A DNA stretch of 64,000 nt, from the NCBI GenBank assembly GCA_902384585.1, contig CABMCJ010000004.1, positions 634,086 through 698,085 of the forward strand. The letters are read 5' to 3'. The notes under the pieces are model-generated. The model had not been told where the DNA came from. It worked only from the letters and a program-made list of their open reading frames with translations, and ran no database searches. Source of the DNA: Candidatus Anstonella stagnisolia (GTDB lineage: Archaea; Micrarchaeota; Micrarchaeia; Anstonellales; Anstonellaceae). Each line of letters begins with the position of its first letter. Within the stretch, counting starts at the first letter, position 1. This document shows positions 1 to 64,000 of the stretch, piece after piece. The position numbers and the translations under genes were made by a program.

Positions 1-285
1 CATGTGGGGCTGCAGGGGACTAATGGGACTGTGTCGGACACAAGGTACCTTAATAAGAGCAGGTTCAGCGAGCTTAGGATGCAGGACTCGGGCAATGCAT
101 CAATCATTGTTGTGCAGGCAGATTCTCCGGCGGCGCTTAAAATTTTCTACAACGCGGACATATATATAAAAACCGTGCTTCAGTTAAGTAGCAGTGGCGG
201 GGCAATTGAGCTTGGGAATTCTGCATTGAACGTTTCTGTTGGCAATGCACACAAGATTGGGAGCGTGATTGTGGGTGAAAATTAG
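1..285 (+). CDS. C-terminal end of a probable surface or secreted protein (partial)
   Basis: The reading frame is open from the first base of the window and ends with TAG at 283-285, so only about the last 94 residues are present. The segment is rich in Ser, Asn, Gly, Val and Ile, has no charged clusters and contains N-x-S/T sequons (NKS, NAS, NVS), which fits the beta-rich C-terminus of an extracellular protein. The CBS-domain gene that follows overlaps its end by 11 bases, so the two are probably co-transcribed. The family was not recognised. Confidence 0.6.
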   Translation, partial: HVGLQGTNGTVSDTRYLNKSRFSELRMQDSGNASIIVVQADSPAALKIFYNADIYIKTVLQLSSSGGAIELGNSALNVSVGNAHKIGSVIVGEN

Positions 286-949
286 GGAAATGATGCGCAG
301 GGAGTTTGCCTCCTTCCAGTCTGACGACAGCCTCCAGCACGTTGCGTCTGTTTTTGCAAAGCAGCACTTCCGCTCAGCGCCTGTTTTTGAGGGAAAAGAA
401 CTCGTTGGAATAGTGAGCGTTTCGGACTTGGTGCGGTATTTTGCGCCGAAAAAGTTTGCGCTTTTATGGAAGGGGAACAAGCAAACGCCCATAAAGGAGC
501 TTAGGAAAACCACTGCCGGGCACCTTGTGAGAAAGCCGGAAGCAATATTGCAGGCAGGGCAGGAGCTCTCAGATGCGCTCCCGAAGCTTGTGAAAAACGC
601 GGATTGCGTGCCTGTAATGGAAGGGGGCAAATGCGTTGGCATAGTCACGGGCGTGGACGTTGCGCAGTTCTTCCTTAAGGAATTTGCAAAGGACGAGTAC
701 GCAAAAGGCGCTGCAAAAGAGGGGGCTGAAGAGGAAGGCGGGAAGCAGCGCGGCGCGCAGGCGGGAACTGAGATTGATGCGATTTACAAGATAGTGCGCA
801 GGGAAAACGAGGTGCAGGCGGGAAAAATAGCAGAAGAGCTGGGGCTTACGGTCGGCACTGTGGAAAGGCTTGCTGACATACTCAAAAGGCACCACCTTGT
901 GGAAGTGAAATATTCCTTCTTCAAGGGAGTGGTGCTGAGGAGGATTTGA
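275..949 (+). CDS. CBS-domain pair fused to a winged-helix DNA-binding domain
   Basis: About 225 residues. Residues 1 to about 130 hold two CBS motifs (R-E-M-M, DDSLQHVASVF, SAPVFEGKELVGIVSVSD; then VPVMEGGKCVGIVTGVDV), a module that usually binds adenine nucleotides. A charged Ala/Glu/Gly linker follows. The last 60 residues look like a winged helix (QAGKIAEELGLTVGTVERLADIL). Start: GTG at 275 keeps the V-K-I-R-E-M-M edge of the first CBS motif. TTG at 269 is possible, while ATG at 290 would cut into the domain. It sits directly before the pilus ATPase gene, with its stop one base from that start, so it may sense energy state and regulate or tune pilus assembly (inference). Confidence 0.8.
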   Translation: MKIREMMRREFASFQSDDSLQHVASVFAKQHFRSAPVFEGKELVGIVSVSDLVRYFAPKKFALLWKGNKQTPIKELRKTTAGHLVRKPEAILQAGQELSDALPKLVKNADCVPVMEGGKCVGIVTGVDVAQFFLKEFAKDEYAKGAAKEGAEEEGGKQRGAQAGTEIDAIYKIVRRENEVQAGKIAEELGLTVGTVERLADILKRHHLVEVKYSFFKGVVLRRI

Positions 950-950
950 T

Positions 951-2510
951 ATGGTGCGCAAAGCAAGGGGAGGGAAGGGCAAAAAGGTTGCAAAGAAAGG
1001 GATTCTTATTGAAGCGGAAATGCCGCATCAGGCTACAATGCCAAAGGGGAGCGCGGACGAATATGTGATAAAGGAGGGCGAGCTTGAGGCAAAAGTTTCC
1101 ATAGAGAAAGTCGAGGGCATGGGCAGGGTGTACAGGCTTGAGGTGCCGCAATGGGAAAAGGGCACAAGTGCGTTCATGGAGGACTTGAAAGCGGAGCTTC
1201 TTAGGAAAGTGCCAATCACTACGCAGGAGGCGCTCAACATAAAGATGGCGCAGCAGCTGCGCGAAAAATTCCTTGAGTATGGAAGGGACATAATACGGGA
1301 AAACATGCCGCACCTCAATTCACGGCAAATCGACCTTATTGCAAGGGGAATCGTGCATGAGATGCTGGGGCTTGGGGACATTGAGTTCCTGCTCAAGGAC
1401 GACTGGATTGAAGAAATTTGCATAAACGGGGCGCAAATCCCTGTGTGGGTTTATCATCGCAAGCACGGCTGGATACCCACGGACATTACAATAAGCACTG
1501 AGAACCAGGTGTGGAACTATGCAAGCTCGATTGCAAGGGGCGTGGGCAGGCAGATAAACACGCAGAGCCCGCTTTTGGATGCGTACCTTCCCACAGGGGA
1601 CCGGGTGAATGCGACGCTTTTTCCCATTTCGTATTTTGGGAACACCATTACCATACGCAAATTCGCGAGAAAGCCCTGGACAATCACGGACTACATAAAG
1701 CTAAAGACGATAAACTCCGAAGTTGCGGCGCTCCTGTGGCTTGCGGTCCAGTATGAAACGAACATCATTGTGTCCGGCGGCACTGGGTCGGGAAAGACCA
1801 GCCTTCTTAATGTGATGGCAATGTTCATACCGCAAAACCAGAGGGTAGTGAGCATTGAGCAGACAAGGGAAATCACGCTGCCTGAGCACTTGCAATGGGT
1901 GCCCCTTGTTGTGCGCGAGCCAACGAGCGAGAAAACCGGCGAAGTCGGGATGCTGGATTTGATGGTGAACTCGCTTCGCATGAGGCCGGATCGGATTATT
2001 GTCGGGGAAATAAGGAGGGCGGACGAGGCGCAGGTGCTTTTTGAGGCAATGCATACAGGGCACTCCGTGAATGCCACGCTGCATGCGGAAACTGTATCTG
2101 AGACTGTCCGGAGGCTTGTGAATCCGCCCCTTGACATTGCGCCGGTCATGATGGAATCCCTGCATCTCATAATATCCGCGTACCGCGACAGGAGAAGCAA
2201 CATAAGAAGGGTGTATGAGGTCGGGGAAATCGTGCCAAGCGACAGGGAGGGAGTGAAGGCGAACATCATATATAGGTGGAGGCCCTTTAGGGACGAGCTT
2301 GATGCGTCAGAGCCCAGCGTGAGGCTTCTTGAATCAATAAAGAACTATGCGAACATGGATGATGATGACATAAAGAGGAACCTGAAGGAAAAGCAGGAAA
2401 TACTGGACTGGATGGTGCAAAAGGACATAAGCTCGGTTGAGGAAGTCGGAAAAATAATTTCAAGGTATTATGACAATCCGGCTGCTGTGCTGGAAATGGT
2501 GCGCCAATGA
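951..2510 (+). CDS. Type II/IV secretion system ATPase, TadA/VirB11-like
   Basis: A 519-residue cytoplasmic hexameric ATPase that would power pilus assembly. An N-terminal domain of about 130 residues precedes the family's linker region (LGDIEFLLKDDWIEEICING). Walker A is G276-T283 (GGTGSGKT), the Walker B/Asp region is DRIIVGEIRRADEA, and the His box is HSVNATLHAETVSE. Length and motifs match archaeal GspE/TadA relatives. The next gene begins four bases before its stop, so it is probably translationally coupled to two TadB/TadC-like membrane proteins. It drives a type IV pilus or secretion machine. No archaellum genes are seen alongside, so a pilus is more likely than an archaellum. Confidence 0.9.
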   Translation: MVRKARGGKGKKVAKKGILIEAEMPHQATMPKGSADEYVIKEGELEAKVSIEKVEGMGRVYRLEVPQWEKGTSAFMEDLKAELLRKVPITTQEALNIKMAQQLREKFLEYGRDIIRENMPHLNSRQIDLIARGIVHEMLGLGDIEFLLKDDWIEEICINGAQIPVWVYHRKHGWIPTDITISTENQVWNYASSIARGVGRQINTQSPLLDAYLPTGDRVNATLFPISYFGNTITIRKFARKPWTITDYIKLKTINSEVAALLWLAVQYETNIIVSGGTGSGKTSLLNVMAMFIPQNQRVVSIEQTREITLPEHLQWVPLVVREPTSEKTGEVGMLDLMVNSLRMRPDRIIVGEIRRADEAQVLFEAMHTGHSVNATLHAETVSETVRRLVNPPLDIAPVMMESLHLIISAYRDRRSNIRRVYEVGEIVPSDREGVKANIIYRWRPFRDELDASEPSVRLLESIKNYANMDDDDIKRNLKEKQEILDWMVQKDISSVEEVGKIISRYYDNPAAVLEMVRQ

Positions 2511-3418
2511 TATCGAACATTCCGCTCCTTCCGTTGCCGTATGGGGCTGCAAAGGGCATAATCCACGGGTTTTACCCCATGGGCAGCGTTGTTGCGAAAT
2601 TTTTCCCAGGGCTTGAGGTTGAGCTTGAGGGCGCAAAAAGCAGGATGGACGCGCGCGAATACGCAAGCGGCGCGATTTTTGCATTTGCGCTTTATTTCAT
2701 AGTGATAGGCGCAATACTTGCGGTTTTTGTGTACCGCAACAACCTTGCATCAAGCCTGCAGGCGCGGCTTGCGGTTGTCTTCATATCGGGTGCGATTTCA
2801 CTTGCGGCATTCACGTACATAATGGCATTCCCAAGATGGCTTATGTCGAAGAATAGGGCTGAGCTTGAGAAGAACCTTTTGTTTGCTGCAAGGCACCTCA
2901 TGGTGCAGACAAGCGCGGGCGTGCCGCTCTTTGAGTCCATTGTATCTGTTAGTTATGATTTTGAGCAGGAGGATATGGGATACGGGGCGATTGGAGAGGA
3001 ATTCCGCAAAATCGTAAAAGAGGTGCGTTCAGGCAAGGAGCTTTCGGTTGCGCTTGAAGAAAGCGCGCTGCGCAACCCGTCCACGTATTATAGGAGGATT
3101 GTGTGGCAGCTTGCAAACGCGAACAAGTCCGGCGCGAACATGGGATTTGTGCTCAAGCAGGTAGTGGAGTTTCTTTCTGATGAGCAGAGGATACTTGTAA
3201 AGGAATACGGCTCGCAGCTCAATCCCCTTGCGCTCTTTTACATGCTCACGTGCATTGTTGCGCCCACAATGGGGCTCATATTCATTGCGATTGCATCCAC
3301 GATTGCGAACCTGCCTGTGAGCGAGGCGCTCTTTGGGGGCATCCTTGTGCTTCTCGTGGTTACGCAGATAATGTTCATCGGGCTGATAAAAAGCAGGAGG
3401 CCCACGGTGGCGCTATGA
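2507..3418 (+). CDS. Type II secretion F-domain membrane platform protein (TadC-like), first copy
   Basis: 303 residues. Hydrophobic segments near 65-87, 93-112, about 240-265 and 272-293 flank a cytoplasmic helical domain with the typical pattern L-x-A-A-R-H-L (FAARHLMVQTSAGVPLFES) of the GspF/TadC family. It would be the inner-membrane platform that the upstream ATPase rotates. ATG at 2507 overlaps the end of the ATPase gene, and its stop overlaps the start of the second platform gene (ATGA). The pair of F-domain genes resembles the TadB-TadC arrangement. Confidence 0.88.
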   Translation: MISNIPLLPLPYGAAKGIIHGFYPMGSVVAKFFPGLEVELEGAKSRMDAREYASGAIFAFALYFIVIGAILAVFVYRNNLASSLQARLAVVFISGAISLAAFTYIMAFPRWLMSKNRAELEKNLLFAARHLMVQTSAGVPLFESIVSVSYDFEQEDMGYGAIGEEFRKIVKEVRSGKELSVALEESALRNPSTYYRRIVWQLANANKSGANMGFVLKQVVEFLSDEQRILVKEYGSQLNPLALFYMLTCIVAPTMGLIFIAIASTIANLPVSEALFGGILVLLVVTQIMFIGLIKSRRPTVAL

Positions 3419-4602
3419 AAAAATCCGGAAAGATTTTTTCAGCTGTCGGCATGAGCGGAGCGAATGACGACTCAATGAAGATTGGGAAAAAATCCGCAAA
3501 GGCAACAGGGCGGACTGGCAGTGCAGCCAAGCGGGTGGAGGAGCCGGTTTTGCCAGTGCCGCCCAGATTGCATGCTGCCCAATTGGGGGCGCAGGGCGGT
3601 GCACAGAAGCAGGATGCTGCGCGAAGGGACGATGATGCGCAGGCTGCCGGGAAGGGATTTGAGGCGCACATCGGGGGGCTTTTGCAGAGCTGCGACCTTG
3701 AGTTTGAGGCGCACGAGGCAATAAGGCGGATGTTTTTGTACGGGCTTGGGATAGGGATAGGGGTTGGGTTGATATTCTTCAACCACTCACTCTCGCTTTC
3801 TTTTTTCATAGGCGCGTGCGCGTTCCTTGCGTTTGAGGCTACTGTGTACGGGCTGCTTGTTGTCACTTCTGCAAAAAGGATTGCGGCAATTGAGGAATCG
3901 CTCCCTGATTTCCTTAGCATGATGGCAAGCCACATAAGAAGCGGGCTCACGTATGACAGGGCGCTTCTGATGTCCGCGCGCAAGGAATTCGGGCCGCTCT
4001 CAAAGGAAGTAAACCGCGCTGCGCGGGAAACAATGACTGGCACGCCGCTATCGGATGCGATGCTCGCCATGACGGGCAGGATACGCTCTGAAACTTTCAC
4101 AAAGACAATGAAGCTCATTGTGGAGGGTTACAATTCGGGGGGCAACCTTGCGGAACTCATGGAAAACACCTCCCTTGACATGCGCCGTTTTGGATCCACG
4201 AGAAAGGAAATCGCGGCAACGGTTCTTGTGTACCGGCTCTTCATGTTCTCTGCCGCGTGCATTGGGGCGCCGCTGCTTTATGCGGTTGCGACGTTTTTGA
4301 TAAAAATAATATCGCAGACAAAGGCGAAAATGAACGTGAACTCCTTTGATGCCAGCCAGGCTGGGCTGCCGCTTCTTGGGGGGGCATCCTCGCTTTCGCC
4401 TGAAACCGTGTTCTGGTTCTCGCTCATTGCGATTGCGATTGGGGCGTTCTTCTCCGCGCTTGCGGCAGGGGTGATATCCAAGGGCAAGGAGTCGGAGGGC
4501 ATGCCATATGTGCCGCTTCTGCTTGCGGTCTCAATCGGGGCGTTCTTGCTCTTTACGTACCTGCTTGAGGCAGTGATGGGCGGCTTTTTTGGAAGGGTTT
4601 AA
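3415..4602 (+). CDS. Type II secretion F-domain membrane platform protein (TadC-like), second copy
   Basis: 395 residues from the ATG at 3415, which overlaps the previous TGA by two bases. The open frame extends upstream, but only this start gives coupling. An unusual N-terminal extension of about 100 residues, rich in Lys, Ala and Gln, precedes two membrane segments (about 108-142). The F domain (ESLPDFLSMMASHIRSGLTYDRALL, NSGGNLAELMENTS) follows, then three C-terminal membrane segments. It is larger than the first platform protein and probably forms a heteromeric platform with it. Confidence 0.87.
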   Translation: MKKSGKIFSAVGMSGANDDSMKIGKKSAKATGRTGSAAKRVEEPVLPVPPRLHAAQLGAQGGAQKQDAARRDDDAQAAGKGFEAHIGGLLQSCDLEFEAHEAIRRMFLYGLGIGIGVGLIFFNHSLSLSFFIGACAFLAFEATVYGLLVVTSAKRIAAIEESLPDFLSMMASHIRSGLTYDRALLMSARKEFGPLSKEVNRAARETMTGTPLSDAMLAMTGRIRSETFTKTMKLIVEGYNSGGNLAELMENTSLDMRRFGSTRKEIAATVLVYRLFMFSAACIGAPLLYAVATFLIKIISQTKAKMNVNSFDASQAGLPLLGGASSLSPETVFWFSLIAIAIGAFFSALAAGVISKGKESEGMPYVPLLLAVSIGAFLLFTYLLEAVMGGFFGRV

Positions 4603-5076
4603 ATGGAAATTTTGCCTTTTGAGCAAAAATACCAAAATGCCGTGCTTGCCCTTAATGAGCTTGCAGTAGGCAGGTCTGAGTATATAGGAGGGACCGTGGA
4701 CCCAAACTGGCATGGCGACCTTGGAAAAATAAAGGAAGATTATTTGGGCAACAACGGGGCTTTTTTGCTTTGGCTGGATGGGGGCAGGCTTGTCGGCATG
4801 GGCGGGCTGCTTAAGATAGATGCAGGCACTGCGAACGTAAAGAGGGTGAGAGTGCACCCGGATTATCAGCGTAAAGGGCTGTCTGCTGAAATCTTGGCGG
4901 AATTGGAACGAAGAGCCAGGTTGCTCGGCTACCGCAAACTGGTGGCAAACACTGCGAAGGGCAACGTTCCGGCGGAAAAAATGTTCATGAAGGCGGGATT
5001 TAAGCCTGTCGGGGAAAAGGAATTTTTCTCTGTGCCCTGCACGCTTTTTGAGAAAAGGCTCGCGCTATTGGTTTGA
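4603..5076 (+). CDS. GNAT-family N-acetyltransferase
   Basis: 157 residues. The acetyl-CoA binding signature is VRVHPDYQRKGLSAEIL (Q-x-x-G-x-x pattern), followed by the helix and the K-x-F-x-K-A-G-F motif (MFMKAGFKPVGE) typical of GNAT folds. The acceptor substrate cannot be read from sequence. The ATG directly abuts the TAA of the second platform gene, so it belongs to the same transcript as the pilus genes. It might modify a pilus or translation protein, but it could equally be an unrelated passenger. Confidence 0.85.
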   Translation: MEILPFEQKYQNAVLALNELAVGRSEYIGGTVDPNWHGDLGKIKEDYLGNNGAFLLWLDGGRLVGMGGLLKIDAGTANVKRVRVHPDYQRKGLSAEILAELERRARLLGYRKLVANTAKGNVPAEKMFMKAGFKPVGEKEFFSVPCTLFEKRLALLV

Positions 5077-5092
5077 AAAATAAAAAAAGCGG
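5077..5092 (-). terminator. T-tract terminator of the pilin gene
   Basis: Read on the minus strand, the bases just downstream of the pilin stop run GCTTTTTTTATTTTT. Such U-rich tracts terminate archaeal RNA polymerase without a required hairpin. The site lies in the 22-base gap between convergent genes. Confidence 0.5.
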
Positions 5093-5098
5093 AAAAGC

Positions 5099-5548
5099 CT
5101 AGTTTACTTTCCCGACAAGGGTTCCGGAGTCAAGGTAGCTGAAGCCGCTGTTCGTGTCATTGTAGATTATGTTTACGCGTATCGAGTACGAAGAGCCGGA
5201 AGACGGGGCAGACGCATTGAAGTTGCCAACGCTGAATATTCCTGATTCCCTGCCGTTTGAGAGGGCAAAGAGCGTTGTGTTGCTTATCGTTGTTACGCCC
5301 AGCGTCGCATTAATCTGCGTTATGTTGACGTTTGTTCCCGCAAGGTTCTTCAGCTTCATCGTGAGTACGCCCGAAGAGTCAAGCTTGTAGCCTGAAACGC
5401 CTATCTGCGTAAAGCCGGAGGTCTTGTTTCCCATGAACGTCCCGATGTCGAATATGCCGAGTGCGAACAATGCGCCCACGACGAGTACGACAATCAGAAG
5501 CGCCCAGCCATAAGTCATTAGAAAATCTAATGCTGCTTGTGCCTTCAT
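5099..5548 (-). CDS. Class III signal peptide pilin
   Basis: 149 residues. The start at 5548 gives M-K-A-Q-AALDFLMTYGWALLIV, a very short positively charged leader followed by the hydrophobic assembly helix of archaeal type IV pilins. Processing is expected just before the AQ/Q, by an EppA/FlaK-like peptidase. The C-terminal 110 residues are Ser/Thr/Asn-rich with several N-x-S/T sequons and beta-strand character, so probably an exposed head domain. A GGTGAT ribosome-binding site lies 5-10 bases upstream. Earlier in-frame starts would bury the signal and are rejected. It lies convergent to the pilus core genes and is a likely major pilin. Confidence 0.85.
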   Translation of the reverse strand: MKAQAALDFLMTYGWALLIVVLVVGALFALGIFDIGTFMGNKTSGFTQIGVSGYKLDSSGVLTMKLKNLAGTNVNITQINATLGVTTISNTTLFALSNGRESGIFSVGNFNASAPSSGSSYSIRVNIIYNDTNSGFSYLDSGTLVGKVN

Positions 5549-5618
5549 CAAATCACCGAGGCTAAGGCGCGGATTAGTTTTATAAGCCTTGATGGTTGCC
5601 CTGGGGGCGCGGGGATAT

Positions 5619-5909
5619 TCATGCAGCCGGCTGCACAAGGGATTCCATTGTGACAAGCGCGGCTATTGCAAACGCGGTTGCGGTCGCCGCGAATATGGGC
5701 GGCGCAAGGTTGCCAGTTATCTCCGGGTACACGCCAAAGTAGCTAAGCGAGAGCATCCCTGCCCAGAACGCGCCAAGGAGCGCGCCTGCGGAATACACAA
5801 GCCAGTAGGACGAGATTTCGCGCGTCTTGTGGTACGTCTTCATTGCAGTCACGAAAGCCGCGATGAATGCGAGCGAGCCTAGTGCGGAGAATATTGCGGG
5901 TAATTCCAT
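5619..5909 (-). CDS. Small membrane protein, three transmembrane helices
   Basis: 96 residues with hydrophobic stretches near 6-22, 37-58 and 70-90, and a short basic loop (MKTYHKTREIS). The family was not recognised. It is the last gene of a minus-strand run KaiC-like ATPase, P-loop-less RecA-like protein, coiled-coil membrane protein, this gene, with gaps of 4-31 bases. This suggests one membrane-linked signalling unit. It resembles the membrane part of some archaeal sensors only in general topology. Confidence 0.65.
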   Translation of the reverse strand: MELPAIFSALGSLAFIAAFVTAMKTYHKTREISSYWLVYSAGALLGAFWAGMLSLSYFGVYPEITGNLAPPIFAATATAFAIAALVTMESLVQPAA

Positions 5910-5913
5910 GTTT

Positions 5914-6309
5914 TCACCTCTTTTTTGCAGCCTTCTTTATTGCGTTTGAAATTTCCTTCACTTTTTTGCGCTCCATGCTTGCAAGCTCCCTTACCTGGTG
6001 GCGCTCCATCCTTGCGCTTATGTCGATTTTTTCGTGCACCTCGTTCACCTGGCGGTAGCTTAGGTATGCGCACATGAAAAGGAGCGCGCCCGTGCCGAAC
6101 ACGCCCACAAAGCTCTTGAGCACGACAAGCTGGTCGTAATAGGCGAAATTCTTTAGCACTTCGGAAAAGCCGCCTATGAGGAGCGTGGTGTAAGCCATGA
6201 AGAGCAGCATTGAGTTGAAGCGGCGAAGGTACATTGCAAGGATGGGCAGGTAGCCCGCCAGCAATATTATCAGGATTATCAGTTCATCAGCAGCTATTGG
6301 TTGAGCCAT
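5914..6309 (-). CDS. Membrane protein with cytoplasmic coiled-coil tail
   Basis: 131 residues. Three to four hydrophobic helices (about 9-27, 33-48, 62-83) are followed by a long charged, helical tail (VNEVHEKIDISARMERHQVR and on to the Lys-rich end). The tail could bind a cytoplasmic partner such as the RecA/KaiC-like proteins encoded next to it. Its start at 6309 lies 21 bases after the stop of the upstream RecA-like gene. No enzymatic motif is visible and the family was not recognised. Confidence 0.65.
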   Translation of the reverse strand: MAQPIAADELIILIILLAGYLPILAMYLRRFNSMLLFMAYTTLLIGGFSEVLKNFAYYDQLVVLKSFVGVFGTGALLFMCAYLSYRQVNEVHEKIDISARMERHQVRELASMERKKVKEISNAIKKAAKKR

Positions 6310-6330
6310 GTTACCACCCTCGTTTTGCAG

Positions 6331-6861
6331 TTATTTTTTCTTTACCTCGTCCACGAACCCCGCTATCTGCTTGAGCACGTCGCTGTTCGCATCCGCTTCA
6401 AATGCGGACAGCACGGTGTCAACGTCAAGCGCGCGCATGCGGTTTATCACGAAATTTGAAAACCTTCCCATTGTGACATGGTCGTTGTAAAGCATGAGCG
6501 TGCTGAGCGAATCCATCACAAGCAGCTTTTTCCCCGGCAGCTTCTTAACGCTCTCGTTTATTGCGATGCTTATTGCGGTGAGGTTGCGGGGGTTCTCAAG
6601 GAAAACGCAGTTTTGCGCGTTAAGGGATTTCTCGCCCATTGAGCGCGAAACGCAGTCTATGAAAAAGATGTTGTCCTGCTTTATGCCTGCCTCGTGCAGC
6701 ATGCCCGAAATCTGGGAATAGGGCTTTGTCGTGGTGAGGTAGATTACCTTCTTCCCCTTGCCCGCGCGCTTTAGTATGTCCACTAGGCGCCGCGTATATT
6801 CCTCTGCACTTATTGTGTAGAGCGCTATTTTTGGCATGTCTAGGACCGTTGTGCTTTCCAT
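6331..6861 (-). CDS. RecA-like fold protein without a P-loop (DUF835/KaiC-related)
   Basis: 176 residues. The strand order and the motif LLVMDSLSTLMLYND (Walker B-like Asp followed by SLST) match the core of KaiC/RadA-type domains. No Walker A motif is present, so ATP hydrolysis is unlikely. It resembles the archaeal DUF835 group, which is often attached to sensors. It is a paralogue of the protein at 8312-8845 (shared pattern xFLxLHDxxTxGRFxxxI). It lies between a KaiC-like ATPase and two membrane proteins, which suggests a protein-interaction or signal-relay role. Confidence 0.65.
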   Translation of the reverse strand: MESTTVLDMPKIALYTISAEEYTRRLVDILKRAGKGKKVIYLTTTKPYSQISGMLHEAGIKQDNIFFIDCVSRSMGEKSLNAQNCVFLENPRNLTAISIAINESVKKLPGKKLLVMDSLSTLMLYNDHVTMGRFSNFVINRMRALDVDTVLSAFEADANSDVLKQIAGFVDEVKKK

Positions 6862-6892
6862 TTTATCAGGCTTTGAAGCGTAATGCAGGAGG

Positions 6893-7672
6893 TCAGAAAA
6901 CTTCTGCGTCAGGGTACACTACGAGGCCATCGGGCTTTATTTCAAGGGGCACGAGCTTGAGGGAATGGTTGGACTTTTCCATCTTGCGCACAAAGAGCGT
7001 GCGCACGTAGGAGTTGGACTCTTTCTTGAATGCAAGGTCAAGCACTATCACGCCCGTCACCACGAACTCCTCGTACCCCGTGAATGAGAAAGTCTGCTCG
7101 CCCTCCTTTATGTCGGCAACTACGAGCGCGGTGCAGTCAAGCTTTTGCATCTGCCTGCGCAGGCTTGCAAGCGCTTTTCGCGCATCGTACACGTTTGCAA
7201 AATATGCGGCGATTAGGCCAAAGGGGTTTATCACAAGGCGCTTTGCGCCTATCTTGTCGATTTCGTCCTCTATTGTTTTCTTCAGGGTGTCGAATTTCGT
7301 AATCTCGGGCTTTATGATGGAAATTTTCTTGTCTTTCACGAGCTTTTCCATGTCCCATCCAAAGCGTTTTACGTCACCCATCACTTCCTCTGGTTCCTCT
7401 TCGAGCGTTATGTACACTCCCGGCTCGTTCTTCTCCTTTGCGCCGTAGTATATGAACTGTGTTGCAAACGTCGCCTTCCCTGTGCCGCAGTGCCCTGAGA
7501 GAAGCGTAACGCCGCCGCGGGGCAGGCCGCCCTCTATGAGCTCGTCAAGCCCCTGTATGCCTGTTTGTATGCGCTTTTCGTTGTCTTTTGGCCTTTGGGC
7601 TTGTTCTGGAGCGCCAAAAGAAGATGCCTGCTTTTTTGCCCTCTGTGCGGGCTGCTTGGACCTTGGTGCCAT
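6893..7672 (-). CDS. KaiC-like RecA-superfamily ATPase
   Basis: 259 residues. After a basic, disordered N-terminus comes the KaiC signature TGIQGLDELIEGGLPRG, and then Walker A G60-A67 (GHCGTGKA). The residue after the P-loop Lys is Ala, not Ser/Thr, with Thr next, so metal binding may be shifted or weakened. A Glu pair (ITLEEEPEE) and Walker B region (CTALVVADI) follow. Such single-domain KaiC proteins in archaea (for example ArlH) act as regulatory ATPases of membrane machines. It heads the minus-strand signalling cluster. A TATA-like TATTTAAT about 25 bases upstream suggests a leaderless mRNA. Confidence 0.8.
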   Translation of the reverse strand: MAPRSKQPAQRAKKQASSFGAPEQAQRPKDNEKRIQTGIQGLDELIEGGLPRGGVTLLSGHCGTGKATFATQFIYYGAKEKNEPGVYITLEEEPEEVMGDVKRFGWDMEKLVKDKKISIIKPEITKFDTLKKTIEDEIDKIGAKRLVINPFGLIAAYFANVYDARKALASLRRQMQKLDCTALVVADIKEGEQTFSFTGYEEFVVTGVIVLDLAFKKESNSYVRTLFVRKMEKSNHSLKLVPLEIKPDGLVVYPDAEVF

Positions 7673-7732
7673 GGGGGGATTTGGAACGCGGTTATTAAAT
7701 AGCTTTTTATTGCTTGTGATTGGAGGGATTGC

Positions 7733-8305
7733 ATGCCTAAAAGCAGCGCAAGCGCCAACGCATGCGACTTCCTTAAGCTTGCAAAGGAGAGGAAAACAAT
7801 TTACGAATTTTCAGGGAGGGAAGTTGGGAAAGGGGAGCTTGGGAAAATACTTGAGGCTGCAAGGTGGGCGCCAAGCGCGCATAACAGCCAGGACTGGAAA
7901 TTCATAGTAGTGGAAGATGCAAGTGTGATTGATGCACTTGTAAAGGCGTGCCACTATGGGGCGTTTTACACCAGACCTGCCCTTGCAATTGCGGTTGTCG
8001 CGGAGCCGGTTTATGCGAAAAAACCAGGGCTTTTGCGCGGCAAGGCATCGCAGCTTGCCCCTTATCACAGGTACCTTAACGTTGCGATGCCTGTCGCGAA
8101 CATGGTGTACGAGGCTGCGTCCCTTGGGATTGGCACGTGCATACTTTCCCCGATTGTGGAAGAGGCAAACGGCATATTGGGCGTGCCAAAGGGGAGCGAA
8201 ACCGTGCTTATCGTGGGGTTCGGGTACGAGAAAGAGGGGGCGTACCAGAAAAAGCGGGAAAGGAAAAGCCTGGAAGAAACTGCTTCTTACGGAAAATACA
8301 GGTAA
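7733..8305 (+). CDS. Nitroreductase-family flavoprotein
   Basis: 190 residues. The N-terminal KERKTIYEFSGREVGKGEL and ARWAPSAHNSQDWKFIVV segments are the classic FMN-binding start of the nitroreductase fold (R-x-x-x-x-F, A-P-S-x-x-N-x-Q-x-W). MVYEAASLGIGTCIL and VPKGSETVLIVGFGY follow. It would bind FMN and use NAD(P)H. The substrate is unknown. A good ribosome-binding site (GGAGGG) lies seven bases before the ATG. It is divergent from the KaiC-like gene, and the next gene starts six bases after its stop, so these two share a transcript. Confidence 0.88.
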   Translation: MPKSSASANACDFLKLAKERKTIYEFSGREVGKGELGKILEAARWAPSAHNSQDWKFIVVEDASVIDALVKACHYGAFYTRPALAIAVVAEPVYAKKPGLLRGKASQLAPYHRYLNVAMPVANMVYEAASLGIGTCILSPIVEEANGILGVPKGSETVLIVGFGYEKEGAYQKKRERKSLEETASYGKYR

Positions 8306-8311
8306 ATTGGT

Positions 8312-8845
8312 GTGCGAGTGGAAATTACACAAGCAGTGGAAAAAATACGCAAGAAGGGGATTTACCTTGTGAAACTTGGCGCAAAGGAGCAGCATGCCGT
8401 GTGCCAGGCAATAGTGCGCCACCTTGGCGAGAAAGTGGGCGCTGGCGTGTACGTGATAGTGGACGGCAAGGCGGACGAGGTACGAAGCGGCCTCAAAAAA
8501 AATGGGGTTGACCCGTCGAAAATACTTTTCATACAGTGCGGCAAAAAAGATGAGGGGCATTTTGAAGATGACAGGGGCATAAGGCATGCGTACACGCCAA
8601 CTGAAATTTCGCTCACTGCCGCTGACGAGATTGCAAGCGGCAAATATGACTATTTGTTTTTCAACTCTGCAACAACGTTCCTTATGCTGCACGACATGGA
8701 AACAACCGGGCGTTTCATGCAGTACATTTTGGGCAAGGTGAAGCTTTTTGGCATAACCGGCATAGTGATTGCGCTCAATGACGGGCATTCGCAGGCGCTC
8801 ATGCCCATGCTTGCGGAGCTTTGCGACGAAGTGCTGGAAATCTGA
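8312..8845 (+). CDS. RecA-like fold protein without a P-loop, second copy
   Basis: 177 residues starting with GTG. It has the alternating strand/helix pattern of a RecA/KaiC core (YDYLFFNSATTFLMLHDMET) but no Walker A motif. It is a paralogue of the protein at 6331-6861. It follows the nitroreductase by six bases. Having two such dead RecA-like proteins flanking one KaiC ATPase suggests that they bind the ATPase or one another. No catalytic function is proposed. Confidence 0.6.
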   Translation: MRVEITQAVEKIRKKGIYLVKLGAKEQHAVCQAIVRHLGEKVGAGVYVIVDGKADEVRSGLKKNGVDPSKILFIQCGKKDEGHFEDDRGIRHAYTPTEISLTAADEIASGKYDYLFFNSATTFLMLHDMETTGRFMQYILGKVKLFGITGIVIALNDGHSQALMPMLAELCDEVLEI

Positions 8846-8920
8846 ATGGGGTTGCACAGCGGGTTAGCTTTTTATTCTTGCAAGGAGAATGCATAACAAT
8901 GCGTAAATGCGGGTTTTTAT

Positions 8921-10675
8921 ATGGGAATGCGCCAGCCGATAGTTGCAGTGATGGGACACGTGGACCACGGGAAGACTTCGCTACTGGACAGGATACGCGA
9001 AACTTCCGTTGCGAAAAAAGAGGCGGGCGCAATCACGCAGCACATTGGCGCAAGCGAAGTGAAGATTGATGAGATACATGAGGTGTGCTCTGAAAGCCTG
9101 CGAAAGACAAAGACGGAGCTGAAAATACCAGGGCTTCTTTTCATAGACACGCCGGGGCATGAGAGCTTCACGAACCTGCGCGAGCGCGGCGGCTCGATTG
9201 CGGACATTGCGATACTTGTTGTGGACGTTATGCAGGGGTTCCAGCCGCAGACTGTTGAGAGCATAAAGATATTGCGCAATTACAAGACTCCTTTTGTGGT
9301 TGCTGCAAACAAAATAGACATGGTGAACGGATGGAAAGCGCAGGGCACTTCGTGCTTCCTGAATTCCCTTGAGGCGCAGAATGCAACTGCGCAGGCAGCC
9401 CTTGACAATGCGCTTTACAACATGGTGGGAAAGCTGGGCGAGCTTGGGATACAGAGCGAACGCTTTGATAGGGTGGAGGATTTCACAAAGCAGATTGGGA
9501 TTGTGCCGGTGTCCGCAAAAACCGGCGAGGGCATAAGCGAGCTGCTTCTTTTCATTGCCGGGCTGTCGCAGAAATTCCTTGAGCAGCAGCTGCGCACTGA
9601 TGCAACGGGCCCTGCAAAAGGCTCAATCCTTGAGGTAAAGGAGGAGAAGGGGATTGGGACAACGCTTGACGTCATAATATACGATGGGGAGCTCAAGAGG
9701 AACGATACGGTAGTATTTGGGACAATAAACGGGGCTGCGCAGACAAAGGTGAGGGGAATACTGCGCCCCAACATCGGCGGCGGGGAAAGATTCGCGAGCG
9801 TGGAGAGCGTGTGCGCTGCTGCCGGAGTGAAGATATTCGGCCCTGGCATGGAAGATGCGGTTGCGGGCTCGCCCATATTGGGGGCGGGAAGCGAAAGCGA
9901 GGAGATAGGCGAGATAAAGGAGATAAGCGAGCAGATAAGGGGCATACTTTTCTCATCCCAAAGCGAGGGGGTTGTGCTAAAGGCGGATACGCTTGGCTCG
10001 CTTGAGGCGCTCCTTAGGATGCTCAAGGAAAAGGGAATTCCGGTAAAGGAGACGGGCATCGGGAAAGTCACAAAGAGGGACGTTGTGAGCGCGAGCGCGG
10101 TTGCTGCAGGCAGCAAATATGTGGGCGTTGTGCTTTCCTTTAATGTGCCCCTTGATGAGGGGGTTGCGCAGGAGGCTGAAGCTTACGGCGTGAAAGTGTT
10201 TGAGTCAAAGATAGTGTATGCGCTCCTTGATGATTATGATGCGTGGATTAAGGAGGAGAAGGAGCGGGAAAAGAAGGAGGCGCTTTGCGTGCTTGCGCTG
10301 CCTGCGAAAATACGCGTGCTGCCCGGATGCACGTTCCGCGAAAGCGGGCCTGCGATATTCGGCGTGGAAGTTCTCGGTGGGAAATTGCGCGCGAAATGCA
10401 GGCTCATGAACAGGAAAGGGGACGAGATTGGCACCATAAAGCTCATGCAGCATGAGAAAAAGCCGATTGAGGAAGCCACACGCGGGATGCAGGTCGCAAT
10501 TTCAGTCGACGGGGCAATATGCGGCAAGAGCTTTGAAGAGGGCGAAGTGCTTTACACCATGATAGGCAGGAAGGAGGCAGAAGAGCTTTCCCAAAAATGC
10601 GCAAGCGAGATGAGCGGCGAATACAACCAGGTGCTAAGCGAGATTCTTGCGATAACAAGCGCGAGCGCGATTTAA
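8921..10675 (+). CDS. infB: Translation initiation factor aIF5B (IF-2 homologue)
   Basis: 584 residues. The G domain begins at once (GHVDHGKTS at 11-19), followed by the archaeal-type switch region, DTPGHESF, and NKIDMV. Domains II to IV match aIF5B/eIF5B and lack the long bacterial N-terminus. It is a GTPase that promotes subunit joining and initiator tRNA placement. ATG at 8921 gives M-G-M-R-Q-P-I-V-A, and the ATG at 8927 is an alternative. It is convergent with the Lrp-like gene, and the two stops abut with no gap. A TATA-like TTTTTATT lies near 8869. Confidence 0.95.
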   Translation: MGMRQPIVAVMGHVDHGKTSLLDRIRETSVAKKEAGAITQHIGASEVKIDEIHEVCSESLRKTKTELKIPGLLFIDTPGHESFTNLRERGGSIADIAILVVDVMQGFQPQTVESIKILRNYKTPFVVAANKIDMVNGWKAQGTSCFLNSLEAQNATAQAALDNALYNMVGKLGELGIQSERFDRVEDFTKQIGIVPVSAKTGEGISELLLFIAGLSQKFLEQQLRTDATGPAKGSILEVKEEKGIGTTLDVIIYDGELKRNDTVVFGTINGAAQTKVRGILRPNIGGGERFASVESVCAAAGVKIFGPGMEDAVAGSPILGAGSESEEIGEIKEISEQIRGILFSSQSEGVVLKADTLGSLEALLRMLKEKGIPVKETGIGKVTKRDVVSASAVAAGSKYVGVVLSFNVPLDEGVAQEAEAYGVKVFESKIVYALLDDYDAWIKEEKEREKKEALCVLALPAKIRVLPGCTFRESGPAIFGVEVLGGKLRAKCRLMNRKGDEIGTIKLMQHEKKPIEEATRGMQVAISVDGAICGKSFEEGEVLYTMIGRKEAEELSQKCASEMSGEYNQVLSEILAITSASAI

Positions 10676-11641
10676 TCAGATGGCAGGGAAGTGCGAATAG
10701 CGGTATTCCTCGTAAATGCGGATTGGCTCCTGCTCAACAAGGTACTTGAAGAATTTGTGCGCGATGTGCTCCTTTATTTTACGAAGCTCCGAGCCTCCTG
10801 AGACTACTGCGTCATAAAAGAAATTGTATTCGCCCACCATGGTGACCACGCGCGTGACCGTGGGCATCGTGGACACGTAGGAAAGCACGCTGTCAAACGT
10901 CTTGGAATCCGGCACGTTGAGCTTCACGTATATGCGGTAGTGGTGCGCCCCGTAAAGGTTAGGGTCGACGCTTATTGAATACCCCTGTATCACGCGGGAC
11001 TTTTCAAGCTGCTTTATGCGGTAGCGTATTGTTTCAGGCGGCATTTTCAGCTTTTTGGACAATTCCAGGTAGGATGCCCGCGCATTTATGCTAAGCGCGG
11101 AGAGTATTTTCGTGTCCTTGTCGTCAAGGATTACCGGCTGGGACTGGATGCCTATTGAAAATATGGGGGCGCGTATTTCCTCGTCGCTTAGGGGCATGCG
11201 AAAACGCAGGGATTTCATGTGCAAAAAGTGGAATTCGTTCACCATGTGGCCGCGCAGCAGGAAATGCACCTGCTGCTGCTTCTCGGCAAGCTCGTATACG
11301 TTTGGTATCACAAAGCCTATCATGAGGTTCCATTTGCCGTCGCACTTGAACAGCATTGAGGGGTTGAGGGCAAGGAGCTTTTTGAAGATGGTTTTTTCCT
11401 GAAGCTCCGAATAGGGGCTTATCTCGTAGCAGAACATGTCGAAGGTGTACCGCAGCTTGGCGCGGTCTATCATCGTTATGAATGCCTTTATGCTGCCCTC
11501 GCGGTAGAGCTTTTGTATGCGGTAATTCAGCCTTTGCTTGGACATGCGCATCTTTTTGGCAAGCGCGCTCAGGGGCATGCGGGAATTGACGTAAAGCTCG
11601 TACATTATGCGCCTGTCTATGTTGTCCAGGTCCTCTCCCAT
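10676..11641 (-). CDS. Double-HTH Lrp/AsnC-like transcriptional regulator
   Basis: 321 residues. Two Lrp-type DNA-binding units are present: residues 5-60 (LDNIDRRIMYELYVNSRMPL, KRMRMSKQRLNYRIQKL-like) and about 175-230 (ILDDKDTKILSALSINARAS, PPETIRYRIKQLEKSRVIQG). Each is followed by a sandwich-like half. It is twice the length of ordinary Lrp proteins and of the same build as the regulators at 44148 and 46858. The minus-strand TATA-like TTTTATTAA near 11668 lies about 26 bases before the ATG, so the mRNA is probably leaderless. The target is not evident. Confidence 0.82.
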   Translation of the reverse strand: MGEDLDNIDRRIMYELYVNSRMPLSALAKKMRMSKQRLNYRIQKLYREGSIKAFITMIDRAKLRYTFDMFCYEISPYSELQEKTIFKKLLALNPSMLFKCDGKWNLMIGFVIPNVYELAEKQQQVHFLLRGHMVNEFHFLHMKSLRFRMPLSDEEIRAPIFSIGIQSQPVILDDKDTKILSALSINARASYLELSKKLKMPPETIRYRIKQLEKSRVIQGYSISVDPNLYGAHHYRIYVKLNVPDSKTFDSVLSYVSTMPTVTRVVTMVGEYNFFYDAVVSGGSELRKIKEHIAHKFFKYLVEQEPIRIYEEYRYSHFPAI

Positions 11642-11744
11642 GCTTTACTTTTGGCTAAAAAAGTTAATAAAAGTTACTATTGGACAAAAATTGCCGTGCA
11701 CAGGCAGCGCCGGCACCACGTAAGAAGCCGTCAAAAAATGAGCG

Positions 11745-11890
11745 GCCGCCCGTGGGAGCGGAAACTGCCCGCAATGCGCGATGGGATGCGCGGGTTTTTC
11801 CATGGCAAAACCTTCCACGCCTGAAGAATGCGCTTTTGGCACGGTTTTTTTTACATGCGGCAAAAAAATAGGTCTTTTTTGCCATGCCAT
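11745..11890. ncRNA. Candidate structured RNA, family unknown
   Basis: An 8-base-pair helix (11751-11758 with 11812-11819, one G-U pair) encloses a second hairpin (CCCGC at 11768 with GCGGG at 11790). An alternative 10-base-pair helix joins 11801-11810 with 11877-11886. The strand is undecided, and the pairings compete in part, as switch-like leaders do. No known family was recognised and no conservation can be checked here. Confidence 0.25.
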
Positions 11891-12018
11891 GGACGAAGGC
11901 AGGCGGCTTGTGGCTGTTTTTACGTAGAGAGGGCGCGTAAAACTTCGCAGCCGGCTTTTATTCTTGGCAAAAAAGCCAGTGTTTGTTACTTCTTTGATGG
12001 AAACTGCGGCGAGAAGCG

Positions 12019-12028
12019 GTATATATGG
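12019..12028 (+). promoter_or_regulatory. TATA box for the small gene at 12091
   Basis: GTATATATGG is a strong archaeal TATA match. A start site about 26 bases downstream (near 12049) leaves a leader of about 40 bases that contains the GGAGGTGA ribosome-binding site. Confidence 0.55.
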
Positions 12029-12090
12029 CGCCACTGTAGCTATTGCGTGATGGGATGAAGGAAAAGAAAGAAAAGCTGGGAGGTGAACAA

Positions 12091-12222
12091 ATGGAAGAAA
12101 CAGAAATGATGGACGCCGGCGTGGTTGCCAAGGCCAACGGCAGGGACGTTGAAGCCATTTTGTCCTCCATAATAAGGTGGAGGGAAACCAAGGGCAGCCG
12201 CTGGATGTTCGAAGTGGATTGA
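12091..12222 (+). CDS. 43-residue protein of unknown function
   Basis: ATG at 12091 is preceded by GGGAGGTGAACAA, a near-perfect ribosome-binding site, and by a strong TATA box near 12020. The peptide begins MEETEMMDAGVVAKANGRDV and ends RWMFEVD. It is acidic at the start with an amphipathic central helix and has no membrane segment. The frame could extend to an ATG at 12055 (twelve Lys/Glu-rich residues more), but the ribosome-binding site would then lie inside it. The family was not recognised. It is isolated, with convergent neighbours on the far side. Confidence 0.6.
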   Translation: MEETEMMDAGVVAKANGRDVEAILSSIIRWRETKGSRWMFEVD

Positions 12223-12319
12223 ATAAGGGAAACAACACCAACAAAAGGGATGAGGGGCAGCGCAAATGCGCTGCCCTGACAATCATCTTGCGGGAAAGAT
12301 ATCCGGGGGATAGCCCAGG

Positions 12320-12565
12320 CTAGGTGAGGATTTTCATCGAGGTGTCGCGGATGAGCACTGCGGCGCCCGCTATTGCAGCCACTATTATGCCGCCGATTAG
12401 CATTGCAAGCGCTGCTGTTTGCCATTTCCCGCGCTGTTCGCCCGGCTGCGTTTGCGCAACCCCGTACACTATGCCGCCGAGGACTATCAGTATCACGGAG
12501 ATTATGGGGGCTATGTTTGAGAGGATAGTTTGCCAGGAAGAAAGCAGGGTTTCAACGTATGCCAA
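12320..12565 (-). CDS. Two-helix membrane protein, VirB2/CedA1-like candidate subunit
   Basis: About 81 residues. Two hydrophobic helices (IAPIISVILIVLGGIVYGVA and AALAMLIGGIIVAAIAGAAV) are joined by a short polar loop (QTQPGEQRGKW), the layout of VirB2/TrbC pilins and of CedA1. The TTG at 12565 follows GGTGGTG at ribosome-binding distance, and GTG at 12571 is an alternative. The longer open frame overlaps the upstream gene. It follows the four-helix membrane gene by 37 bases and lies near VirB6-like and VirB4-like genes, which supports a transfer-machine role (inference). Confidence 0.6.
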   Translation of the reverse strand: MAYVETLLSSWQTILSNIAPIISVILIVLGGIVYGVAQTQPGEQRGKWQTAALAMLIGGIIVAAIAGAAVLIRDTSMKILT

Positions 12566-12602
12566 TTGCACCACCTTTTTGGCTGCAAACTGGGGCTTGC
12601 CC

Positions 12603-13166
12603 TTATTGCAGCTTTGTCTGCATCTGTTTTTGCTGCTCCCTTTTTGCAAAGAAAACGCTCACTGCAACCGCGCCAACAAGGGAGAGCAGGACGCACAGGA
12701 ATACCATTATGAGGGACAGTATGATGTTGAAAAGCGCGCCGCCCACAAGCGAGCCAAACGGCTTCTGCCCGAAGAAGTATGCCGCCACCATAATGATTGC
12801 AGCCGCAAGGGAGCCAAACAGGCCCGCAAGCGCGCCCACGACTGCGCCATCCGACTTTTCAATGGGCTCCTTTGAGAACTTGTGCAGCGCGAATGCACTT
12901 GCACCGCCCCCAAGAACAGGGAAAATGCATACTATCGGAAGGAACAGGAACGTGAGGAACTGCGTGCCTGAAAGGAGCATGTTTGGCACTGATGCAACCA
13001 GGAGGAAAACAGCAATGAGGATTGCGCCGGGGATTGAGCAGCCTGCAACGAGCCCGAGGTGGTGCAATTGCTCTTTTTTGAGAAGATCGGCAGGATTTGG
13101 GACAGGGGAATGCGCCTTTTGGGCGGCTTTGGCGTCTTTTTTTGCCTTTTCCTTCTCTGAGTTCAT
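12603..13166 (-). CDS. Polytopic membrane protein of the transfer-like cluster
   Basis: 187 residues from the ATG at 13166. A Lys/Ala-rich cytoplasmic start (MNSEKEKAKKDAKAAQKAHS) is followed by four hydrophobic helices (about 45-66, 71-97, 110-135, 145-172) and a Gln/Lys tail. Upstream starts are ruled out because they lie on the TATA element at 13211. The family was not recognised. It is co-directional with the VirB2-like gene and separated by 37 bases. It may be an accessory membrane subunit. Confidence 0.65.
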   Translation of the reverse strand: MNSEKEKAKKDAKAAQKAHSPVPNPADLLKKEQLHHLGLVAGCSIPGAILIAVFLLVASVPNMLLSGTQFLTFLFLPIVCIFPVLGGGASAFALHKFSKEPIEKSDGAVVGALAGLFGSLAAAIIMVAAYFFGQKPFGSLVGGALFNIILSLIMVFLCVLLSLVGAVAVSVFFAKREQQKQMQTKLQ

Positions 13167-13210
13167 AATACCGCGTGGATTACTTCGGAAGCGTTTAAAA
13201 CCCTTGCGCC

Positions 13211-13220
13211 AAATATATAC
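13211..13220. promoter_or_regulatory. Near-symmetric TATA element between divergent genes
   Basis: AAATATATAC reads as a TATA box on both strands. On the minus strand the expected start falls near 13188, giving a short leader for the membrane gene at 13166. On the plus strand it falls near 13240, giving a leader of about 17 bases for rpoK that carries an AAGGTG ribosome-binding site. Confidence 0.45.
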
Positions 13221-13256
13221 CATTCTGGGTTAGATTCCGTACTTTAAGGTGTAGAT

Positions 13257-13424
13257 ATGATGAACTTGAGCAAATACGAAAATGCGCGCATAATAGGCGC
13301 GAGGGCAATGCAGCTTGCAAACGGCGCGCCGCCGCTTATTGAGGTTTCGCCATCCGCAAGCGCGATAGAGGTTGCATCCGCAGAGCTTGACGCAGGGATA
13401 ATACCCCTTGTTGTCCTTAGGTAA
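13257..13424 (+). CDS. rpoK: DNA-directed RNA polymerase subunit K (omega homologue)
   Basis: 55 residues. The sequence begins MMNLSKYENARIIGARAMQL and ends LDAGIIPLVVLR. This is the RpoK/Rpb6/omega core, with the K-Y-E-x-A-R-I-I-G-A-R-A-x-Q motif and the C-terminal G-x-I-P-x-x-V-x-R. RpoK helps to clamp and assemble the largest polymerase subunit. It is short, with no N-terminal acidic extension, as is usual in archaea. ATG at 13257 or 13260 follows AAGGTG. It lies on the opposite strand inside the transfer-like cluster, apparently as an unrelated single gene. Confidence 0.92.
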   Translation: MMNLSKYENARIIGARAMQLANGAPPLIEVSPSASAIEVASAELDAGIIPLVVLR

Positions 13425-13426
13425 GG

Positions 13427-14311
13427 CTACTTGAGGAACGGCGCTTTTGAAAGCGCGATTTCCCCAAAAGTGCTATTCTGCAAAAGAAGCACCCTTTTTT
13501 CCGCATCAATAAATGCGATGCCTGCGGGCTTGCCCTGCACGCTTATGGATATTTTGTAGGCGTCCCGCCCAAGGATTTTTTCCATTGAAACATACGCATA
13601 CTCAAGGCGCGTGGTGTAATTTATGCCCAAGCTTTTCTCAGTTACAGTGGTATTTATGCCCCAAACCCAGCCTTCCTTCACTGCGAGCATCCAGGGGGAA
13701 AAAAGGTAGAACGCGCCATCCTGGGTTGTGCTCATGCCGCTTTTCATCCCGCCAACCGCGTTGCCGTTTTTCCCTATGCAAAGCTGGCTTTTGTCCTCGC
13801 CTATTATGAGGTAGCCCGCGCACGATGGGACCTGCACCACAGCATAATGCACATGCACAGGCGTGCCGTTTGAATCCATGGAATACGCGTATTCGCCCTG
13901 CGCAAGGGAAAGCTGCGCTACCTTGGCAAGCGGCTCTTCTGATACGCTCGTTTCAAAAGAAGGGGGCTTTGCCGTGAGGAAGAAATACCCAAAAAAGAGC
14001 AGGTAAAGCGCGGCGGATGCAAGGAATATGCGGACATAGACATTGGAAAGCATGCCTTCTTTTTTTGCAGGCTGCGCAGCCTGGGCTTCTTCGGGTTTCT
14101 TTTTTTGGGCATATGAAAAAACCTTGCCCGCAAACGCCCCGAGCTCCTCTTTTATGCCGTGCTTTTTTCCCTCTTCGCTTCGCATCTGCTGGCGGCTTTG
14201 CGTTGAGAATGCAAGCCAGCTTTCTGACATTGCGTCCCTGCACATGAGGTACACAAGCACCGAGAGCATGCCGACTGAGGCAAGCAGGATGCCTACTAGA
14301 GTGATGTCCAT
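13427..14311 (-). CDS. Membrane-anchored protein with an extracellular domain
   Basis: About 294 residues from the ATG at 14311 (MDITLVGILLASVGML). One N-terminal membrane helix is followed by a basic cytoplasmic stretch (SRQQMRSEEGKKHG), a second membrane helix (about 90-115, VRIFLASAALYLLFFGYFFL) and an outer domain of about 180 residues with N-x-T/S sites (NGT, NTT, NYT, NST) and two Cys. The two-helix, large-ectodomain plan could fit a VirB8- or VirB10-like role, but no sequence motif shows it. Its start region overlaps nothing; dcd is 26 bases upstream in the same direction. Confidence 0.65.
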   Translation of the reverse strand: MDITLVGILLASVGMLSVLVYLMCRDAMSESWLAFSTQSRQQMRSEEGKKHGIKEELGAFAGKVFSYAQKKKPEEAQAAQPAKKEGMLSNVYVRIFLASAALYLLFFGYFFLTAKPPSFETSVSEEPLAKVAQLSLAQGEYAYSMDSNGTPVHVHYAVVQVPSCAGYLIIGEDKSQLCIGKNGNAVGGMKSGMSTTQDGAFYLFSPWMLAVKEGWVWGINTTVTEKSLGINYTTRLEYAYVSMEKILGRDAYKISISVQGKPAGIAFIDAEKRVLLLQNSTFGEIALSKAPFLK

Positions 14312-14336
14312 TTTGTCCACTTCTTTTTGCCCGCTT

Positions 14337-14855
14337 CTATTGTTTTTTCGCAATGCTCCCAAAGAGCGCATAGGGCTTTGTGCTTCGCGTTTCGAGCCTC
14401 TCAAAAACAACCTGCGAAATCTTCATCCCCTCTTTTATGGTGATTGCAAACGGGGCGAAATTCACTATTTCAAGCACCTGGTGGTTGCTGGAACCCGGCT
14501 GCACAAGCGAGCTTGTTATGTGCACTGCCAAGCCCATGCGCGCGTAGCGGCTTCGCCCTTCAAGAGAACCCATTATGTCGGGGGGAAGCGTTATTTTTTC
14601 CTTTGTGATGCCAAGGCACATTTCACCCGGTTCCAGTGTGATGCTCTTTTGGCGCACTTCCTTTGTTGCCTCCCGAAAACCCAGGCGGGAGAGGTCCACT
14701 GTTTTTCCCTGCAAATCGTCCTTGAAAACCCAGAATTTTGAGTCAAGGGTTAGGTCCACTCCTGCTGCGCCTATGTCCTCCTCTTTTGGCATTGGCTCTA
14801 TTTGCAAATGCCCTTTCTTAAGAAGCCTCTTTATGTCCTCGTTGGAGAGAATCAT
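14337..14855 (-). CDS. dcd: dCTP deaminase family protein (possibly bifunctional dCTP deaminase/dUTPase)
   Basis: 172 residues. The start MILSNEDIKRLLKKG is the standard Dcd N-terminus. The trimer and active-site region reads GRSRYARMGLAVHITSSLVQ, then PGSSNHQVLEIVNF with the probable catalytic Glu, then EGMKISQVVFE. It converts dCTP to dUTP, or directly to dUMP in the archaeal bifunctional form; sequence alone does not decide. Its start codon overlaps the divergent ATG proposed for the membrane gene at 14854. Its role in nucleotide metabolism appears unrelated to the transfer-like genes. Confidence 0.88.
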   Translation of the reverse strand: MILSNEDIKRLLKKGHLQIEPMPKEEDIGAAGVDLTLDSKFWVFKDDLQGKTVDLSRLGFREATKEVRQKSITLEPGEMCLGITKEKITLPPDIMGSLEGRSRYARMGLAVHITSSLVQPGSSNHQVLEIVNFAPFAITIKEGMKISQVVFERLETRSTKPYALFGSIAKKQ

Positions 14856-15879
14856 GAAAACCGAGGTAATAACCTCAGTTAAGCTTATAGCAGTTGTCTT
14901 TGAAATTTTTTGGAGGGATATTTTGCAGCCAGCCGGCGGCGAATACACTGCTTCTTTGCTCGTTATTCTAATTTCAATACTGCTTGGTGGGATTGCACTC
15001 GGGGTAGGGCATGCGTTCGGGCTGAAAAAACTCTCGCTTTTTGGGAAAGAGGAGCTTGCGCAGGCGATAATAAGCTCCGCGCTTTTGGGCGCGCTTGCGC
15101 TCATTGTTGCAGGATTGAGCACGGGGGCAGTTGCATTTGGCGCAAAAGGAGGGTGTTATGGGGCTGCGGATGCGCCCGTGATAGATTTTGCTGCGTGCAA
15201 TATGAGGGAAATTTCAAATTCCGCCCTGAACATTTCGCAGCTTGCGTACAAGGCAAGCGCAATAAGCGGGTTTGCGGGGAGCTTGCGCATAAACATCGGG
15301 ATTGCGAGCACGCAGCCGTTTGCATCGCTTTCGCAATCCTCAGGGGAGCTTTTTAGGATGGGCTCGAACTTTTCGCTCCTCTATGCGATAGGCTCTTCGT
15401 GGGAAAGCATTCTTTTGCTCATTTCTGCAAAAGCGCTTACTGTTTTCTTCCCAATAGGGCTTTTGCTTCGCTCGTTTTTCGCAACAAGGAAAGCAGGGGC
15501 TGCGATAATGGGATTGTGCGTCTCGCTTTTTGTTTTCCTGCCGATTTTCCTTGCGGCGTTTTACACTTCCTTTGAGGAGGCGGATTATTTTGCAGCAGCA
15601 CAGGGGGCGCTGAGGGGGTACGATGAAAGATTTTCCTTCCTGCCGCAAATAGACTTGGAAAAAGAGAACTCGCTGAAAAGCGCGATAAATTCGCTTGCAG
15701 AGGGGGACTTTGCATCGCAGACGGATATGCTGTTTGCGCCAATGAGCGCGTATCTTGGCGTTGCGTTCGACTTGCTTGTTTTGTACCCGGTTATTTCGCT
15801 TTTGCTTTCACTTGTGTTTGCGCGGGAGCTTTATGTTGCGCTTGGGGGCTCGCTGCAGTTCTTCTGGAGGGATGCGTGA
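14854..15879 (+). CDS. Polytopic membrane protein, VirB6/CedA-like candidate
   Basis: 341 residues from ATG 14854. About six hydrophobic segments are visible, including LLVILISILLGGIALGVG, IISSALLGALALIVAGL, ESILLLISAKALTVFFPIGL, AGAAIMGLCVSLFVFLPIFL and the C-terminal VAFDLLVLYPVISLLLSLVF. An outer loop carries two Cys and N-x-S sites. The membrane-channel topology and coupling (ATGA at 15876) to a VirB4-like pair suggest the VirB6/CedA position. The ATG overlaps the dcd start. TTG at 14923 with GGAGGG upstream is a good alternative and would remove 23 residues. Confidence 0.7.
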   Translation: MKTEVITSVKLIAVVFEIFWRDILQPAGGEYTASLLVILISILLGGIALGVGHAFGLKKLSLFGKEELAQAIISSALLGALALIVAGLSTGAVAFGAKGGCYGAADAPVIDFAACNMREISNSALNISQLAYKASAISGFAGSLRINIGIASTQPFASLSQSSGELFRMGSNFSLLYAIGSSWESILLLISAKALTVFFPIGLLLRSFFATRKAGAAIMGLCVSLFVFLPIFLAAFYTSFEEADYFAAAQGALRGYDERFSFLPQIDLEKENSLKSAINSLAEGDFASQTDMLFAPMSAYLGVAFDLLVLYPVISLLLSLVFARELYVALGGSLQFFWRDA

Positions 15880-16670
15880 TGGACAACAAGGCAGTAACGG
15901 TTGCATGCATGTGCGCAGGCGCGCTTTCCCTGCTTTATGCCGCATTTTCATCTTCTGGAATTGCGGCTGCAATTTCCTCGTTTTTCTTTTTCGCATCCCT
16001 TGTTGCGTGGAAGTACGGGTATATCGTGGTGCCGGTGCTTTGCCAGCTTCTTGGGGTAAAGGCAAAAGTCGGGAACATTGAGCTTTCCCCTTCGCAGGAT
16101 GCCGCAATAGAGCAGGATGGGGGCGAATTTGTTGCAAGCGCGTACCTGCGCCTTGAGATAAGCCAGTCGCTGGCTGATAAGGGGCAGGAGGAAGCTGCGT
16201 CGTATTCGCAGGCGTTTGAGCGCGCGCTTTGCTCGATAAAAAACACGTGCCAGTTCTCGCTTCTTGTAACGAACCTGGATTTGCACGATGAGCTTGAGGA
16301 AGTGAAGGCGCGCCGCTCAATGGCTGAAACAAAGCTATCTTCCATGCTTTCTTCAAAGGGCGCAAAAGAGGGCGCGGATGCCGCGCTGTTGAGGAGGGAA
16401 ATTGCGATGTGGAACCGGCTGATTGCAAAGCTGTCGGGGGGCAGCAGGCCGATGAGGGTGCTTTTTTATGCCGTTGCAAGCGCAAGGGGCGCAAGCAGGC
16501 AGGAGGCGCTCTCTAGGCTCTCTGCGCAGGTGCTTGAGATTTCCGCAGTGCTTTCAAGCAGCCTCAAGGTGGACGTGCACCGGCTGCGCGGGGAGCAGAT
16601 TGTGCAGTGCATGAGCCTGGCGCACCGCATACCAACGACAAAAAATGAGATGGAGGGCATGTTTTTCTAG
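15876..16670 (+). CDS. VirB4 N-terminal-half-like membrane protein
   Basis: 264 residues. Two membrane helices at 5-25 and 28-48 are followed by a soluble domain (FVASAYLRLEISQSLADKGQ, a region of helices and strands, and a C-terminal LSAQVLEISAVLSSSLKVDV-HRL segment). This pattern matches the N-terminal domain that precedes the ATPase in VirB4/CedB-type proteins. The ATPase half is encoded separately ten bases downstream. It has no Walker motif itself. The start overlaps the stop of the membrane gene (ATGA). It presumably anchors the ATPase at the membrane. Confidence 0.65.
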   Translation: MMDNKAVTVACMCAGALSLLYAAFSSSGIAAAISSFFFFASLVAWKYGYIVVPVLCQLLGVKAKVGNIELSPSQDAAIEQDGGEFVASAYLRLEISQSLADKGQEEAASYSQAFERALCSIKNTCQFSLLVTNLDLHDELEEVKARRSMAETKLSSMLSSKGAKEGADAALLRREIAMWNRLIAKLSGGSRPMRVLFYAVASARGASRQEALSRLSAQVLEISAVLSSSLKVDVHRLRGEQIVQCMSLAHRIPTTKNEMEGMFF

Positions 16671-16679
16671 GGTGTTTTG

Positions 16680-18140
16680 ATGCTTGCAAAAATAACAAGC
16701 GACCTTGTTGCCGCGCGGCTTTTCTTTTCGCGCCCTCCGGAGCCGCCTCCATCTTTCCTTTGCTCCGCGCCAACGGAGGGCATATACGTGGGGAAAACAA
16801 AACTGATGGGCGTGCCGTTCTTCTGGTCGGCGAAAAAAGTAGTGAACCCGCACATTTGCGTCGTGGGCATTTCGGGGAGCGGGAAATCCTATTTCCTCAA
16901 GTCCTTCCTCACGCGCTGCCGCCTTACGTGGGGCACTAGCGCCCTCATACTTGACTGGGCGGGCGAATATGGGACGTGGGTGAAACAGGCAGGCGGCGTT
17001 GTCGCACACCTTGGGAAAGAATTTGGCATAAATGTGCTGGAGTGCGCAATTGAGAAGAGGCAGGAAAGGAAACGGCAGCTTCTGGATGCGCTTGAGATGC
17101 TTACGGATTTGGGAAAATATCCGGCCCAGAGGATGCTGTGCGCAAATGCCATTGATGAGGCATACAAAAAGGAACGCAAGCCCACGCTTTATTCCGTGTA
17201 CAGGATATTGCTGCGAAAATGCAAAAATGACGACGTGGACGCGCTGCAGGCTGCATACAGGATAGGGGAGATAATAGTTGCGGGGGGAGGGCTTTTTTCC
17301 CCGAAAAAAAGCATCGGGATGGAAGAGCTCACAAGCGGGCTTGTGTGCCTTGATTTGCATTCGCTTCCAAGCGAAAGCGCCCGCTCGCTTATTGCGCTTT
17401 TCACGCTCTCCTTCATAAAAGAGCAGATGAGGGGGCAGGAGTATTCGGGAAGCGGGGTGAAGCTTTGGATAGTTGCGGACGAGGCGTGGAAAATCGCAAG
17501 GGACGAGCGAAGCGACCTCATAAGCATCGTGAGGGAGGGGAGGAAATACAGCTTCGGGCTCATAGTCGCATCCCAAAACCCTACGGACGTGCACAGCGCG
17601 ATTTTTTCCAATGCGGGCACGATGCTTGTCATGCGCCTTGTGCTTGACGAGCACAAGAGATACGTGCAGGAATCGCTTGGATATTCGCGCTATGTTGCGG
17701 ATGCCATTTCTAATTTCTCCGTGGGCGAGGCTGCGGTGCACACGGTGTATGCGAGCGGGGCGGATGCAGGCAGCAGCACGTTCGTGCTTGAAAAAATAGA
17801 CGGGGAAGAGCCGCTTCTGGCAGTCCGGCTTTTGGGTGGTGGCATGGATTTGGAATTTGACAGGGAGAATTTTGTGCGCTCGCTTGTGCGCTTTGGGCTC
17901 ACTGATGCCCAGATTGCCCAGGTGAACGGCGAATTTGAGCGCGCGGACTACGTGCTGGACGTTTTTTCCTTTGTGCGCCTCCTTGAGAAATTCGGCTACG
18001 GCCGCTCGCTTGTTGTATCGTTTTTGCGCGAGCTTGGGATAAAGGATGCGAACATTGCCGGGGTGTACGCGGAGCTTGAGAAGCAAAAAATGGGGATTGC
18101 GGGCGAAAAGATGGCGAGACTGGTGGTGCGCGATGCTTAA
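16680..18140 (+). CDS. VirB4/HerA-like ATPase (DUF87 type)
   Basis: 487 residues. Walker A is G63-S70 (GISGSGKS), preceded by the typical VirB4 entry (GVPFFWSAKKVVNPHICVV). SALILDWAGEYGTW follows as the conserved Asp/Glu strand, and LWIVADEAWKIARDERSDL is Walker B with the VirB4-like A-D-E-A-W. An arginine/glutamine motif region (GLIVASQNPTDV) follows. The C-terminal 110 residues add helical repeats that may bind DNA or partners. It would couple ATP hydrolysis to DNA or protein transfer through the VirB6-like channel. The ribosome-binding site is GGTG, and the next gene overlaps its end by eight bases. Confidence 0.82.
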   Translation: MLAKITSDLVAARLFFSRPPEPPPSFLCSAPTEGIYVGKTKLMGVPFFWSAKKVVNPHICVVGISGSGKSYFLKSFLTRCRLTWGTSALILDWAGEYGTWVKQAGGVVAHLGKEFGINVLECAIEKRQERKRQLLDALEMLTDLGKYPAQRMLCANAIDEAYKKERKPTLYSVYRILLRKCKNDDVDALQAAYRIGEIIVAGGGLFSPKKSIGMEELTSGLVCLDLHSLPSESARSLIALFTLSFIKEQMRGQEYSGSGVKLWIVADEAWKIARDERSDLISIVREGRKYSFGLIVASQNPTDVHSAIFSNAGTMLVMRLVLDEHKRYVQESLGYSRYVADAISNFSVGEAAVHTVYASGADAGSSTFVLEKIDGEEPLLAVRLLGGGMDLEFDRENFVRSLVRFGLTDAQIAQVNGEFERADYVLDVFSFVRLLEKFGYGRSLVVSFLRELGIKDANIAGVYAELEKQKMGIAGEKMARLVVRDA

Positions 18141-18876
18141 ATTAATAGGGAAAAAACAGGGTGCAAAAGACGAGGTTCCACTCGGGTCTTTTTCGCTTTC
18201 CGGCGTGCGCAAAATGAGCCCGCAAAAGCTTGCATACGAGCTCGCAACCCTTGGGTTTGCGTCAATAGAAGAGAAAGGCGACATGCTTGCGGTTTCAATG
18301 GTGCAAGGCGAAGACATTGACGGCAAGCCCCACCTTTTTTTCCGCTATGTTTTCCTGAAAAATTCAATAGAATGCGAATACAGCATCCCAAAGCCTTCAA
18401 GCGCGCAGAGGAGGAAAATGGAATGCCTTCGCGAGCTTCTTGACATATTGTGCGCATGCAACTGCTTTGTGCCAGATGCGCACGGTTTTTTTGCAGCGCT
18501 TTCCGGCATGCTATCCGATGGGTGCGAACTCATAAATGCGGATGTTACCCGCATCTCAAATGCATGCGCAAAGCTTGAGGAGGAAAACGAGGCATTGCGC
18601 AAAAAGTGCGGGCTTTTGCTTGCGTCAAATGAGAAAAACGAGATGGCTGCGCGCGGGGAATCCCTGCGCAATGCAACGCTTGCGGCGCGCGTTGCCAAGC
18701 TTGAGGGAGTGTCATTGCAAACGCTCAGCGAGGAGATTTATGACTGGATACGGACGCACGGGGGGCTTATTGACGTGCGCGAATTTGCGCGCCAGCAGGG
18801 CGTAAGCACTGCGCGCGTTGAGGAAGGCATAGACTATCTTTTGAAGGGTGGGTATATTGGAAGCAAAAGGGACTAG
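18133..18876 (+). CDS. Coiled-coil protein with a C-terminal winged helix
   Basis: 247 residues from the ATG at 18133, which overlaps the stop of the VirB4-like ATPase. The N-terminal 130 residues form a mixed domain (LAYELATLGFASIEEKGDML, then a Cys-containing helix). A coiled coil covers about 145-190 (CAKLEEENEALRKKCG). The end is a winged-helix-like unit (IRTHGGLIDVREFARQQGVS, then VEEGIDYLLKGGYIG). The family was not recognised. Position in the operon suggests DNA binding or ATPase partnering in the transfer-like machine. Confidence 0.6.
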   Translation: MLKLIGKKQGAKDEVPLGSFSLSGVRKMSPQKLAYELATLGFASIEEKGDMLAVSMVQGEDIDGKPHLFFRYVFLKNSIECEYSIPKPSSAQRRKMECLRELLDILCACNCFVPDAHGFFAALSGMLSDGCELINADVTRISNACAKLEEENEALRKKCGLLLASNEKNEMAARGESLRNATLAARVAKLEGVSLQTLSEEIYDWIRTHGGLIDVREFARQQGVSTARVEEGIDYLLKGGYIGSKRD

Positions 18877-18900
18877 GGGAACGCACGCAGGCACCATGCG

Positions 18901-18910
18901 CTTTAAAATA
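18901..18910 (+). promoter_or_regulatory. TATA box for pheT
   Basis: CTTTAAAATA lies about 105 bases before the pheT start. The expected transcript start near 18935 gives a leader of about 70 bases. A 40-codon open frame that begins upstream of this element is therefore unlikely to be a gene. Confidence 0.35.
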
Positions 18911-19005
18911 TTGGTGCATAAAAGCATGCAGCGGGAATACGAGATAAAAAGAAGGAAGGCAGCAGGGTTTCCCGCGATTATGCAGGCGCTAAAGGGATTG
19001 GTAAA

Positions 19006-20562
19006 ATGGCATTGGTAACGATTTCGTACGAAGATTTGCAGCACTTTGTGCGCATTGAGCGCGATGCGCTTGACGATGCGCTTGCTGCAATAGGCGTGCC
19101 CCTTGACAAGTTTGAGGGTGACGAGGTTGCTGTTGAGATTACGCCAAACCGCCCGGACCTGCTTTCTGTTGAAGGGCTGGGGCGTGCGCTTGCAAGTTTC
19201 TCTGGAAGGGCGCCGCCGGTTTATGCCGTGAAAGAGAGCGGCATGAAAGTTGCGGTTGAGCCATCTGTAAAGCAGGTGCGCCCGTATATTGGATGTGCGC
19301 TTGTGCGAAACGTCAAGGTTACGGACGAGCTCGTGAAGAGCATGATGCAGCTGCAGGAAAAGCTGCACGATACCATGGGAAGGAAAAGGAAAAAAGTTGC
19401 TATTGGATTGCACGATGCGGACAAGGTAACTCCACCTTTCAAGTATTGCGCGCTTGCAAGGGATGCGCTTTCTTTTGTGCCACTGGACGCTAATGAGAAG
19501 ATGGATTTTGGGGATATACTGCGCAGGCATCCAAAAGGAATGGAATTTGCGCACCTTGTTGGGGAGCTTTGCCCTGTGATAACCGATGCGCACAATGAAG
19601 TGCTATCTTTCCCGCCCATAATAAACGGCGAGCTTACTAGAGTGGGCGAGAACACGAAAAACATTTTGATAGATACTACGGGAACTTCTGCAACTGCAGT
19701 GATGGGCGCGCTCAACATAATTGCCGCCGCGCTTGCGGACAGGGGCGGGCAGGTTTGTTCGGTCCAAATCGGCAATAAGGAATATCCCGTGCTGCAAAAC
19801 ACAAAAAGAAAGTTGCCGCTTGCTGCTGCGAACAAGCTCCTTGGGGTTGCACTTTCAAAAAAAGATGCGCAAAAAATGCTTGGGAAGCTGGGATACCGCA
19901 TGCAGGGGGAAGAGGTTCTTGTGCCTGGTTTCCGCACCGACATAATGCACGACGTGGACCTGATAGAGGATATTGCAATTGCATACGGGTACAATAATTT
20001 TGAAGCGCAACTTCCTGCATTTGCGACCATTGGAAGCAAGGAAGAAGTGCATCCTTTGAATGAATTATTTTTGGGGCTTGGATTTCTGGAGGCAAACAGC
20101 TGGCTTCTCTCAAACGAGCAATTGCTTGCAAAGGCTAACATAAGCGCGGCTGACGCGCCAAAAATTGCGAATCCGTTAACTTCAGATTTTACGCTTGTGC
20201 GCCCTGCAATATTGCAAAACTTGCTGCTTGCGCTCTGTGAGAGCAAAAATGAGAAATTGCCGCAGAGAATATACGAGCTTGGGATAGTTGCCAACCCTGC
20301 GCAGGCAACTCACTTGTGCGCTGCGATAATGCAGCCAAAGGCATCCTTCTCTGAAATAAAATCGGTTTTTGAATGCATAAAAAGGGAAACAATGCCTGAG
20401 ATTTCAATGGGGGCTGCGGAATATGCGCCATTCATAAAAGGCAGGTGCGCTGCGATAGTGCTGGAAGGGAAAACAATCGGGTACTTTGGGGAAATAGCGC
20501 CTTCTGTGCTTGAGAGTTTTTCCCTTGAGCAGCCCGTATGCGCGCTTGAGATGGAAATTTAG
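19006..20562 (+). CDS. pheT: Phenylalanine-tRNA ligase beta subunit
   Basis: 518 residues, the archaeal/eukaryotic short form without the bacterial N-terminal EMAP-like tRNA-binding domain. The B1/B5 signatures are VAVEITPNRPDLLSVEGLGR and the metal-site region VPGFRTDIMHDVDLIEDIAI. It forms an alpha2-beta2 enzyme with PheS, charging tRNA-Phe. pheS is not in this window, so the subunits are encoded apart or pheS lies elsewhere. The gene ends 11 bases from the convergent unknown gene at 20574. Confidence 0.95.
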   Translation: MALVTISYEDLQHFVRIERDALDDALAAIGVPLDKFEGDEVAVEITPNRPDLLSVEGLGRALASFSGRAPPVYAVKESGMKVAVEPSVKQVRPYIGCALVRNVKVTDELVKSMMQLQEKLHDTMGRKRKKVAIGLHDADKVTPPFKYCALARDALSFVPLDANEKMDFGDILRRHPKGMEFAHLVGELCPVITDAHNEVLSFPPIINGELTRVGENTKNILIDTTGTSATAVMGALNIIAAALADRGGQVCSVQIGNKEYPVLQNTKRKLPLAAANKLLGVALSKKDAQKMLGKLGYRMQGEEVLVPGFRTDIMHDVDLIEDIAIAYGYNNFEAQLPAFATIGSKEEVHPLNELFLGLGFLEANSWLLSNEQLLAKANISAADAPKIANPLTSDFTLVRPAILQNLLLALCESKNEKLPQRIYELGIVANPAQATHLCAAIMQPKASFSEIKSVFECIKRETMPEISMGAAEYAPFIKGRCAAIVLEGKTIGYFGEIAPSVLESFSLEQPVCALEMEI

Positions 20563-20573
20563 GCAATGGAAGT

Positions 20574-21710
20574 TCAGATGCTGCTGCTCCCCTTCTTTAT
20601 GAGAAGCTCAAGTATCCCCCTTGCCATGCCTGCAGTCCCGCACGCGCGCTTGCATATGAGCACTTTTTTGCCCTTTCCCTTTTGCACCCCGAGGTTGCGC
20701 ACGCACACAAGCTCGCCCATTTTTTTCTTTTCGCGCAATGCAAGGAGCATTTTGTATGCGAGCGCAAAGGAACCTATGCGCGCAATCTCGTAGGCGAGCT
20801 TTTGCATGAGCGCTTCGTCCCCTTCGCTTGGGACCATTCCCAAAAGGCTTATTGCAATTTCGCGGAACTCCTTTGGGTTCTTTTCAAAATAGTGGCGCAG
20901 CATCTCGCGCACGGAAATGAGCCGCAGTTCGCTCATGTCAGCGTTTTTTGCGCGCAAAAGCTGCGCAACGTTCTCGTCAACTGCAGCCAGCTGCTGCGCA
21001 TATTTTTGCAGCTCCTGGGGGGAATACTGGACTTTTGAAGCGCCGCCCATGGGCCTTGAGCCTCCGTGTTCCACCGAGGCGTTTGCATCCGGCAGAAGTT
21101 CCTCCCAGTATTCCAGCTCCCCTGCCTGCCCGCGCGCCCTGGCGCCCATGCCCGCGGGCTTTGATGCATCGTACCCAAGCGCGCCGTGCTCTGCGTACTT
21201 GTTTTCGATTATGAGAAGCAGGGGTGACATCAAATCGTGCGCCTTCCACTGCTGCCTTTCAAGCTCTGCAAGATATTCGTTGAGGATTTTCATTTCAAGC
21301 CGTGCGTCCCCCTTGCCAAAGGAATGTATCTCTTTTGAGAGGGCGCCTGCTGCGAATGCGATTTTGTCGTATACCGGCGCGGGCACAACGATTGGGGCAT
21401 TTGACATGCGGTGCATTATCTGCTCGCGCAATTCCTCGTACCTGCCGCGCTCCCTTTGGGATTGCGGAATGCTTGTCCTGCCGCTTCGCAGGGGGTTCAT
21501 GCTTTTTGCAGCGTTGTCCGCGCCTATCAAAAGCTGCATTGTCATCAGGTTTTGCAGCATAAGGCGCTCAAAAAGCGCCTTTTCGTCGCTGCCGCTTCCA
21601 AGGAGCGGGTTCCCGACAAAGGAAAAAAGCAGTTCCATGCACTTTTGCAGCACTTGTTCAAGGAAATTCTGCCCGGCTTCCTCCCGCTGCACCAGCATTT
21701 GCTCCTGCAT
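20574..21710 (-). CDS. Conserved-looking helical protein of unknown function
   Basis: 378 residues, mainly helical, no membrane segment. The N-terminus is Gln/Glu-rich (MQEQMLVQREEAGQNFLEQV). A central Gly/Ala-rich linker (SKPAGMGARARGQAGELEYW) is followed by helices, and the C-terminus is basic (GVQKGKGKKVLICKRACGTA). It lies 16 bases downstream of ftsY on the same strand, at the end of the translation block. That hints at a link to protein targeting or membranes, but no motif supports a function. Confidence 0.6.
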   Translation of the reverse strand: MQEQMLVQREEAGQNFLEQVLQKCMELLFSFVGNPLLGSGSDEKALFERLMLQNLMTMQLLIGADNAAKSMNPLRSGRTSIPQSQRERGRYEELREQIMHRMSNAPIVVPAPVYDKIAFAAGALSKEIHSFGKGDARLEMKILNEYLAELERQQWKAHDLMSPLLLIIENKYAEHGALGYDASKPAGMGARARGQAGELEYWEELLPDANASVEHGGSRPMGGASKVQYSPQELQKYAQQLAAVDENVAQLLRAKNADMSELRLISVREMLRHYFEKNPKEFREIAISLLGMVPSEGDEALMQKLAYEIARIGSFALAYKMLLALREKKKMGELVCVRNLGVQKGKGKKVLICKRACGTAGMARGILELLIKKGSSSI

Positions 21711-21726
21711 AAGAAGAATTTGCGCC

Positions 21727-23331
21727 CTATGTTAATATTTGTTGCGCAAGCTCGTGCGGGCTGTATGCGAGCAGGTCCCCGTATTTCTGCCCAACGCCGA
21801 AAAAGACAATCGGTATTTTTGTTGTGTACGTTATGGAAAGCGCTGTCCCCCCCTTTGCATCGCAGTCAAGCTTTGTGAGGATAACGCCGTCAATCCCTAT
21901 TGCGGTGTTGAAGGCCTTTATCTGGTCTATTACGGCATTTCCGCCTATGCTCTCGCCTATGTAGATTTTGAGCGCGGGCTTTGCAACGCGGTTCATTTTC
22001 TTGAGCTCGTCAAGCAGGTTTGCGTTCGTATCCTGCCTTCCTGCGCTGTCCACAAGCACCACGTCCACTTTGTGCGAGCGCGCGTATGCTACTGCGTCAA
22101 ACGCTACTGCTGCAGGGTCTGCGCCGTACGTGCTTTTTATCACGTGCACCCCCAGGCGCTTTGCGTGCACTTCAGTCTGCTCTATTGCGGCTGCGCGGAA
22201 AGTGTCGCTTGCGGAGAAAACAACGCTCATTTTGTTGCTGATTAGCATTTGGGCGAGCTTTGCCATTGTGGTTGTTTTTCCCGCGCCATTTGGCCCCACG
22301 AAGAGTATTGTTGCGGGCTTTGGAAGATTCCTTACTTTTTCCATGAAATCAAATGCGGAATCGCTTGAGAGCACGCTTTCAAGCGAAGCCTGCATTGCAT
22401 GCGTTGCCGCCTTGTTCACTTCACCGCGCTTTATTTTCATGCCAACAAGCTGGGACTTGAGGCCGTCGCACACTGCGGAAGAGACCTCGTATGCAACGTC
22501 GGCTTCCAGCAATGCCATCTGCAACTCCTCCAGAAGCTCGCGCAGGTCGTTCTCCTTTATCTGCACTTCGCCTGTGAAAATGGACTTTATCTGCTCCCCG
22601 AAGCCGATTTTCACTTCCATTTTGCGCTCTGGCTCGTGCTTTTTCTGCTGCGCATGCGACTGCGGGATTGCAACCGGCTGTGTCGTTTCAATAGATTGCG
22701 GTCTTTGAGAAATTTCTGCTTTCTTTTCCGGTTCCGTTTCAATTGGAATTTCTGCCGGCTTTTTTTGCTCCTGCTTTTTGCCGAAAAATGGGATATCAAA
22801 AGAAAAGGGCTTTTTCGCCTCTTGCCTTGGAGGCTGGGATTGCGGCTTTTGAGCTTCAACTTTCCTTTCAACCGGTTTTTCCGCCTTCGGGAGTTCTATT
22901 TTTTGAACCTGCGGCTTTTGAGCTTCAACTTTTTCAGGCGCTTTCGAAATCGGCTTTTCGGGCAAGGGGATTTCTTTTTTAGCAACCGGTTTTTCAGGTT
23001 CAACATAAACGGGCTTTTTCTCAGGCGCTTTCTGTTCTTGTAATTTTTTTTCAGGCGCTTCCGGCTTTTCCTCGGTTTTTTTGGCAACCGGCCTTGGGGT
23101 TTCATCGGTTTTCTTTTCGGCTTTTTTTTCTGCTGGTTTATCCTCGGTTTTTTTTTCAATTGGTTTCTGCCCAGCCGGCTTTTTTTCAGCTAATTCCGGC
23201 TTTTCTTCTGTTTTTTCTTCAACAGGCTTCTGCTTTTCTTCCTGCTTTGGGGCAGCCTCGGCTATTTCTTCCTCTTTTTTCACAAGCTTTCCGATAAAAT
23301 TAGAGAGTTTCTGCTTCAGTAGCCCGAACAT
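21727..23331 (-). CDS. ftsY: Signal recognition particle receptor FtsY
   Basis: About 534 residues. The C-terminal NG domain has FVGPNGAGKTTTMAKLAQML (G1), DTFRAAAIEQ, DSAGRQDTNANLLDELKKM (G3) and TKLDCDAKGG (G4). It docks SRP-ribosome complexes at the membrane. The first 20 residues are a short amphipathic helix (MFGLLKQKLSNFIGKLVKKE). A charged linker of about 220 residues follows, built of Lys/Glu/Pro repeats (EKKPxEKK-type), much longer than in most archaeal FtsY. Start at ATG 23331, with a TTG three codons upstream as alternative. It follows pfdA in the conserved archaeal order. Confidence 0.95.
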   Translation of the reverse strand: MFGLLKQKLSNFIGKLVKKEEEIAEAAPKQEEKQKPVEEKTEEKPELAEKKPAGQKPIEKKTEDKPAEKKAEKKTDETPRPVAKKTEEKPEAPEKKLQEQKAPEKKPVYVEPEKPVAKKEIPLPEKPISKAPEKVEAQKPQVQKIELPKAEKPVERKVEAQKPQSQPPRQEAKKPFSFDIPFFGKKQEQKKPAEIPIETEPEKKAEISQRPQSIETTQPVAIPQSHAQQKKHEPERKMEVKIGFGEQIKSIFTGEVQIKENDLRELLEELQMALLEADVAYEVSSAVCDGLKSQLVGMKIKRGEVNKAATHAMQASLESVLSSDSAFDFMEKVRNLPKPATILFVGPNGAGKTTTMAKLAQMLISNKMSVVFSASDTFRAAAIEQTEVHAKRLGVHVIKSTYGADPAAVAFDAVAYARSHKVDVVLVDSAGRQDTNANLLDELKKMNRVAKPALKIYIGESIGGNAVIDQIKAFNTAIGIDGVILTKLDCDAKGGTALSITYTTKIPIVFFGVGQKYGDLLAYSPHELAQQILT

Positions 23332-23397
23332 TTGGATCAACTATTTGAACGGGCTTGCGCCCGCAGAATTGCAAATGCCTGCGCCTTTTGTGCAGCC

Positions 23398-23823
23398 TTA
23401 TTGTTCCGGCGGCTGCGCACCCATGTCCCGTATCATTTTGCGGGCGTCTGAGTCCAGGGCTTCCATCCTTGCATTGAGCTGCGCAAGCGCCTCCTGCCCC
23501 TTTGTGATTGCAGAGAGTATTGTTTTGAGCCGTTTCTCAAGGAGCTCCTGCGCCTCGGATGCGGCCCTTTCGTCCACTATTCCTGCGCCAATGTTAACAA
23601 GGACTTTCTGCGTTTCAATTGCCTTTGAGGATGCATATACTCCGGAGCCGAGGGGGAGCATTACGCGGTTCTTTGCGGCCTTGAGGTTCTTGAGCGTCTC
23701 TATTGTTGCATAAAGCTCGTCAGCGCTCTGCTGCATTGCGTCAAGCTGGTTCGCGACTGCCTGCGCCTGCTGCTGCATCTGCTGCATTTGCGCAGCCATC
23801 TGGTTTAGTTCCTCTGAAGCCAT
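23398..23823 (-). CDS. pfdA: Prefoldin alpha subunit
   Basis: 141 residues. Two long coiled-coil helices (MASEELNQMAAQMQQMQQQA at the N-terminus and LEKRLKTILSAITKGQEALA near the end) flank the beta-hairpin segment MLPLGSGVYASSKAIETQKV and VLVNIGAGIVDE that form the hexamer platform. Prefoldin captures unfolded proteins for the thermosome. The C-terminus has an MGAQPPEQ tail. It sits between L18a/LX and ftsY, as in many archaea, 13 bases after the LX gene. Confidence 0.93.
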   Translation of the reverse strand: MASEELNQMAAQMQQMQQQAQAVANQLDAMQQSADELYATIETLKNLKAAKNRVMLPLGSGVYASSKAIETQKVLVNIGAGIVDERAASEAQELLEKRLKTILSAITKGQEALAQLNARMEALDSDARKMIRDMGAQPPEQ

Positions 23824-23836
23824 GCAAACCGCCTCC

Positions 23837-24007
23837 TTAAAGTTTTGAAACTTTCCCTATGTGAATCTGGTGCCTGCTTGCGCCAACGTTTGCGCCAAAG
23901 AACGTGTATGCATGCTCGCGCGCAAGCTTCTCGCTTGGCGCTTCCACTTCTATTGTGAAGACGCGCTTTGCGCCTTTTACGACATACCCTTCTACTACGA
24001 ATTTCAT
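23837..24007 (-). CDS. rpl18a: Ribosomal protein L18a/LX (eL20)
   Basis: 56 residues from the ATG at 24007 (MKFVVEGYVVKGAKRVFTIE). The LX family motif FGANVGASRHQIHIGKV follows. It is a small archaeal large-subunit protein. The ribosome-binding site AAGGTGAT sits seven bases upstream. A TATA element TTTATATA near 24032 lies inside the intergenic region after eIF6, so the gene can have its own promoter within the block. The longer open frame upstream crosses the promoter and is rejected. Confidence 0.9.
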   Translation of the reverse strand: MKFVVEGYVVKGAKRVFTIEVEAPSEKLAREHAYTFFGANVGASRHQIHIGKVSKL

Positions 24008-24028
24008 GCTATCACCTTTCGTTTCAAG

Positions 24029-24036
24029 TATATAAA
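24029..24036 (-). promoter_or_regulatory. TATA box upstream of the LX gene
   Basis: On the minus strand the sequence reads TTTATATA, about 25 bases before the LX start. This implies internal initiation with a very short leader within the translation block. Confidence 0.5.
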
Positions 24037-24059
24037 TCCCTATTCTGCCCTTGCATTTT

Positions 24060-24731
24060 TTATTCCAGTTCAAGCGCGTTCATCACTCTTGAGGCTTCAA
24101 AGCCGCTTGTTGCCTCGCCAATCACGCAGCCTTTTGAGTTTGCGATTATCCCAAGCCCTATGAAGGGCGAGCCCATATTCACGGTTGCGTTTGAGCCGCC
24201 AACCTTGAAAACCGACTTGAGCAGTTCCATTTCCTCCTCTTTTATGCGGTTGTGCGCCGCAAAGCCCTTGTTCGTTGCAACGCACGCGCTTCCGACTGTG
24301 AAGTATCCTGCGATGCTTGCGGGCACTGCCTCAACGCCGAGGCACTCAGAAATTTTTTTCACGAGCATATGCGGCATTTCCGCGTTCACGATTGCGCCCT
24401 TGTCGTTTGCGCACACGTTGTTGCCTGCCGCGCAGAAGTTTGAAGGGAGGGTGCAAATGTTCAGCCCCAAATCCTTGAAGAATTTCTTTTCGTGCTCCTC
24501 CGTGAAAATTGGGAGCACAATGCCGTTTGAGTTCAGCGCGCAGAAAATCCCAAGCAGGTTGCTGCCTGCGATTGTTGCTGGCTCTATCCTGCAGTCCAGC
24601 GCCTTTGCTGCTTTTGTGAATTTCGCATGCGCCCCAAGGGGGAGCAGCGCAAAATTTTCACTTGCCTTTGCAAACAGCCCTATGTGCGGGTTGCCGTCAT
24701 ACGCTACCTGGGTTGTTGCCATTTTTTTCAC
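24060..24731 (-). CDS. eif6: Translation initiation factor 6 (aIF6)
   Basis: 223 residues. It shows the fivefold repeated alpha-beta units of the eIF6 pentein fold (GNPHIGLFAKASENFALLPL, NLLGIFCALNSNGIVLP, NNVCANDKGAIVNAEM, GSACVATNKGFAAHNRI, SPFIGLGIIANSKGCVIG). It binds the large subunit and prevents premature joining. The GTG at 24731 gives M-K-K-M-A-T-T; the ATG at 24722 is an equally possible start. It follows L31e by 24 bases in the standard archaeal order. Confidence 0.93.
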   Translation of the reverse strand: MKKMATTQVAYDGNPHIGLFAKASENFALLPLGAHAKFTKAAKALDCRIEPATIAGSNLLGIFCALNSNGIVLPIFTEEHEKKFFKDLGLNICTLPSNFCAAGNNVCANDKGAIVNAEMPHMLVKKISECLGVEAVPASIAGYFTVGSACVATNKGFAAHNRIKEEEMELLKSVFKVGGSNATVNMGSPFIGLGIIANSKGCVIGEATSGFEASRVMNALELE

Positions 24732-24755
24732 GTGTGTACCTGAATTTGCTGCCGT

Positions 24756-25286
24756 TTACTGTGTTTTTGCAGGTGCGGGCGTTGCGGGCTTTGCCAAAGC
24801 TGCCTGTGCTGCTGGAGTTGCCGGTTTTGCTTGCGTTGTTGCCGGTGCCGCGGGCTTTGCCTGTTGGGCTGGCGGTTTTGCAGGCGTTGCTTGAGCTGCT
24901 TTTGCTTTTTCATCGGCTGCAGTTTTTGCCGGGGCTGCCTTCTTTGCCTTTGTTGCCTCAAGCGATTTCTTGTTGCGCTCGTCCTTTGCCTTCTTTGCCT
25001 CATCGAACTTTTTCTTTGAGGCTGCAATTTTTTCCTGCTCGTCCATGAGCCACACCGTGGTGAGGCCCTTGTCGTCCGTAACGAGCTTCGCCTTTATGCG
25101 CCTTGGGGGCTTGCCGTGCTCAAGGAGCGCGGAATTCACGCCTGCAGACACACGCACACTTCCGATATCGGCTTTCATGTGCCGTGAGGCGTATTCTTTT
25201 ATTACGCGGATTGCGCGCCTTGTCCTTTTTGTGCGCTTTGCCTCGAATGCTTCCCTCATTGGTATTGTGCAAATTTTTTCGACCAT
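24756..25286 (-). CDS. rpl31e: Ribosomal protein L31e with a long low-complexity C-terminal extension
   Basis: 176 residues. Residues 1-88 are a normal L31e (CTIPMREAFEAKRTKRTRRA, IRVIKEYASRHMKAD, NSALLEHGKPPRRIKAKL). About 88 more residues follow. They are first charged and helical (EKIAASKKKFDEAKKAKDER), then Ala/Pro/Lys/Gln repeats (TPAKPPAQQAKPAAPATTQA). Such tails are not part of the standard fold and should project from the ribosome near the exit tunnel, where L31e sits. Translation block order is conserved (after L39e). Confidence 0.93.
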   Translation of the reverse strand: MVEKICTIPMREAFEAKRTKRTRRAIRVIKEYASRHMKADIGSVRVSAGVNSALLEHGKPPRRIKAKLVTDDKGLTTVWLMDEQEKIAASKKKFDEAKKAKDERNKKSLEATKAKKAAPAKTAADEKAKAAQATPAKPPAQQAKPAAPATTQAKPATPAAQAALAKPATPAPAKTQ

Positions 25287-25288
25287 TC

Positions 25289-25471
25289 TTATCCTCTCCT
25301 TCCAAGGTTCTTCTGGCTGTGAAGCTTGAGCTTCTGGTTGCGCCAGCTGCGCCTGCGAGCCGCAGTAACCCTGCGTTTTGTTTTCGCAATCACGAAAAGC
25401 GGCAGCCTGCGGTTTTTCTTAAGCGCGTGGGACAGCCTTGCCTTTTTTTGTACAGATTTTACTTTGCTCAT
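25289..25471 (-). CDS. rpl39e: Ribosomal protein L39e
   Basis: 60 residues from the ATG at 25471 (MSKVKSVQKKARLSHALKKN), ending in SQKNLGRRG. The sequence is very basic with the L39e motif RRSWRNQKLKLH. L39e lines the peptide exit tunnel, next to L31e. A ribosome-binding site GGGGTG lies about six bases before the start. The stop is two bases from the L31e start, so the pair is coupled. The longer open frame seen upstream overlaps the previous gene and is not used. Confidence 0.92.
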   Translation of the reverse strand: MSKVKSVQKKARLSHALKKNRRLPLFVIAKTKRRVTAARRRSWRNQKLKLHSQKNLGRRG

Positions 25472-25494
25472 GTTAGCACCCCTCATCCCTGAAC

Positions 25495-25836
25495 TTACCC
25501 GATGTAGCTTTGCCCCCTCTGGGCTGCTGCAGCCGCTGCCTGCCTTTGCCTGGCGCGCACCTGCTCGTATTCCTTCCAGAGGGCATCGGCTTTCTTTCCT
25601 CTGATTACTTTTGTAACTATCTGCTTTGGCATTGGGGCAGTCAGGCCCGCAAGCGGGCGGTAGTCCACAAGCACTATGTCCCCATCTTTTACTTTGCCCG
25701 CGAGCTTTGCGTCCACGAGGAGCGTGAGCACGTTCTCGTCCCACATCATGAGAAGCGCCTGCGTCGTTGTGTCCGCTGCGATTACGTCCTTGTCCGCCTT
25801 TGAGAATACCTTGAGGACTTTTCCAGGGTGGTACAT
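25495..25836 (-). CDS. Unknown protein in the ribosomal block, OB/SH3-like by appearance
   Basis: 113 residues from the ATG at 25836 (MYHPGKVLKVFSKADKDVIA), after TTGGAG at good spacing. It is strand-rich at the start (KDGDIVLVDYRPLAGLTAP), with a basic helical, Ala/Gln-rich tail (RQRQAAAAAAQRGQSY). The short beta domain could be an OB or SH3 barrel, which would suit RNA or ribosome binding. The family was not recognised. It lies between PDCD5 and L39e with small gaps, in a block otherwise devoted to translation. Confidence 0.7.
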   Translation of the reverse strand: MYHPGKVLKVFSKADKDVIAADTTTQALLMMWDENVLTLLVDAKLAGKVKDGDIVLVDYRPLAGLTAPMPKQIVTKVIRGKKADALWKEYEQVRARQRQAAAAAAQRGQSYIG

Positions 25837-25864
25837 TTTTACACGCTCCAACTTTGTTTTCAGT

Positions 25865-26185
25865 TCATTTCTTCTGTATCGTGATGCTGCCCTCGCGCCT
25901 TTGCGTGAGCTTTGCGAGCACTGCGCGCAATTGCGCCTCGTTGAGCTTGCCTTTCAATTGGCCGCTTTGGTACAATTGCGCAAGCACGGATATCAGCCTG
26001 TCATAAGTTTCCGGGGAGGAAATCCTTACCATCATTGCCCGCTCATACGCGTCATTTTCAAGCACGCGCATGAGGAGCGACTTTTTCTGCTCGTCCATCT
26101 GCTGCGCCTGTTGCCTTTCTGCAAGCATTTGGCGCAGCCTTTTCTGGCGCGCTTCCTGCAGGTTTTCCCCTTCATCTTCCTCCAT
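25865..26185 (-). CDS. PDCD5-family DNA-binding protein
   Basis: 106 residues. The N-terminal helix RQKRLRQMLAERQQAQQ, the core KKSLLMRVLENDAYERAMMV-RIS and the end LKGKLNEAQLRAVLAKL with I-T-I-Q-K-K match the three-helix PDCD5/TFAR19 family. It is often annotated as a DNA-binding protein in archaea, although its true function is not settled. Position after S19e is the usual archaeal one, 26 bases downstream. Confidence 0.92.
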   Translation of the reverse strand: MEEDEGENLQEARQKRLRQMLAERQQAQQMDEQKKSLLMRVLENDAYERAMMVRISSPETYDRLISVLAQLYQSGQLKGKLNEAQLRAVLAKLTQRREGSITIQKK

Positions 26186-26211
26186 TCTTTTCTCCCTCTT
26201 TATTGTTTTCT

Positions 26212-26649
26212 TTATTGCGATGCGGTTTTCTTTGAGACTGCGAGAGCGGCTGCATCAAGCAGTTTCATGCCCTTTGCGGTTATTACGCGCCCGGGTTTCC
26301 CTTTTTTCTTGTTCTTTGCAAGCAATTCCGCCTTTTCAAGCAACTGCATTGTTTTCCTTATCAGGGAACCGCCTGCACGGCGGTGCTCGTCGGGCTTTAC
26401 GCCGCGCTTTTTCCTTCCGCCATAGTGCGTGCGAAGGCGCGATACGCCAACTGGCCCGTGCGAATATGCCTGCCTCAGGATTGAGGCTGCACGTATGAAA
26501 AAGAAATTCTTCTGCTGCGGGAGCCTCTCGTTGTGCGGGCCGCTTTTCACGGTGCCCACCCATGCGGGACCCTCTATTTTCATCTCTTCCAGCCTTGCAG
26601 CTGCCTCTTCAATTAGCCGGCGTGGCTCCACGTCAAATATAGTTACCAA
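26212..26649 (-). CDS. rps19e: Ribosomal protein S19e
   Basis: 145 residues. The family signature is EGPAWVGTVKSGPHNERLPQ, then FFIRAASILRQAYSHGPVGV, then YGGRKKRGVKPDEHRRAGGS and the C-terminal winged-helix-like part. The start is the TTG at 26649 (M-V-T-I-F-D-V-E-P), because GAGGTG lies five bases before it; ten residues read upstream have no family match. The gene opens the minus-strand translation block. Confidence 0.93.
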   Translation of the reverse strand: MVTIFDVEPRRLIEEAAARLEEMKIEGPAWVGTVKSGPHNERLPQQKNFFFIRAASILRQAYSHGPVGVSRLRTHYGGRKKRGVKPDEHRRAGGSLIRKTMQLLEKAELLAKNKKKGKPGRVITAKGMKLLDAAALAVSKKTASQ

Positions 26650-26741
26650 ATTAACACCTCTACTGCTAGTGCGAAACAACAGCCTCGCGGAACTAGTCCC
26701 ATGTCCCCCCTTGCGGGGTTCATACTCACAAATAGGAGATA

Positions 26742-26749
26742 GTATATAC
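26742..26749 (-). promoter_or_regulatory. TATA box of the translation block
   Basis: The minus-strand sequence GTATATAC lies 93 bases before the S19e start. The leader of about 68 bases includes a short hairpin (CCCCGCAAGGGG) and a nine-codon ATG frame (26730 downward) before the GAGGTG site, so leader-level control of the block is possible. Confidence 0.5.
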
Positions 26750-26796
26750 GGATGAAGCTATTTAAAGGTTTGGCAGCCGCCCGCATACTGGGAAGG

Positions 26797-27537
26797 CTAG
26801 ATTTTCCTTACGCAAAAGGGCTCTTTTGAGAATGCGTTGAAGAATATGAAATAGGGCGCCTTCACGTACGGCTTCTTGAGCAAGACTGCGAGCGTTTGCA
26901 TTGCATTTATGTTCCCTATCATTGCAGGCACAACCCCTAAGATGGGCATGCCCTTGGGATAATTTTTCAAGAGCTCTCTTGCCTCTTGCATCTTCTTTCC
27001 GCGCGTGGGAAGAGCTAGGACTGCCTCAAAATCAAGTGAGTCAAAAACGCTGCACATCCCGCATGTGCGGGCTGCTGAGCCGAATACGAATGGGATGCGC
27101 CTTTTGCGGCACTCCCTGCTTAAAATTACGCGCGAAATCGGGTTGTCAAGGCAGTCTACAACAACGTCTGCGCCTTTCACAAAGGAAGAAACATTTCGCT
27201 CGTCTATGAAATTTGCAATCTTTCTTACCCGTACGCCTTTGTTTAACGTGTGCGCGAAGTCGGATGCAACGTCAGCCTTTCTTTTCCTGAGAGTTTTGCA
27301 GTTCGCAAGCACTTGGCGGTTGAAGTTTGTTAGCTCGAACCTGTCGCCGTCTGCGATTGTGAAGTTCCCTATTCCGGCACGAAGGAGCATTTGGAAAGTT
27401 ATGCCGCCTAAGCCGCCTAAGCCGCAGATTGCAACGCGGCTATTTCGCAGTTTTTTCTGCTCGCGCTGCGTGAGAACTCCGATGTTGCGCGCGAATGCTT
27501 TCTCATAATCTCCCATAAGGGGAATTTGCGCACACAT
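26797..27537 (-). CDS. ThiF/MoeB/HesA-family E1-like adenylyltransferase
   Basis: 246 residues. The nucleotide-binding loop is VAICGLGGLGGITFQMLLRA (G-x-G-G-x-G), followed by D-G-D-R-F-E-L-T-N-x-N-R-Q (IADGDRFELTNFNRQVLAN), the adenylation signature of the family. DVVVDCLDNPISRVIL is also typical. Such enzymes activate ubiquitin-like or sulfur-carrier proteins, or act on tRNA t6A (TcdA). The catalytic Cys candidate near RTCGMCSVF and the partner are not certain. Start: ATG at 27537, with ATG at 27516 as alternative. It is divergent from DTD2. Confidence 0.85.
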   Translation of the reverse strand: MCAQIPLMGDYEKAFARNIGVLTQREQKKLRNSRVAICGLGGLGGITFQMLLRAGIGNFTIADGDRFELTNFNRQVLANCKTLRKRKADVASDFAHTLNKGVRVRKIANFIDERNVSSFVKGADVVVDCLDNPISRVILSRECRKRRIPFVFGSAARTCGMCSVFDSLDFEAVLALPTRGKKMQEARELLKNYPKGMPILGVVPAMIGNINAMQTLAVLLKKPYVKAPYFIFFNAFSKEPFCVRKI

Positions 27538-27568
27538 TAATTTATTCCTTCGGTGCAAAAGTGCATTT

Positions 27569-28360
27569 ATGTTGCACATAATTTTTTCAAAGGACAATAA
27601 GGCGAGCTCCAATATTGCGGGCAGACTTGTTTCGAAGTACGGGTTTGCGAAGCTGCGCGAGGGGGTTTGGCAGGCAAAAGCTGGGGAGAGGGACGTGCAG
27701 CTCGTGCAATTCTCAGGGAGCATTGTGGAAATTGCGCCCTCTTTCCAATCCGAACTTCTTGTGTATGCATCCACGCACCGCTCAGAAAGCAAAAAGCCCT
27801 GTTTCACAACGCACGTGCCGGGAAATTGGGGGAATGCGGATTTGGGGGGAGTTCCAAGAACGCTGAACATTTGCGCCCCTAGCGCGATGAAAAATATTTT
27901 GTGCAAAATGAACGAGCTCTCGCAAAAAAGCGAATTGAAGTGGCCTGTTTCTCTTGAGGTTGACCATCATGGGCCCACGCTTTCCTCTCCAATTCTCTTT
28001 GCGGAAATCGGGAGTGGGGAGGAGGAATGGGCAAATGAAGTTGCTGGAGAAATAGTTGCGGATGCGATTATGGATGGGCTTGCGAGTGAGAAAGAGTTTC
28101 CCGCCTATTTGGGATTTGGCGGGATGCATTACGCGTCAAAATTCAACGGGTATGAGGTTGGGGGGAGCATTGCACTGTCGCACATCCTCCCGAAATACCA
28201 TGCGGCTTCTTTTGAGCGGGAAATGCTTGCGCAGGCATTGGAAAAATGCACGCAAAAGGCAGAGGGTGCGCTTGTGGACTGGAAAGGATTGGGCGGGGAA
28301 GAGAGGCAGAAGGTAATTTCCATTCTTGAGGAAGCAGGGGTAAAGTGGAAGAAAGCATAA
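27569..28360 (+). CDS. dtdA: D-aminoacyl-tRNA deacylase, archaeal/plant DTD2 type
   Basis: 263 residues. Signature segments are LEVDHHGPTLSSPILFAEIG, YLGFGGMHYASKFN and ALSHILPKYHA, all with conserved His residues typical of DTD2/GEK1. It removes D-amino acids from mischarged tRNAs. The length equals the family norm. The start at 27569 (MLHIIFSKDNKASSNIAGRL) is 31 bases from the divergent ThiF-like gene. It is convergent with htpX. Confidence 0.9.
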   Translation: MLHIIFSKDNKASSNIAGRLVSKYGFAKLREGVWQAKAGERDVQLVQFSGSIVEIAPSFQSELLVYASTHRSESKKPCFTTHVPGNWGNADLGGVPRTLNICAPSAMKNILCKMNELSQKSELKWPVSLEVDHHGPTLSSPILFAEIGSGEEEWANEVAGEIVADAIMDGLASEKEFPAYLGFGGMHYASKFNGYEVGGSIALSHILPKYHAASFEREMLAQALEKCTQKAEGALVDWKGLGGEERQKVISILEEAGVKWKKA

Positions 28361-28372
28361 AATATAAATTTC

Positions 28373-29254
28373 TTAAGCTGCGATTTTTTTCAAAGCCGCA
28401 ATCCGCTCTTCTATTGGGGGGTGCGTTGAGAAGAGCGAGAGGAACTTGTTAGGGATAGGGTTTGCGATGTAAAGGGATGCAGTCGTATCTGTTGCATTTT
28501 TCACGCGCAATGTGCTCTTTCCTATTTTTGCAAGCGCGCTTCCCAAGCCTGAGGGGTCGCGCGTGAGCTGCACTGAGCTTGCATCCGCAAGGAATTCCCT
28601 TTTCCTTGAGATTGCGAGATGCACAAGCTGCGCGAAAATGGGCGCGAGGACTATGAAGGCAAGCCCGATGAGCATTAGGATTCCATTGCCCCCTTTTTCG
28701 TCCCGCCTTCCCCCGCCGAAAAAGAGCATGCGCATCGCAATGTCACCCATTATTGCGATTGCGCCTACAAGGACTACTACGAGAGTTGCAAAGCGGATGT
28801 CGTAGTTTTTCACGTGCGAGAGCTCGTGAGCAAGCACGCCCTCAAGCTCGTAGCGGTCCATTATTTTTAGCAAGCCCGTTGTAACCGCGACTGAGGCGTG
28901 CTGCGGGTCGCGCCCAGTTGCGAATGCATTTGGGGCATCGTCTTCTACCACGTATGCCGCAGGGGTTGGGATGCCTGCGGCGATTGCGAGCCCTTCAACC
29001 GCATTTATGTAGTGGGGGTATTGTTTCCTGTCCGCAAGCCTTGCATTGCTCATTGAAAGCACGATTTTGTCTGAATAGAAATAGCCGCCCCATGCGTACA
29101 CGCCCGAAAGGATGAGCGCGAGGATGAGCCCGAAAGACCCCAGGCGCACAACGTAGCTTATTGCCCATGCTACTGCGAAAACAAGGATGAGCATTACGAA
29201 CATGAGGGCAAGCGAGTTCCGCTTGTTCCTATTTACTGAATCATAAAGCTCCAT
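28373..29254 (-). CDS. htpX: M48-family membrane metalloprotease HtpX
   Basis: 293 residues. Two N-terminal membrane helices (about 16-55), then the zinc motif VLAHELSHVKNYDIR (HExxH), two further hydrophobic segments and a downstream Glu region (RKREFLADASSVQLTRDPSG). HtpX degrades misfolded membrane proteins. The C-terminal STHPPIEERIAAL is also standard. LemA is encoded 18 bases upstream on the same strand, a common HtpX partner gene in bacteria and archaea. Confidence 0.94.
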   Translation of the reverse strand: MELYDSVNRNKRNSLALMFVMLILVFAVAWAISYVVRLGSFGLILALILSGVYAWGGYFYSDKIVLSMSNARLADRKQYPHYINAVEGLAIAAGIPTPAAYVVEDDAPNAFATGRDPQHASVAVTTGLLKIMDRYELEGVLAHELSHVKNYDIRFATLVVVLVGAIAIMGDIAMRMLFFGGGRRDEKGGNGILMLIGLAFIVLAPIFAQLVHLAISRKREFLADASSVQLTRDPSGLGSALAKIGKSTLRVKNATDTTASLYIANPIPNKFLSLFSTHPPIEERIAALKKIAA

Positions 29255-29272
29255 TCAAAAACCCCGCAGGGA

Positions 29273-29833
29273 CTAGAACGAAACTTTTACGTTCTCTTTT
29301 TCGTCCCCTTCGGTCTTGAAGTATTCGCGTGCCTTGAAGCCAAACATGCCTGCGAGAATGTTGCTTGGGACTGTTTGTATGCTTGTGTTGTAGGAGAGCA
29401 CGGAATCATTGTAGAACTGGCGGGCGTATGCGATTTTGCTCTCTGTGCCTGCAATTTCCTCCTGGAGCATCTTGAAATTCTCGTTTGCGCGCAATTGCGG
29501 GTAGTTTTCCGCGACTGCAAAAAGGGACTTGAGCGTGGAGGAAAGCATGTTGTCCGCTTTTGCCTTTTCGCCTACTGTCTGCGCGCCCATCAATGCTGCG
29601 CGCGCCTTTGTAACGTTCTCAAAAACGGACTTTTCGTGCTTTGCGTAGCCCTTTACTGTTTCCACGAGGTTTGGTATCATGTCGTACCTGCGCTTGAGCT
29701 GCACGTCTATTTGCGACCATGCGTTGTCTATGCGGTTTCTTGCTGTAATGAGCCCGTTGTAAATTAGAACTACGCCGCCAACTAGAATTACAAGAACGAC
29801 TCCGCCTGCAAGTACTATTGTTTCAAGCGCCAT
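29273..29833 (-). CDS. lemA: LemA-family membrane protein
   Basis: 186 residues. An N-terminal membrane helix ([20 protein letters not shown]) is followed by [20 protein letters not shown] and [20 protein letters not shown], the LemA signature, and a coiled helical domain. The C-terminus [20 protein letters not shown] is the normal ending. Its role is not well known; it is often next to HtpX and may affect membrane quality control. Both genes form a minus-strand operon. Confidence 0.93.
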
Positions 29834-29901
29834 AATACCACCGAGGGGATATGCGAGACGTTATTTATATTCTTATATCCAAGAGGCCCAAAAGAAGAAA
29901 A

Positions 29902-30534
29902 TCAGATTTTGAATATTTCCACTTTGCCGTGGTATATTTCGATTTGCGGGTTTTGCGAATCAATTTTTTGCATTGCCATCAAACGGTCAGCAAGCTTGTT
30001 GCACTCGCCGTGCACGGCTGAAGACAATGCACGCAAATCAACAGAGTTTGAATAGAGGTCTGCAAGCGCAGGGTCCAGGGCGCTGAATATTGCCTGAAGA
30101 GGGGAGTTGATATGATGTTTTACTGTTCCCTCAAAGAGGGCGCGCACTTTCTCGGTTTCAAGCGTCATTTGGTCATCAGGGAATCCTTCCATTTTGCACA
30201 GGCGTTTAATGCGGCTGGAAAATTCTTCTGCAAGGGACTGGAGCGCATTCAAGTGGGGCTCTGCGCTTGAGGGGTTTGCGGCGTGCGCGGCATCTTGCGC
30301 TGCCTGATTCATCTTTTGCGTCAACTGCTCCTGTGCGAGCATGCGGGCTTCTGCCTTGAACCATTCTATTGCAACAAACCGGTCAAATTCGGTGCCTTGT
30401 TTCATGGTTGAAGCAGGGCCGCTGCTCCCTATGAGCCCGTCCTTAAAATGCCTGTCTGCAGCAGGATGCACTGGCGGCACGGGGGGGATGCCCGCACGGC
30501 TGAGCCGCTCTCCTGCGATTTCTATTTTGCCCAT
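29902..30534 (-). CDS. Protein with a lone histidine-kinase-type dimerisation helix
   Basis: 210 residues from the ATG at 30534. A Pro-rich N-terminus (AGIPPVPPVHPAADRHF) is followed by helical segments (40-130). At H140 the sequence reads V-K-H-H-I-N-S-P-L-Q-A-I, close to the histidine kinase H-box (H-[DE]-x-N-N-P-L-x-A-I). A second helix (LRALSSAVHGECNKLADRLM) completes a two-helix DHp-like unit, but the protein ends about 20 residues later, with no ATP-binding domain. It may be phosphorylated by another kinase, or may have lost catalysis. No response regulator is adjacent. Confidence 0.6.
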   Translation of the reverse strand: MGKIEIAGERLSRAGIPPVPPVHPAADRHFKDGLIGSSGPASTMKQGTEFDRFVAIEWFKAEARMLAQEQLTQKMNQAAQDAAHAANPSSAEPHLNALQSLAEEFSSRIKRLCKMEGFPDDQMTLETEKVRALFEGTVKHHINSPLQAIFSALDPALADLYSNSVDLRALSSAVHGECNKLADRLMAMQKIDSQNPQIEIYHGKVEIFKI

Positions 30535-30606
30535 TTGAACCATCTGCCACTGTCGCCAGTACAATATGCTCGCCAACATTTATTAGTCTTGCACGCATTA
30601 GTTCGA

Positions 30607-31512
30607 ATGGGTAATATGAGGAAGGCTTTTGTGTTCTCATTGGACGCTTTCGTAGCGCTCATGCTTGTTCTCCTCGCAATAAATTCCGCAATAGCGCTCT
30701 CCTCAGTGCCAAAGGGGTATTATTCGTCCCTTGAGCAGGCGCACGACCTTGCGAAAGACACGCTGCGCTCAATGCACTCAACGCAATACAATGCAAAGCT
30801 CACGTACGTGGATGCGGTGCTTGTCGGGGGCGGGGACAGGCTTGTTGCGATTGCAAACTCGGCTGAAAAGGCAATCCCGATGCAATTCGGGTACCGCTTT
30901 GACAAGTTCAATGCGCTCACGAACACGTGGGAAACGCTTTATGATTCCGCAACTGACCCGTCATCTTCGAGGTATGGGAAAACCCAGGGGAAGCTTTCAG
31001 CATCTTATAGGCTCTTTTTCTCTTCGTATGAAAATTCGCTCAATAGGGGGGAATCGCCTTTCTGCTATAAATCGTGCAGCGGGGTGCCTGAACTGCCGCC
31101 CTCGGCAGGGGACGTTGGCGGCATAACCGATGCGCAGGCAACGAATGCGCAAATCGCAGGGCAGCAGTATTCCGCGCCAATCGGGGCTGCGAAGGGTGGG
31201 ATGCGTTTTGAGGGGGCGATACAAGCTAATCAGGCAAACCTGCCAAACAACGGGATTGGGGCAGGAAATGCGGGCGCAGCCCAGAACCAGCAGGCGGATT
31301 TGGGCAACAGTGGGGCAATTGCGGGCGATGCCGGGCAGGCGAACCCCAATGCGTTTGAAAACAACCAGGTGAATTTGGGCAACACCGGAGTAGTTGTAGG
31401 AGTGGGTGGGCAGGCGCAGAAACAATGCATGTCGCCCTGCGACGTTCCGTTCTCGCTTTATGATGCCGGGACGCCCTTCATTGGGCAGCTTAGGCTTACT
31501 GTATATTCATGA
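30607..31512 (+). CDS. Pilin-like protein with Asn/Gly repeats
   Basis: 301 residues. The N-terminus M-R-K-AFVFSLDAFVALMLVLLA is a pilin-type leader and helix. After a globular part, residues about 205-270 form three repeats of roughly 23 residues with the pattern N-Q-x-N-L-x-N-x-G-x-x-x-G-x-x-G (NQANLPNNGIGAGNAGAAQN, NQQADLGNSGAIAGDAGQAN, NNQVNLGNTGVVVGVGGQAQ). The C-terminus has two Cys close together (QKQCMSPCDVPF). ATG at 30607 or 30616. It is first of a five-gene pilin operon with overlapping ends. Confidence 0.7.
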   Translation: MGNMRKAFVFSLDAFVALMLVLLAINSAIALSSVPKGYYSSLEQAHDLAKDTLRSMHSTQYNAKLTYVDAVLVGGGDRLVAIANSAEKAIPMQFGYRFDKFNALTNTWETLYDSATDPSSSRYGKTQGKLSASYRLFFSSYENSLNRGESPFCYKSCSGVPELPPSAGDVGGITDAQATNAQIAGQQYSAPIGAAKGGMRFEGAIQANQANLPNNGIGAGNAGAAQNQQADLGNSGAIAGDAGQANPNAFENNQVNLGNTGVVVGVGGQAQKQCMSPCDVPFSLYDAGTPFIGQLRLTVYS

Positions 31513-33149
31513 GGGAGAAGATGAAAATTCAAATAAGCAGGGGATTCCTTTTCACTGCGCTTGCACTAGTGCTGCTCACGTTCATGCTTGCGTCCTTGTC
31601 GGCGTCCTCTGCGGCTGCATCGCAGGCGGAGCAGACATATGCGTACCGCTTCAAGGTGGAGGCGCTGAATTCCATGCTGGAAAGCACAAACGATGCGCAG
31701 CTTTCGAATTTTGCGCAGATGTCGCTTTTGTATTCGCTTTCGCAGCTTGCGAACAAGAGCGTGAATGAGCCCATTCTGGTGAATGCGGCAGGGGCTGCGC
31801 CCGACAACCCCCAGACGGCAAACGTGAACGTTGCGATTAAGGAGCTTATGCTGAGCGGGACTACGATGCCGGAGGGATTTTACACTCCCCTTGGGCTTGA
31901 GAATGGGGGGTACACAATATCGCGCTGGGAGCAGGCGCTCAATGCGAGCGCGGCTGCGGCTGGGTTCAGGCTTTCCTTTGGGGATGTGAGCGGCTTTGAG
32001 GTAAAGCAGATTGACGCGTGGAACGTGAGCGTGCAGTTTGAGCTTCCGCTCAACATCACTGACGCGGACGGCTCGTTCTTTGTGCAAAAGGTGCTGCATG
32101 CGAACGCGACAACTAGCATTGAGGGGATTTACGACCCGCTTGTTGCGCGCGAGGACATTGCAAGGAGGGCGGGAGGCGGGGCATTTGCGCAGAAGCAGAT
32201 GTTCAGGAATCCGGATTATGCAACGCCTGCAAGCGTAATGCCGCGCAGCCTTGCAAACGAAAGCAACATGAGGATGGCTGGGCTTGGATGGTTCTACGGG
32301 CCGATAATGCAAATTGACCCGAGTGACATCCCAACCATGAACGTTTCAGAGGCGCGCGCATCCATTTACATGAGCAATTATTATGAGGGCATTGAGACTG
32401 ACGGGAACTTGTTTGGGGCGGTGATAATAACGAACATGCCGCAGATTAGCACCACTGTTGAGCAGAACGGGGGCAACGAAATAGCAAGGGTGGATGAGAT
32501 AAAATGCGTGAACTGCAGGCACTGGATAAGGGAGAGCAACAACGGGCAGGTCGTGAGGGAAGATGAGCTGGATGTCACAAACAAGGTGAATTTCTCCTAC
32601 ATTGCAACGGACGGTACGGGCTGGTATACAAGGGCGAATCCCCCGCTGCCGCTTGTGAATGGCAAGCGCAGCGTGCTCTTTGACAACCAGTACGGGGCGG
32701 GCGAGTACGGGAACGTAAAAGAAGACGGGGCTTACCATCGGATATTTGACATTGAGAATTTGAGGGACATGGCTGTGTGCGGCTTTTATGTGCAAAACGA
32801 AAGCGCAAGCTCGTTCTTCCAGAAAATGGTGAAGGACGATACCCTTCAGCTTCACAGCCCGCTTGGGATAGAGTCCTTTGTTGTCGGGAAATGGGCAGGA
32901 GGGGGCGAGGATGCCGCCCACAATGCGTATTCGAGGCTGGACAGGAAATTCTATTCCGAAGGGTTCCCGGATTATACGAAAATAAAGGGGATGCCCGGAT
33001 GCAAAAGCAAGGAAATGTGCTCTGCGCAGGAAGCAATTGATTTCGGGGTCGGGCATTTCGGGCTAGACAGGGAGAGCATTGGGGCGTACGGAGTGGATGC
33101 GATAAGCTGCAGCGGCATCAATGGCGCCAACGGCGGTGGATGCGGATGA
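31509..33149 (+). CDS. Large pilin-like extracellular protein
   Basis: 546 residues. One N-terminal hydrophobic helix (ISRGFLFTALALVLLTFMLA) with an Ala/Ser-rich continuation is followed by an exposed domain of about 500 residues with many N-x-S/T sites, paired Cys (IKCVNCRHW, CKSKEMC) and a Cys/Gly-rich end (SCSGINGANGGGCG). It is too large for a usual pilin and is probably a tip or adhesin subunit. ATG at 31509 overlaps the previous stop. Confidence 0.65.
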   Translation: MREKMKIQISRGFLFTALALVLLTFMLASLSASSAAASQAEQTYAYRFKVEALNSMLESTNDAQLSNFAQMSLLYSLSQLANKSVNEPILVNAAGAAPDNPQTANVNVAIKELMLSGTTMPEGFYTPLGLENGGYTISRWEQALNASAAAAGFRLSFGDVSGFEVKQIDAWNVSVQFELPLNITDADGSFFVQKVLHANATTSIEGIYDPLVAREDIARRAGGGAFAQKQMFRNPDYATPASVMPRSLANESNMRMAGLGWFYGPIMQIDPSDIPTMNVSEARASIYMSNYYEGIETDGNLFGAVIITNMPQISTTVEQNGGNEIARVDEIKCVNCRHWIRESNNGQVVREDELDVTNKVNFSYIATDGTGWYTRANPPLPLVNGKRSVLFDNQYGAGEYGNVKEDGAYHRIFDIENLRDMAVCGFYVQNESASSFFQKMVKDDTLQLHSPLGIESFVVGKWAGGGEDAAHNAYSRLDRKFYSEGFPDYTKIKGMPGCKSKEMCSAQEAIDFGVGHFGLDRESIGAYGVDAISCSGINGANGGGCG

Positions 33150-33658
33150 GATTGAAGGCAACAAAGAGGGGTGCACACGCAATTGGATGCACGCGCGGGC
33201 AGGCGAGCATGGAAGCGCTCACGCTGCTTGGGTTCGTGGTGCTCTTTTTCGTGCCCCTTGCGCTGCTGTTTTTTGCAACCTCGCAAAACCGCACGGACGA
33301 GGCTGCAATAATGCAGGCAAGGCTTGCAGGGAGGCAGATTGCGGACAATGCGGGCGAGGTGTATTTGCAGGGAACCGGGGCGCGGCGGGAAACGCTCGTT
33401 AACTTCCCTTCGAATTTGCTTGATGTGCAGATAAACGGCACTCAGATTGTTTTCATGCTTTCGAGCGCAAAGGGAAGGACGGACATTGTGACGCAATCCT
33501 TTGCGCCCCTAATGGATGGGAAAGGCGCGGATGGGAACAATTCCCTGCACTCGATGCAGACTGCCGCAGGGAAAATAAATTCGGGAAACCGGAAAATAGT
33601 ATTCAGCACAGTCCAAAAAAATGCAAGCAGCATTGTGGTGGAGATATCGCATGGGTAA
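33146..33658 (+). CDS. Class III signal pilin, QASMEALTLL type
   Basis: About 170 residues. A basic leader ends with R-G-Q-ASMEALTLLGFVVLFF, which fits the EppA-processed pattern Q-x-S-x-E-x-x-x-L. The following hydrophobic helix continues to about residue 47. The head domain has N-x-T/S sites. The start at ATG 33146 overlaps the previous TGA (ATGA), and the ATG at 33140 is possible. Processing should occur before Gln. It is a minor pilin candidate. Confidence 0.8.
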   Translation: MRLKATKRGAHAIGCTRGQASMEALTLLGFVVLFFVPLALLFFATSQNRTDEAAIMQARLAGRQIADNAGEVYLQGTGARRETLVNFPSNLLDVQINGTQIVFMLSSAKGRTDIVTQSFAPLMDGKGADGNNSLHSMQTAAGKINSGNRKIVFSTVQKNASSIVVEISHG

Positions 33659-34112
33659 AGAAAGTAATATTTGCAAGAGGGGGCAAGCTGCGGTTGAACT
33701 GCTTTCGTACTGGGCGTTCTTTTTCCTTGCGTTCGTGGTGCTGCTTGCATACCTCACAGGCGTATCGCAGTCGCAGCTTGCAAGCAGCCAGTACGAGCTT
33801 GCGGCGCAGTATGCGAACGAGCTTGGCGGGTATTATGATTTTGCATTCCGCGCGGGGGACGGCTTTAGCGGCACTTTCCCGCTGCACCGAGACATACTTG
33901 GACGGGAGTATAGTGCAGTATTTTACTCTTCGGGGAACTTGTACGTGCAATGGAGCGCGCCGGGGGGGCAGGCGCAGGCAATTGTGCAGCCGGTCATTTC
34001 TGGGGCGATTGGGAGAAGCGCCGGGGTGCTTGCGAATAACGTGAGCATAGACACAGGCGCTGGGAACGTGAGGTTCTCAAACGTGAACGGTTCGATAATA
34101 ATAACGCAGTGA
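33651..34112 (+). CDS. Class III signal pilin, QAAVELLSY type
   Basis: 153 residues from the ATG at 33651, eight bases before the previous stop. MGKESNICKRGQAAVELLSY-WAFFFLAF is a textbook class III leader and N-terminal helix (Q-x-x-x-E). The head domain is Ser/Gly/Gln-rich with an N-V-S and two Asn-rich strands. It is probably another pilus subunit encoded in the same operon. Confidence 0.82.
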   Translation: MGKESNICKRGQAAVELLSYWAFFFLAFVVLLAYLTGVSQSQLASSQYELAAQYANELGGYYDFAFRAGDGFSGTFPLHRDILGREYSAVFYSSGNLYVQWSAPGGQAQAIVQPVISGAIGRSAGVLANNVSIDTGAGNVRFSNVNGSIIITQ

Positions 34113-34117
34113 TTTGC

Positions 34118-34615
34118 ATGAACACTAAAAAAGGGCAATATTTTTCATTTGACGCGATAATGTCCGCGCTCATACTTGTAATCGCGGTCTCCATGCTCAG
34201 CTCTTACTGGTTCGGGGCGCAAAATGCGCCTTCCTTGCAGGAAGACAGGATGCAAAGGCGCGCGCTTGCAATTTCGGACGCGCTCCTTACAAGCGGCAAT
34301 CCGCCGGACTGGAGCGTGAATGCGACTGTGTTCGGGCTTGCAAATGAGCAGGGCTCCTCGCTTTCGGCCCGCAAGATAATTGAGTATGCTGCATATTTGC
34401 AAAATGAGGGGAACTACAACACAACGTGCAACTCGTATTCCGTGCCGAACTTTTTCGTGGGCATTGCACCGATTAATACCGGCGTTGGCCACACGCTTGG
34501 GAGGGAGGCGCCCGCTGATGCGGCTGCGCAGGCGCAGGTAGTGCGCGTTGCGACCCTTGATGGCCAAATCGTGAAAGTGCAGGTAGTTGTGTGGGCTGCA
34601 AAGCAGGCGCAATAG
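34118..34615 (+). CDS. Pilin-like protein, fifth gene of the operon
   Basis: 165 residues from the ATG at 34118. M-N-T-K-KGQYFSFDAIMSALILVIAV is a pilin-type leader plus helix, related to that of the first gene of this operon (FSFDAI against FSLDAF). The remaining 130 residues have N-A-T, N-T-T and mixed helices and strands. It starts six bases after the previous stop. A GTG overlapping that stop would add three residues. Confidence 0.75.
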   Translation: MNTKKGQYFSFDAIMSALILVIAVSMLSSYWFGAQNAPSLQEDRMQRRALAISDALLTSGNPPDWSVNATVFGLANEQGSSLSARKIIEYAAYLQNEGNYNTTCNSYSVPNFFVGIAPINTGVGHTLGREAPADAAAQAQVVRVATLDGQIVKVQVVVWAAKQAQ

Positions 34616-34646
34616 GTGTGCATTCTTGCCTGGCCAGCCGTGAGAG

Positions 34647-34654
34647 TTTATATT
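34647..34654 (+). promoter_or_regulatory. TATA box for the gene at 34676
   Basis: TTTATATT is centred about 26 bases before the ATG at 34676, which implies a leaderless transcript. Confidence 0.5.
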
Positions 34655-34675
34655 GATTGGCTGTTATACTGCACC

Positions 34676-35287
34676 ATGGGTCCGATGCTAGTCAGGAAAG
34701 GCAGCCCTCTTTCTATTATTATGCAGCGGCTTTCTGCCCAAAAGCCGCAAGTTCAACAAACGCCTTATGCCCAAAGCGAGTGGCAGCAGATAAAGGCGGC
34801 AAAGAAGGAATGGAGCAGGCTCATGAAAAAATGCGGCTATGGGGCTGCATATTCACTTGCGTGCAGGGAGAACCTGATAAAGGAAAAATTCATAGCAGCA
34901 ATATACGTTGTGGGATGCGAAATCTCTTCCTGCGCCCCAAGCGGGGACTTCCGGCCCGCTGATGAAAAAGCGGCTGCATTGGGGCTGGATGAAAGCCAGA
35001 AAAGGAAAGCAGCGATGTACGGATTTGCATCCCAGCTGCTATCCGCAAGCTATACTGAGCACGCGGGAAAAATAGCGGGGCATTATGGGCTCTCTTTGCA
35101 GGATGAGAAGGAGGCTGCTGCTTATGCACACGCGCATGCGCCAAGCAAAAGGAGCATGCCGGGGCGCATGCTGCAGATGGAAACTGACTTTAGCCTCGCA
35201 AAGCCGCAGGGAGCAAAGCCAAGGCAGCGCGCGGGCAGGTTCCCGGACGTGCGCACCGAGCAAATTGCCCCTCGCATACCAATTTAA
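34676..35287 (+). CDS. Unknown soluble protein
   Basis: 203 residues from the ATG at 34676 (MGPMLVRKGSPLSIIMQRLS), fixed by the TATA box at 34647. It is helical and basic, with three Cys (KKCGYGAAYSLACRE, VVGCEISSC) and a Lys/Arg/Pro-rich C-terminal tail (KPQGAKPRQRAGRFPD). The Cys spacing does not match a known zinc finger. The family was not recognised. The upstream 20 codons of the open frame fall in the promoter. Confidence 0.6.
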   Translation: MGPMLVRKGSPLSIIMQRLSAQKPQVQQTPYAQSEWQQIKAAKKEWSRLMKKCGYGAAYSLACRENLIKEKFIAAIYVVGCEISSCAPSGDFRPADEKAAALGLDESQKRKAAMYGFASQLLSASYTEHAGKIAGHYGLSLQDEKEAAAYAHAHAPSKRSMPGRMLQMETDFSLAKPQGAKPRQRAGRFPDVRTEQIAPRIPI

Positions 35288-35330
35288 ACAGTAACCTCCA
35301 ATACAAATTGTTTTTTACGAGGTGTTTTGC

Positions 35331-35555
35331 ATGACAGAGAAAAGGCCGTTTGACATACTGAACAATGCGCTCAACAACAACGTCGTTGTGGGGCTTAAGG
35401 GCGGGATTGAAGTCCGCGGGCTTATGGTATCCTATGACGTTCACATGAACATAGTCCTGGAGAAGGCAGAGCAGCTCAAAGACGGCGAAGTGAAGCGCGG
35501 GCTTGGCACGGTGCTCCTTAGGGGAGATTCTGTAGTGTACATTTCGCCCTCCTAG
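35331..35555 (+). CDS. LSm (Sm-like) RNA-binding protein
   Basis: 74 residues. Sm1 is PFDILNNALNNNVVVGLKGG with GIEVRGLMVSYDVHMNIVLE, and Sm2 is KRGLGTVLLRGDSVVYISP. Archaeal LSm proteins form heptameric rings that bind U-rich RNA. The ATG at 35331 follows GAGGTG. TATA-like TTTAAA is near 35284. A GTG nine bases earlier would sit on the ribosome-binding site and is rejected. Confidence 0.93.
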   Translation: MTEKRPFDILNNALNNNVVVGLKGGIEVRGLMVSYDVHMNIVLEKAEQLKDGEVKRGLGTVLLRGDSVVYISPS

Positions 35556-35622
35556 CTGCAAGGCAGCCTAACGTTATAGAAACCGATTTAAGGCGAGCAG
35601 GCGAAGCCTTGCCGGTGGTAAA

Positions 35623-37326
35623 ATGAAACTCGCCCTGCCTGTTTTTGTGCTCTTGGTGCTGAGCGTATCGGTCCTTGCAACGAGCTATTGCGATGCGCTT
35701 TCGCAGTACCGCCAAAAAGTCAGCTATTACAAGGAAATTTTTGATTCGCCCCAAAAGCTTGCCGCGCTTAACATGAGCAGCGGGCAGATTGAAAGGGTAG
35801 TGAGTTCCCTTAGCACCAGCCTTGCGAGGGCGGAACAGATGTGCGAGAAGGAAAAAGCCGCTGCAGCCGCGCAGGCAACAAACGCTGCTGAGGATTCCGG
35901 GACAAGCGCAACGGTGCGGGAAACAAGCGAAAGTTCGGCTGCAGGAACTACTGCACGGACTGTAACTGCCAACACTGAAAATGCGAATGAAGCTGCAATA
36001 GAGGCGCGGGAAAAGGCTGCGGATGTGCGCTCGGAAACCGCAAATGCGCGGCTTAACATCACAAGCACGAACACTGCGCTCATAAGGGAAATAATTGCAA
36101 AATACAACACGACTGATACCGCCGCAATTGCGCGCATCATAAAAGCAGGGACTATTCCAGCAGGCTCTGGGGCAAATACAGGAAGCAGTGCGGTTTCGGG
36201 CAGTTCGGCGATACCTGCGTTGCCTACGGAGACTACGGTGCCATCAACCGGGGCGCTTGCGCGCTTTGCATACTGGTGGGGCAAGGTTACCATGGTGCAG
36301 GCAGCTTCGGGCAGCTGGGCGCCGGCATCCAACATGCGCGACGGCGCGAACATAAACCCGCTCACGTACTGCCAGCAGCTCAACAGCCGCTCGGAGGGCG
36401 TGCGCGAGGTTGGGAAAACGAGCATAAGCGGCTGGATAAACAGGGACGGGAAGGCGGACACCGAGGGGAGGGCAAGCTACACGGAATCGGGCGTTGTGTA
36501 TGAGTGCCTGCCATACCGCGCATTTGATGTTAAGACACAGCTTGATTCAAACGTGCCTATATTTACCGCCCCGCAAAGCGAAGGCAGCGCGCAAGCCGCA
36601 ACTGCCCAGATAGGCGCAACAAGCAGCGCATCTGCAACCTCAGACGAATTCATTGCCCCGACCGGAACAACTGCCGCAGGGGATGTGAGCGACTATTACA
36701 CGCAGAAAATGCAGGAGATACTGCAGAAAAACAACAACATTGATTCGCAGATAGCGTCGCTTAAGCAGTTGAGCGGGGAGATAAATTCCCTTGTTGCGAA
36801 TTTGCTTGAGCAAAAGTCGCGCATTGCGCTCAATGAGGAGGGCATGAAGGAAATTGTGAAATCAGTGCGCATTACGCCGACAACCGTAAGCACTGGAGAC
36901 GTCGCAGTGGAGGCAAAGGGCAAAATAATAGAGGCGCGCACGTCTGCCAAAAAACCCATTGAAGTCGAGGCAAAAGGAGGGTCGGTAGTGATTCGCGACA
37001 ACGGGGTGGAGGCAAAGGCAAGCGAGATAGACGTAACCTCTGACACGGTTTCAGTTGGCGGCGCGGACGTTAAAGTCACGCCTTCGGAGGCTGCCAAAAA
37101 GGTGAATGCGGTTTCCAAGAAGATAAGCATTTCGGCAGACAAGGACAACAAGGCAATATACAACGTGCAGGCGCAGACAAAAGCAAGGATAATGGGGGTG
37201 CTGCCCGTTACGCTCAACCGCACTGTGGAGATTGACTCGCAGACAGGGAACATAGTCTCTGACCAGAAGCCATGGTGGAGCGTAGTTGCGGTTGAAGATG
37301 CCGCGCAGAATGCTTCAGCGCAGTAA
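35623..37326 (+). CDS. Secreted protein with a repetitive beta-rich C-terminus
   Basis: 567 residues. A signal peptide (MKLALPVFVLLVLSVSVLAT) with cleavage expected near residue 20-23 is followed by a helical, Ala/Ser/Thr-rich region (60-210) with N-x-S/T sites. A globular Trp/Cys-containing part (ALARFAYWWGKVTMVQAASG; NPLTYCQQLNS) follows, then a coiled region. The end is alternating strands (EVEAKGGSVVIRDNGVEAKA, then VSVGGADVKVTPSEAA). The last 60 residues (MGVLPVTLNRTVEIDSQTGN) resemble domains common in DPANN secreted proteins. GGTGG sits before the ATG. The function is unknown. Confidence 0.65.
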   Translation: MKLALPVFVLLVLSVSVLATSYCDALSQYRQKVSYYKEIFDSPQKLAALNMSSGQIERVVSSLSTSLARAEQMCEKEKAAAAAQATNAAEDSGTSATVRETSESSAAGTTARTVTANTENANEAAIEAREKAADVRSETANARLNITSTNTALIREIIAKYNTTDTAAIARIIKAGTIPAGSGANTGSSAVSGSSAIPALPTETTVPSTGALARFAYWWGKVTMVQAASGSWAPASNMRDGANINPLTYCQQLNSRSEGVREVGKTSISGWINRDGKADTEGRASYTESGVVYECLPYRAFDVKTQLDSNVPIFTAPQSEGSAQAATAQIGATSSASATSDEFIAPTGTTAAGDVSDYYTQKMQEILQKNNNIDSQIASLKQLSGEINSLVANLLEQKSRIALNEEGMKEIVKSVRITPTTVSTGDVAVEAKGKIIEARTSAKKPIEVEAKGGSVVIRDNGVEAKASEIDVTSDTVSVGGADVKVTPSEAAKKVNAVSKKISISADKDNKAIYNVQAQTKARIMGVLPVTLNRTVEIDSQTGNIVSDQKPWWSVVAVEDAAQNASAQ

Positions 37327-37403
37327 CTCCTTTTTTCTTTTTTTCAGCGCATAGCGGCAGCATTGCTTTTTATTCTCTTTTTCCCAAATACTTGCATTAT
37401 TTT

Positions 37404-37475
37404 GGGCACATGGCACAACGGTAGCGCGCCTGCATGGCATGCAGGAGGCTGGGGGTTCGAATCCCCCTGTGTCCA
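37404..37475 (+). tRNA. tRNA-Ala (anticodon GGC)
   Basis: A 72-base cloverleaf. The acceptor GGGCACA pairs with TGTGTCC with a G3-U70 pair, the alanine identity element. The anticodon stem CCTGC/GCAGG holds loop ATGGCAT with anticodon GGC. The T arm is GGGGG-TTCGAAT-CCCCC. The D stem GCAC/GCGC contains one A-C mismatch. CCA is not encoded (A-T-A-G follows). No intron is seen. Confidence 0.95.
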
Positions 37476-37480
37476 TAGAC

Positions 37481-37515
37481 AAACCCCGGAGGGGCTACGC
37501 CCCTCCCTGGTTTTT
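37481..37515 (+). terminator. Hairpin and T-run after tRNA-Ala
   Basis: GGAGGGGC-TAC-GCCCCTCC forms a perfect 8-base-pair stem with CC/GG flanks, followed by TTTTT. It lies six bases after the tRNA and would end its transcript. Confidence 0.55.
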
Positions 37516-37563
37516 CCTTGATTTCCTGACCCTCCCCCTAAATTAGCTTTTCCTTGATTTCCC
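37512..37563. repeat. Direct repeat TTTTCCTTGATTTCC, two copies
   Basis: Two copies of TTTTCCTTGATTTCC lie 37 bases apart in the pyrimidine-rich stretch between the tRNA terminator and the small minus-strand gene. Together with CACCCCCT runs they look like decayed non-coding DNA. No gene is seen between 37516 and 37621. Confidence 0.5.
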
Positions 37564-37621
37564 CTTCACCCCCTTAGCCCCTAAGGTTTCACCCCCTCAG
37601 GTGTTCCTGATACTCCATCTG

Positions 37622-37915
37622 TTATGCTCGCTTTTGGTCTGCAAGGGGCTTTTTCTCAAGGAATGGCTGGGCGGAATAAAACCCGTCGGGGATTCTTGTG
37701 TTGGACACGCCGAAACCGCCTGAGCGGTTGGTCCACCTCTCCTCAGGCGGGCGAATCCATTGGATTTTTTCGCCGTTTCGAAGCAGTATTTTGCCATCTT
37801 CAAGGACCTTGCCAGTGTTGCCATCTTCAAGGACCTTGCCAGTGGGAATTATTTTCCCGTGAAGCGCGTCCCCGACCTGCTTTATGCTTACGCGTATTCT
37901 TTGTGCTTGTGTCAT
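37622..37915 (-). CDS. Small protein with an exact 9-residue tandem repeat
   Basis: 97 residues. Starts MTQAQRIRVSIKQVGDALHG at 37915 with AGGTGG overlapping the stop of the HEAT gene, so translation is coupled. Residues about 27-44 hold two copies of GKVLEDGNT/GKVLEDGKI, from an exact 27-base DNA duplication. A Pro/Arg-rich middle (WIRPPEERWTNRSGGFGVSN) follows. The family was not recognised. It may be a small partner of the HEAT protein. Confidence 0.55.
   Translation of the reverse strand: MTQAQRIRVSIKQVGDALHGKIIPTGKVLEDGNTGKVLEDGKILLRNGEKIQWIRPPEERWTNRSGGFGVSNTRIPDGFYSAQPFLEKKPLADQKRA
37791..37844. repeat. 27-bp perfect tandem duplication
   Basis: TTGCCATCTTCAAGGACCTT followed by GCCAGTG occurs twice back to back (37791-37817 and 37818-37844). 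The unit is nine codons, so it keeps the frame of the small minus-strand gene. The exact identity suggests a recent slippage event. Confidence 0.9.
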
Positions 37916-37923
37916 TTAACCAC

Positions 37924-38769
37924 CTATAACCCTCCTATCCTTATGCCGATTGGAGCTGCCCTTCTTCCTTGCTGCGGCGTTCTCCGTTCTTGCACCAGTT
38001 TTGCCTTCCTTGCCGCGGTTTCTATCTCCCTTGCGGCGCTGCCGGTTTTGGACGGCAAACATTCGCGTATGGGCAGCTTGAAATCCGAAGCAAGCGCTGT
38101 TTTTGCTGCTGCGCGGACGGAATCGGATTTGTCGCTTTCTGCCGTTTTTCTTAAGGCGGCTTCCACGCGTGCATCGTCAATGCATCCCAACGCAGTTATT
38201 GCGTTGTGGCGTACATCCCATTCTTCATGGGTGCATGCACCAATGAGGATCGCAACTGAAGTTGGAGTTCTCCTTGTTGCAAGCTGCTTTGCGGCTTTCC
38301 ACCTGTCATGGCGGCGCTGGGTTCCGGGATTTTCAAGGATTTGCCTCAGTTCCTCTTCTCCCTTGTTCCAGAATTGTTTTGCATATTCGAGCTGCCATTT
38401 CAGTTTCGCATGCGCAACTTGCGCATCTTTCCCTGCCCAATCGTTCCTATGGGAGGCAAGCTCGAGTATAGGGAGTGCGTATGGGCCACTGTATTTCTCA
38501 AGCGCCTTTATCGCCTCGCCGCACAGGTGCGCGTCGTGCCCCAGTGCTGCATTCGCAAGGAATAGTGCTGCCTTTGGGCTGCCTATTTTTGCAAGCTCTT
38601 CCAGCGCAATGTGCTTTTCCGCGTATACTGCGCCCTTTGCTTCACGGACTAGGATGCTTATCCATTCCTTTTCGCTTATGTCAGGCTGGCTGGAAGGGGT
38701 TATGCCATCCTGCGCGCCTATTTCTGCACTTTTTGTTGTTTTTTGTATTCCTTCTACGAGTTCAACCAC
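37924..38769 (-). CDS. HEAT-repeat protein
   Basis: 281 residues. Residues 35-235 form HEAT/armadillo-like helix pairs (HIALEELAKIGSPKAALFLA, EEWDVRHNAITALGCIDDAR, SDSVRAAAKTALASD). The C-terminus is basic (ARKAKLVQERRTPQQGRRAA). PBS-lyase-like HEAT proteins serve as scaffolds; some bind DNA (AlkD type), but no such residues are evident. It is divergent from GAPDH with about 150 bases between, which hold promoters for both. Start at ATG 38769. Confidence 0.8.
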   Translation of the reverse strand: MVELVEGIQKTTKSAEIGAQDGITPSSQPDISEKEWISILVREAKGAVYAEKHIALEELAKIGSPKAALFLANAALGHDAHLCGEAIKALEKYSGPYALPILELASHRNDWAGKDAQVAHAKLKWQLEYAKQFWNKGEEELRQILENPGTQRRHDRWKAAKQLATRRTPTSVAILIGACTHEEWDVRHNAITALGCIDDARVEAALRKTAESDKSDSVRAAAKTALASDFKLPIRECLPSKTGSAAREIETAARKAKLVQERRTPQQGRRAAPIGIRIGGL

Positions 38770-38917
38770 CTCTGGTTCTTTGTAAGAAGTTGTTGCGCTG
38801 CCCGCTTAATAATAATTCCTGCAAGAAATATTCCTTTTGGAATAGAACGAGGGAGGCGCGCCCCACCGCAAGCGTTTTAATCCTTAAATCCGATACTCGC
38901 TTGTAGGGGTGTAGCTT

Positions 38918-39916
38918 ATGAAACTTGCAATAAACGGCTTTGGAAGGATAGGGCGCATGGTTGTGCGCGCCGCAATAAAGAACGGGACTTTTGGGAAAAC
39001 CTTTGACCTTGTTGCGATAAACTCTACTGACGAAGCCGCGCTTGCGCTGCACCTTCTCAAGTACGATTCTGTGCACGGAAGGTTCCCTGAGGACGTGAAG
39101 CTTGAGGGAGACTGCCTTGTGATAAGGGGGCGGAAAATAAAACTTTTGAACGAGCGCGACCCTGCAAAGCTTCCGTGGAAAGAGCTTGGGGTGGAGCTTG
39201 TGCTTGAGTGCACGGGAGCTTTTACAGAGAAGGACAAGGCTGCGCTGCACATTTCTGCTGGGGCGAAAAAAGTCCTTATATCCGCACCTGGAAAGGGAGT
39301 GGAGGTAACGCTTGTGCCTGGGGTGAACGACAAGGCGTACGACCCGAAAAAACACACTATTTTCTCCATGGCAAGCTGCACAACGAACTGCCTTGCGCCC
39401 GTTGCAATGGTGCTGGATGAGAAGTTCGGCATTGAGAGCGGCTTCATGACAACGGTGCACGCATATACAAACGACCAGAGGGTGCTTGATGTCGGGCACA
39501 AGGATTTCCGAAGGGCGCGGGCGGCTGCGGTGAATATCATACCAACTACTACGGGGGCTGCAAAAGCAATCGGAGAGGTTCTTCCAAAATTAAAGGGAAA
39601 ATTGGACGGGCTTTCCCTGAGGGTGCCCGTTACAGACGGGTCCATGAACGACCTCACTGTAAAGCTTTCCAAAGACGTTACTAAAGAGCAGGTGAATGCT
39701 GCGCTGCGGGAAGCTGCGAATGGAAAACTCAAGGGAATACTTGAGTACACTGAGGAGCCCATTGTGAGCTCGGACGTTGTCGGGAATCCGCATTCGGCAG
39801 TAGTGGATGGGCTTTGCACGATTGTTGTTGCAGGAAGGCACGTGAAAGTGCTTTCATGGTACGACAATGAGTGGGGCTATTCAAACCGGCTTGCGGAATT
39901 GGCTGCGAAAGTGTAA
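38918..39916 (+). CDS. gap: Glyceraldehyde-3-phosphate dehydrogenase, bacterial-type (class I)
   Basis: 332 residues. The Rossmann start is LAINGFGRIGRMVVRAA, the catalytic Cys lies in SMASCTTNCLAPVAMVL, and GLSLRVPVTDGSMNDLTVKL and SWYDNEWGYSNRLAEL are all bacterial/eukaryotic GAPDH features. Most archaea use an unrelated-length class II enzyme, so this looks like an old horizontal gain, as in haloarchaea and several DPANN groups. It interconverts glyceraldehyde-3-phosphate and 1,3-bisphosphoglycerate. A TATA-like TTTTAAT and a GGGGTG ribosome-binding site precede the ATG. Confidence 0.95.
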   Translation: MKLAINGFGRIGRMVVRAAIKNGTFGKTFDLVAINSTDEAALALHLLKYDSVHGRFPEDVKLEGDCLVIRGRKIKLLNERDPAKLPWKELGVELVLECTGAFTEKDKAALHISAGAKKVLISAPGKGVEVTLVPGVNDKAYDPKKHTIFSMASCTTNCLAPVAMVLDEKFGIESGFMTTVHAYTNDQRVLDVGHKDFRRARAAAVNIIPTTTGAAKAIGEVLPKLKGKLDGLSLRVPVTDGSMNDLTVKLSKDVTKEQVNAALREAANGKLKGILEYTEEPIVSSDVVGNPHSAVVDGLCTIVVAGRHVKVLSWYDNEWGYSNRLAELAAKV

Positions 39917-39948
39917 CACTTTTTAAGCGCGACTGAGAAACCTTTCCT

Positions 39949-40911
39949 ATGAAAACAGTCCTCGTTACAGGAGCCGCTGGCAGGATAGGAAGCCTGCTGT
40001 GCGCAACGCTCTCAAGGAAAGGGTATGCGATACGCGCATTCGTGCAAAAGGAGGGGAGCGTAAGCGGGAAAAATGTTACTGAGTTTGAAGGCGACATACT
40101 TGATGTTGGGAGCATAAAGGCTGCTGCAAAAGAAGTAGATGCAGTTGTGCACCTTGCGGCAATAATTGATTCTTCTGCGCCGAAAAATATTCTTTTTGAT
40201 GTGAACGTGCAAGGCACAAAGAACGTGCTTGCGGCTGCTCCAAACAAATGCAAGTTCGTGTATGCAAGCTCGGTTTCCATTTATGGGAGGAGCCTTCCTC
40301 CGATTGCAAATGAGAATACGCCTGCAAAGCCAAGCACCCTTTACGGGACGAGCAAATATCTTGCGGAGGCGGCTGCCCTTTGTGCTGCGGACAGATTGCA
40401 AATTGCATCGCTCCAATTAGGGGTTGTGTACGGGAAGGGGTTTGAGGAGGGATATTTTGCGGTTTTCAAGAGATTGCAAAAGGGGAAGATGAAAATTATT
40501 GGGGATGGGGAGAACAAGATTCCATTTGTGCACGTGCAGGATGTTGTGGATGCGATTGTGCTCGCGCTTGAGAGGAAAACGCCTTCGAAAATCTACCTTA
40601 TAGTTGGGGAGCAGAAAACGCAGAAGGAGCTTTTGGAAATGGCTGCAAAGGAGTTGGGAGTACAGCCTCCGAATGCACATATTGCAAAGGATACCGCATA
40701 CACGCTTGCAAAAGTGAATGACTTTTTCTCAAAGATTGCGGGTAAAAAAACCTCCTTGAATTTTGATGCAATAGAAATGGTTTCCTCGCACCGCGCGTTT
40801 GATACGAGCAGGGCGCAGAAGGAACTGGGCTGGAAGGCAAAGGTTAAATTAAGGGACGGAGTAAGGGAAATGGTGAGGGAATACCTCTTGAAAAGCGGCA
40901 AGAGCGGGTGA
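39949..40911 (+). CDS. NAD(P)-dependent epimerase/dehydratase (extended SDR)
   Basis: 320 residues. The cofactor loop is VLVTGAAGRIGSLLCATLSR (G-x-x-G-x-x-G), followed by FEGDILDVGSIKAAAKEVDA (D for adenine), AVVHLAAIIDSSAP, and the active-site pair in STLYGTSKYLAEAAA (Y-x-x-x-K). The C-terminal half binds an unknown nucleotide sugar or other substrate. It lies 32 bases after GAPDH, probably on the same transcript. Confidence 0.88.
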   Translation: MKTVLVTGAAGRIGSLLCATLSRKGYAIRAFVQKEGSVSGKNVTEFEGDILDVGSIKAAAKEVDAVVHLAAIIDSSAPKNILFDVNVQGTKNVLAAAPNKCKFVYASSVSIYGRSLPPIANENTPAKPSTLYGTSKYLAEAAALCAADRLQIASLQLGVVYGKGFEEGYFAVFKRLQKGKMKIIGDGENKIPFVHVQDVVDAIVLALERKTPSKIYLIVGEQKTQKELLEMAAKELGVQPPNAHIAKDTAYTLAKVNDFFSKIAGKKTSLNFDAIEMVSSHRAFDTSRAQKELGWKAKVKLRDGVREMVREYLLKSGKSG

Positions 40912-40950
40912 AAAGGAAGCAGGAATACCTCGGGAAAAATGGGTGAACTT

Positions 40951-41709
40951 ATGTTTTCTTTGAAAGGAAAAGTCGCAATAATAACGGGTTCGGATAGGGG
41001 AATTGGGGAAGGGATTGCAACCGTGTTTGCAAAGGCTGGCGCAAGCATTGTGGTGTGCTCCCCAAGCAAGGAGAGGTGCGAGGAGGAGGTTGCAAAGCTA
41101 AAGAAGCTGGGTGCAAAGGCAATTGCAATCGCGTGCGATGTTTCAAAGGAAGAAGATGTGCAAAAGCTCGTAGCGCAGACGGTAAAGGAATTTGGGAAGC
41201 TGGACATTATGGTGAACAATGCGGGCGTGCTGCTGAGCAAGCCGCTGGATGAGGTGGAGCAAAAGGACCTTAACTGGCAGCTTGGGATAAATCTCAACGG
41301 CGTGCTGCTGGGCACAAAGCACGCTGCAAAGCAAATGAAAAAGCAAAAGAATGGGGGGTGCATAATAAACACCGCGTCTATTGCTGCGCTTGTTGGGTAT
41401 TCCATGCTGAGCACGTATTGCGCTTCAAAAGGAGGGATTGCGGCATTCACGCGCGCGGCGAGTGCAGAACTTGCGCCCTACAAAATACGCGTGAATGCGA
41501 TTTGCCCGGGTCTTATAGAATCTGAGATGACAAAGCCCATGCTCGCAGACCCAAAATCAAGGGAGGAATTTTTGAAGGCAATTCCGCTTCGCATTGTGGG
41601 GCAGCCGGAAGATATCGGGCATGGCGCGCTTTACCTTGCATCTGATGAGGCGCGTTACGTGAGCGGCATTTCCCTTGTAATAGATGGTGGGGAAACTGCA
41701 ACAACTTAA
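40951..41709 (+). CDS. Short-chain dehydrogenase/reductase
   Basis: About 252 residues. The cofactor loop is AIITGSDRGIGEGIATVFAK (T-G-x-x-x-G-I-G), the NNAG motif is MVNNAGVLLSKPL, the catalytic Ser lies in IINTASIAALVGYSMLSTYC and Tyr/Lys in STYCASKGGIAAF (Y-x-x-x-K), and the C-terminal end is GISLVIDGGET. This is classical FabG/SDR. The true substrate is unknown. ATG at 40951 has GGGTGA close upstream; ATG at 40939 is possible. Confidence 0.92.
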   Translation: MFSLKGKVAIITGSDRGIGEGIATVFAKAGASIVVCSPSKERCEEEVAKLKKLGAKAIAIACDVSKEEDVQKLVAQTVKEFGKLDIMVNNAGVLLSKPLDEVEQKDLNWQLGINLNGVLLGTKHAAKQMKKQKNGGCIINTASIAALVGYSMLSTYCASKGGIAAFTRAASAELAPYKIRVNAICPGLIESEMTKPMLADPKSREEFLKAIPLRIVGQPEDIGHGALYLASDEARYVSGISLVIDGGETATT

Positions 41710-41737
41710 GCTAACACGCAAAATGGAGAGTGTTTTT

Positions 41738-42511
41738 ATGAAAATCGGAAAAACAGAACAGTACATTAACGAGCAAGTGGAGAAGAAAGGCGGGCTTCTC
41801 TTTGCGCTCATAGACCCTGTGGACTACAAGAGCCCGCAGGATGCAATAAGGGCGGGAAAGGAAGCGTCAGAAGGAGGAGCGGACCTCATGCTCATTGGAG
41901 GCAGCATGGGCGCGCAGGGCGAGCTTCTTGATATTGTTACGAAAGAGATAAAGAGCGCTGCAAGCGTTCCAGTTGTGCTCTTTCCGGGAAACATAAGCAC
42001 GCTCTCAAAATATGCGGATGCGGTTTATTTCATGTCTCTTTTGAACAGCAGGAACCCATACTGGATATCGGGCGCGCAAATGCTTGCTGCGTATGCGGTG
42101 AAAATGGCGAAAATTGAGCCGCTTCCGGTAGGGTATATTGTAGTTGAGCCGGGCGGCACAGTGGGATACGTGGGAGATGTGAACATGGTGAAGCGCGCAA
42201 AGCCGCAAATTGCTGCTGCGCACGCGCTTGCTGCGCAGTACATGGGTTTCAGGCTTATTCTTACGGATGCTGGAAGCAACCCTGCAGAAGGGCACATCCC
42301 GCTTGAAATGGTGAAAGCGGTTTCTTCTGTGTGCGAAGTTCCGTACATTGTGGGAGGCGGAGTGCGCACTGCAACAGATGCCGCGAACGTGATAAAAGCG
42401 GGCGCAGATGCTGTGCAGGTTGGAACAGCACTTGAGAGTGGCGGGAATTTGAAAAAGCGCGTAGAGGAAATGGTGAAAGCAATACACGAGGCAGGCAAAG
42501 CGAAAAAGTAA
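41738..42511 (+). CDS. Geranylgeranylglyceryl phosphate synthase family
   Basis: 257 residues. The TIM-barrel features of the GGGPS/PcrB family are GLLFALIDPVDYKSPQDAIR, ADLMLIGGSMGAQGELL, VVLFPGNISTLSKYADAVYF, GYIVVEPGGTVGYVGDVNM and the phosphate loop VGGGVRTATDAANVIKAGAD. It makes the first ether bond of archaeal membrane lipids from sn-glycerol-1-phosphate and GGPP. Start ATG 41738 after GGAGAGTG; other in-frame starts lie inside the previous gene. Confidence 0.93.
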   Translation: MKIGKTEQYINEQVEKKGGLLFALIDPVDYKSPQDAIRAGKEASEGGADLMLIGGSMGAQGELLDIVTKEIKSAASVPVVLFPGNISTLSKYADAVYFMSLLNSRNPYWISGAQMLAAYAVKMAKIEPLPVGYIVVEPGGTVGYVGDVNMVKRAKPQIAAAHALAAQYMGFRLILTDAGSNPAEGHIPLEMVKAVSSVCEVPYIVGGGVRTATDAANVIKAGADAVQVGTALESGGNLKKRVEEMVKAIHEAGKAKK

Positions 42512-42548
42512 AGCGCGTGCTGGAACGCGATAGCGGGAAAGGCAGGCG

Positions 42549-44147
42549 ATGCGGAAAGGAAATAAATTTGGTGGGCAAGTGGATGCGCAACTGTATGCAA
42601 CGCTTAACAAGGGCTGGAAGTCAACGTGCAAAATACTTTTTGGAAAGGAAATAGGGGAACTAGAGGGGTATGAGGAATACCTTTCTGAATATCTGCCGCC
42701 ATCTGCAAAAAGAAAATCGCTCATAAGCGGCAAAAATGTGATAATAGCGAAGGACAGCTATCCGAAGAACGCACGCTTTATTTCAGAGGATGAGCTTACT
42801 ACGAACAAAAACTATGCGCTTTCCATAAACGACATAAAGGACATGGACTCGCTGGTGAGAGCGCTTGGGGAGAATGCGGAATACACTGGAAACCGCTTCC
42901 TTGGGAACTCCGCGTTTGTGAGCGAATCGGACATTGTGCTTGATTCCCAGTACGTGCACAACAGCACGAACATTGAGCAGTCAACGTATGTGTATTCCTC
43001 TTATATGATGCGCAGGGGGAGCAAATATTCGTATGGAAGCGGCTGGACTGCTGCCGGGGAATTTGTTGTGCGCTGCGTTGCAGGCATAAACCTGCGCCGC
43101 TGCATTGAAACCCATTTTGCCGCGGATTGTTCGGATGCTTACTTCTCGTTTGACTGCCATGGGTGCAATGATTTGCTCTTTTGCTTTGGGCAGAGAAGCA
43201 AAAGCCACTGTATAGGCAATCTTGCGCTTGCACGGGAAAAATACGCGCAAATAAAGCAAAAGTTGCTTGGGGAGATAGCGGGTGAGCTTGAAAAGAAAAA
43301 GAAATTTCCCTCGCTCTTTGAGCTTGTGCCGAAAATGCCGCCTAAAAATATTCCGAAAATAACGCCATCAATGCCAAAAGACGAAAAAAACATGGCGGCA
43401 ATAGAAAAGGGGTTTTCCGCAACGTATGGGATTATCCTGAAACACCAGCCTGCGAGCATATGCGACTATGAGAAATGGCTTGGGAGGAATACTGTAAGGG
43501 TAGTGCCAGTACCTTCGGTATTTGGAAATGTTACTTACCTTCCGCAGGACTTCCCTGTTTTTCAGCTTCTTCCAAAAAACCGCTTAGTGAACGTTTTTGA
43601 ATCCATTGAGGCAGGAAAAACTTTTAGGGTGGGAGAGCAATCGCTTTCCAGCCTGAATTCTTTGCTTAAGGAGCTGGACAAAATAGCATTTTTCACTGCG
43701 GAATTTTACGATGGGGAAAACCGCAACATTATAGGCGCGCCCCTTGTGCTGCACAGCGCAAATGTGTACAAGGGGTATGAGGCGACTTACTCTGAGCATT
43801 CGGGCTGCACATCGCTTTCACTGCACTCAAAATACGTGTATGGGTGCCACCGCATAATAGATTCGCAATTTTCGCTCAAGTGCTACAATTCGCTTTATCT
43901 GAACCGCTGCCTTGAGCTTGATGGCTGCAACAAGTGCGCGGACTCGTATTTCTGCCACAACTGCGAGGGGCTTACTGACTGCATGTTCTGCTTTAACATG
44001 AAGGGAAAGAGGTTTGCAATCGGGAATACGGATTTGGAAAAAGAAAAATATGCGCAGGTAAAAGAGGCGCTTTTGAAGCAGATGGGGGAGGAGCTTGGGA
44101 AAAAGAAAGAGCTCAAATGGGACATTTACAATATCGGGGCAAAGTAG
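42549..44147 (+). CDS. Duplicated Cys-rich beta-solenoid protein, paralogue A
   Basis: 532 residues, two homologous halves. N half: YATLNKGWKSTCKILFG opening, a repeat zone NSAFVSESDIVLDSQYVHNS, then a Cys-rich strand ladder (DCHGCNDLLFCFGQRSKSHC at 202-221) and IGNLALAREKYAQIKQKLL. C half: AIEKGFSATYGIILKH opening and, from about 470, CHNCEGLTDCMFCFNMKGKR with AIGNTDLEKEKYAQVKEALL and the end KKELKWDIYNIGAK. The Cys pairs suggest metal or disulfide bonds. No catalytic motif or membrane helix is visible. It starts 37 bases after GGGPS and is tail-to-tail with an Lrp-like gene. Function unknown. Confidence 0.8.
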   Translation: MRKGNKFGGQVDAQLYATLNKGWKSTCKILFGKEIGELEGYEEYLSEYLPPSAKRKSLISGKNVIIAKDSYPKNARFISEDELTTNKNYALSINDIKDMDSLVRALGENAEYTGNRFLGNSAFVSESDIVLDSQYVHNSTNIEQSTYVYSSYMMRRGSKYSYGSGWTAAGEFVVRCVAGINLRRCIETHFAADCSDAYFSFDCHGCNDLLFCFGQRSKSHCIGNLALAREKYAQIKQKLLGEIAGELEKKKKFPSLFELVPKMPPKNIPKITPSMPKDEKNMAAIEKGFSATYGIILKHQPASICDYEKWLGRNTVRVVPVPSVFGNVTYLPQDFPVFQLLPKNRLVNVFESIEAGKTFRVGEQSLSSLNSLLKELDKIAFFTAEFYDGENRNIIGAPLVLHSANVYKGYEATYSEHSGCTSLSLHSKYVYGCHRIIDSQFSLKCYNSLYLNRCLELDGCNKCADSYFCHNCEGLTDCMFCFNMKGKRFAIGNTDLEKEKYAQVKEALLKQMGEELGKKKELKWDIYNIGAK

Positions 44148-45143
44148 CTAGTTTTTCACAAAATGTGCGAAGGGATTTGGCGAATACTCCTTGTACACGA
44201 TGAGCGTCTCGTATTCGCGTATCACGTCTGGGAACTCCTTTTTTATCCTGCCAAAAAGCTCGTGGAACTCAACCGAGTTTTTCGCATCAATGCCAAACTG
44301 CATGTCCCATGCGCCCACCATTGAGGAGATGAAAAAGCATTCCGGGAATTCGTTCAGGAAAGAGATGAGCCGCTTTATGCCTTTTTGCTCAGGGTAAAGG
44401 CGCATGAAAATCTGGTTGTGCTGGTATCCGAGCTTTTCGCGGTCAAAATAGCTCTTTACCTGCGTTATCACGCCTTCGCGCATCAGCCTCTTTATCCGAT
44501 AGTGCACTGCATCCGCGGAGAGCTTCACCTTCCCTGCTATTTCAACCGTGGGCATGCGGGCATTTTCGGACAGGATGCCAAGTATGCGCAGGTCTATTGC
44601 ATCGTGCTTCACAACCCCAACGCTTGTTGGGACCTCATGCAAGGGTGATTTCGCCCTTTGTTTCTGGGTGAGCCCGTAAGTTGAGGGCCACCAGGTGTGC
44701 CTAAGCTGCCTTGTGACCTCTTTTTCGCGCACATATTTCCCATAGTGCTCAAGGAAGCGGTCCATTGTTGCGTTGAACTCAAAAGTGTCGTGTGCGCTTA
44801 TGCGCGCTATCACGTCCCATCTGCCGTCGCACAGCCCTATCCACTGGCAGGGCATTTTGTCACGGATGTACTCCACCATTTCCTGCTCTGTTTTCGGGCT
44901 TGTTGCAAAGAACTGCAGGTAAATGCGGTAAGTCCCTATGCCGAGCTTGTCAAAAAGCGGGATTGCAAAGAACTTGCGTATTATGCCGCCCTTGAGGTAT
45001 TGCCTTATGCGGTAATTCACAACCTGCGCTGAAACTTTTGCCTTGCGCGCTATCTGCGCCGAGCTTTGGCGGGCGTCTGTTTCAAGCTCAAGCAGTATTT
45101 TCCTGTCCTTTTCATCCAGTTTTATTGCAATATTTTCCTTCAT
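44148..45143 (-). CDS. Double-HTH Lrp/AsnC-like regulator, divergent from paralogue B
   Basis: 331 residues from the ATG at 45143 (MKENIAIKLDEKDRKILLEL), which a TATA-like CTTTATTAG about 26 bases upstream supports as a leaderless start. HTH 1 covers residues 9-58 (RQSSAQIARKAKVSAQVVNY), HTH 2 about 172-225 (MPTVEIAGKVKLSADAVHYR). Each is followed by an RAM-like half. It is close in plan to the regulators at 10676 and 46858. It ends flush with paralogue A and starts 94 bases from paralogue B, so it probably controls B or itself. Confidence 0.83.
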   Translation of the reverse strand: MKENIAIKLDEKDRKILLELETDARQSSAQIARKAKVSAQVVNYRIRQYLKGGIIRKFFAIPLFDKLGIGTYRIYLQFFATSPKTEQEMVEYIRDKMPCQWIGLCDGRWDVIARISAHDTFEFNATMDRFLEHYGKYVREKEVTRQLRHTWWPSTYGLTQKQRAKSPLHEVPTSVGVVKHDAIDLRILGILSENARMPTVEIAGKVKLSADAVHYRIKRLMREGVITQVKSYFDREKLGYQHNQIFMRLYPEQKGIKRLISFLNEFPECFFISSMVGAWDMQFGIDAKNSVEFHELFGRIKKEFPDVIREYETLIVYKEYSPNPFAHFVKN

Positions 45144-45207
45144 ATTGTAGTAAAGCCGCAAAAACTAATAAAGAAATGCGTTTTTAGCTGAAAAATCGCG
45201 CAAAGCC

Positions 45208-45216
45208 CTTAAATAA
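45208..45216 (+). promoter_or_regulatory. TATA box of paralogue B
   Basis: CTTAAATAA is centred about 26 bases before the ATG at 45238, which implies a leaderless transcript and favours that start over ATG 45223. It lies 65 bases from the start of the divergent Lrp-like gene, a normal distance for operator sites. Confidence 0.55.
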
Positions 45217-45237
45217 GGCTGGATGCATAAGAAACGC

Positions 45238-46842
45238 ATGGAGGGAAAAGGCGGCTCGCAAACTTATGATGCAGTGAACAAGGCGTGGAAGAGCACGTGC
45301 AAGGTGCTTTTTGGAACCGAGGTAGGCGAGCTGGGGGATTTCTCGGAATGGCTCGAGGAATACCTTGAGCAACGCAGGTGCGAAAAGTCTTCAGTTTCCG
45401 GGCAGGATGTGTATTTTTCCGTGCACGACTATGCAAAGGATGCGCAGTTTATTGCTTTTGAAGAAATTGATTTTGGCAAAAAGTTCAAGCCGCTCTCAAT
45501 AAATGAGGTAAAGGACATAGATTCGATTGCACAGGCGGTGGGCGAGAGGGCGCAATACACAGGAAACATTTCACTTGGGAATTCGCACTATGTGCAGGGC
45601 AGCAACAATGTGATAAACGGGAATTTCATATACAACAGCGAGTTCATAAGGGACTCGAAATACGTTGGGCACTCAATATGGGTTACTGACGCTGAATACG
45701 TTTTTGGGATGGGAGGCTGCAGAACCGGCTCGCACACAATGAAATGCATGGGCGGGCAGTACAAGCGGTGCTTTGAGTGCCCTTCTTCGGAATATTTGAG
45801 CGACTGCTACTACTGCCCAAGCGCAAAAAACTGCATTGAGTGCATGTTCTGCTTTGGGGCGGAGAACGGAACGCACATGATAGGGAACATGAAACTTCCG
45901 AAAGACAAGTATGCTGAACTTAAGGCAAAACTGCTTTCTGAAATTGCGCAGAAACTGAAAAAAGACAAGAGAATTTTCTCAGTGTTTGAGCTTCTTGAGA
46001 TTGCGAAGAGGGAAAAGAGGGAGGCAAGCGGAATTAAGATGCCAATTGGAAAGCGCGCTCCCTTTAGCATGGCGCCCATAGAGGAGGCGTTTGAGAAAAC
46101 ATCTTCCATTCTTTTTGGAAAGCCCCTTGTTGGGATGGAGAGATACGGGAAATGGCTGCAAAGGCACATCCCCATGAACGAGTATTTCAGGTCGCCCTTT
46201 ACTGGGGAAGAGGCAATAGTTGCTGGGTATAGGGCGTATCTTACAAGGCAGTTTAACATTGGGGGCAGGCTTCTTCCGGAAATAGAGATACGGGAAATTG
46301 GAAAAAAGGAAATTGATGCACAGAAGCTTGTGGAAGTGGAATTTGAGCCTGAGAGCCTGTGCAGCGTGCTTGGGGAAATCGCATACTCGGACCTTAACAA
46401 GATGTTTGGGAATCTTCTGAATATTTCACATGGCGCAGTGCTTGTGGATGCACAGGACTGCTTTGAAGGAAGCGCGTTCACAAAGTGCAAGAAGTGCGCA
46501 TACTGCTTCTGGCCGGACAGCTCGGAATATGTTTTTGGCTCGCAGATGGCGTGGAAGTCCAGCTTCTGCATAAACTGCTACAATTCCAACAAGCTTACGC
46601 GCTGCTTTGAGGTGGATGCGTCGCAGAATTGTGCGGGCGCATATTTCCTGCACAACTGCGAGAATGTGCAGGACTCGATGTTTTGCTTTAATACGAAGAA
46701 TTTGAGGAATGCGATTGGGAATGCGGAGCTTGCGCAGGAGAAGTATTTGGGCGTGAAAAATGCGCTTTTTGCGCAGATGCATGCGGAACTCGAGAAGAAA
46801 AAGGAATTGAAACTGGATATTTACAATGTTGGCGCAAGGTAG
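45238..46842 (+). CDS. Duplicated Cys-rich beta-solenoid protein, paralogue B
   Basis: 534 residues from ATG 45238 (leaderless, see TATA at 45208). Same plan as paralogue A. The N half opens YDAVNKAWKSTCKVLFGTEV and continues with PLSINEVKDIDSIAQAVGER and the ladder NSHYVQGSNNVINGNFIYNS. Cys cluster one is CYYCPSAKNCIECMFCFGAE. The C half opens EEAFEKTSSILFGKPLVGME, and cluster two is NCENVQDSMFCFNTKNLRNA with IGNAELAQEKYLGVKNALF and KKELKLDIYNVGAR. It is convergent with the next Lrp-like gene, 15 bases apart. Confidence 0.82.
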   Translation: MEGKGGSQTYDAVNKAWKSTCKVLFGTEVGELGDFSEWLEEYLEQRRCEKSSVSGQDVYFSVHDYAKDAQFIAFEEIDFGKKFKPLSINEVKDIDSIAQAVGERAQYTGNISLGNSHYVQGSNNVINGNFIYNSEFIRDSKYVGHSIWVTDAEYVFGMGGCRTGSHTMKCMGGQYKRCFECPSSEYLSDCYYCPSAKNCIECMFCFGAENGTHMIGNMKLPKDKYAELKAKLLSEIAQKLKKDKRIFSVFELLEIAKREKREASGIKMPIGKRAPFSMAPIEEAFEKTSSILFGKPLVGMERYGKWLQRHIPMNEYFRSPFTGEEAIVAGYRAYLTRQFNIGGRLLPEIEIREIGKKEIDAQKLVEVEFEPESLCSVLGEIAYSDLNKMFGNLLNISHGAVLVDAQDCFEGSAFTKCKKCAYCFWPDSSEYVFGSQMAWKSSFCINCYNSNKLTRCFEVDASQNCAGAYFLHNCENVQDSMFCFNTKNLRNAIGNAELAQEKYLGVKNALFAQMHAELEKKKELKLDIYNVGAR

Positions 46843-46857
46843 TTGGTGCTGCCAGCT

Positions 46858-47844
46858 TTATTTTTTCTTCAGGCACTCTTTTTCAAAGAAGCAATATTTG
46901 TGCTCTTGGTAGATGTTAAGCGGAGTGTAGTCGGACACTATGTCATCGAATTTCTCAAGGAAATCGCGCATAAGGGCGCGGAATTCCTCGCCGTTTTCTA
47001 CTTCCACGTCCATTTCGAACTGCCACTGCGCAACAGCCTCCACTGCAAACACTATGTTGGGGTGGTGCTCGCAATAGGAGAGCAGCCGCGCTTCCTTTTT
47101 GGGGTCAAGGTTGTGCAATGAGATAAGCACCTTGTAGTAGAAGCCCTTGAGCGCATTCACATTGGGCCATATTGTGTAGTGAGTCACAATCCCTTCTTTT
47201 TCAAGCCTGCGGATTCTTTGAAGGACCGAGGAGGGGGAAAGCCTGACGCTTTGCGCGATTGCTGCTGCGCTTGCGCGGCTATCCTTGCAGAGGGCATCGA
47301 GCACAAGGGCGTCTTTTTCTTCGAGTACCACTGCGCCCTCTCTGCTGCCCCATTCTATTTTCCGCTCTATTGCACTGCCCTTTTCTGCCAAATAATCGCG
47401 GTAAAAATGGTGTGCGGCTGCGATGGGTGAGATATCCTGCTCAAGGAAATGCATCCAGTATTTTGAGTTTATTTCCTTTAGAACACGCCGTAATTCCAAA
47501 AGAGAGCGGGCTTTTATTGCAAATATTAGGGAATATTCGCCCTCGCAGCTTCCAAGCCAGGTTACAAAGGGGTTGGAGCAGAGGTCCTGGATTAGCTCTT
47601 TTTCCTCTGCTGCGCTTATGTGGCGCATTTTTGCAAATACCTTGTAATGTTCAAAGCCAAGCTTTGACATGTCCACTACTGTGAGAAAATCGCGTATGAG
47701 ACCGCCCTCCTTGTATCTTTTTGTGCGGTAAAGCACGCTCTCGCGCGCAAGCCCTGCTTTTTTTGCTATGCTTGAGAGAGGCTGGCGGCAATCCCTGTCA
47801 AGCTCGTAGAGGATGAGACGGTCTTTTTTGTCCAGTTTGTCCAT
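46858..47844 (-). CDS. Double-HTH Lrp/AsnC-like regulator, divergent from the C-D-E operon
   Basis: 328 residues. HTH 1 begins MDKLDKKDRLILYELDRDCR, with recognition helix around RESVLYRTKRYK. HTH 2 is near 180-235 (EKDALVLDALCKDSRASAAA, then SPSSVLQRIRRLEKEGIVTH). A Cys-containing tail (YCFFEKECLKKK) ends the protein. A minus-strand TATA TTTATATAAA about 24 bases before the ATG implies a leaderless mRNA. It shares a 121-base AT-rich region with the gene at 47966 that heads the C-D-E run. Confidence 0.83.
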   Translation of the reverse strand: MDKLDKKDRLILYELDRDCRQPLSSIAKKAGLARESVLYRTKRYKEGGLIRDFLTVVDMSKLGFEHYKVFAKMRHISAAEEKELIQDLCSNPFVTWLGSCEGEYSLIFAIKARSLLELRRVLKEINSKYWMHFLEQDISPIAAAHHFYRDYLAEKGSAIERKIEWGSREGAVVLEEKDALVLDALCKDSRASAAAIAQSVRLSPSSVLQRIRRLEKEGIVTHYTIWPNVNALKGFYYKVLISLHNLDPKKEARLLSYCEHHPNIVFAVEAVAQWQFEMDVEVENGEEFRALMRDFLEKFDDIVSDYTPLNIYQEHKYCFFEKECLKKK

Positions 47845-47965
47845 GTTTAATGTTTGATGTATTTTTTATATAAATATATGTGTTTTCATTAAATTTTAGC
47901 AAAAAACTTTAATATATAAGATAAGTGGCAAATAAAGAATATATTGTGGTTGAGAGGAAGAGAAA
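47845..47965. promoter_or_regulatory. AT-rich divergent promoter region
   Basis: Contains a minus-strand TATA (TTTATATAAA near 47868) for the Lrp-like gene and a plus-strand TATA (CTTTAATATATAAG, 47907-47920) for the gene at 47966, plus GAGAGGAAGAGAAA as ribosome-binding site. It is visibly more AT-rich than nearly all other gaps in the window. Confidence 0.6.
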
Positions 47966-48556
47966 ATGGCACAAATAAAAGCACTTGTAACCTGCTTCGG
48001 GATGAACGAACGTGCAGAAGCTGTGATTGGAATACGTAAAATATCTTCAGCATTATGCGATGCTGGCTGCACTGTAGAAATAGCGTACACAGCAGATAAG
48101 GCTTACGAGTCGTTCATAAAGAGCATTCAAAGTGGCAAAAAATTTGACTTGGTTGTAATTGGTCCTCATGTTGATGACGGCGATCTCTATCCTCGAGTAG
48201 TTGCGAGCAAGATGAAAGCACTCGACCCAAATATTATAGTTGTTAGCGGATTTTGCCATGACCCGGGTAGCTGCCCTGGATTAAATGTCGTTATAGGGGG
48301 TAGAACTGGTCCTCGTTTTGAGCCACCTCCAACTGGGCTTTTTGACTATTATATTCCATTATCTGAAAACCAGAAACATGAATTGCCCCAGGCAAAGCAG
48401 AATGTGAGCTTTGAAAAATTTCTGGAGCAACTGCCAAATATTCTGGATTCGATTTCCATTGCAAAAGGGCGCAGGGAAAATCTCAGGTTGGCACCTAAAA
48501 AAAGGAAACCGCAGCAGCATACTGCAAAAAAACAGCTGAAGCCCAATGTGATTTAA
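47966..48556 (+). CDS. Receiver-domain-like protein of unknown function
   Basis: 196 residues. The first 125 have a Rossmann-like alternating pattern (IKALVTCFGMNERAEAVIGI, FDLVVIGPHVDDGDLYPRVV, NIIVVSGFCHDPGSCPGLNV) like a response-regulator receiver, though acidic-pocket residues are not all clear. The tail is basic (KGRRENLRLAPKKRKPQQHT). Codon use is more AT-rich than in neighbours, which suggests recent acquisition. It precedes paralogue C by 22 bases and probably shares its transcript. Confidence 0.55.
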   Translation: MAQIKALVTCFGMNERAEAVIGIRKISSALCDAGCTVEIAYTADKAYESFIKSIQSGKKFDLVVIGPHVDDGDLYPRVVASKMKALDPNIIVVSGFCHDPGSCPGLNVVIGGRTGPRFEPPPTGLFDYYIPLSENQKHELPQAKQNVSFEKFLEQLPNILDSISIAKGRRENLRLAPKKRKPQQHTAKKQLKPNVI

Positions 48557-48578
48557 TTCTTCGGGATAAAGTGGTATT

Positions 48579-50186
48579 GTGGAAGAAACGCAGGCATACG
48601 TAGAACTTAACAAGCGCTGGAAGGCAGCATGCCGCATAGTGCTGGGCGGCGAGGTAGGGGAGCTTCTTGAATTTGAAAAATGGCTGGATGAAGCAAACGA
48701 GCCAATGGAGCATTTGCCATCAAGCGTTTCGGGGAAGGAAATCTCTTTTGGCGAGTGCGGGTATGCAAAAGGTTCAAAGAGAATAGGGTTTTCAGAAATA
48801 GATTTTGGAAAGAAATTTGAGCCACTCTCAATAAATGAGATGAAGGATTTGGATTCCGTAGCAGAAGCGGTTGCAGAGAGAGCGTACTATTGCGGCAACA
48901 TAGTGCTTGGGAACTCGAAGTTCGTGGAGCGCTCCTCAAATGTTACGGACTCGTTTTATGTATACAATTCAAGGTTCGTGAGCGACTCGAAATATGCTGC
49001 ATATTGCTCGTACTTAAGATATGCAGAAGATGTTTTTGGGAGCACAAACGACGTGTATTCCAAATTCCTTATAAGGGGGCTTGATACGCACAAGACGCCG
49101 CGCAGCCTTGAGCTTTGCGGCACTTATGTGTGCCCGGACACGTATTTTTCCTCGCGCTGCATGGACTGCCATGACTGCATGTTTTCCTTTAACCTGAAGG
49201 CAAAGGAATACCGGATTGGGAACTTTGCACTTGTGCGGGACAAATACGTGAAAATAAAGGAAAAGCTGCTTGAAGAAATGAGGCAGGAGCTTCGTGCGCA
49301 TAAGAAACTTCCTTCTTTGATAGAAATAGCTGCAAGTTCCAAAAGTTATGCAACAGAAAACCGGAAAATGCTCGCGCAAATAGCAAAGGAAGCTGCGGAA
49401 AAAGGTGAGAAAGAGGATATGGCGCCCATTCAGAAAGCGTTTGAGAAAACAAGCGCAATAGTGCTGGGCAAAAGCCTATGCGAAATGCAAAAATATGAAA
49501 ACTGGCTGCTTGGGCATGTCAAATCCATAAAGACTGGTGCATCTGCTGCAAGCAAAAGGCAGGTATCTATTGGAATGTTCATCCCGTATTGCGATTATCC
49601 TGCGAATATGCTGCTTGGGATAGGAGAGGGATGGAAGGCGGGCGAACTGCTTTCAATCTCGCAGCAGGAGGCAGAGGGAATAAGTTTTGCGAGTGTAAAA
49701 GACAGCATAGGAAAAATAGCATATTTTGTTCCAGAGGCGCGCCTGCGCGAAAATACGAATCTTATAAACACGGCGCTTGGGTATAATTCACAGAATTGCT
49801 ACAAGGGAGGGATTTATTCACAGGCAAAATACTGCGGCTGCTCTTTCTGGCCACGCGAATCCGAGCACATGTTCGGATGCGATACTGCGTTTTCTTCCTC
49901 TTTCTGCCTGCACACATATTTTTCTAATAATATTACGCGGTCTTTTGAGGTAGATGCATCAAGGAACTGCTCTGGCTCGTATTTCCTGCACAATTGCGAG
50001 AACGTGCAGGACTCCATGTTCTGCTTTAATGTGAAGAATTTGAGGAATGCAATTGGAAATGCGGCATTGCCTGCGGACAAGTTCGCTGCAATAAAAAGTG
50101 CTCTTGTTGGGCAGATGCACTCGGAACTGGAGAGAAAGAAAGAGCTAAAAACTGGCATCTACAATATAGGTGCCGGTAGTGTGTAA
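48579..50186 (+). CDS. Duplicated Cys-rich beta-solenoid protein, paralogue C
   Basis: 535 residues from a GTG at 48579 (M-E-E-T-Q-A-Y-V-E-L-N-K-R-W-K). N half: RWKAACRIVLGGEVGELLEF, PLSINEMKDLDSVAEAVAER, ladder NSKFVERSSNVTDSFYVYNS, cluster CMDCHDCMFSFNLKAKEYRI. C half: QKAFEKTSAIVLGKSLCEMQ, CGCSFWPRESEHMFGCDTAF, cluster NCENVQDSMFCFNVKNLRNA, end KKELKTGIYNIGAGSV. Its TAA overlaps the ATG of paralogue D (TAATG), so C and D are translationally coupled. Confidence 0.82.
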   Translation: MEETQAYVELNKRWKAACRIVLGGEVGELLEFEKWLDEANEPMEHLPSSVSGKEISFGECGYAKGSKRIGFSEIDFGKKFEPLSINEMKDLDSVAEAVAERAYYCGNIVLGNSKFVERSSNVTDSFYVYNSRFVSDSKYAAYCSYLRYAEDVFGSTNDVYSKFLIRGLDTHKTPRSLELCGTYVCPDTYFSSRCMDCHDCMFSFNLKAKEYRIGNFALVRDKYVKIKEKLLEEMRQELRAHKKLPSLIEIAASSKSYATENRKMLAQIAKEAAEKGEKEDMAPIQKAFEKTSAIVLGKSLCEMQKYENWLLGHVKSIKTGASAASKRQVSIGMFIPYCDYPANMLLGIGEGWKAGELLSISQQEAEGISFASVKDSIGKIAYFVPEARLRENTNLINTALGYNSQNCYKGGIYSQAKYCGCSFWPRESEHMFGCDTAFSSSFCLHTYFSNNITRSFEVDASRNCSGSYFLHNCENVQDSMFCFNVKNLRNAIGNAALPADKFAAIKSALVGQMHSELERKKELKTGIYNIGAGSV

Positions 50187-51739
50187 TGGATTTGCAGAAC
50201 GCATTTGACACAACTGGTAAAGTTCTTTTTGGGCAGCCAGTGGGAAAGCTTTCGGATTTTAAGGAATATTTGAGCGAAACGCTGCTGCCTTACCAGACGA
50301 AAAAATCATTTCTTTCGGGCAAAAGTGTTACGCTTACCAATCCTTCTTACCCTGCGGATGCGAAATTTATTTCGCAGGATGAAATGGCGCAACTCAAGTT
50401 CCAGCCGCTTAAAACGAATGAGATAAAGGATATTGATTCGCTCCTTTCTGCTGTGCGCGAGCGCGTTGTGTTCTGCGGCAATAAGATGCTGGGCAGGAAC
50501 TATGAAGTATTTGATGTTGATGATTGTGTGGACTGCACAAACGTAATCTCATCAAACAATGTGTACAATGTGAAAAACGGGGCGTACAATTCCTTTTTGC
50601 GAGAGGCAGAGAGCGTATTCGGGGTTTTCGGGGTGCCTGGTGCAAGCTTTTGCATGCGCTGCTTTGAGGGAGTGGGTGCAACGCGCTGCTTTGAGTCCTA
50701 TTACATGAAGGAAATTGCGGACATGTATTTCTCATTTAATTGTGTGGGCTGCTCTGAAGGGATTTTTGCGTTTAATTTAAGGGGGAAGCGGCACACGATA
50801 GGGAATTTGCAGCTTGAGAAAGACAAATATCTTGCGCTTAAGAAAAAACTTGTTGCGGAAATGGGGGAGGAGCTTAGGAAAAAGAAACGGATGTTCTCAA
50901 TTGTGGAGGTTGCGGTTTTCGGAAGGGATAAAAAGAAAATAAAGGCGCCTGAGATTGCGTATGATTCGCCTGTGCCGCCCAAAGTTGAGGATGCGTTCAG
51001 GAAAACATCCAAAATTGTGCTTGGGAAGGAGCTTTCCAATATAAAAAGTTATGAGGGCTGGCTTTTGACAACCTCCAAAATATCCCAGAAGATAAAAGGG
51101 GCGTCTGGAAAGCCGACATACAGGGTGGATTGGTTCCCTGTGCTCAAGGATTTGCCTGCTGATAGATTGTTGCCGCTTGATGAGGCGCTTGCATCCGCGA
51201 AAAATGCAATTGAGATTGGGAAGGATGAGCAGCCTTCATTGCAGGAAGTGCTTTCGCGCATTTCCAAGAAGGCGTTCTTTACGTTCGAATTTGTGGATGG
51301 GTACAACCAGAATTGCGTGGACATCTCGTCCATTTTCACAGGATATGAGTCCTACAAATGCTTTGATGTCACGAACTCGAAATACTGCGCATACACGTGC
51401 GGGCAGGCAGATACGGAGCACAATTTCGGTGGGTACATGCGCATGCTGCATTCGCAGTTCTGTATAAACTGCTTTAATTCCACGAAACTGAACTCGTGCT
51501 TTGAGGTGGATTGATCGTATTCCTCAAGGGGTTGCTATTTCTGCCACAATTGCGAGAACATTTCGGACTCCATGTTCTGCTTTAATGCGAAAAACTTGAG
51601 ATATGCGGTTGGGAATGTGGAGGTTGGGCAGGAAGAGTTTATGCGGCTGAAGGGGATTTTGCTCTCTTATGTGCAAAAAGAGCTTGAGAAAAAGAAAAGG
51701 CTGGACTTGAACGTTTTTAACGTCGGGTGCAAAAGATGA
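50186..51739 (+). pseudogene. Paralogue D of the solenoid family, interrupted by one in-frame TGA
   Basis: The frame runs from ATG 50186 to TGA 51737-51739 (517 codons) with a single TGA at 51512-51514. Sequence on both sides is normal family sequence: NSCFEVD before and the C-H-N-C-E-N, DSMFCFNAKNLRYAVGN end after. The length between them equals that in B and C, so it is a point change and not a frameshift. The truncated 442-residue product would lose the last Cys cluster and helical tail. The end overlaps the start of paralogue E (ATGA). TGA ends many genes here, so general recoding is unlikely. Confidence 0.75.
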
Positions 51740-53316
51740 GCGAAGCAATGTCTGTGCTGGATAGGCGCTGGCGCAATGCGTGCAAGGTCGTTTTTGGGCA
51801 GGAGGTTGGCGCCCTTGAACAGTATATGCCGTGGCTGGAAGGCATGATAGCGCCCAATGTTATGAGAAAGTCAAGCATTAGTGGAAAGGAAGTTGCATAT
51901 GCGATAGGGGAGTACGCGGAAAATTTAAGGTGGGTAAGCTTTGATGAGGTTGGAAGCAAATTCGGGCAGCTAAGCACCGATGGGATAAAGGGCATGGAGT
52001 CGCTTTTGGAGGCAGTGGGCAAAAGGGCGCAATACGCAGGCAATATAGTGCTTGGGAATTCTGCGCATGTTGAGAAAAGCTCCAGCATAAGCGACAGCTT
52101 TTACATGTACGGCTGCAGTTTGCTTGGCGATTCCAAATACTGCGCAAACTGCTCAACGGGCCGCCTATGCGTCGATTCTTTTGGCACCCACGGCCCAGGG
52201 GAATCAGAGTTTTGCATACGCTGCACGCAAACTTACAGGGACAAGAGGTGTTTCGAGCTTTGGCTGAGCCAGAACTGCTCGGACTGCTATTACTCATATA
52301 ACCTGAACAACTGCACCGACTGCATCTTCTGCTTCAACGTGAAGAACAAGCGAAACTGCATCGGCAACCTGCAGCTGCCGCGCGAAAAATACCTGAGGAT
52401 AAAGGACAAACTGCTTGCTGAAATGGCGGATGCGCTTGTGCACAAAAAGAAGCTCCCCTCCCTGATGGAATTGGCTGCGCAAATGCCGCCTGGGAAGCCA
52501 AACGTGCCCAAAGCCGCGCAAGATGCACAAGACGATACTGGGAAAAATGCTGCGGAAGGCGCGTTTGGCAAAACAACTGCGCTTCTGCTTGGAACGCCCC
52601 TAAAGGGCATTGATTCGTACAAGAAATGGCTGGAGCGCCACATTTATGTCGTGGAAGGGAAAACCTCGGTTGCCAGCGGGCGCATTATTTGGACAGTGCC
52701 ATATGGGATTGCAGTAGTGGAAATACCAAAGCACAGGATAGTGGCAATGGATGAGGCGCTTGAGATAGGCAAATTAAGCATAGGCGAATGCGACGCTGAA
52801 AAAATCACCCTTTCAAATGCCCCGCAATTTCTCAAGAACTTGGCATTTTTCCCGGTTGAATTCCGCACCGGGACCAACATCGGCACAAGCGAATGCGCAA
52901 CGGTGATAGACAGCACCTTTTCCTACCGCACATCTGACATGGTATATTCGAAATATTGCGGTTACACGTTCTATCCAAGAAGCAGCGAGCATGCGTTTGG
53001 CTGCAACCAGATTTTTGATTCCAGCTTTTGCATAAATTGCTACTATTCCGTGAAATTGACGCGCTGCTTTGAGATGGACTCGTGCAGGGGCTGCTCGGAC
53101 TGCCTGTTTTGCCACAATTGCGAGAATGTGCATGAGAGCATGTTTTGCTTTAATGCAAAGAATTTGAAGAATGCGATTGGGAACGTACAGCTTGCACCTG
53201 AAGAGTACATGCGCATAAAGAAGCTCGTGCTTGGGGAAATTGCACGAAAACTGGAAAGGGACAAAAACCTTGGGCTGGATATTTACAATGTCGGTGCTGC
53301 AAAAAGGAAAAATTAG
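51736..53316 (+). CDS. Duplicated Cys-rich beta-solenoid protein, paralogue E
   Basis: 526 residues from ATG 51736 (MSEAMSVLDRRWRNACKVVF), which overlaps the stop of paralogue D. N half: ladder NSAHVEKSSSISDSFYMYGC, clusters CSDCYYSYNLNNCTDCIFCF and the NVKNKRNCIGNLQLPREKY stretch. C half: EGAFGKTTALLLGTPLKGID, then CINCYYSVKLTRCFEMDSCR, cluster CSDCLFCHNCENVHESMFCF and end NLGLDIYNVGAAKRKN. The N half is the most Cys-rich of the five. Convergent with the large ATPase gene, one base between their stops. Confidence 0.82.
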   Translation: MSEAMSVLDRRWRNACKVVFGQEVGALEQYMPWLEGMIAPNVMRKSSISGKEVAYAIGEYAENLRWVSFDEVGSKFGQLSTDGIKGMESLLEAVGKRAQYAGNIVLGNSAHVEKSSSISDSFYMYGCSLLGDSKYCANCSTGRLCVDSFGTHGPGESEFCIRCTQTYRDKRCFELWLSQNCSDCYYSYNLNNCTDCIFCFNVKNKRNCIGNLQLPREKYLRIKDKLLAEMADALVHKKKLPSLMELAAQMPPGKPNVPKAAQDAQDDTGKNAAEGAFGKTTALLLGTPLKGIDSYKKWLERHIYVVEGKTSVASGRIIWTVPYGIAVVEIPKHRIVAMDEALEIGKLSIGECDAEKITLSNAPQFLKNLAFFPVEFRTGTNIGTSECATVIDSTFSYRTSDMVYSKYCGYTFYPRSSEHAFGCNQIFDSSFCINCYYSVKLTRCFEMDSCRGCSDCLFCHNCENVHESMFCFNAKNLKNAIGNVQLAPEEYMRIKKLVLGEIARKLERDKNLGLDIYNVGAAKRKN

Positions 53317-53317
53317 C

Positions 53318-55702
53318 TTATTTCTTTTTCTTTGCCTTTGCAAGCGGCTTTTTCGCGCTCTTCTTTGCTTTTGGAGCGCTTGCCTGCTTCTTCTTTATTG
53401 CGTCTATTTGCTCAAGGAGAGAGCTTCGCGCGGGCTTTTCTTCTTCGGCAGGGGTTTCCTCTTCCTGAGTTAATGAGAACTCGTTTTCGCCAAAGGGCTT
53501 TTCTTCGGAAGATTGTTCGTTTTCTTCGTGCGCGCTTTCTTCGGAAGCACTCTCTTCTGTTTTTTCTTCCGTGCTTTCTTCTTTTTCTTCCTGGGAACTT
53601 TGAGAAAATTCATCTTCACTTGGTTTTTCTTCTTCAGGTGCGATTGGTTCTTCTGCTTCTTCATGAACTGCACGCCTTTTCCTCTTGTGCGGCTTTGTCT
53701 CCTCGCCCTCAAGCTTGCGCAGGTCCTCCTCAAGTTTGAAGTCCATCCAGCTTGGCTTTTCCTCAGCTTGTGATTCGGGTTTTTCCTCTTGAGATTCTGA
53801 ATCTTTTTCAGTGTGCATAATTGATTCGTGCGATTCTTCGTGTCCTGTATGCATTTCGGATTCATTTTCAGTGTGCATTGTGGTTTCTGCTTCGGATGAG
53901 CCTGCGCCGTGCATGCCGCCCGTTTCAGTTTCGGGCTTCTTCACTTTGTCGCGCGCTGCCATTGCCTTTTCGTATTTCTCTGCGAGCTGCTGGGAGGTTA
54001 CGCTGCTTTCGGAATAGCCCCAGCGCGCAACGTCAACCACTTTCAGCTTCATGGGAAGGATGTATTTTTTGCCGTCGTACAGGCGCACCATGCATTCTCT
54101 TTGGTGCAGGCGCACGAACATTTCCTTCTTGGACTCCTCTATTTCTGTTTGCGAGCGGGCTTTCTTGAAGTATTCTTCAACTTTTATCTCCATTATGGAG
54201 CTTATCATTGTCGCGTCCTGGCGGTTGAGCTTGAATGCGATGATGTTGCGGATGTTGGATATTATGCTGTCATGCACTTCCTTGGAGAGCTGCCCGAGGT
54301 ACTGCATTGAGAGGTATGCGTAGAGGTTGAATTTGCGCGTCTCCGCGAGAATGTCGCGCACCACGCGGGTTTCCACGCGCTGGAATTCGTCCATCACAAG
54401 GATGGTGGGCTTGTCAAGCTTCTCAGTAATTGCGAGTATGTACATCTGGTTTATGATGGCGCCTGCAAGGAAGTTTATCATGCGCTTTCCAAAGAAATTC
54501 GGGTTAAAGGACACGACTGTGATGCGGTTGTTTTTCACAAGGTCGTAGAGGTTCTCTTGTTTCTTGTCCCCGCCTAAATACAACTCGTATTCCCCAACGA
54601 AGTTGAGGATGGGAAGCACTGCATCGTTGAAATGGTGGATGTAAATGTCGTTGAACTCCTCGTCAAAGAAGCGCTTTACCTCGTCGTTGTTTGTCTGGGA
54701 CACGAACTCGGCGCGCTTTGAGGAATCTGTAAGGAGAAGGGAAACGTTTCGCAAATCCATCTTGTCTATTGCGGAGAGAAGATGTACGGCGTAGAAGAGG
54801 ACGCGCTCGGAATATTTGTTTTCCTGCCCGATTGCGGAAGAGAGAAGCTGCGCAATAAGCTGAGTCATGAGGGGAGTTTTCACGCCGCCAACGTCAAGGG
54901 GCTCAATGTAATTGTCTATGAGGTTCACGATTTTTTCATTCGGGAAGACCTTGAGGAATTCCCCGTGCGGGTCTATTATCACAAAGCGCACGTCGTCCTT
55001 TTGCTTTGCCTCAATTGCCTTGAGCATTGCGTAGAGCGCCTTGCTCTTTCCTGTGCCTGAGGCTCCCACTATCAAGGTGTGCTGGAAAAAGTCAAAGTTG
55101 TCCACTCCCAAAGTCATTCCGGTTTCTTCAAACACGGGAAACTGGGAGGAAAGGGACATGCGCTTGGGTATGGGCTCTAGAACCTCCACGTATACTGAGG
55201 GGTTCTGTTCCATATCCACTATCATGAAGCGTTCCGGGGTTGTGCTGAGAATGATGCTCTTTCGCCCAAACTCGTCAATTGCGCTCCCGTAGCCCCAGTA
55301 TTTGCCGAGCATCTTTATCACGCGCAAGTGCACGTCTTCCATTTTTTCCTTGAGCGCAAAGGAAAGGAAATCCTGGGAGCCCATAAGCGCGTAGAATTTT
55401 GGGATTGGGAAAAGCGAGCCTTTTTTCCGCTCTATTTCCAGCGGGTCCGAGAGCTTGTAGGGGAAAACCAGCATTGATGTTTCCTCCATGCCCTTTCGGT
55501 CCTTTATGTAAAAGTGCACGGTGTTGAGCTTTCTCTCTATGTAAATGTTGAGCGGGTTCGTGGAGAATATGTCGGAGAAATCAATAAAGCCGAAAAGCGG
55601 AAGGCGGGTTTTTGTGAGCTGGTTGAAGAAATTAAGCACGTCCCCTGCCTTTATGTTCACTGTGTAGAGCAGGACCTCCCTAACGCTTATTTTGCCTCCC
55701 AT
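53318..55702 (-). CDS. VirB4/HerA-like ATPase with an acidic low-complexity tail
   Basis: 794 residues. Walker A is G213-S220 (GASGTGKS), VRFVIIDPHGEFLKVFP follows, Walker B is PTILVMDEFQRVETRVVRDI and the motif AYLSMQYLGQLSKEV is an A-x-x-x-Q region, all like VirB4/TrwB/HerA pumps. The first 200 residues hold beta-rich N-terminal parts. From about 590 the tail is Glu/Ser/Lys-rich with MHTE repeats (three M-H-T-[EG] units) and ends in a Lys/Ala-rich basic patch (KKSAKKPLAKAKKKK), so it could bind DNA. A membrane transfer or DNA-pumping role is inferred. Confidence 0.8.
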   Translation of the reverse strand: MGGKISVREVLLYTVNIKAGDVLNFFNQLTKTRLPLFGFIDFSDIFSTNPLNIYIERKLNTVHFYIKDRKGMEETSMLVFPYKLSDPLEIERKKGSLFPIPKFYALMGSQDFLSFALKEKMEDVHLRVIKMLGKYWGYGSAIDEFGRKSIILSTTPERFMIVDMEQNPSVYVEVLEPIPKRMSLSSQFPVFEETGMTLGVDNFDFFQHTLIVGASGTGKSKALYAMLKAIEAKQKDDVRFVIIDPHGEFLKVFPNEKIVNLIDNYIEPLDVGGVKTPLMTQLIAQLLSSAIGQENKYSERVLFYAVHLLSAIDKMDLRNVSLLLTDSSKRAEFVSQTNNDEVKRFFDEEFNDIYIHHFNDAVLPILNFVGEYELYLGGDKKQENLYDLVKNNRITVVSFNPNFFGKRMINFLAGAIINQMYILAITEKLDKPTILVMDEFQRVETRVVRDILAETRKFNLYAYLSMQYLGQLSKEVHDSIISNIRNIIAFKLNRQDATMISSIMEIKVEEYFKKARSQTEIEESKKEMFVRLHQRECMVRLYDGKKYILPMKLKVVDVARWGYSESSVTSQQLAEKYEKAMAARDKVKKPETETGGMHGAGSSEAETTMHTENESEMHTGHEESHESIMHTEKDSESQEEKPESQAEEKPSWMDFKLEEDLRKLEGEETKPHKRKRRAVHEEAEEPIAPEEEKPSEDEFSQSSQEEKEESTEEKTEESASEESAHEENEQSSEEKPFGENEFSLTQEEETPAEEEKPARSSLLEQIDAIKKKQASAPKAKKSAKKPLAKAKKKK

Positions 55703-55726
55703 ATCAACGTTTTTAGCCTCAATTGT

Positions 55727-55734
55727 TTATAAAA
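55727..55734 (+). promoter_or_regulatory. TATA box of the PIN-ATPase gene
   Basis: TTTATAAA lies about 26 bases before the ATG at 55755, which implies a leaderless mRNA and fixes the start over upstream in-frame codons. The divergent ATPase gene starts 25 bases away. Confidence 0.55.
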
Positions 55735-55754
55735 GAAAGCTCCGAAATCACCCC

Positions 55755-57359
55755 ATGAGAACCAAAAATGAGCAAAGCAGCGAAATTTTCGTGTGCGACA
55801 CGTCCGTAATTGTGGATGGGCGCATACTTGAGCTTGTGAATGAGGGGAAAGTGAGCGGCACAATTGTTGTTTCGAAAGCGACCTTGGGAGAGCTTGAGAA
55901 CCAGGCGAATACGGGAAGGGAAACGGGCTTTACGGGATTGACTGTGCTGCAAAAATTGCGCGAGCTTGAGGCAGAAGGAGGCATCACTCTTGAGTTTGCT
56001 GGCTCGCGGCCAACTGCGTTCCAAATTGAGAAAGCGAGGAATGGGGAGATTGATGCAGCTATTCGGGACTTGGCGCGGCAGTTGAATGGGACGCTTATTA
56101 CGGGTGACAAGGTGCAGCACGAGGTTGCGCTTGCGGAAGGCACAAAAGTGATGTATTTGCGCTCGCATGAGGTTGCAAGCGAAGTGGGATTTGAGAAATA
56201 TTTCACGCCGGACACAATGAGCGTGCACATGAAAGAAGGATGCAAGGTGTATGCGAAAAAAGGAAAGCCAGGGGAAGTGAAGTTTGAGGAAATTGGGGCG
56301 ATGCTCTCTGTAAATGAGATGCGGGACTTGGCAAAGAGCATTGTGGAAGCAACTGAAAGGAATCGCTCGTACTACATGGAAATAGAGAGAAAGGGAGCGA
56401 CAGTAATACAGATGGCAAGGTATAGGATTGTAATTACAAAACCTCCTTTTTCGGATGGGTTTGAGATTACGATTGTGAGACCGATTCGCTCAATGGAATT
56501 TGAGGATTATGAGATGTCTCAAAAGTTGAGGAGCAGGCTTACAAGCCGCGCAGAGGGAATAATAATATGCGGGCCGCCAGGAAGCGGAAAGAGCACGTTT
56601 GCTGCTGCGCTTGCGAACCATTATGCAAGATGGGGAAAAATTGTGAAGACAATGGAAAGCCCGAGGGACTTGCTTGTGGATGACAATATTACGCAGTATG
56701 CGCCACTTGAGGGAAGATTTGAGCTCACAAATGACATTATGCTGCTTGTGAGGCCGGACTACTCCATATACGATGAGATGAGGAAGACTGAAGACTTTGA
56801 GATTTATGCGGACATGAGGATGGCAGGCATTGGGCTTGTGGGCGTGCTGCATGCGAACAAGGCGATTGATGCTGTGCAGCGCTTCATAAACAGGGTGGAA
56901 CTGGGGCTCATATCGCAGATTGTGGATACGATTGTGCTCATTAAAGGAGGCGCGATTGGAAAAGTTCTTACACTTGATTACAAGGTGAAAGTGCCTTCAG
57001 GGATGACGGAGGAGGACCTTGCGCGCCCTGTAATAGAAGTGCACGATTTTGAAACTGACAAGCTTGAGTATGAGATATACTCGTTTGGGGAAGAGACAGT
57101 CGTGCTCCCAATCTCGCGGGAAATGGAAGAGAAGAGCAGGAAAGCAAGCGAACCTATTGATGAGGAGAAAGTATTGCCTGCACTTGAGAGGCTTGTTGCG
57201 AAAATTACGAGAGGGAATTTTGAAATAGAGTTTGAGGGCAGGAAAGCGGTTGTGTACGTCGGCGCAAAGGACGTGCCTGCGCTCATTGGCAAGGGCGGGA
57301 AGAATATAATGCGCCTTGAGAAAGAGGCTGGCGTAAAAATAGACGTGCGCGAAAGGTAG
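55755..57359 (+). CDS. PIN domain-ATPase-KH protein (PINA-like)
   Basis: 534 residues. N-terminal PIN nuclease fold (IFVCDTSVIVDGRILELV with two Asp; GTLITGDKVQHEVALA with further acidic residues). A central PilT/VirB11-type ATPase has Walker A GPPGSGKS (about 272-280), and Asp/His boxes RPDYSIYDEMRKTEDF and GVLHANKAIDAVQ. The last 50 residues form a KH motif (VPALIGKGGKNIMRLEKEAG). This architecture is known from archaea (PINA), linked to DNA or RNA processing and repair. The substrate is not determined. Next gene begins five bases after its stop. Confidence 0.92.
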   Translation: MRTKNEQSSEIFVCDTSVIVDGRILELVNEGKVSGTIVVSKATLGELENQANTGRETGFTGLTVLQKLRELEAEGGITLEFAGSRPTAFQIEKARNGEIDAAIRDLARQLNGTLITGDKVQHEVALAEGTKVMYLRSHEVASEVGFEKYFTPDTMSVHMKEGCKVYAKKGKPGEVKFEEIGAMLSVNEMRDLAKSIVEATERNRSYYMEIERKGATVIQMARYRIVITKPPFSDGFEITIVRPIRSMEFEDYEMSQKLRSRLTSRAEGIIICGPPGSGKSTFAAALANHYARWGKIVKTMESPRDLLVDDNITQYAPLEGRFELTNDIMLLVRPDYSIYDEMRKTEDFEIYADMRMAGIGLVGVLHANKAIDAVQRFINRVELGLISQIVDTIVLIKGGAIGKVLTLDYKVKVPSGMTEEDLARPVIEVHDFETDKLEYEIYSFGEETVVLPISREMEEKSRKASEPIDEEKVLPALERLVAKITRGNFEIEFEGRKAVVYVGAKDVPALIGKGGKNIMRLEKEAGVKIDVRER

Positions 57360-57363
57360 TGAA

Positions 57364-57984
57364 GTGGGAGTTTCTTTTGAGGGGCTGCGGCTTTCTGTTT
57401 TTCCTACTGTTTATGAGCCTGCAGAAGACTCGTTTTTGCTTGCGAAAGTTGCATCTGGGTTAAGGGGAAAAATACTTGAAGTTGGGTGCGGAAGCGGGAT
57501 TTGTTCTATAGCGGCTGCAAAAACAAATGAAAAGAACACTGTAGTCGGAATCGACCTAAACGAGCAAGCCGTGAAATGCTCAAAAGAAAACGCCCGCGCA
57601 AATAATGCAGAAAACTGCACTTTTTTTGTGTCGGATTTATTCGCAAAGATGAAGAAGGGCGAAAAGTTTGATTTTATTTTGTTCAACCCGCCCTATTTGC
57701 CTACTGCGGCGCATGAGAAGCTGGAAAATCCGCAGGAAAATGCGGCTTATGACGGCGGGAAGAGCGGGATGCGAGTTATTTTGAAATTCCTCAAGCAGGC
57801 ACCGGAATTTTTGGCGGAAAAAGGGGAAATTTTCATAGTTGCTACTTCTCTTGGAGAGGTTGATGCAAAAATCTCAAAGATTGCTGGGAAAATGGGCTTT
57901 TCTGCAAAGGAAATTTCGTGCGAAAAGTTCTTTTTTGAGAAAATTTGCGTTCTAAAGCTAAGCAGGAATAAAAAGAAGGAGTGA
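57364..57984 (+). CDS. HemK2/Mtq2-like protein glutamine methyltransferase
   Basis: 206 residues from a GTG at 57364. SAM site ILEVGCGSGICSIAAAKTNE, motif FDFILFNPPYLPTA (N-P-P-Y), and N-terminal VYEPAEDSFLLAKV are those of the HemK2/PrmC-related group that in archaea and eukaryotes methylates the Gln of release factor aRF1. The target is inferred from the family. It overlaps the SpoU-like gene region downstream by a few bases. The PIN-ATPase gene is five bases upstream. Confidence 0.9.
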   Translation: MGVSFEGLRLSVFPTVYEPAEDSFLLAKVASGLRGKILEVGCGSGICSIAAAKTNEKNTVVGIDLNEQAVKCSKENARANNAENCTFFVSDLFAKMKKGEKFDFILFNPPYLPTAAHEKLENPQENAAYDGGKSGMRVILKFLKQAPEFLAEKGEIFIVATSLGEVDAKISKIAGKMGFSAKEISCEKFFFEKICVLKLSRNKKKE

Positions 57985-57995
57985 GTTGTATTTGC

Positions 57996-58715
57996 ATGGT
58001 CGCAAAGTTCCGAATAGTTTTAGTGGAGCCGGAATATGAGATAAATCTGGGTTCTGCGTGCCGAGTTCTCAAGAATTTTGGGCAAAAAAACCTGTATCTT
58101 GTGAACCCAAAGTGCGATAAGGATGGATTTGATGCAGTGATGTTCTCAAAGCACGCAAAGGACGTGCTGCAAAAAGCAAAGGTTTGCAAGAATGTGAAGG
58201 AAGCAATAGAGGGGTGCGAGCTTGTTGTGGGCACTACGGGAATACTTGAGAGGCACAAGCATACTCTTAGGAACCCACTCACGCTTCCGGTGCTTGCGGA
58301 AAAGCTCAGGGAACGCAAAAAAATGGGCGAAATTGCGCTTTTGTTTGGGAGGGAGGGCATTGGGCTTTCCAAAGACGAAATAGATGTGTGCGACATCCTC
58401 GTTACGATTCCTACGAGCAGGACTTATCCCATAATGAACGTGTCGCATGCGGTTGCGGTTGTATTGTATGCGCTCTGCCAGATAAAATTGCACACGATTA
58501 CGAGCGCAGGCGGGGAGGAGAAAAAGCACTTGCAACTTGTGTTTGATTCCATTGTGGACAGGTATTCGAGCGCGCTGAGGAACCCGCACAAGATAAAGAT
58601 TGCGTTTGAGAGGGTGCTGGGGCGCTCCTTAATTTCGGACAAGGAGTGCGCTGCGCTTCTTAGTGCGCTCTCGCATGCGAAAAAAGAGCTGGAAGGCAGA
58701 AAAATTAGTCCTTAA
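57996..58715 (+). CDS. SpoU/TrmH-family RNA 2'-O-methyltransferase (TrmJ-like)
   Basis: 239 residues from the ATG at 57996 (MVAKFRIVLVEPEYEINLGS). Knot motifs are R-I-V-L-V-E-P-x-x-x-x-N-x-G-S/A, then GEIALLFGREGIGLSKDEID and ILVTIPTSRTYPIMNVSHAV, the last two being the SAM-binding trefoil knot. TrmJ methylates position 32 of tRNA, though other rRNA/tRNA targets are possible. A GTG at 57981 overlapping the previous stop would add five residues. It overlaps the HAD gene by 11 bases tail to tail. Confidence 0.9.
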   Translation: MVAKFRIVLVEPEYEINLGSACRVLKNFGQKNLYLVNPKCDKDGFDAVMFSKHAKDVLQKAKVCKNVKEAIEGCELVVGTTGILERHKHTLRNPLTLPVLAEKLRERKKMGEIALLFGREGIGLSKDEIDVCDILVTIPTSRTYPIMNVSHAVAVVLYALCQIKLHTITSAGGEEKKHLQLVFDSIVDRYSSALRNPHKIKIAFERVLGRSLISDKECAALLSALSHAKKELEGRKISP

Positions 58716-59370
58716 GGAGCATCGTTAGCTGTGAATAGAGCTTTTTCTCGTTAAAATCCGAAATTATTGCATGCACGCCCTTGCATTTCTTTATTTCGGA
58801 TACCGGAAGGGTTGTGGAGAGCGCAATGCACTTCATTTTTGCCCTTCTTGCTGCCTCAAAGCCTGCGAACGCGTCCTCAAATACTATGCACTCTTGGGGT
58901 TTTGCGTGAAGGAGCTTTGCGGCGCGAAGGAATGCTTCTGGGTGCGGTTTCCTGTTCGTTACGTCTTCCAAACCTATGAATTTCATGCGAGGCAAGCCCA
59001 GCATTTGAAGCGCCGCTTTCAAGTTTTCCTTGTGCCCGCCGGATGCGACCATTGCGCGTATTTTGTGAGATTTTAGGAAGGAATAAAATTTGTCAAAGCC
59101 GGGAGTTTTCTTGAGCTTTCCTGCAAGAACGCCCTGCTGAAATAGGTCCATGCGCGCCTTCACAAGCGAGGCGGGATTTGCCTTGAGCTTGTAGCGCTTT
59201 ATGAGGTCTTTTACAATGAAAACAGAGCCTGTTCCTGTGTAATGCCTTGCCCAATAATCCTTGCTTATTTTCACCTTGTAGGGCGCAAGGGCAGCATTGA
59301 AGGTGAGAAGGTGCAAAGGCTCGCTGTTGGAAACAACGCCGTCCATGTCAAGAATGACTGCTTTTAGCAT
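58705..59370 (-). CDS. HAD-superfamily phosphatase/phosphomutase
   Basis: 221 residues from the ATG at 59370. Motif I AVILDMDGVVSNSEPLHLLT, motif II RAMVASGGHKENL (Ser), motif III Lys at NRKPHPEAFLRAAKLL and motif IV CIVFEDAFAGFEAARRA. A helical cap after motif I places it with beta-phosphoglucomutase-like subfamily enzymes. The substrate is not evident. Earlier starts (59397) would add nine residues without support. Confidence 0.9.
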   Translation of the reverse strand: MLKAVILDMDGVVSNSEPLHLLTFNAALAPYKVKISKDYWARHYTGTGSVFIVKDLIKRYKLKANPASLVKARMDLFQQGVLAGKLKKTPGFDKFYSFLKSHKIRAMVASGGHKENLKAALQMLGLPRMKFIGLEDVTNRKPHPEAFLRAAKLLHAKPQECIVFEDAFAGFEAARRAKMKCIALSTTLPVSEIKKCKGVHAIISDFNEKKLYSQLTMLLKD

Positions 59371-59469
59371 CCCAAAACCCCGCATTGCATCCCGCACCGC
59401 ATTGAAATCAAAAATTTGCTTGCCCGCACAAATGCCCGCTTGTCGCCTTGCCTGCTCCCGCTACTAAGG

Positions 59470-59486
59470 ATAAAATAAAAAGAAAG
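59470..59486 (-). terminator. T-rich tract downstream of sepF
   Basis: On the minus strand TTCTTTCTTTTTATTTTA follows the sepF stop by about ten bases, a typical archaeal U-tract. Confidence 0.4.
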
Positions 59487-59493
59487 AAGTTCT

Positions 59494-59862
59494 CTACTTG
59501 CGTCCCTTGCTCTTCACAATCTTTACTTTTGTGGGCGTAAGGAGGATTTTGTCGTTGTCTATGCGCGCTATGTCGCCGTTAATCTTTACGACGTGCGCCT
59601 TTATGTTGTCGATTATCTGCTTGAGCTTGTTTGTCTGCCTCTGCATTGGGGAGACGTTAAGCAGGATAATGTTGCGCGCTTTTAGCTCGTCAAAGATAAC
59701 GTGCACGTCCGCTTCAGACTCAAGTGCGATTGGCTTGATGTAGAAATCTGCAGCCTGGTGCAGGACATCCACGTTCTCCATCTCTACGGAGTTCATGTAT
59801 TCCTCTATGTTCATTTCTTTTCCAAGACCGAGTCCTTTCGTAACTTTTTCAAAGATGCCCAT
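59494..59862 (-). CDS. sepF: SepF-like cell division protein
   Basis: 122 residues. An amphipathic N-terminal helix (MGIFEKVTKGLGLGKEMNIE) would bind the membrane. The core ADVHVIFDELKARNIILLNV, RQTNKLKQIIDNIKAHVVKI and NGDIARIDNDKILLTPTKVK is the SepF (DUF552) fold. Archaeal SepF anchors FtsZ at the membrane. A GGTGAG ribosome-binding site precedes the ATG. It is divergent from orc1/cdc6. Confidence 0.93.
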   Translation of the reverse strand: MGIFEKVTKGLGLGKEMNIEEYMNSVEMENVDVLHQAADFYIKPIALESEADVHVIFDELKARNIILLNVSPMQRQTNKLKQIIDNIKAHVVKINGDIARIDNDKILLTPTKVKIVKSKGRK

Positions 59863-59977
59863 TCTCTCACCTCAAATGGAGAAGTGTTTAACCTGATTTC
59901 TCATATACTACGTATGTATTAATAAGGCTTTTTGTGCATCTCTTTCTCTCAATAGAAAATTACGCGAGGCTGCTTTT
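59863..59977. promoter_or_regulatory. Divergent promoter between sepF and cdc6; possible origin-linked site
   Basis: 115 bases with a minus-strand TATA-like AGTATATGAG near 59900 and a plus-strand GTATTAATAAGG near 59915. A small near-palindrome ATACTACGTATGTAT lies between. Near the sepF end, CTCCATTTGAGG faintly recalls the core of archaeal origin recognition boxes, but only one copy is seen. Confidence 0.35.
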
Positions 59978-61234
59978 ATGCCGACATTTTCCCAAATACT
60001 TTCCAAGCCCTCTATTTTCAAGGACCGCAACACGCTTTCGTCGCATTATGTCCCTGATATATTGCCTTTTCGAGAGGAGCAGATAGAGAAAATAATGAAC
60101 TGGGTTGCGCCCGCGCTCAAGAATGAGAGGCCTCGAAACGTATTTGTGTATGGGAAAACAGGGACCGGAAAAACCGCATCAGTTAGGCACGTGATGAAGA
60201 AATTTGAGGAGGAAAAGACCGCGTATGCGAAAACGTGCTACATGAACTGCAGGATATACAATTCTAGGTACCGCGTGATGCAGAAAATCACCAAGGATTT
60301 CATACCGGAAATGGACAAGGCAGGCTTTGGGGTTGCTACTCTTTATGAGAAGATATTGGGGTGGATTGCCGCTGGGTCTTACCGGCTTATCATAGTGCTG
60401 GATGAGGTGGACATGGTGAGCGATTTGGATGAGCTCATGTACACGCTCACAAGGGCGAATGATGACTTGAAGCAGGGGAGCATTTCCCTCATAGGGATTT
60501 CGAACAAATTGGACTTCAAGAACGTGCTGGACCCGCGCTCAAGAAGCTCGCTGTGCGAAACTGAGATGGTATTTGCACCTTATTCTGCGAACCAGCTGCA
60601 GGCAATCCTGCTGCAGCGCTCGCAGATGGGATTTGGGCAGGGAATTGTGGATGAGAGCGCGATAAACTTTGCATCTGCGATTGCTGCGCAGGAAACCGGG
60701 GATGCAAGGTATGCGCTTAGGCTGCTTTTGAAGGCAGGGGAGCTTGCGGATGAGCACTCTGTGAGCAAAATTACGGACAAGGAAGTGGAGGATGCGCGAA
60801 AGAGCGTGGACTCGGACATTGCGTCTGAAATAATTGCAACTTTGCCTGACCAGCAGCAAATTGTGCTCTATGCGGCTTCGTGCCTCACGCTTGGGGGAAG
60901 CAAATACGCAAAACTCTTTGCTGGGACGGAAGATGAGGATGGGAAGTTCTTATCTAGTGGGGAAGTTTATGAGGAGTATACGAGAGCATGTAAGGGATTT
61001 AAGCGCAAAAAGCGCTCCTCACGCTGGTATAGGGAGTATTTGAACGACTTGGAAATGCTGGGGCTCATTACGATGGTGGACAGCGGGCCTGGGATGCGCG
61101 GGCATACCCGTCTTATAAAGGTGGGATACCCGCCAACGGAAATAAAAGTGCTTATAGAGAAGAATTTCATGCATGGGAAAGTGCACAGCGTGGAAGATGA
61201 GGAGGCGGGAGGGACGCAAGTTAAGCTTCAATAA
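59978..61234 (+). CDS. cdc6: Orc1/Cdc6 replication initiator
   Basis: 418 residues. Walker A G59-T66 (GKTGTGKT), Walker B LIIVLDEVDMVSDLDELMYT, sensor 1 region LIGISNKLDFKNVLDPRSRS and sensor 2 GDARYALRLLLKAGELADE. The C-terminal 90 residues form the winged helix (SSGEVYEEYTRACKGFKRKK, SRWYREYLNDLEMLGLITMV). It binds origins and loads MCM. Length is the archaeal norm. Confidence 0.95.
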   Translation: MPTFSQILSKPSIFKDRNTLSSHYVPDILPFREEQIEKIMNWVAPALKNERPRNVFVYGKTGTGKTASVRHVMKKFEEEKTAYAKTCYMNCRIYNSRYRVMQKITKDFIPEMDKAGFGVATLYEKILGWIAAGSYRLIIVLDEVDMVSDLDELMYTLTRANDDLKQGSISLIGISNKLDFKNVLDPRSRSSLCETEMVFAPYSANQLQAILLQRSQMGFGQGIVDESAINFASAIAAQETGDARYALRLLLKAGELADEHSVSKITDKEVEDARKSVDSDIASEIIATLPDQQQIVLYAASCLTLGGSKYAKLFAGTEDEDGKFLSSGEVYEEYTRACKGFKRKKRSSRWYREYLNDLEMLGLITMVDSGPGMRGHTRLIKVGYPPTEIKVLIEKNFMHGKVHSVEDEEAGGTQVKLQ

Positions 61235-61242
61235 GGGATTTT

Positions 61243-61821
61243 ATGAACAATACAAAACTTGTCCAGTTGCTTCATGAAGTTGGGATTCTTAGGAGAACCC
61301 CGCGCTCAGGCTGGCAGACAATTGGGGCTCCTTTTGAGAGCGTTGCGGAGCACTCCTTCCGAGCAGCAGTGATTGGATATGCGCTTGCGAAAATGGAGAA
61401 ACTTGGGAAAGAGGAGGAGCACAAGGTTGTGCTTTCGTGCCTTTTCCATGATGTTGCGGAAGCGAGATGCGGGGATTTGAACCTTATGAACAAGAAGTAC
61501 GTGCATGCGCATCATAGGAAAGCGCTTGAGGATGCGATGCGCGGAAGCGGACTGGAAGAGATACTGGAATTGCCAATAGATAAAGAAGGAAACGGGAAGG
61601 TTGCGCTTATTCTAAACGATGCGGACTTGCTGGAAGTAATGTGCAGCGCAAAAGAGTACCTTGATGAGGGGAATAAGTATGCGCAAAAATGGCTGGACAA
61701 TTCTGTGGGGATGCTGAAAACAAAAAGCGGGAAGGAAATTGCTAAGAAAATGCTTGCTGCGGACTCAAAAGACTGGCTTTTCAAGACGGACTTGTTTCGG
61801 AAAGAGAACCGGAAAAAGTAG
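61243..61821 (+). CDS. HD-domain phosphohydrolase (YfbR/HDDC2-like)
   Basis: 192 residues. Metal residues are in ESVAEHSFRAAVIGYAL (H), LSCLFHDVAEARCGDLN (HD) and ALILNDADLLEVMCSAKEYL (D). The layout fits 5'-deoxynucleotidase proteins of the YfbR/HDDC2 group, which would act on deoxynucleoside monophosphates. The gene starts eight bases after cdc6 and ends 32 bases before the sigma-like gene. Confidence 0.88.
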   Translation: MNNTKLVQLLHEVGILRRTPRSGWQTIGAPFESVAEHSFRAAVIGYALAKMEKLGKEEEHKVVLSCLFHDVAEARCGDLNLMNKKYVHAHHRKALEDAMRGSGLEEILELPIDKEGNGKVALILNDADLLEVMCSAKEYLDEGNKYAQKWLDNSVGMLKTKSGKEIAKKMLAADSKDWLFKTDLFRKENRKK

Positions 61822-61822
61822 C

Positions 61823-61830
61823 TATTTAAG
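61823..61830 (+). promoter_or_regulatory. TATA box of the sigma-like gene
   Basis: TATTTAAG is centred about 26 bases before the GTG at 61854, which fits a leaderless transcript. A second AT-rich element (TTATAATA, 61841) is too close to that start. Confidence 0.45.
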
Positions 61831-61853
61831 AACTTTTACGTTATAATAAAAGT

Positions 61854-63602
61854 GTGGGACATCAATTAAAAATCAGTATTATTGCTAACACCGCAACTGC
61901 TCGAGCGCATGAAGCGCGCGCCAGACCTGCTCGCGAATTCACTGTAACCAAAATAGGAGCCGAACGACTTGATGACGCCAGGGAAAAAATACTTAGAGCC
62001 ATTGAGGAAAATGCCAGATGGATGGCGAGAAAGGAAATTGATGGATGCACAGAAGCTGCAAGAACCACGATCCATCGCGCGATTAAGAAACTTGTTGAAG
62101 AAGGCATCCTGTGCGAAGTGCAAATTGACAGCAAGGCCAAGTGTTATTATTTCACGGAACGGTTTGCAGAGGATAATGGATATGGGGTGCGCGATGAAAG
62201 TTATATTGGTGAGGACTGCGGCGTTGATTTGCAAATGGATCACGTTAAGCGGTTTCTTGTGCACCTTGATAGGGAACTGGATGCCGGAAGGGAACTGGAT
62301 TGGAAAGTGCTTAAGAAAGTGCCAGGGCATTCTATTGCGCTTGCACAACTGGGCGGGCGGGAAGCCGCAATGGCTGCGCTGTCCCAAAGAAGGGAAGCAT
62401 TTGGTAAGATGAAGGACGGCTTTTTGATAAGGTCTGTGCAGCTTGGGGGCATAAAAACACCGCAAAAAGAGGAGGTGCGCATGTGTGAAACCAGCCTTTT
62501 ATTAATAGCAGGGAAGTTTGAGGCTTTTGTTGAGGGGCTTGGGAAACGCGGCCTGCTTAAGCACATGGACAAAAATGAGCTGGATGCTGTTGCGCGCTTG
62601 GAGGAGAGCCAAAAAATCCTGTTGCATTGCAATGGAAAAATTTACCTTGCCAGGCTAAAAAATGGGAAATTAAACATGCATGAAACAATTGATGGAAGCA
62701 GCGCAGACAACGCGCTTCGCGCGCTTTGGCACAAGCACATGGGGCTGGCAGTGCTCTTTTCGGGGCGCCGTAAAATAAACAGGGACTTGAGGGCTGCGTT
62801 TGGGCGCGCAATATTTATGGCTGCGCTGGAGTTTGACCCGTTAAAGCTTGAGGGAGGCGGACAAGGCTTTGGTTCAGTTCTAAAGTGGAAAGTGGGCGAG
62901 GCAATAAGGGAATACAATTATGAAACGCATGCGCGTGGCATGTTCTACCCTGGGCATATGGAAAAAGAGATGATGCACTTGATGGGGGAATGCGTGCCAG
63001 GGGAACAGCTGCCGCCAATTGAGTACTTGGCAAAGGAAGCTGAAATTTCGATAGAAACTGCTGAGGCACTGCTCAGGATAGCTTATGTAAGTTCAATGGA
63101 CGCAAAGGCAGAGATGGATGATGGAACTGATGGAAGCTGGCATAGCATACTTCCAAGCGATGCGCCCGGCCCAGAGGAACTCGTGGAAAAAAAGAATTTG
63201 TTGGAGAGCGTGAGCAGGGCTGAGAAAAAAATTCTTGGGGAGCGGGAAAGGGCAGTTTTGCAGTCATATTCGCGCGAGGGGGAGAAATTAGGCGAGATAG
63301 GCAGCCGGCTTGGAGTTGGCAGGGCGCGCGCTGGGCAGATTTGGGCAGAATCCATAATGAAGCTGAAGGAGCATTTTGGGGTCAGACTGCCAAAGAAGGA
63401 CGAGAATGCGCTCACTGAAAAGGAAGAGGAAGTTATGCGCCTGCGCTATCCGAAAAATAAGGCAGACGCATTGAGCGCCAAGGAAGTTGCTGCAAAGCTT
63501 GGGATTAACTGCAACACGGTGTACGAGTACGCAGTGAGGGCGCGGAAAAAGATTGAGAGAAGCAAATCTGCAGGGTTGCTTGCTGAAGAAAAAGAAAAGT
63601 AG
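61854..63602 (+). CDS. Sigma-70-like multidomain protein with winged helix
   Basis: 582 residues from GTG 61854. Residues 38-105 form a winged helix (AARTTIHRAIKKLVEEGILC). Residues about 312-356 resemble sigma region 2 (FGRAIFMAALEFDPLKLEGG; FGSVLKWKVGEAIREYNYET). Residues 386-416 resemble region 3 (PPIEYLAKEAEISIETAEAL). Residues 425-509 resemble the sigma 3-4 link and region 4 (GPEELVEKKNLLE, GERERAVLQSYS, EKLGEIGSRLGVGRARAGQI). Residues 520-570 are a second region-4-like HTH (LTEKEEEVMRLRY, SAKEVAAKLGINCNTVYEYA). Archaea normally lack sigma factors, so it probably acts as an adapted DNA-binding regulator. Confidence 0.7.
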   Translation: MGHQLKISIIANTATARAHEARARPAREFTVTKIGAERLDDAREKILRAIEENARWMARKEIDGCTEAARTTIHRAIKKLVEEGILCEVQIDSKAKCYYFTERFAEDNGYGVRDESYIGEDCGVDLQMDHVKRFLVHLDRELDAGRELDWKVLKKVPGHSIALAQLGGREAAMAALSQRREAFGKMKDGFLIRSVQLGGIKTPQKEEVRMCETSLLLIAGKFEAFVEGLGKRGLLKHMDKNELDAVARLEESQKILLHCNGKIYLARLKNGKLNMHETIDGSSADNALRALWHKHMGLAVLFSGRRKINRDLRAAFGRAIFMAALEFDPLKLEGGGQGFGSVLKWKVGEAIREYNYETHARGMFYPGHMEKEMMHLMGECVPGEQLPPIEYLAKEAEISIETAEALLRIAYVSSMDAKAEMDDGTDGSWHSILPSDAPGPEELVEKKNLLESVSRAEKKILGERERAVLQSYSREGEKLGEIGSRLGVGRARAGQIWAESIMKLKEHFGVRLPKKDENALTEKEEEVMRLRYPKNKADALSAKEVAAKLGINCNTVYEYAVRARKKIERSKSAGLLAEEKEK

Positions 63603-63605
63603 AGA

Positions 63606-63902
63606 TTATAATTTTTCATCATCCATTATTTCAAGAGCCTTCTTCACGCTCATCCCCTCGCGGATGCCAAGGTCTTCCGCCCACATTGTGGCGGTCTTTA
63701 TTTTTGCCTTGAAAACGTCGTCAAAGCATTTCACGCCCGAAACGAAAGCTGCGACGTCGCCGAGCTTTTCCGCGGAGCCTTTCTCTATGTAGCTGCATGC
63801 GATGTAGCCTTTCTTTGCCTTTACGATAATTAATGGAACATTTCCCAAACTGTAGATTATACCCTGATATTTTTTTCCAGCAAAATCTACGGCTTGTTCC
63901 AT
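63606..63902 (-). CDS. DUF1805-family protein
   Basis: 98 residues. Starts MEQAVDFAGKKYQGIIYSLG and carries NVPLIIVKAKKGYIACSYIE, EKLGDVAAFVSGVKCFDDVF and the end REGMSVKKALEIMDDEKL, the pattern of the DUF1805/YunC family. The function is unknown. A GAGGTGA ribosome-binding site sits four bases before the ATG. The stop of an upstream partial gene is 12 bases away, so they are co-transcribed. Confidence 0.85.
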   Translation of the reverse strand: MEQAVDFAGKKYQGIIYSLGNVPLIIVKAKKGYIACSYIEKGSAEKLGDVAAFVSGVKCFDDVFKAKIKTATMWAEDLGIREGMSVKKALEIMDDEKL

Positions 63903-63913
63903 TAGGTCACCTC

Positions 63914-64000
63914 TTAGTAGCCACCCCAGTTGGGGTGTTGGCGCTGCTCAGTTGCAGCGCGCTGGCTTCTGCGGATTGCCTGCTCCTTTTTCTTTTCGTA
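63914..64000 (-). CDS. C-terminal end of an unknown protein (partial)
   Basis: The last 28 residues of a minus-strand gene that enters from beyond the window, ending E-Q-R-Q-H-P-N-W-G-G-Y before TAA (63914-63916). The segment is Lys/Glu/Arg/Gln-rich. Too little is present to name it. Confidence 0.6.
   Translation of the reverse strand, partial: YEKKKEQAIRRSQRAATEQRQHPNWGGY

What the first reader, a model, noticed from the sequence alone, without database searches (positions are those of the whole stretch)
12320..18876. Conjugation- or Ced-like DNA transfer cluster
Within 6.6 kb there are a two-helix small protein like VirB2/CedA1, a four-helix membrane protein, an ectodomain protein, a polytopic VirB6/CedA-like protein, and a VirB4/CedB-like ATPase split in two. 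The Ced system of Sulfolobales imports DNA and is homologous to conjugation machinery (established for CedA1/VirB2, CedA/VirB6, CedB/VirB4). A related apparatus in a DPANN-like genome without relaxase or mobile genes nearby could serve DNA uptake from hosts.
Basis: partly seen in the sequence, partly recalled or inferred. Interest (0 to 1): 0.75.

Follow-up and report, generated by a model that had tools for sequence, protein, structure and literature searches.

The report
Split-motor DNA-transfer-like machine in Micrarchaeota
A tiny, probably host-dependent archaeon carries in its core genome a stripped-down relative of the machine bacteria use to pass DNA between cells, with the motor split into two proteins, and the same genome has two further arrays of exactly six channel genes each, which suggests an undescribed channel built from six different parts.

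Summary
The cluster is real. It encodes a VirB2-like pilin, a four-helix membrane protein (TM4), a polytopic VirB6/CedA-like protein (V6), and a VirB4 split into an N-terminal protein (B4N) and an ATPase. A further conserved winged-helix protein (P5) follows. V6's predicted fold ranks R388 VirB6 first to third of 975 chains; B4N's ranks R388 VirB4's N-terminal domain first. The ATPase scores best against CedB and CedD but far below their cut-offs. Order-level relatives have V2-V6-B4N-ATPase-P5 as one operon; in the window's family TM4 precedes V2/V6 in all 18 loci read. The "ectodomain protein", rpoK and dcd are bystanders. The class is Micrarchaeia: one relative's single contig has the exact length of the Mancarchaeum Mia14 chromosome. 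No PF03432 relaxase, PF02534 coupling protein or ComEC was found in the 89%-complete genome. Unexpectedly, the same genome has a second, paralogous system with two tandem arrays of six V6 genes. All 12 arrays read in 10 genomes hold exactly six, and slots are orthologous by position. Best reading: a domesticated minimal type IV secretion-like machine, most likely moving DNA; direction and cargo are inferred. New variant of a known kind.

The parts
12320..12565 (-). VirB2/CedA1-like pilin (V2), 81 aa, two TM helices, TTG start aligned with MAYIETLLSSW of relatives
   Evidence: Pfam T4SS_pilin 7e-5 and TrbC 0.004, sub-threshold; directly upstream of V6 in relatives
12603..13166 (-). TM4, multi-TM membrane protein, conserved accessory in the window's family and one more family
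   Evidence: immediately upstream of V2 and/or V6 in 18 of 18 loci read; found in 19 of 39 relatives; no family hit above cut-off
13257..13424 (+). rpoK-like gene (bystander)
   Evidence: own reading of the translation; not tested with a tool
13427..14311 (-). ectodomain protein (bystander, not part of the system)
   Evidence: present in 26 of 39 relatives but at other loci, away from the T4SS-like genes except in the sister species where it is beside dcd
14337..14855 (-). dcd, dCTP deaminase (bystander); its start codon overlaps the V6 start codon head to head
   Evidence: Pfam DCD 2e-38; sequence
14854..15879 (+). VirB6/CedA-like polytopic channel protein (V6); alternative start at 14923 not excluded
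   Evidence: AlphaFold model pLDDT 84; VIA-align ranks 1-3 are R388 TrwI/VirB6, Z 8.9-9.4; family profile
15879..16670 (+). B4N: TM hairpin plus VirB4 N-terminal domain as a separate protein
   Evidence: AlphaFold model pLDDT 84; best matches TrwK/VirB4 residues 221-373, Z 10.7; directly upstream of the ATPase in most relatives
16680..18140 (+). VirB4/CedB-like ATPase; Walker A GISGSGKS and Walker B DEAW
   Evidence: NCBIfam CedB 1.5e-22, CedD 1e-17, VirB4_CagE 2.4e-11; PDB 4ag5 VirB4 9.5e-15; motif residues invariant in 23 relatives
18133..18876 (+). P5: conserved protein with coiled coil and C-terminal winged helix, start overlaps the end of the ATPase gene
   Evidence: follows the ATPase in both paralogous systems in nearly all loci; winged helix matches CdvB/ESCRT-III 2xvc at 3.8e-4

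Best explanation
The cluster encodes a chromosomal, domesticated, minimal type IV secretion-like machine of Micrarchaeia. V2 makes a pilus or stalk, V6 (with TM4) forms the membrane channel, and the VirB4 motor is delivered as two proteins: B4N, a membrane-anchored VirB4 N-terminal domain, and a soluble ATPase that docks on it. P5 is probably a cytoplasmic adaptor or DNA-binding partner. By analogy with Ced and Ted it most likely moves DNA, probably importing it from neighbouring or host cells for repair or nucleotide supply. Shown computationally: gene content, conservation of the gene order, VirB6-like and VirB4-NTD-like predicted folds, intact ATPase motifs, failure to find relaxase (PF03432), coupling protein (PF02534) or ComEC homologues in an 89%-complete genome. 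Inferred: docking of B4N with the ATPase, pilus formation, DNA as cargo, direction of transport.
For: V6 fold: R388 VirB6 at ranks 1-3 of 975. B4N fold: VirB4 chains are Foldseek ranks 1-4 and VIA rank 1. ATPase nearest CedB then CedD by profile and matched by VirB4 4ag5 along most of its length. Same three-part content as Ced and Ted (VirB2, VirB6, VirB4; PMC9905601), and the VirB4 N-terminal domain is already known to be divided in CedB/CedD (PMC11868833). Operon V2-V6-B4N-ATPase-P5 conserved in other families; TM4 next to V2/V6 in 18 of 18 loci. Within the order the ATPase tree follows the species groups and no viral contig encodes a relative, as expected of a vertically inherited core system. 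No PF03432, PF02534 or ComEC homologue found in the genome; NurA and a separate HerA candidate are present.
Against: Foldseek alone gives no significant V6 hit, and Z 9 is inside the caution range for helical bundles. The pilin hits are below curated cut-offs. Nothing shows DNA as cargo; T4SS of host-dependent microbes may move proteins. Curated CedB/CedD thresholds are not met. The genome is a draft (89% complete), so absences are weak. A TrwB-like ATPase does lie in the window (53318-55702), so a coupling protein may exist.
Confidence: 0.6

Rival explanations
1. The same machine exports proteins (or protein-DNA) into the host cell, as proposed for nanohaloarchaea and considered for Patescibacteria; DNA import is not its role.
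For: Micrarchaeota in co-culture depend on hosts (PMC5498576, PMC8975820). Patescibacterial T4SS and nanohaloarchaeal VirB4-linked giant proteins are proposed to act in the host relation (PMC12102498, PMC10266531). The second system in this genome has V6 proteins with large ectodomains and Cys-rich pilins beside giant surface proteins.
Against: The window's system has no ectodomain extensions, no identified effector and no clear coupling protein; its ATPase is nearest DNA importers.
Confidence: 0.25
2. It is the remnant or active core of a conjugative mobile element integrated in the chromosome.
For: VirB2/VirB6/VirB4 are typical of conjugative elements; a separate locus in the same genome (L035) has a full 1046-aa VirB4 beside Orc/Cdc6-like and restriction genes and looks like such an element.
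Against: Flanked by housekeeping genes (infB, pheT, SRP receptor), composition like its neighbours, found across the order, often next to pheT, no PF03432 relaxase, no viral or close plasmid relatives.
Confidence: 0.07
3. It assembles an adhesive or sensory pilus only, with no substrate transport.
For: Pilin plus ATPase plus membrane platform would suffice for a pilus; T4SS pili can serve attachment (own knowledge).
Against: A VirB6-type channel is kept in the complete operons and is expanded in the second system.
Confidence: 0.06

Closest known systems
Ced system of Sulfolobales (CedA, CedA1, CedA2, CedB, CedD)
   Same: Pilin, polytopic VirB6-like channel, VirB4/HerA-clade ATPase, no relaxase; VirB4 N-terminal domain divided between polypeptides (PMC11868833); ATPase scores best against CedB and CedD.
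   Different: Here one protein is a bare VirB4 N-terminal domain with a TM hairpin and the other a bare ATPase, whereas CedB and CedD each carry part of the N-terminal domain plus an ATPase. Extra TM4 and P5. Scores far below the Ced model cut-offs.
Ted system of Thermoproteales (TedA, TedB, TedC)
   Same: Minimal VirB2/VirB6/VirB4 set in a chromosome, domesticated T4SS (PMC9905601).
   Different: Ted loci commonly include ParA, HerA and in some genera Rad50 genes; none of these is in this cluster. No split of TedB into separate N-terminal and ATPase proteins is described there.
R388 conjugation T4SS (TrwI/VirB6, TrwK/VirB4)
   Same: Predicted folds of V6 and of B4N match TrwI and TrwK residues 221-373 best.
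   Different: No relaxase (PF03432) or PF02534 coupling protein found and no further VirB components recognised; VirB4 is split.
Rickettsiales rvh T4SS
   Same: Several VirB6 paralogues with large divergent extensions and duplicated VirB4 in host-dependent cells (PMC2653234), like the second system of this genome.
   Different: Five VirB6 there, exactly six per array here, in archaea; the window's own system has a single V6. Convergent as far as can be told.
Patescibacteria T4SS and nanohaloarchaeal VirB4/SPEARE system
   Same: VirB4-based apparatus in ultrasmall host-dependent lineages, widespread in Patescibacteria (PMC12102498, PMC10266531).
   Different: Nanohaloarchaea have a giant Ig-domain fusion and a VirB4 with its own N-terminal domain; neither the split VirB4 nor the six-slot VirB6 array appears in the passages read.

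Membership tests
Type IV secretion / conjugation superfamily (VirB2-VirB6-VirB4 core) | VirB4-family ATPase with intact Walker A and B | tested here: met
   VirB4 profiles match; Walker residues invariant. HerA and DUF87 profiles also match, so the ATPase alone does not separate VirB4 from HerA.
Type IV secretion / conjugation superfamily (VirB2-VirB6-VirB4 core) | VirB4 N-terminal domain | tested here: met
   predicted B4N fold matches TrwK/VirB4 221-373, Z 10.7, as a separate polypeptide.
Type IV secretion / conjugation superfamily (VirB2-VirB6-VirB4 core) | VirB6-type polytopic channel | tested here: met
   three TrwI/VirB6 entries rank 1-3, Z 8.9-9.4 over residues 25-334; moderate Z for a helical protein; no Pfam VirB6 hit, Foldseek not significant.
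Type IV secretion / conjugation superfamily (VirB2-VirB6-VirB4 core) | VirB2-type pilin | tested here: inconclusive
   T4SS_pilin 7e-5 and TrbC 0.004, below curated cut-offs; no PDB pilin matched by profile; gene position supports it.
Conjugative (mobile) T4SS | Relaxase and VirD4 coupling protein | tested here: inconclusive
   Not found: PF03432 and PF02534, in an 89%-complete genome; other relaxase families not searched; a TrwB_AAD_bind-like ATPase lies at 53318-55702.
Ced system | CedB and CedD equivalogs | tested here: not met
   CedB 80 bits against cut-off 700; CedD 64 against 600; domain architecture differs.
Ced system | DNA import, induced by DNA damage | not testable with these tools
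   needs a co-culture experiment.
Ced system | CedA1-like pilin and CedA-like channel | tested here: inconclusive
   No NCBIfam Ced model hit for V2 or V6; resemblance is to VirB2 and VirB6 in general; no direct comparison with CedA or CedA1 sequences was made.

The most novel reading that the evidence does not exclude
Micrarchaeia possess two ancient paralogous VirB4-based machines: a minimal one (the window) and an elaborate one whose channel is assembled from six different VirB6-type subunits, one per conserved slot, with large ectodomains and Cys-rich pilins, forming a hetero-hexameric host-contact conduit. Neither a split VirB4 of this design nor a six-slot VirB6 channel was found described.
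Probability: 0.35. Interest if true: 0.9.

Novelty: new variant of a known kind. Interest (0 to 1): 0.72.

Why it matters
How DPANN archaea take up DNA and other material from hosts is an open question. A VirB4-based apparatus conserved over a whole class, including a species with a complete genome that was grown in co-culture with its host (Mia14, PMC5498576), makes it directly testable. The split VirB4 gives a natural two-part version of a motor that is hard to study whole. The fixed count of six position-conserved VirB6 paralogues would, if they co-assemble, reveal the subunit count and arrangement of a VirB6-type channel genetically, and it parallels the five VirB6 genes of the obligately intracellular Rickettsia.

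Tried and rejected
Apparent natural fusion of B4N and ATPase in G017 (L077): a run of X/N joins the two pieces, an assembly-gap artefact. Large ATPase frames in G060 and G069: in G060 (L074) the extra sequence looks like an intein in the Walker A loop, not a domain fusion (own reading); G069 not read in full. Tandem B4N-plus-ATPase model by reading the TAG through: MAFFT aligned the halves wrongly, so B4N was modelled alone. Foldseek alone on V6: no significant hit. V2 and V6 profiles against PDB sequences: no relevant match. Genome-contig scan: one distant clostridial ATPase only. Viral contigs: none. Plasmids: only 23-27% identity VirB4/HerA-like hits. First assumption that TM4 was an unrelated neighbour was rejected. 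The Mia14 785-aa ATPase is not the orthologue of the window's TrwB-like protein. CdvB-like winged helix of P5 is too weak to build on. PADLOC gave only generic HerA-type hits for the ATPase.
Full report
WHAT IS THERE. The window lies at 634086-698085 on contig C4 of a 1.33 Mb, six-contig, 89%-complete genome. A further protein, P5 (18133-18876), overlaps the end of the ATPase gene. rpoK (13257-13424, my reading of the translation) and dcd (14337-14855, Pfam 2e-38) sit between. The V6 and dcd start codons overlap head to head. GC content of the cluster matches its neighbours, and the flanks are housekeeping genes by my reading of the translations (infB upstream; pheT and an SRP receptor gene downstream).

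WHICH ORGANISM. Relatives are unnamed, but genome G110 of the same class is a single contig of 952,257 bases, exactly the published chromosome length of Ca. Mancarchaeum acidiphilum Mia14 (PMC5498576). This identification rests on the length match.

THE MOTOR. The ATPase matches CedB (1.5e-22) and CedD (1e-17) best among NCBIfam models, then VirB4 families, HerA and TraC, all far below equivalog cut-offs. Against PDB sequences its profile finds HerA enzymes and VirB4 4ag5, the latter along most of its length. Walker A GISGSGKS and the DEAW Walker B are kept; their key residues are invariant in 23 relatives. B4N has no sequence-family hit. Its AlphaFold model (pLDDT 84) matches VirB4/TrwK of R388 best: Foldseek ranks 1-4 (E about 0.1, probability up to 0.92) and VIA-align rank 1 (Z 10.7, 149 residues aligned, model 65-249 to TrwK 221-373). 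It starts with a TM hairpin, which may play the part of VirB3 (inference). So the VirB4 motor is split into an anchored N-terminal domain and a separate ATPase. In Sulfolobales the VirB4 N-terminal domain is divided between CedB and CedD (PMC11868833), but each of those also has an ATPase domain.

THE CHANNEL AND PILIN. V6 hits no relevant Pfam family and no PDB sequence. Its model (pLDDT 84) gives the three R388 TrwI/VirB6 entries as ranks 1-3 of 975 chains (Z 9.4, 9.1, 8.9, covering 25-334). The Z values alone would be within the range seen for unrelated helical bundles, and Foldseek alone is not significant; what persuades is that all three VirB6 entries come first, together with the gene context. 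V2 has sub-threshold hits to T4SS_pilin and TrbC/VirB2. It begins MAYVETLLSSW, like its relatives (MAYIETLLSSW), which fixes its TTG start.

CONSERVATION AS A UNIT. In other families of the order, V2-V6-B4N-ATPase-P5 is one compact same-strand operon (L037, L039, L040, L041, L043, L074), several near pheT as in the window. In the window's own family the set is broken up: TM4-(V2)-V6 in one place, ATPase-P5 in another. In all 18 loci read where TM4 occurs, TM4 is directly upstream of V2 and/or V6. In the sister species G001, TM4-V2 lies on one contig and V6-B4N-ATPase-P5 on another. The ectodomain protein occurs in 26 of 39 relatives at unrelated loci and is not part of it.

A SECOND, STRANGER SYSTEM. 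The same genome has a paralogous ATPase with its own B4N and P5 at C4:842 kb (L034). A whole-genome search with the V6 profile found, besides the window's V6, two tandem arrays at C4:560-572 kb and C4:62-70 kb, each of exactly six V6 genes. Some are 876-1126 aa long with large extra domains, and they lie beside giant surface proteins. There are seven V2-like pilin hits, two of them with Cys-rich C-terminal extensions. In ten genomes of the class, all 12 arrays read contain exactly six V6 genes. In the class-level relatives the array is followed by two B4N and the ATPase, usually P5 too, and often preceded by pilins. In a tree of 79 V6 proteins the slots group by position across families: 7 label changes where 6 is the minimum and shuffled labels need 53. 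The V6 of single-copy systems forms its own clade (SH-aLRT 97). The six-slot array is therefore most simply ancestral, with each slot kept distinct. In the ATPase tree the second-system ATPases are one clade (SH-aLRT 100) and the window type is a separate lineage within the order; the Mia14 and G103 single-copy ATPases sit on long branches and their place is unsure.

ABSENCES. Not found in the genome: relaxase PF03432, T4SS-DNA_transf PF02534, ComEC PF03772. Found: NurA and a separate DUF87/HerA-like gene. Beltran et al. propose that HerA-NurA makes the DNA substrate for Ced and Ted (PMC9905601), so the parts for such a scheme exist. A 794-aa ATPase inside the window (53318-55702) matches the TrwB DNA-binding domain (3.7e-12) and could be a coupling protein; it is not linked to the cluster. 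A separate locus (L035) has a full 1046-aa VirB4 with a seven-helix protein, an Orc/Cdc6-like gene and restriction genes, and looks like a conjugative element (neighbours named by my reading). No viral contig encodes a relative of the ATPase, and plasmid matches are only 23-27% identical.

INTERPRETATION. Identity as a domesticated VirB2/VirB6/VirB4 machine is well supported (I would put it near 0.9). DNA transport is favoured by the kinship of the ATPase to CedB/CedD and the Ced/Ted-like minimal composition, but cargo and direction are untested, and export to a host is a serious rival given the Patescibacteria and nanohaloarchaea proposals (PMC12102498, PMC10266531). The five VirB6 genes of Rickettsia (PMC2653234) are a striking parallel to the six-slot arrays in another host-dependent group.

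PRIOR ART. Ten full-text searches turned up no description of VirB6, VirB4 or Ced-like systems in Micrarchaeota among the papers listed. The Mia14 paper mentions type IV pili and likely conjugative elements in genomic islands only. Preprints and most subscription journals were not searchable.

Noticed in passing
L103:6124-18330 and L105:8497-15774 (window genome C4:560-572 kb and C4:62-70 kb): Two tandem arrays of exactly six VirB6-like genes, some 876-1126 aa with large extra domains, beside giant surface proteins (up to 1991 aa). All 12 arrays read in ten genomes have exactly six.
   Followed up: yes
L034:17583-18194 and L034:18833-19999: VirB2-like pilins with long Cys-rich C-terminal extensions, flanking a ribosomal protein L11-like gene; no Pfam hit for the 388-aa one.
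   Followed up: partly
L035 (window genome C4:506-526 kb): Probable integrated conjugative element: 1046-aa VirB4, seven-helix protein, Orc/Cdc6-like and restriction-modification genes.
   Followed up: partly
L074:5055-8132: Sequence that looks like an intein inserted in the Walker A loop of the system ATPase in genome G060; G069 (L075) has a similarly long frame.
   Followed up: partly
window 53318-55702 (-): 794-aa ATPase matching the TrwB coupling-protein DNA-binding domain (3.7e-12) with a long acidic tail; possible coupling protein, not linked to the cluster.
   Followed up: partly
window 42549-53316 (+): Five paralogues of about 440-540 aa (KSSISGKEV-like motif) interleaved with Lrp-type regulators; the two tested have no Pfam hit.
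   Followed up: no
window 18133-18876 and L034:10847-11614: P5 C-terminal winged helix weakly resembles the CdvB/ESCRT-III winged helix (2xvc, 3.8e-4).
   Followed up: partly
L067:11283-11582, L112:2563-2862 and similar: A separate gene of about 100 aa duplicating the C-terminal domain of the ATPase follows it in several class-level relatives.
   Followed up: no

What the first reader, a model, noticed from the sequence alone, without database searches (positions are those of the whole stretch)
42549..53316. Array of five paralogous, Cys-rich, duplicated beta-solenoid proteins of unknown function
Five genes of about 517-535 codons (42549, 45238, 48579, 50186, 51736) share the same motifs: an opening helix W-K-x-x-C-K-x-x-F-G, the phrase P-L-S-x-N-E-x-K-D-x-D-S, a ladder of N-S-x-x-V-x-x-S-x-x-V-x-D-S steps, Cys pairs, C-x-F-C-F-N-x-K, then I-G-N-x-x-L-x-x-[EK]-K-Y and the ending D-I-Y-N-[IV]-G-A. 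The ladder suggests a beta-solenoid. The C-x-F-C-F-N-x-K...I-G-N...K-Y block recalls, from memory, a Cys-rich repeat family seen in CPR bacteria and DPANN archaea with N-L-[RK]-N-K-x-Y-C-I-x-N-x-x-Y. No catalytic site, signal peptide or membrane helix is visible. Local expansion with dedicated regulators suggests a specialised, perhaps variable, cytoplasmic or metal-binding system.
Basis: partly seen in the sequence, partly recalled or inferred. Interest (0 to 1): 0.9.

Follow-up and report, generated by a model that had tools for sequence, protein, structure and literature searches.

The report
HerA-linked Cys-rich solenoid protein family
Tiny symbiont-like archaea (Micrarchaeota) carry up to about 26 versions of an undescribed cysteine-rich protein with no known fold relative, and these versions occur almost only in genomes that also carry one particular ring-type motor ATPase, usually encoded next door, which points to a new motor-plus-partner system of unknown purpose.

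Summary
The five genes are real, homologous and correctly placed, except that the fourth (50186) is cut by an in-frame TGA at 51512-51514. Each protein is an internal duplication (halves align at E=1.4e-62) and has no match in Pfam, NCBIfam, PADLOC or PDB, by sequence or by predicted fold. The genome (1.33 Mb, Ca. Micrarchaeota, order Anstonellales) holds about 19 copies; relatives hold 0 to 26. The decisive finding lies just outside the given coordinates. The convergent gene at 53318-55702 encodes a HerA/TrwB-type ATPase. Across 301 genomes of the phylum this ATPase and the family co-occur (50 both, 4 family only, 2 ATPase only, 245 neither) and are usually neighbours. In distant lineages the ATPase heads a tight same-strand cluster with single-domain relatives. 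Six of eight double-domain Lrp regulators in the genome also sit beside family genes. The proposed Cys4 metal sites are not supported: the cysteines swap with Ser, Ala, Thr and Val and follow a 3/6/12-residue solenoid period. The proposed recent, variable local expansion is not supported either: tandem copies are ancient paralogues. Best reading: interchangeable, condition-specific partner subunits of one shared HerA-type motor. The linkage is strong; the biochemical activity is inferred.

The parts
42549..44147 (+). Family protein 1 (532 aa, two homologous domains); true orthologue (83% identity) in the same-genus genome
44148..45161 (-). Double-domain Lrp/AsnC regulator, divergent to protein 2 with a 61-nt intergenic gap
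45223..46842 (+). Family protein 2 (539 aa); query used for the genome searches, and modelled from its residue 7 on (pLDDT 85.1, pTM 0.88)
46858..47844 (-). Second double-domain Lrp/AsnC regulator, divergent to the 196-aa gene
47966..48556 (+). 196-aa protein of unknown function between regulator and protein 3; no Pfam, NCBIfam or PHROG match, not recurrent elsewhere; membership in the system uncertain
48579..50186 (+). Family protein 3 (535 aa)
50186..51739 (+). Family gene 4, interrupted by in-frame TGA at 51512-51514 (442 aa before the stop, 74 homologous codons after it); probable young pseudogene or sequence error; relatives have intact copies
51727..53316 (+). Family protein 5 (529 aa); 19 bases between the homologous stretches of this gene and of the HerA-like gene
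53318..55702 (-). HerA/FtsK/TrwB-superfamily ATPase (794 aa; N-terminal beta-rich domain, ATPase core about 200-560, charged low-complexity tail), convergent with the array; the co-occurring partner

Best explanation
The proteins are partner subunits of one dedicated, soluble HerA/TrwB-type hexameric translocase. Each protein is two copies of a domain made of an N-terminal alpha/beta cap, a Ser/Val-then-Cys ladder (probably a narrow solenoid with 6-residue steps and 12-residue coils) and a C-terminal helix with a short conserved tail. The ancestral unit was probably one motor gene plus one single-domain gene in one operon. In Anstonellales the partner became a two-domain protein (or a split A+B pair) and diversified into many ancient paralogues. 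Some stay beside the motor; others moved across the genome under their own Lrp, HTH_10 or TrmB regulator. I infer that different paralogues are made under different conditions, dock on the shared motor ring and set what it acts on. DNA or a DNA-protein complex is the likeliest substrate, in an accessory genome-maintenance or genome-protection role. SHOWN: homology, duplication, co-occurrence, adjacency, regulator pairing, age of the paralogues. INFERRED: physical docking, translocase activity on DNA, partner exchange, biological role.
For: Co-occurrence over 301 genomes of the phylum: both 50, family only 4, ATPase only 2, neither 245 (Fisher p about 1e-49), with parallel presence and absence inside several genera. 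The p-value ignores shared ancestry, so it overstates independence. Adjacency: the nearest family gene is usually within 450 bp of the ATPase. It persists with ATPases only 29-33% identical to the window's: L139 (18 bp between matched stretches, same strand), L142 and L141/L148 (same strand, 38 and 11 bp). Minimal forms exist: one A+B pair beside the ATPase in L136 and L137, and overlapping A-B-ATPase genes on one strand in L138. The ATPase has an invariant P-loop and HerA/TrwB/DndH fold. It is not the NurA-linked HerA: NurA lies about 290 kb away. No membrane protein recurs beside these genes. Six of eight double-domain Lrp genes and the only HTH_10 gene of the genome sit next to family genes (p about 3e-9 under a rough gene-count assumption). 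The paralogues are ancient and distinct.
Against: No physical interaction was tested. Genomes G008, G015 and G165 have family genes and no detected ATPase, and G002 and G029 the reverse; incompleteness (83-100%) explains only some. No residue set looks catalytic or DNA-binding, and no residue is conserved across both halves and the single-domain form in a way that suggests an active site. Most copies lie far from the motor gene. Family and ATPase are convergent rather than co-operonic in most Anstonellales.
Confidence: 0.45

Rival explanations
1. Export substrates: the family proteins are effectors or surface proteins recognised, perhaps by their conserved C-terminal tail, by the HerA/TrwB-like ATPase acting as a secretion coupling protein, and sent to neighbouring cells.
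For: One motor with many cargo-like paralogues; TrwB is among the best fold matches; conserved C-terminal [DS]I[YF]NIG end on full-length and B proteins; the lineage is thought to include cell-associated archaea.
Against: The ATPase has no membrane helix (N-terminal 19-residue KD maximum 0.89), unlike VirD4/TrwB. No membrane component recurs near it. No toxin-like or variable domain is fused. The tail differs in single-domain forms.
Confidence: 0.2
2. Anti-virus or anti-plasmid defence: a HerA-partner immune complex in which family proteins sense or bind invader products.
For: HerA-SIR2 and HerA-DUF4297 are HerA-plus-partner immune complexes and among the fold matches; PADLOC mad8 matches the ATPase core (E 7e-15); patchy presence; AbiE toxin-antitoxin pairs inside some arrays; a RelE-like pair beside one copy (by eye).
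Against: No effector domain; the mad8 and HerA matches cover the generic ATPase core; dispersed copies sit among ordinary genes with metabolic-type regulators; ancient conserved paralogues rather than fast-turning ones.
Confidence: 0.2
3. Ligand or metal sensors or storage proteins that work with the adjacent transcription regulators; the ATPase link is secondary.
For: Divergent Lrp, TrmB or HTH_10 gene 61-128 nt from many copies; Cys content 3.4-5.1%.
Against: Three unrelated regulator families pair with the same protein family, which suggests regulation of the gene, not partnership. Cys columns are not strictly conserved. It does not explain the motor's co-occurrence.
Confidence: 0.1

Closest known systems
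HerA-NurA DNA end-resection complex of archaea (PMC5715905, PMC4351679)
   Same: Soluble HerA-superfamily ATPase with a dedicated partner encoded beside it
   Different: The partner is not NurA (no Pfam match); NurA of this genome lies about 290 kb away; the partner is multi-copy with its own regulators
HerA-SIR2 and HerA-DUF4297 anti-phage complexes (PDB 8wld, 8sub, 8ziq; PMC12198126)
   Same: HerA-type ATPase with an accessory partner; fold matches to the ATPase
   Different: No SIR2 or DUF4297 domain; partner has no detectable enzyme domain
TrwB/VirD4 coupling proteins, VirB4, and CedB/CedD of crenarchaeal DNA import (PMC11868833)
   Same: ATPase fold; a weak NCBIfam CedD match over 290 residues of a distant homologue
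   Different: No membrane helix in the ATPase and no channel gene next to it
Cys-rich CPR/DPANN proteins with NLRNKxYCIxNxxY
   Same: Single-domain Micrarchaeota relatives carry KxYCIxNxQ[YF]TKEEY at the equivalent place
   Different: No CPR sequence could be fetched here, so homology is untested; the window proteins have lost the second Cys (AIGN in place of CIAN)
PHROG 15341 (unknown function)
   Same: Weak match to the Cys-rich ladder (E 1.6e-7)
   Different: Covers only the repeat, so composition may drive it; no match in 50,697 phage records by tblastn

Membership tests
HerA/FtsK/TrwB ATPase superfamily (partner gene 53318-55702) | P-loop with Walker A/B and superfamily fold | tested here: met
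   Pfam TrwB_AAD_bind 3.7e-12 and DUF87 1.5e-8; invariant G213, G216, G218, K219 and D438-E439; Foldseek DndH-C 3.3e-13, TrwB 9.7e-13, HerA 1e-12
HerA-NurA module | NurA nuclease as adjacent partner | tested here: not met
   Only NurA of the genome at C4:395323-396105, ATPase at C4:687406-689787
T4SS coupling protein (VirD4/TrwB) | N-terminal membrane anchor | tested here: not met
   No hydrophobic segment in the N-terminal region
T4SS coupling protein (VirD4/TrwB) | Neighbouring channel or relaxase genes | tested here: not met
   Recurrent neighbours are the family, Lrp and HTH_10; the rest are local synteny
HerA-SIR2 / HerA-DUF4297 defence | Effector domain in the partner | tested here: not met
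   No significant Pfam or PADLOC match in the family
Beta-solenoid | Regular coil periodicity in sequence | tested here: met
   Lag 6 and 12 for Ser, lag 12 for hydrophobicity, lag 3 for Cys, p about 5e-5
Beta-solenoid | Fold match to known solenoids | tested here: inconclusive
   Model shows bridges every 6 residues at moderate pLDDT (about 62-79) in much of the ladder, but no PDB or BFVD match
Cys4 metal-binding protein | Strictly conserved Cys sets | tested here: not met
   Most Cys columns 32-88% Cys, replaced by S/A/T/V/G; only two above 90%
CPR/DPANN Cys-rich family | Signature KxYCIxNxxY | tested here: met
   In the single-domain relatives, which align with both halves at E 1e-32 and 7e-32
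CPR/DPANN Cys-rich family | Profile match to CPR members | not testable with these tools
   No CPR genome reachable; the single genome-contig scan returned Micrarchaeota and related archaeal MAGs

The most novel reading that the evidence does not exclude
A previously unrecognised kind of modular machine: one constant HerA-type translocase that takes up any of more than twenty ancient, separately regulated partner proteins of a new fold, so that condition-specific partner choice re-targets a single motor in a near-minimal archaeal genome.
Probability: 0.3. Interest if true: 0.9.

Novelty: new variant of a known kind. Interest (0 to 1): 0.7.

Why it matters
Reduced archaeal genomes of about 1 Mb rarely keep 20 or more copies of anything. 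A family that takes up to 26 genes, each around 1.6 kb, and is gained or lost together with one motor ATPase must do something important to these cells, yet it is absent from Pfam, NCBIfam, PADLOC and PDB. The link to a HerA-type motor turns an anonymous Cys-rich protein into a testable two-component system, and the minimal forms (L136-L139, L142) give small, expressible units for biochemistry. If the single-domain form is the same family as the Cys-rich CPR/DPANN proteins, the result would bear on a wider set of unexplained proteins.

Tried and rejected
Mobile-element origin: no relative in IMG/VR with either profile, in phage records or in plasmids; the one motif match in IMG/VR (L127) lies across unrelated phage tail genes and is chance. 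Selenocysteine or stop readthrough for the TGA at 51512: rejected as unneeded, because only this full-length copy in the genome has an internal stop, at a non-Cys column; the other flagged TGA (C4:295908) is the normal stop of a split A gene. Long N-terminal extensions in a few homologues (up to 890 aa) looked like fusions but appear to be upstream open frame, not domains. Recent tandem expansion: rejected. Literature searches found nothing on this family; two Micrarchaeota genome papers do not mention it under the terms tried. PADLOC weak matches of single family members were treated as noise.

Full report
Observation. The five genes are present. The fourth is broken by TGA at 51512-51514 with homology continuing in frame. 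None matches Pfam, NCBIfam, PADLOC or a PDB sequence.

Family size and host. The window is G000:C4:634086-698085, a 1.33-Mb genome in 6 contigs. It holds 22 matching stretches, about 19 genes, at 15 places (three genes are split into A and B halves, so they count as one gene each here). Named homologues come mainly from Candidatus Micrarchaeota MAGs, including LFW-283_2 = Ca. Bilamarchaeum dharawalense of order Anstonellales (PMC8561730). In 59 relatives, 33 have the family, up to 26 stretches per genome, patchily.

Anatomy. N and C halves are homologous (E=1.4e-62) and both match single-domain proteins from other families of the class (E=1e-32 and 7e-32). Many genomes encode the halves as adjacent A and B genes. 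Each domain has an alpha/beta cap, a ladder and a final helix. The ladder has 6- and 12-residue Ser/hydrophobic period and 3-residue Cys period. AlphaFold2 gives pLDDT 85.1 and pTM 0.88, with isolated bridges every 6 residues in the ladder at lower confidence. Foldseek finds no match in PDB or BFVD. I take this as a probable narrow solenoid that has no solved relative, not as proof of one. Cysteines occupy ladder positions and are replaced by Ser, Ala, Thr, Val and Gly; only C198 and C482 exceed 90%. In the single-domain form the invariant cysteines are C193 and C202, and the position of C202 is Ala in the C half. A common metal site is therefore unlikely.

The motor. The gene at 53318-55702 (-) encodes a HerA/FtsK/TrwB-superfamily ATPase with an invariant P-loop. 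The model (pLDDT 82.8, pTM 0.68) matches DndH-C, TrwB, HerA and VirB4. It has no membrane helix. NurA is elsewhere, so this is a separate ATPase from any NurA-linked HerA. Neighbour clustering ranked it first among all recurrent neighbours, followed by the Lrp and HTH_10 regulators.

Co-occurrence. In 59 genomes: both 31, family only 2, ATPase only 2, neither 24. In 301 genomes of the phylum: 50, 4, 2, 245 (strong ATPase matches only, plus G236 where a weak match lies beside the family gene; weak P-loop matches counted as absent). Genera with mixed content (g13, g19, g22, g3) gain or lose both together. Genomes are related, so p-values overstate independence; the repeated joint pattern is the better evidence.

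Adjacency. Most are under 450 bp; L038, L055, L078, L081, L091 and L099 are larger. In the deepest lineages the ATPase is only 29-33% identical and the genes run on one strand with 11-38 bp between matched stretches (L139, L141/L148, L142). In L138, A, B and ATPase overlap on one strand with a regulator-like gene divergent upstream. L136 and L137 hold a single A+B pair beside the ATPase. This suggests that motor plus partner is the core and that the large family is an elaboration.

Regulators. Of eight double-domain Lrp genes in the genome, six lie beside family genes: two in the window, and C2:100k, C2:123k, C4:295k and C4:368k. The only HTH_10 gene does too. Two TrmB-like genes are divergent from other copies. 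Divergent gaps are 61-128 nt. Three regulator families for one protein family points to separate control of each copy.

Evolution. In a tree of 148 full-length proteins the nearest neighbour is in the same genome 7 times, against 6.7 by shuffling. Against the same-genus genome, three copies are clear orthologues (76-83%), and the rest are 35-65% matches. So the set is old, with gain, loss and an occasional broken copy, rather than a fresh local burst.

Mechanism. I propose that the proteins are interchangeable partners of the shared motor (confidence 0.45 for the mechanism; about 0.9 that motor and family are functionally linked). Export substrates (0.2), defence (0.2) and regulator-linked sensors (0.1) remain open. 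Defence overlaps with the best explanation, since a genome-protection role is one of its possible outcomes.

Limits. No complex prediction was possible. The Lrp p-value assumes about 1400 genes. Tree and neighbour data come from MAGs of 55-100% completeness.

Noticed in passing
L010:1683-2899, L032 and L054 arrays; pair also in L055: AbiEi/AbiEii-type toxin-antitoxin pairs lie between or beside family genes in several relatives (PADLOC E 1e-15 and 4e-21).
   Followed up: partly
51512-51514: In-frame TGA in family gene 4; the remaining 74 codons are still homologous and in frame.
   Followed up: yes
10676-11641 (-): Another double-domain Lrp-type gene (C4:645k) in the window that is not next to a family gene.
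   Followed up: no
53321-53902 (-), C-terminal quarter of the ATPase gene: Long acidic low-complexity tail ending in a Lys/Ala-rich stretch, variable in length between species.
   Followed up: no
L038:14024-15897 and L045:10285-12791: ATPase gene split into pieces in two relatives, by frameshift or stop; sequencing error or decay.
   Followed up: no
L172 (G054:C8:32-706): A single-domain-type member in a genome that also has the two-domain type, so both forms can coexist.
   Followed up: no
L025:8124-9575 (-) and L019:8467-8965 (-): A SIR2-like reading frame and a RelE-like toxin-antitoxin pair next to dispersed family genes, judged by eye from the sequence only.
   Followed up: no
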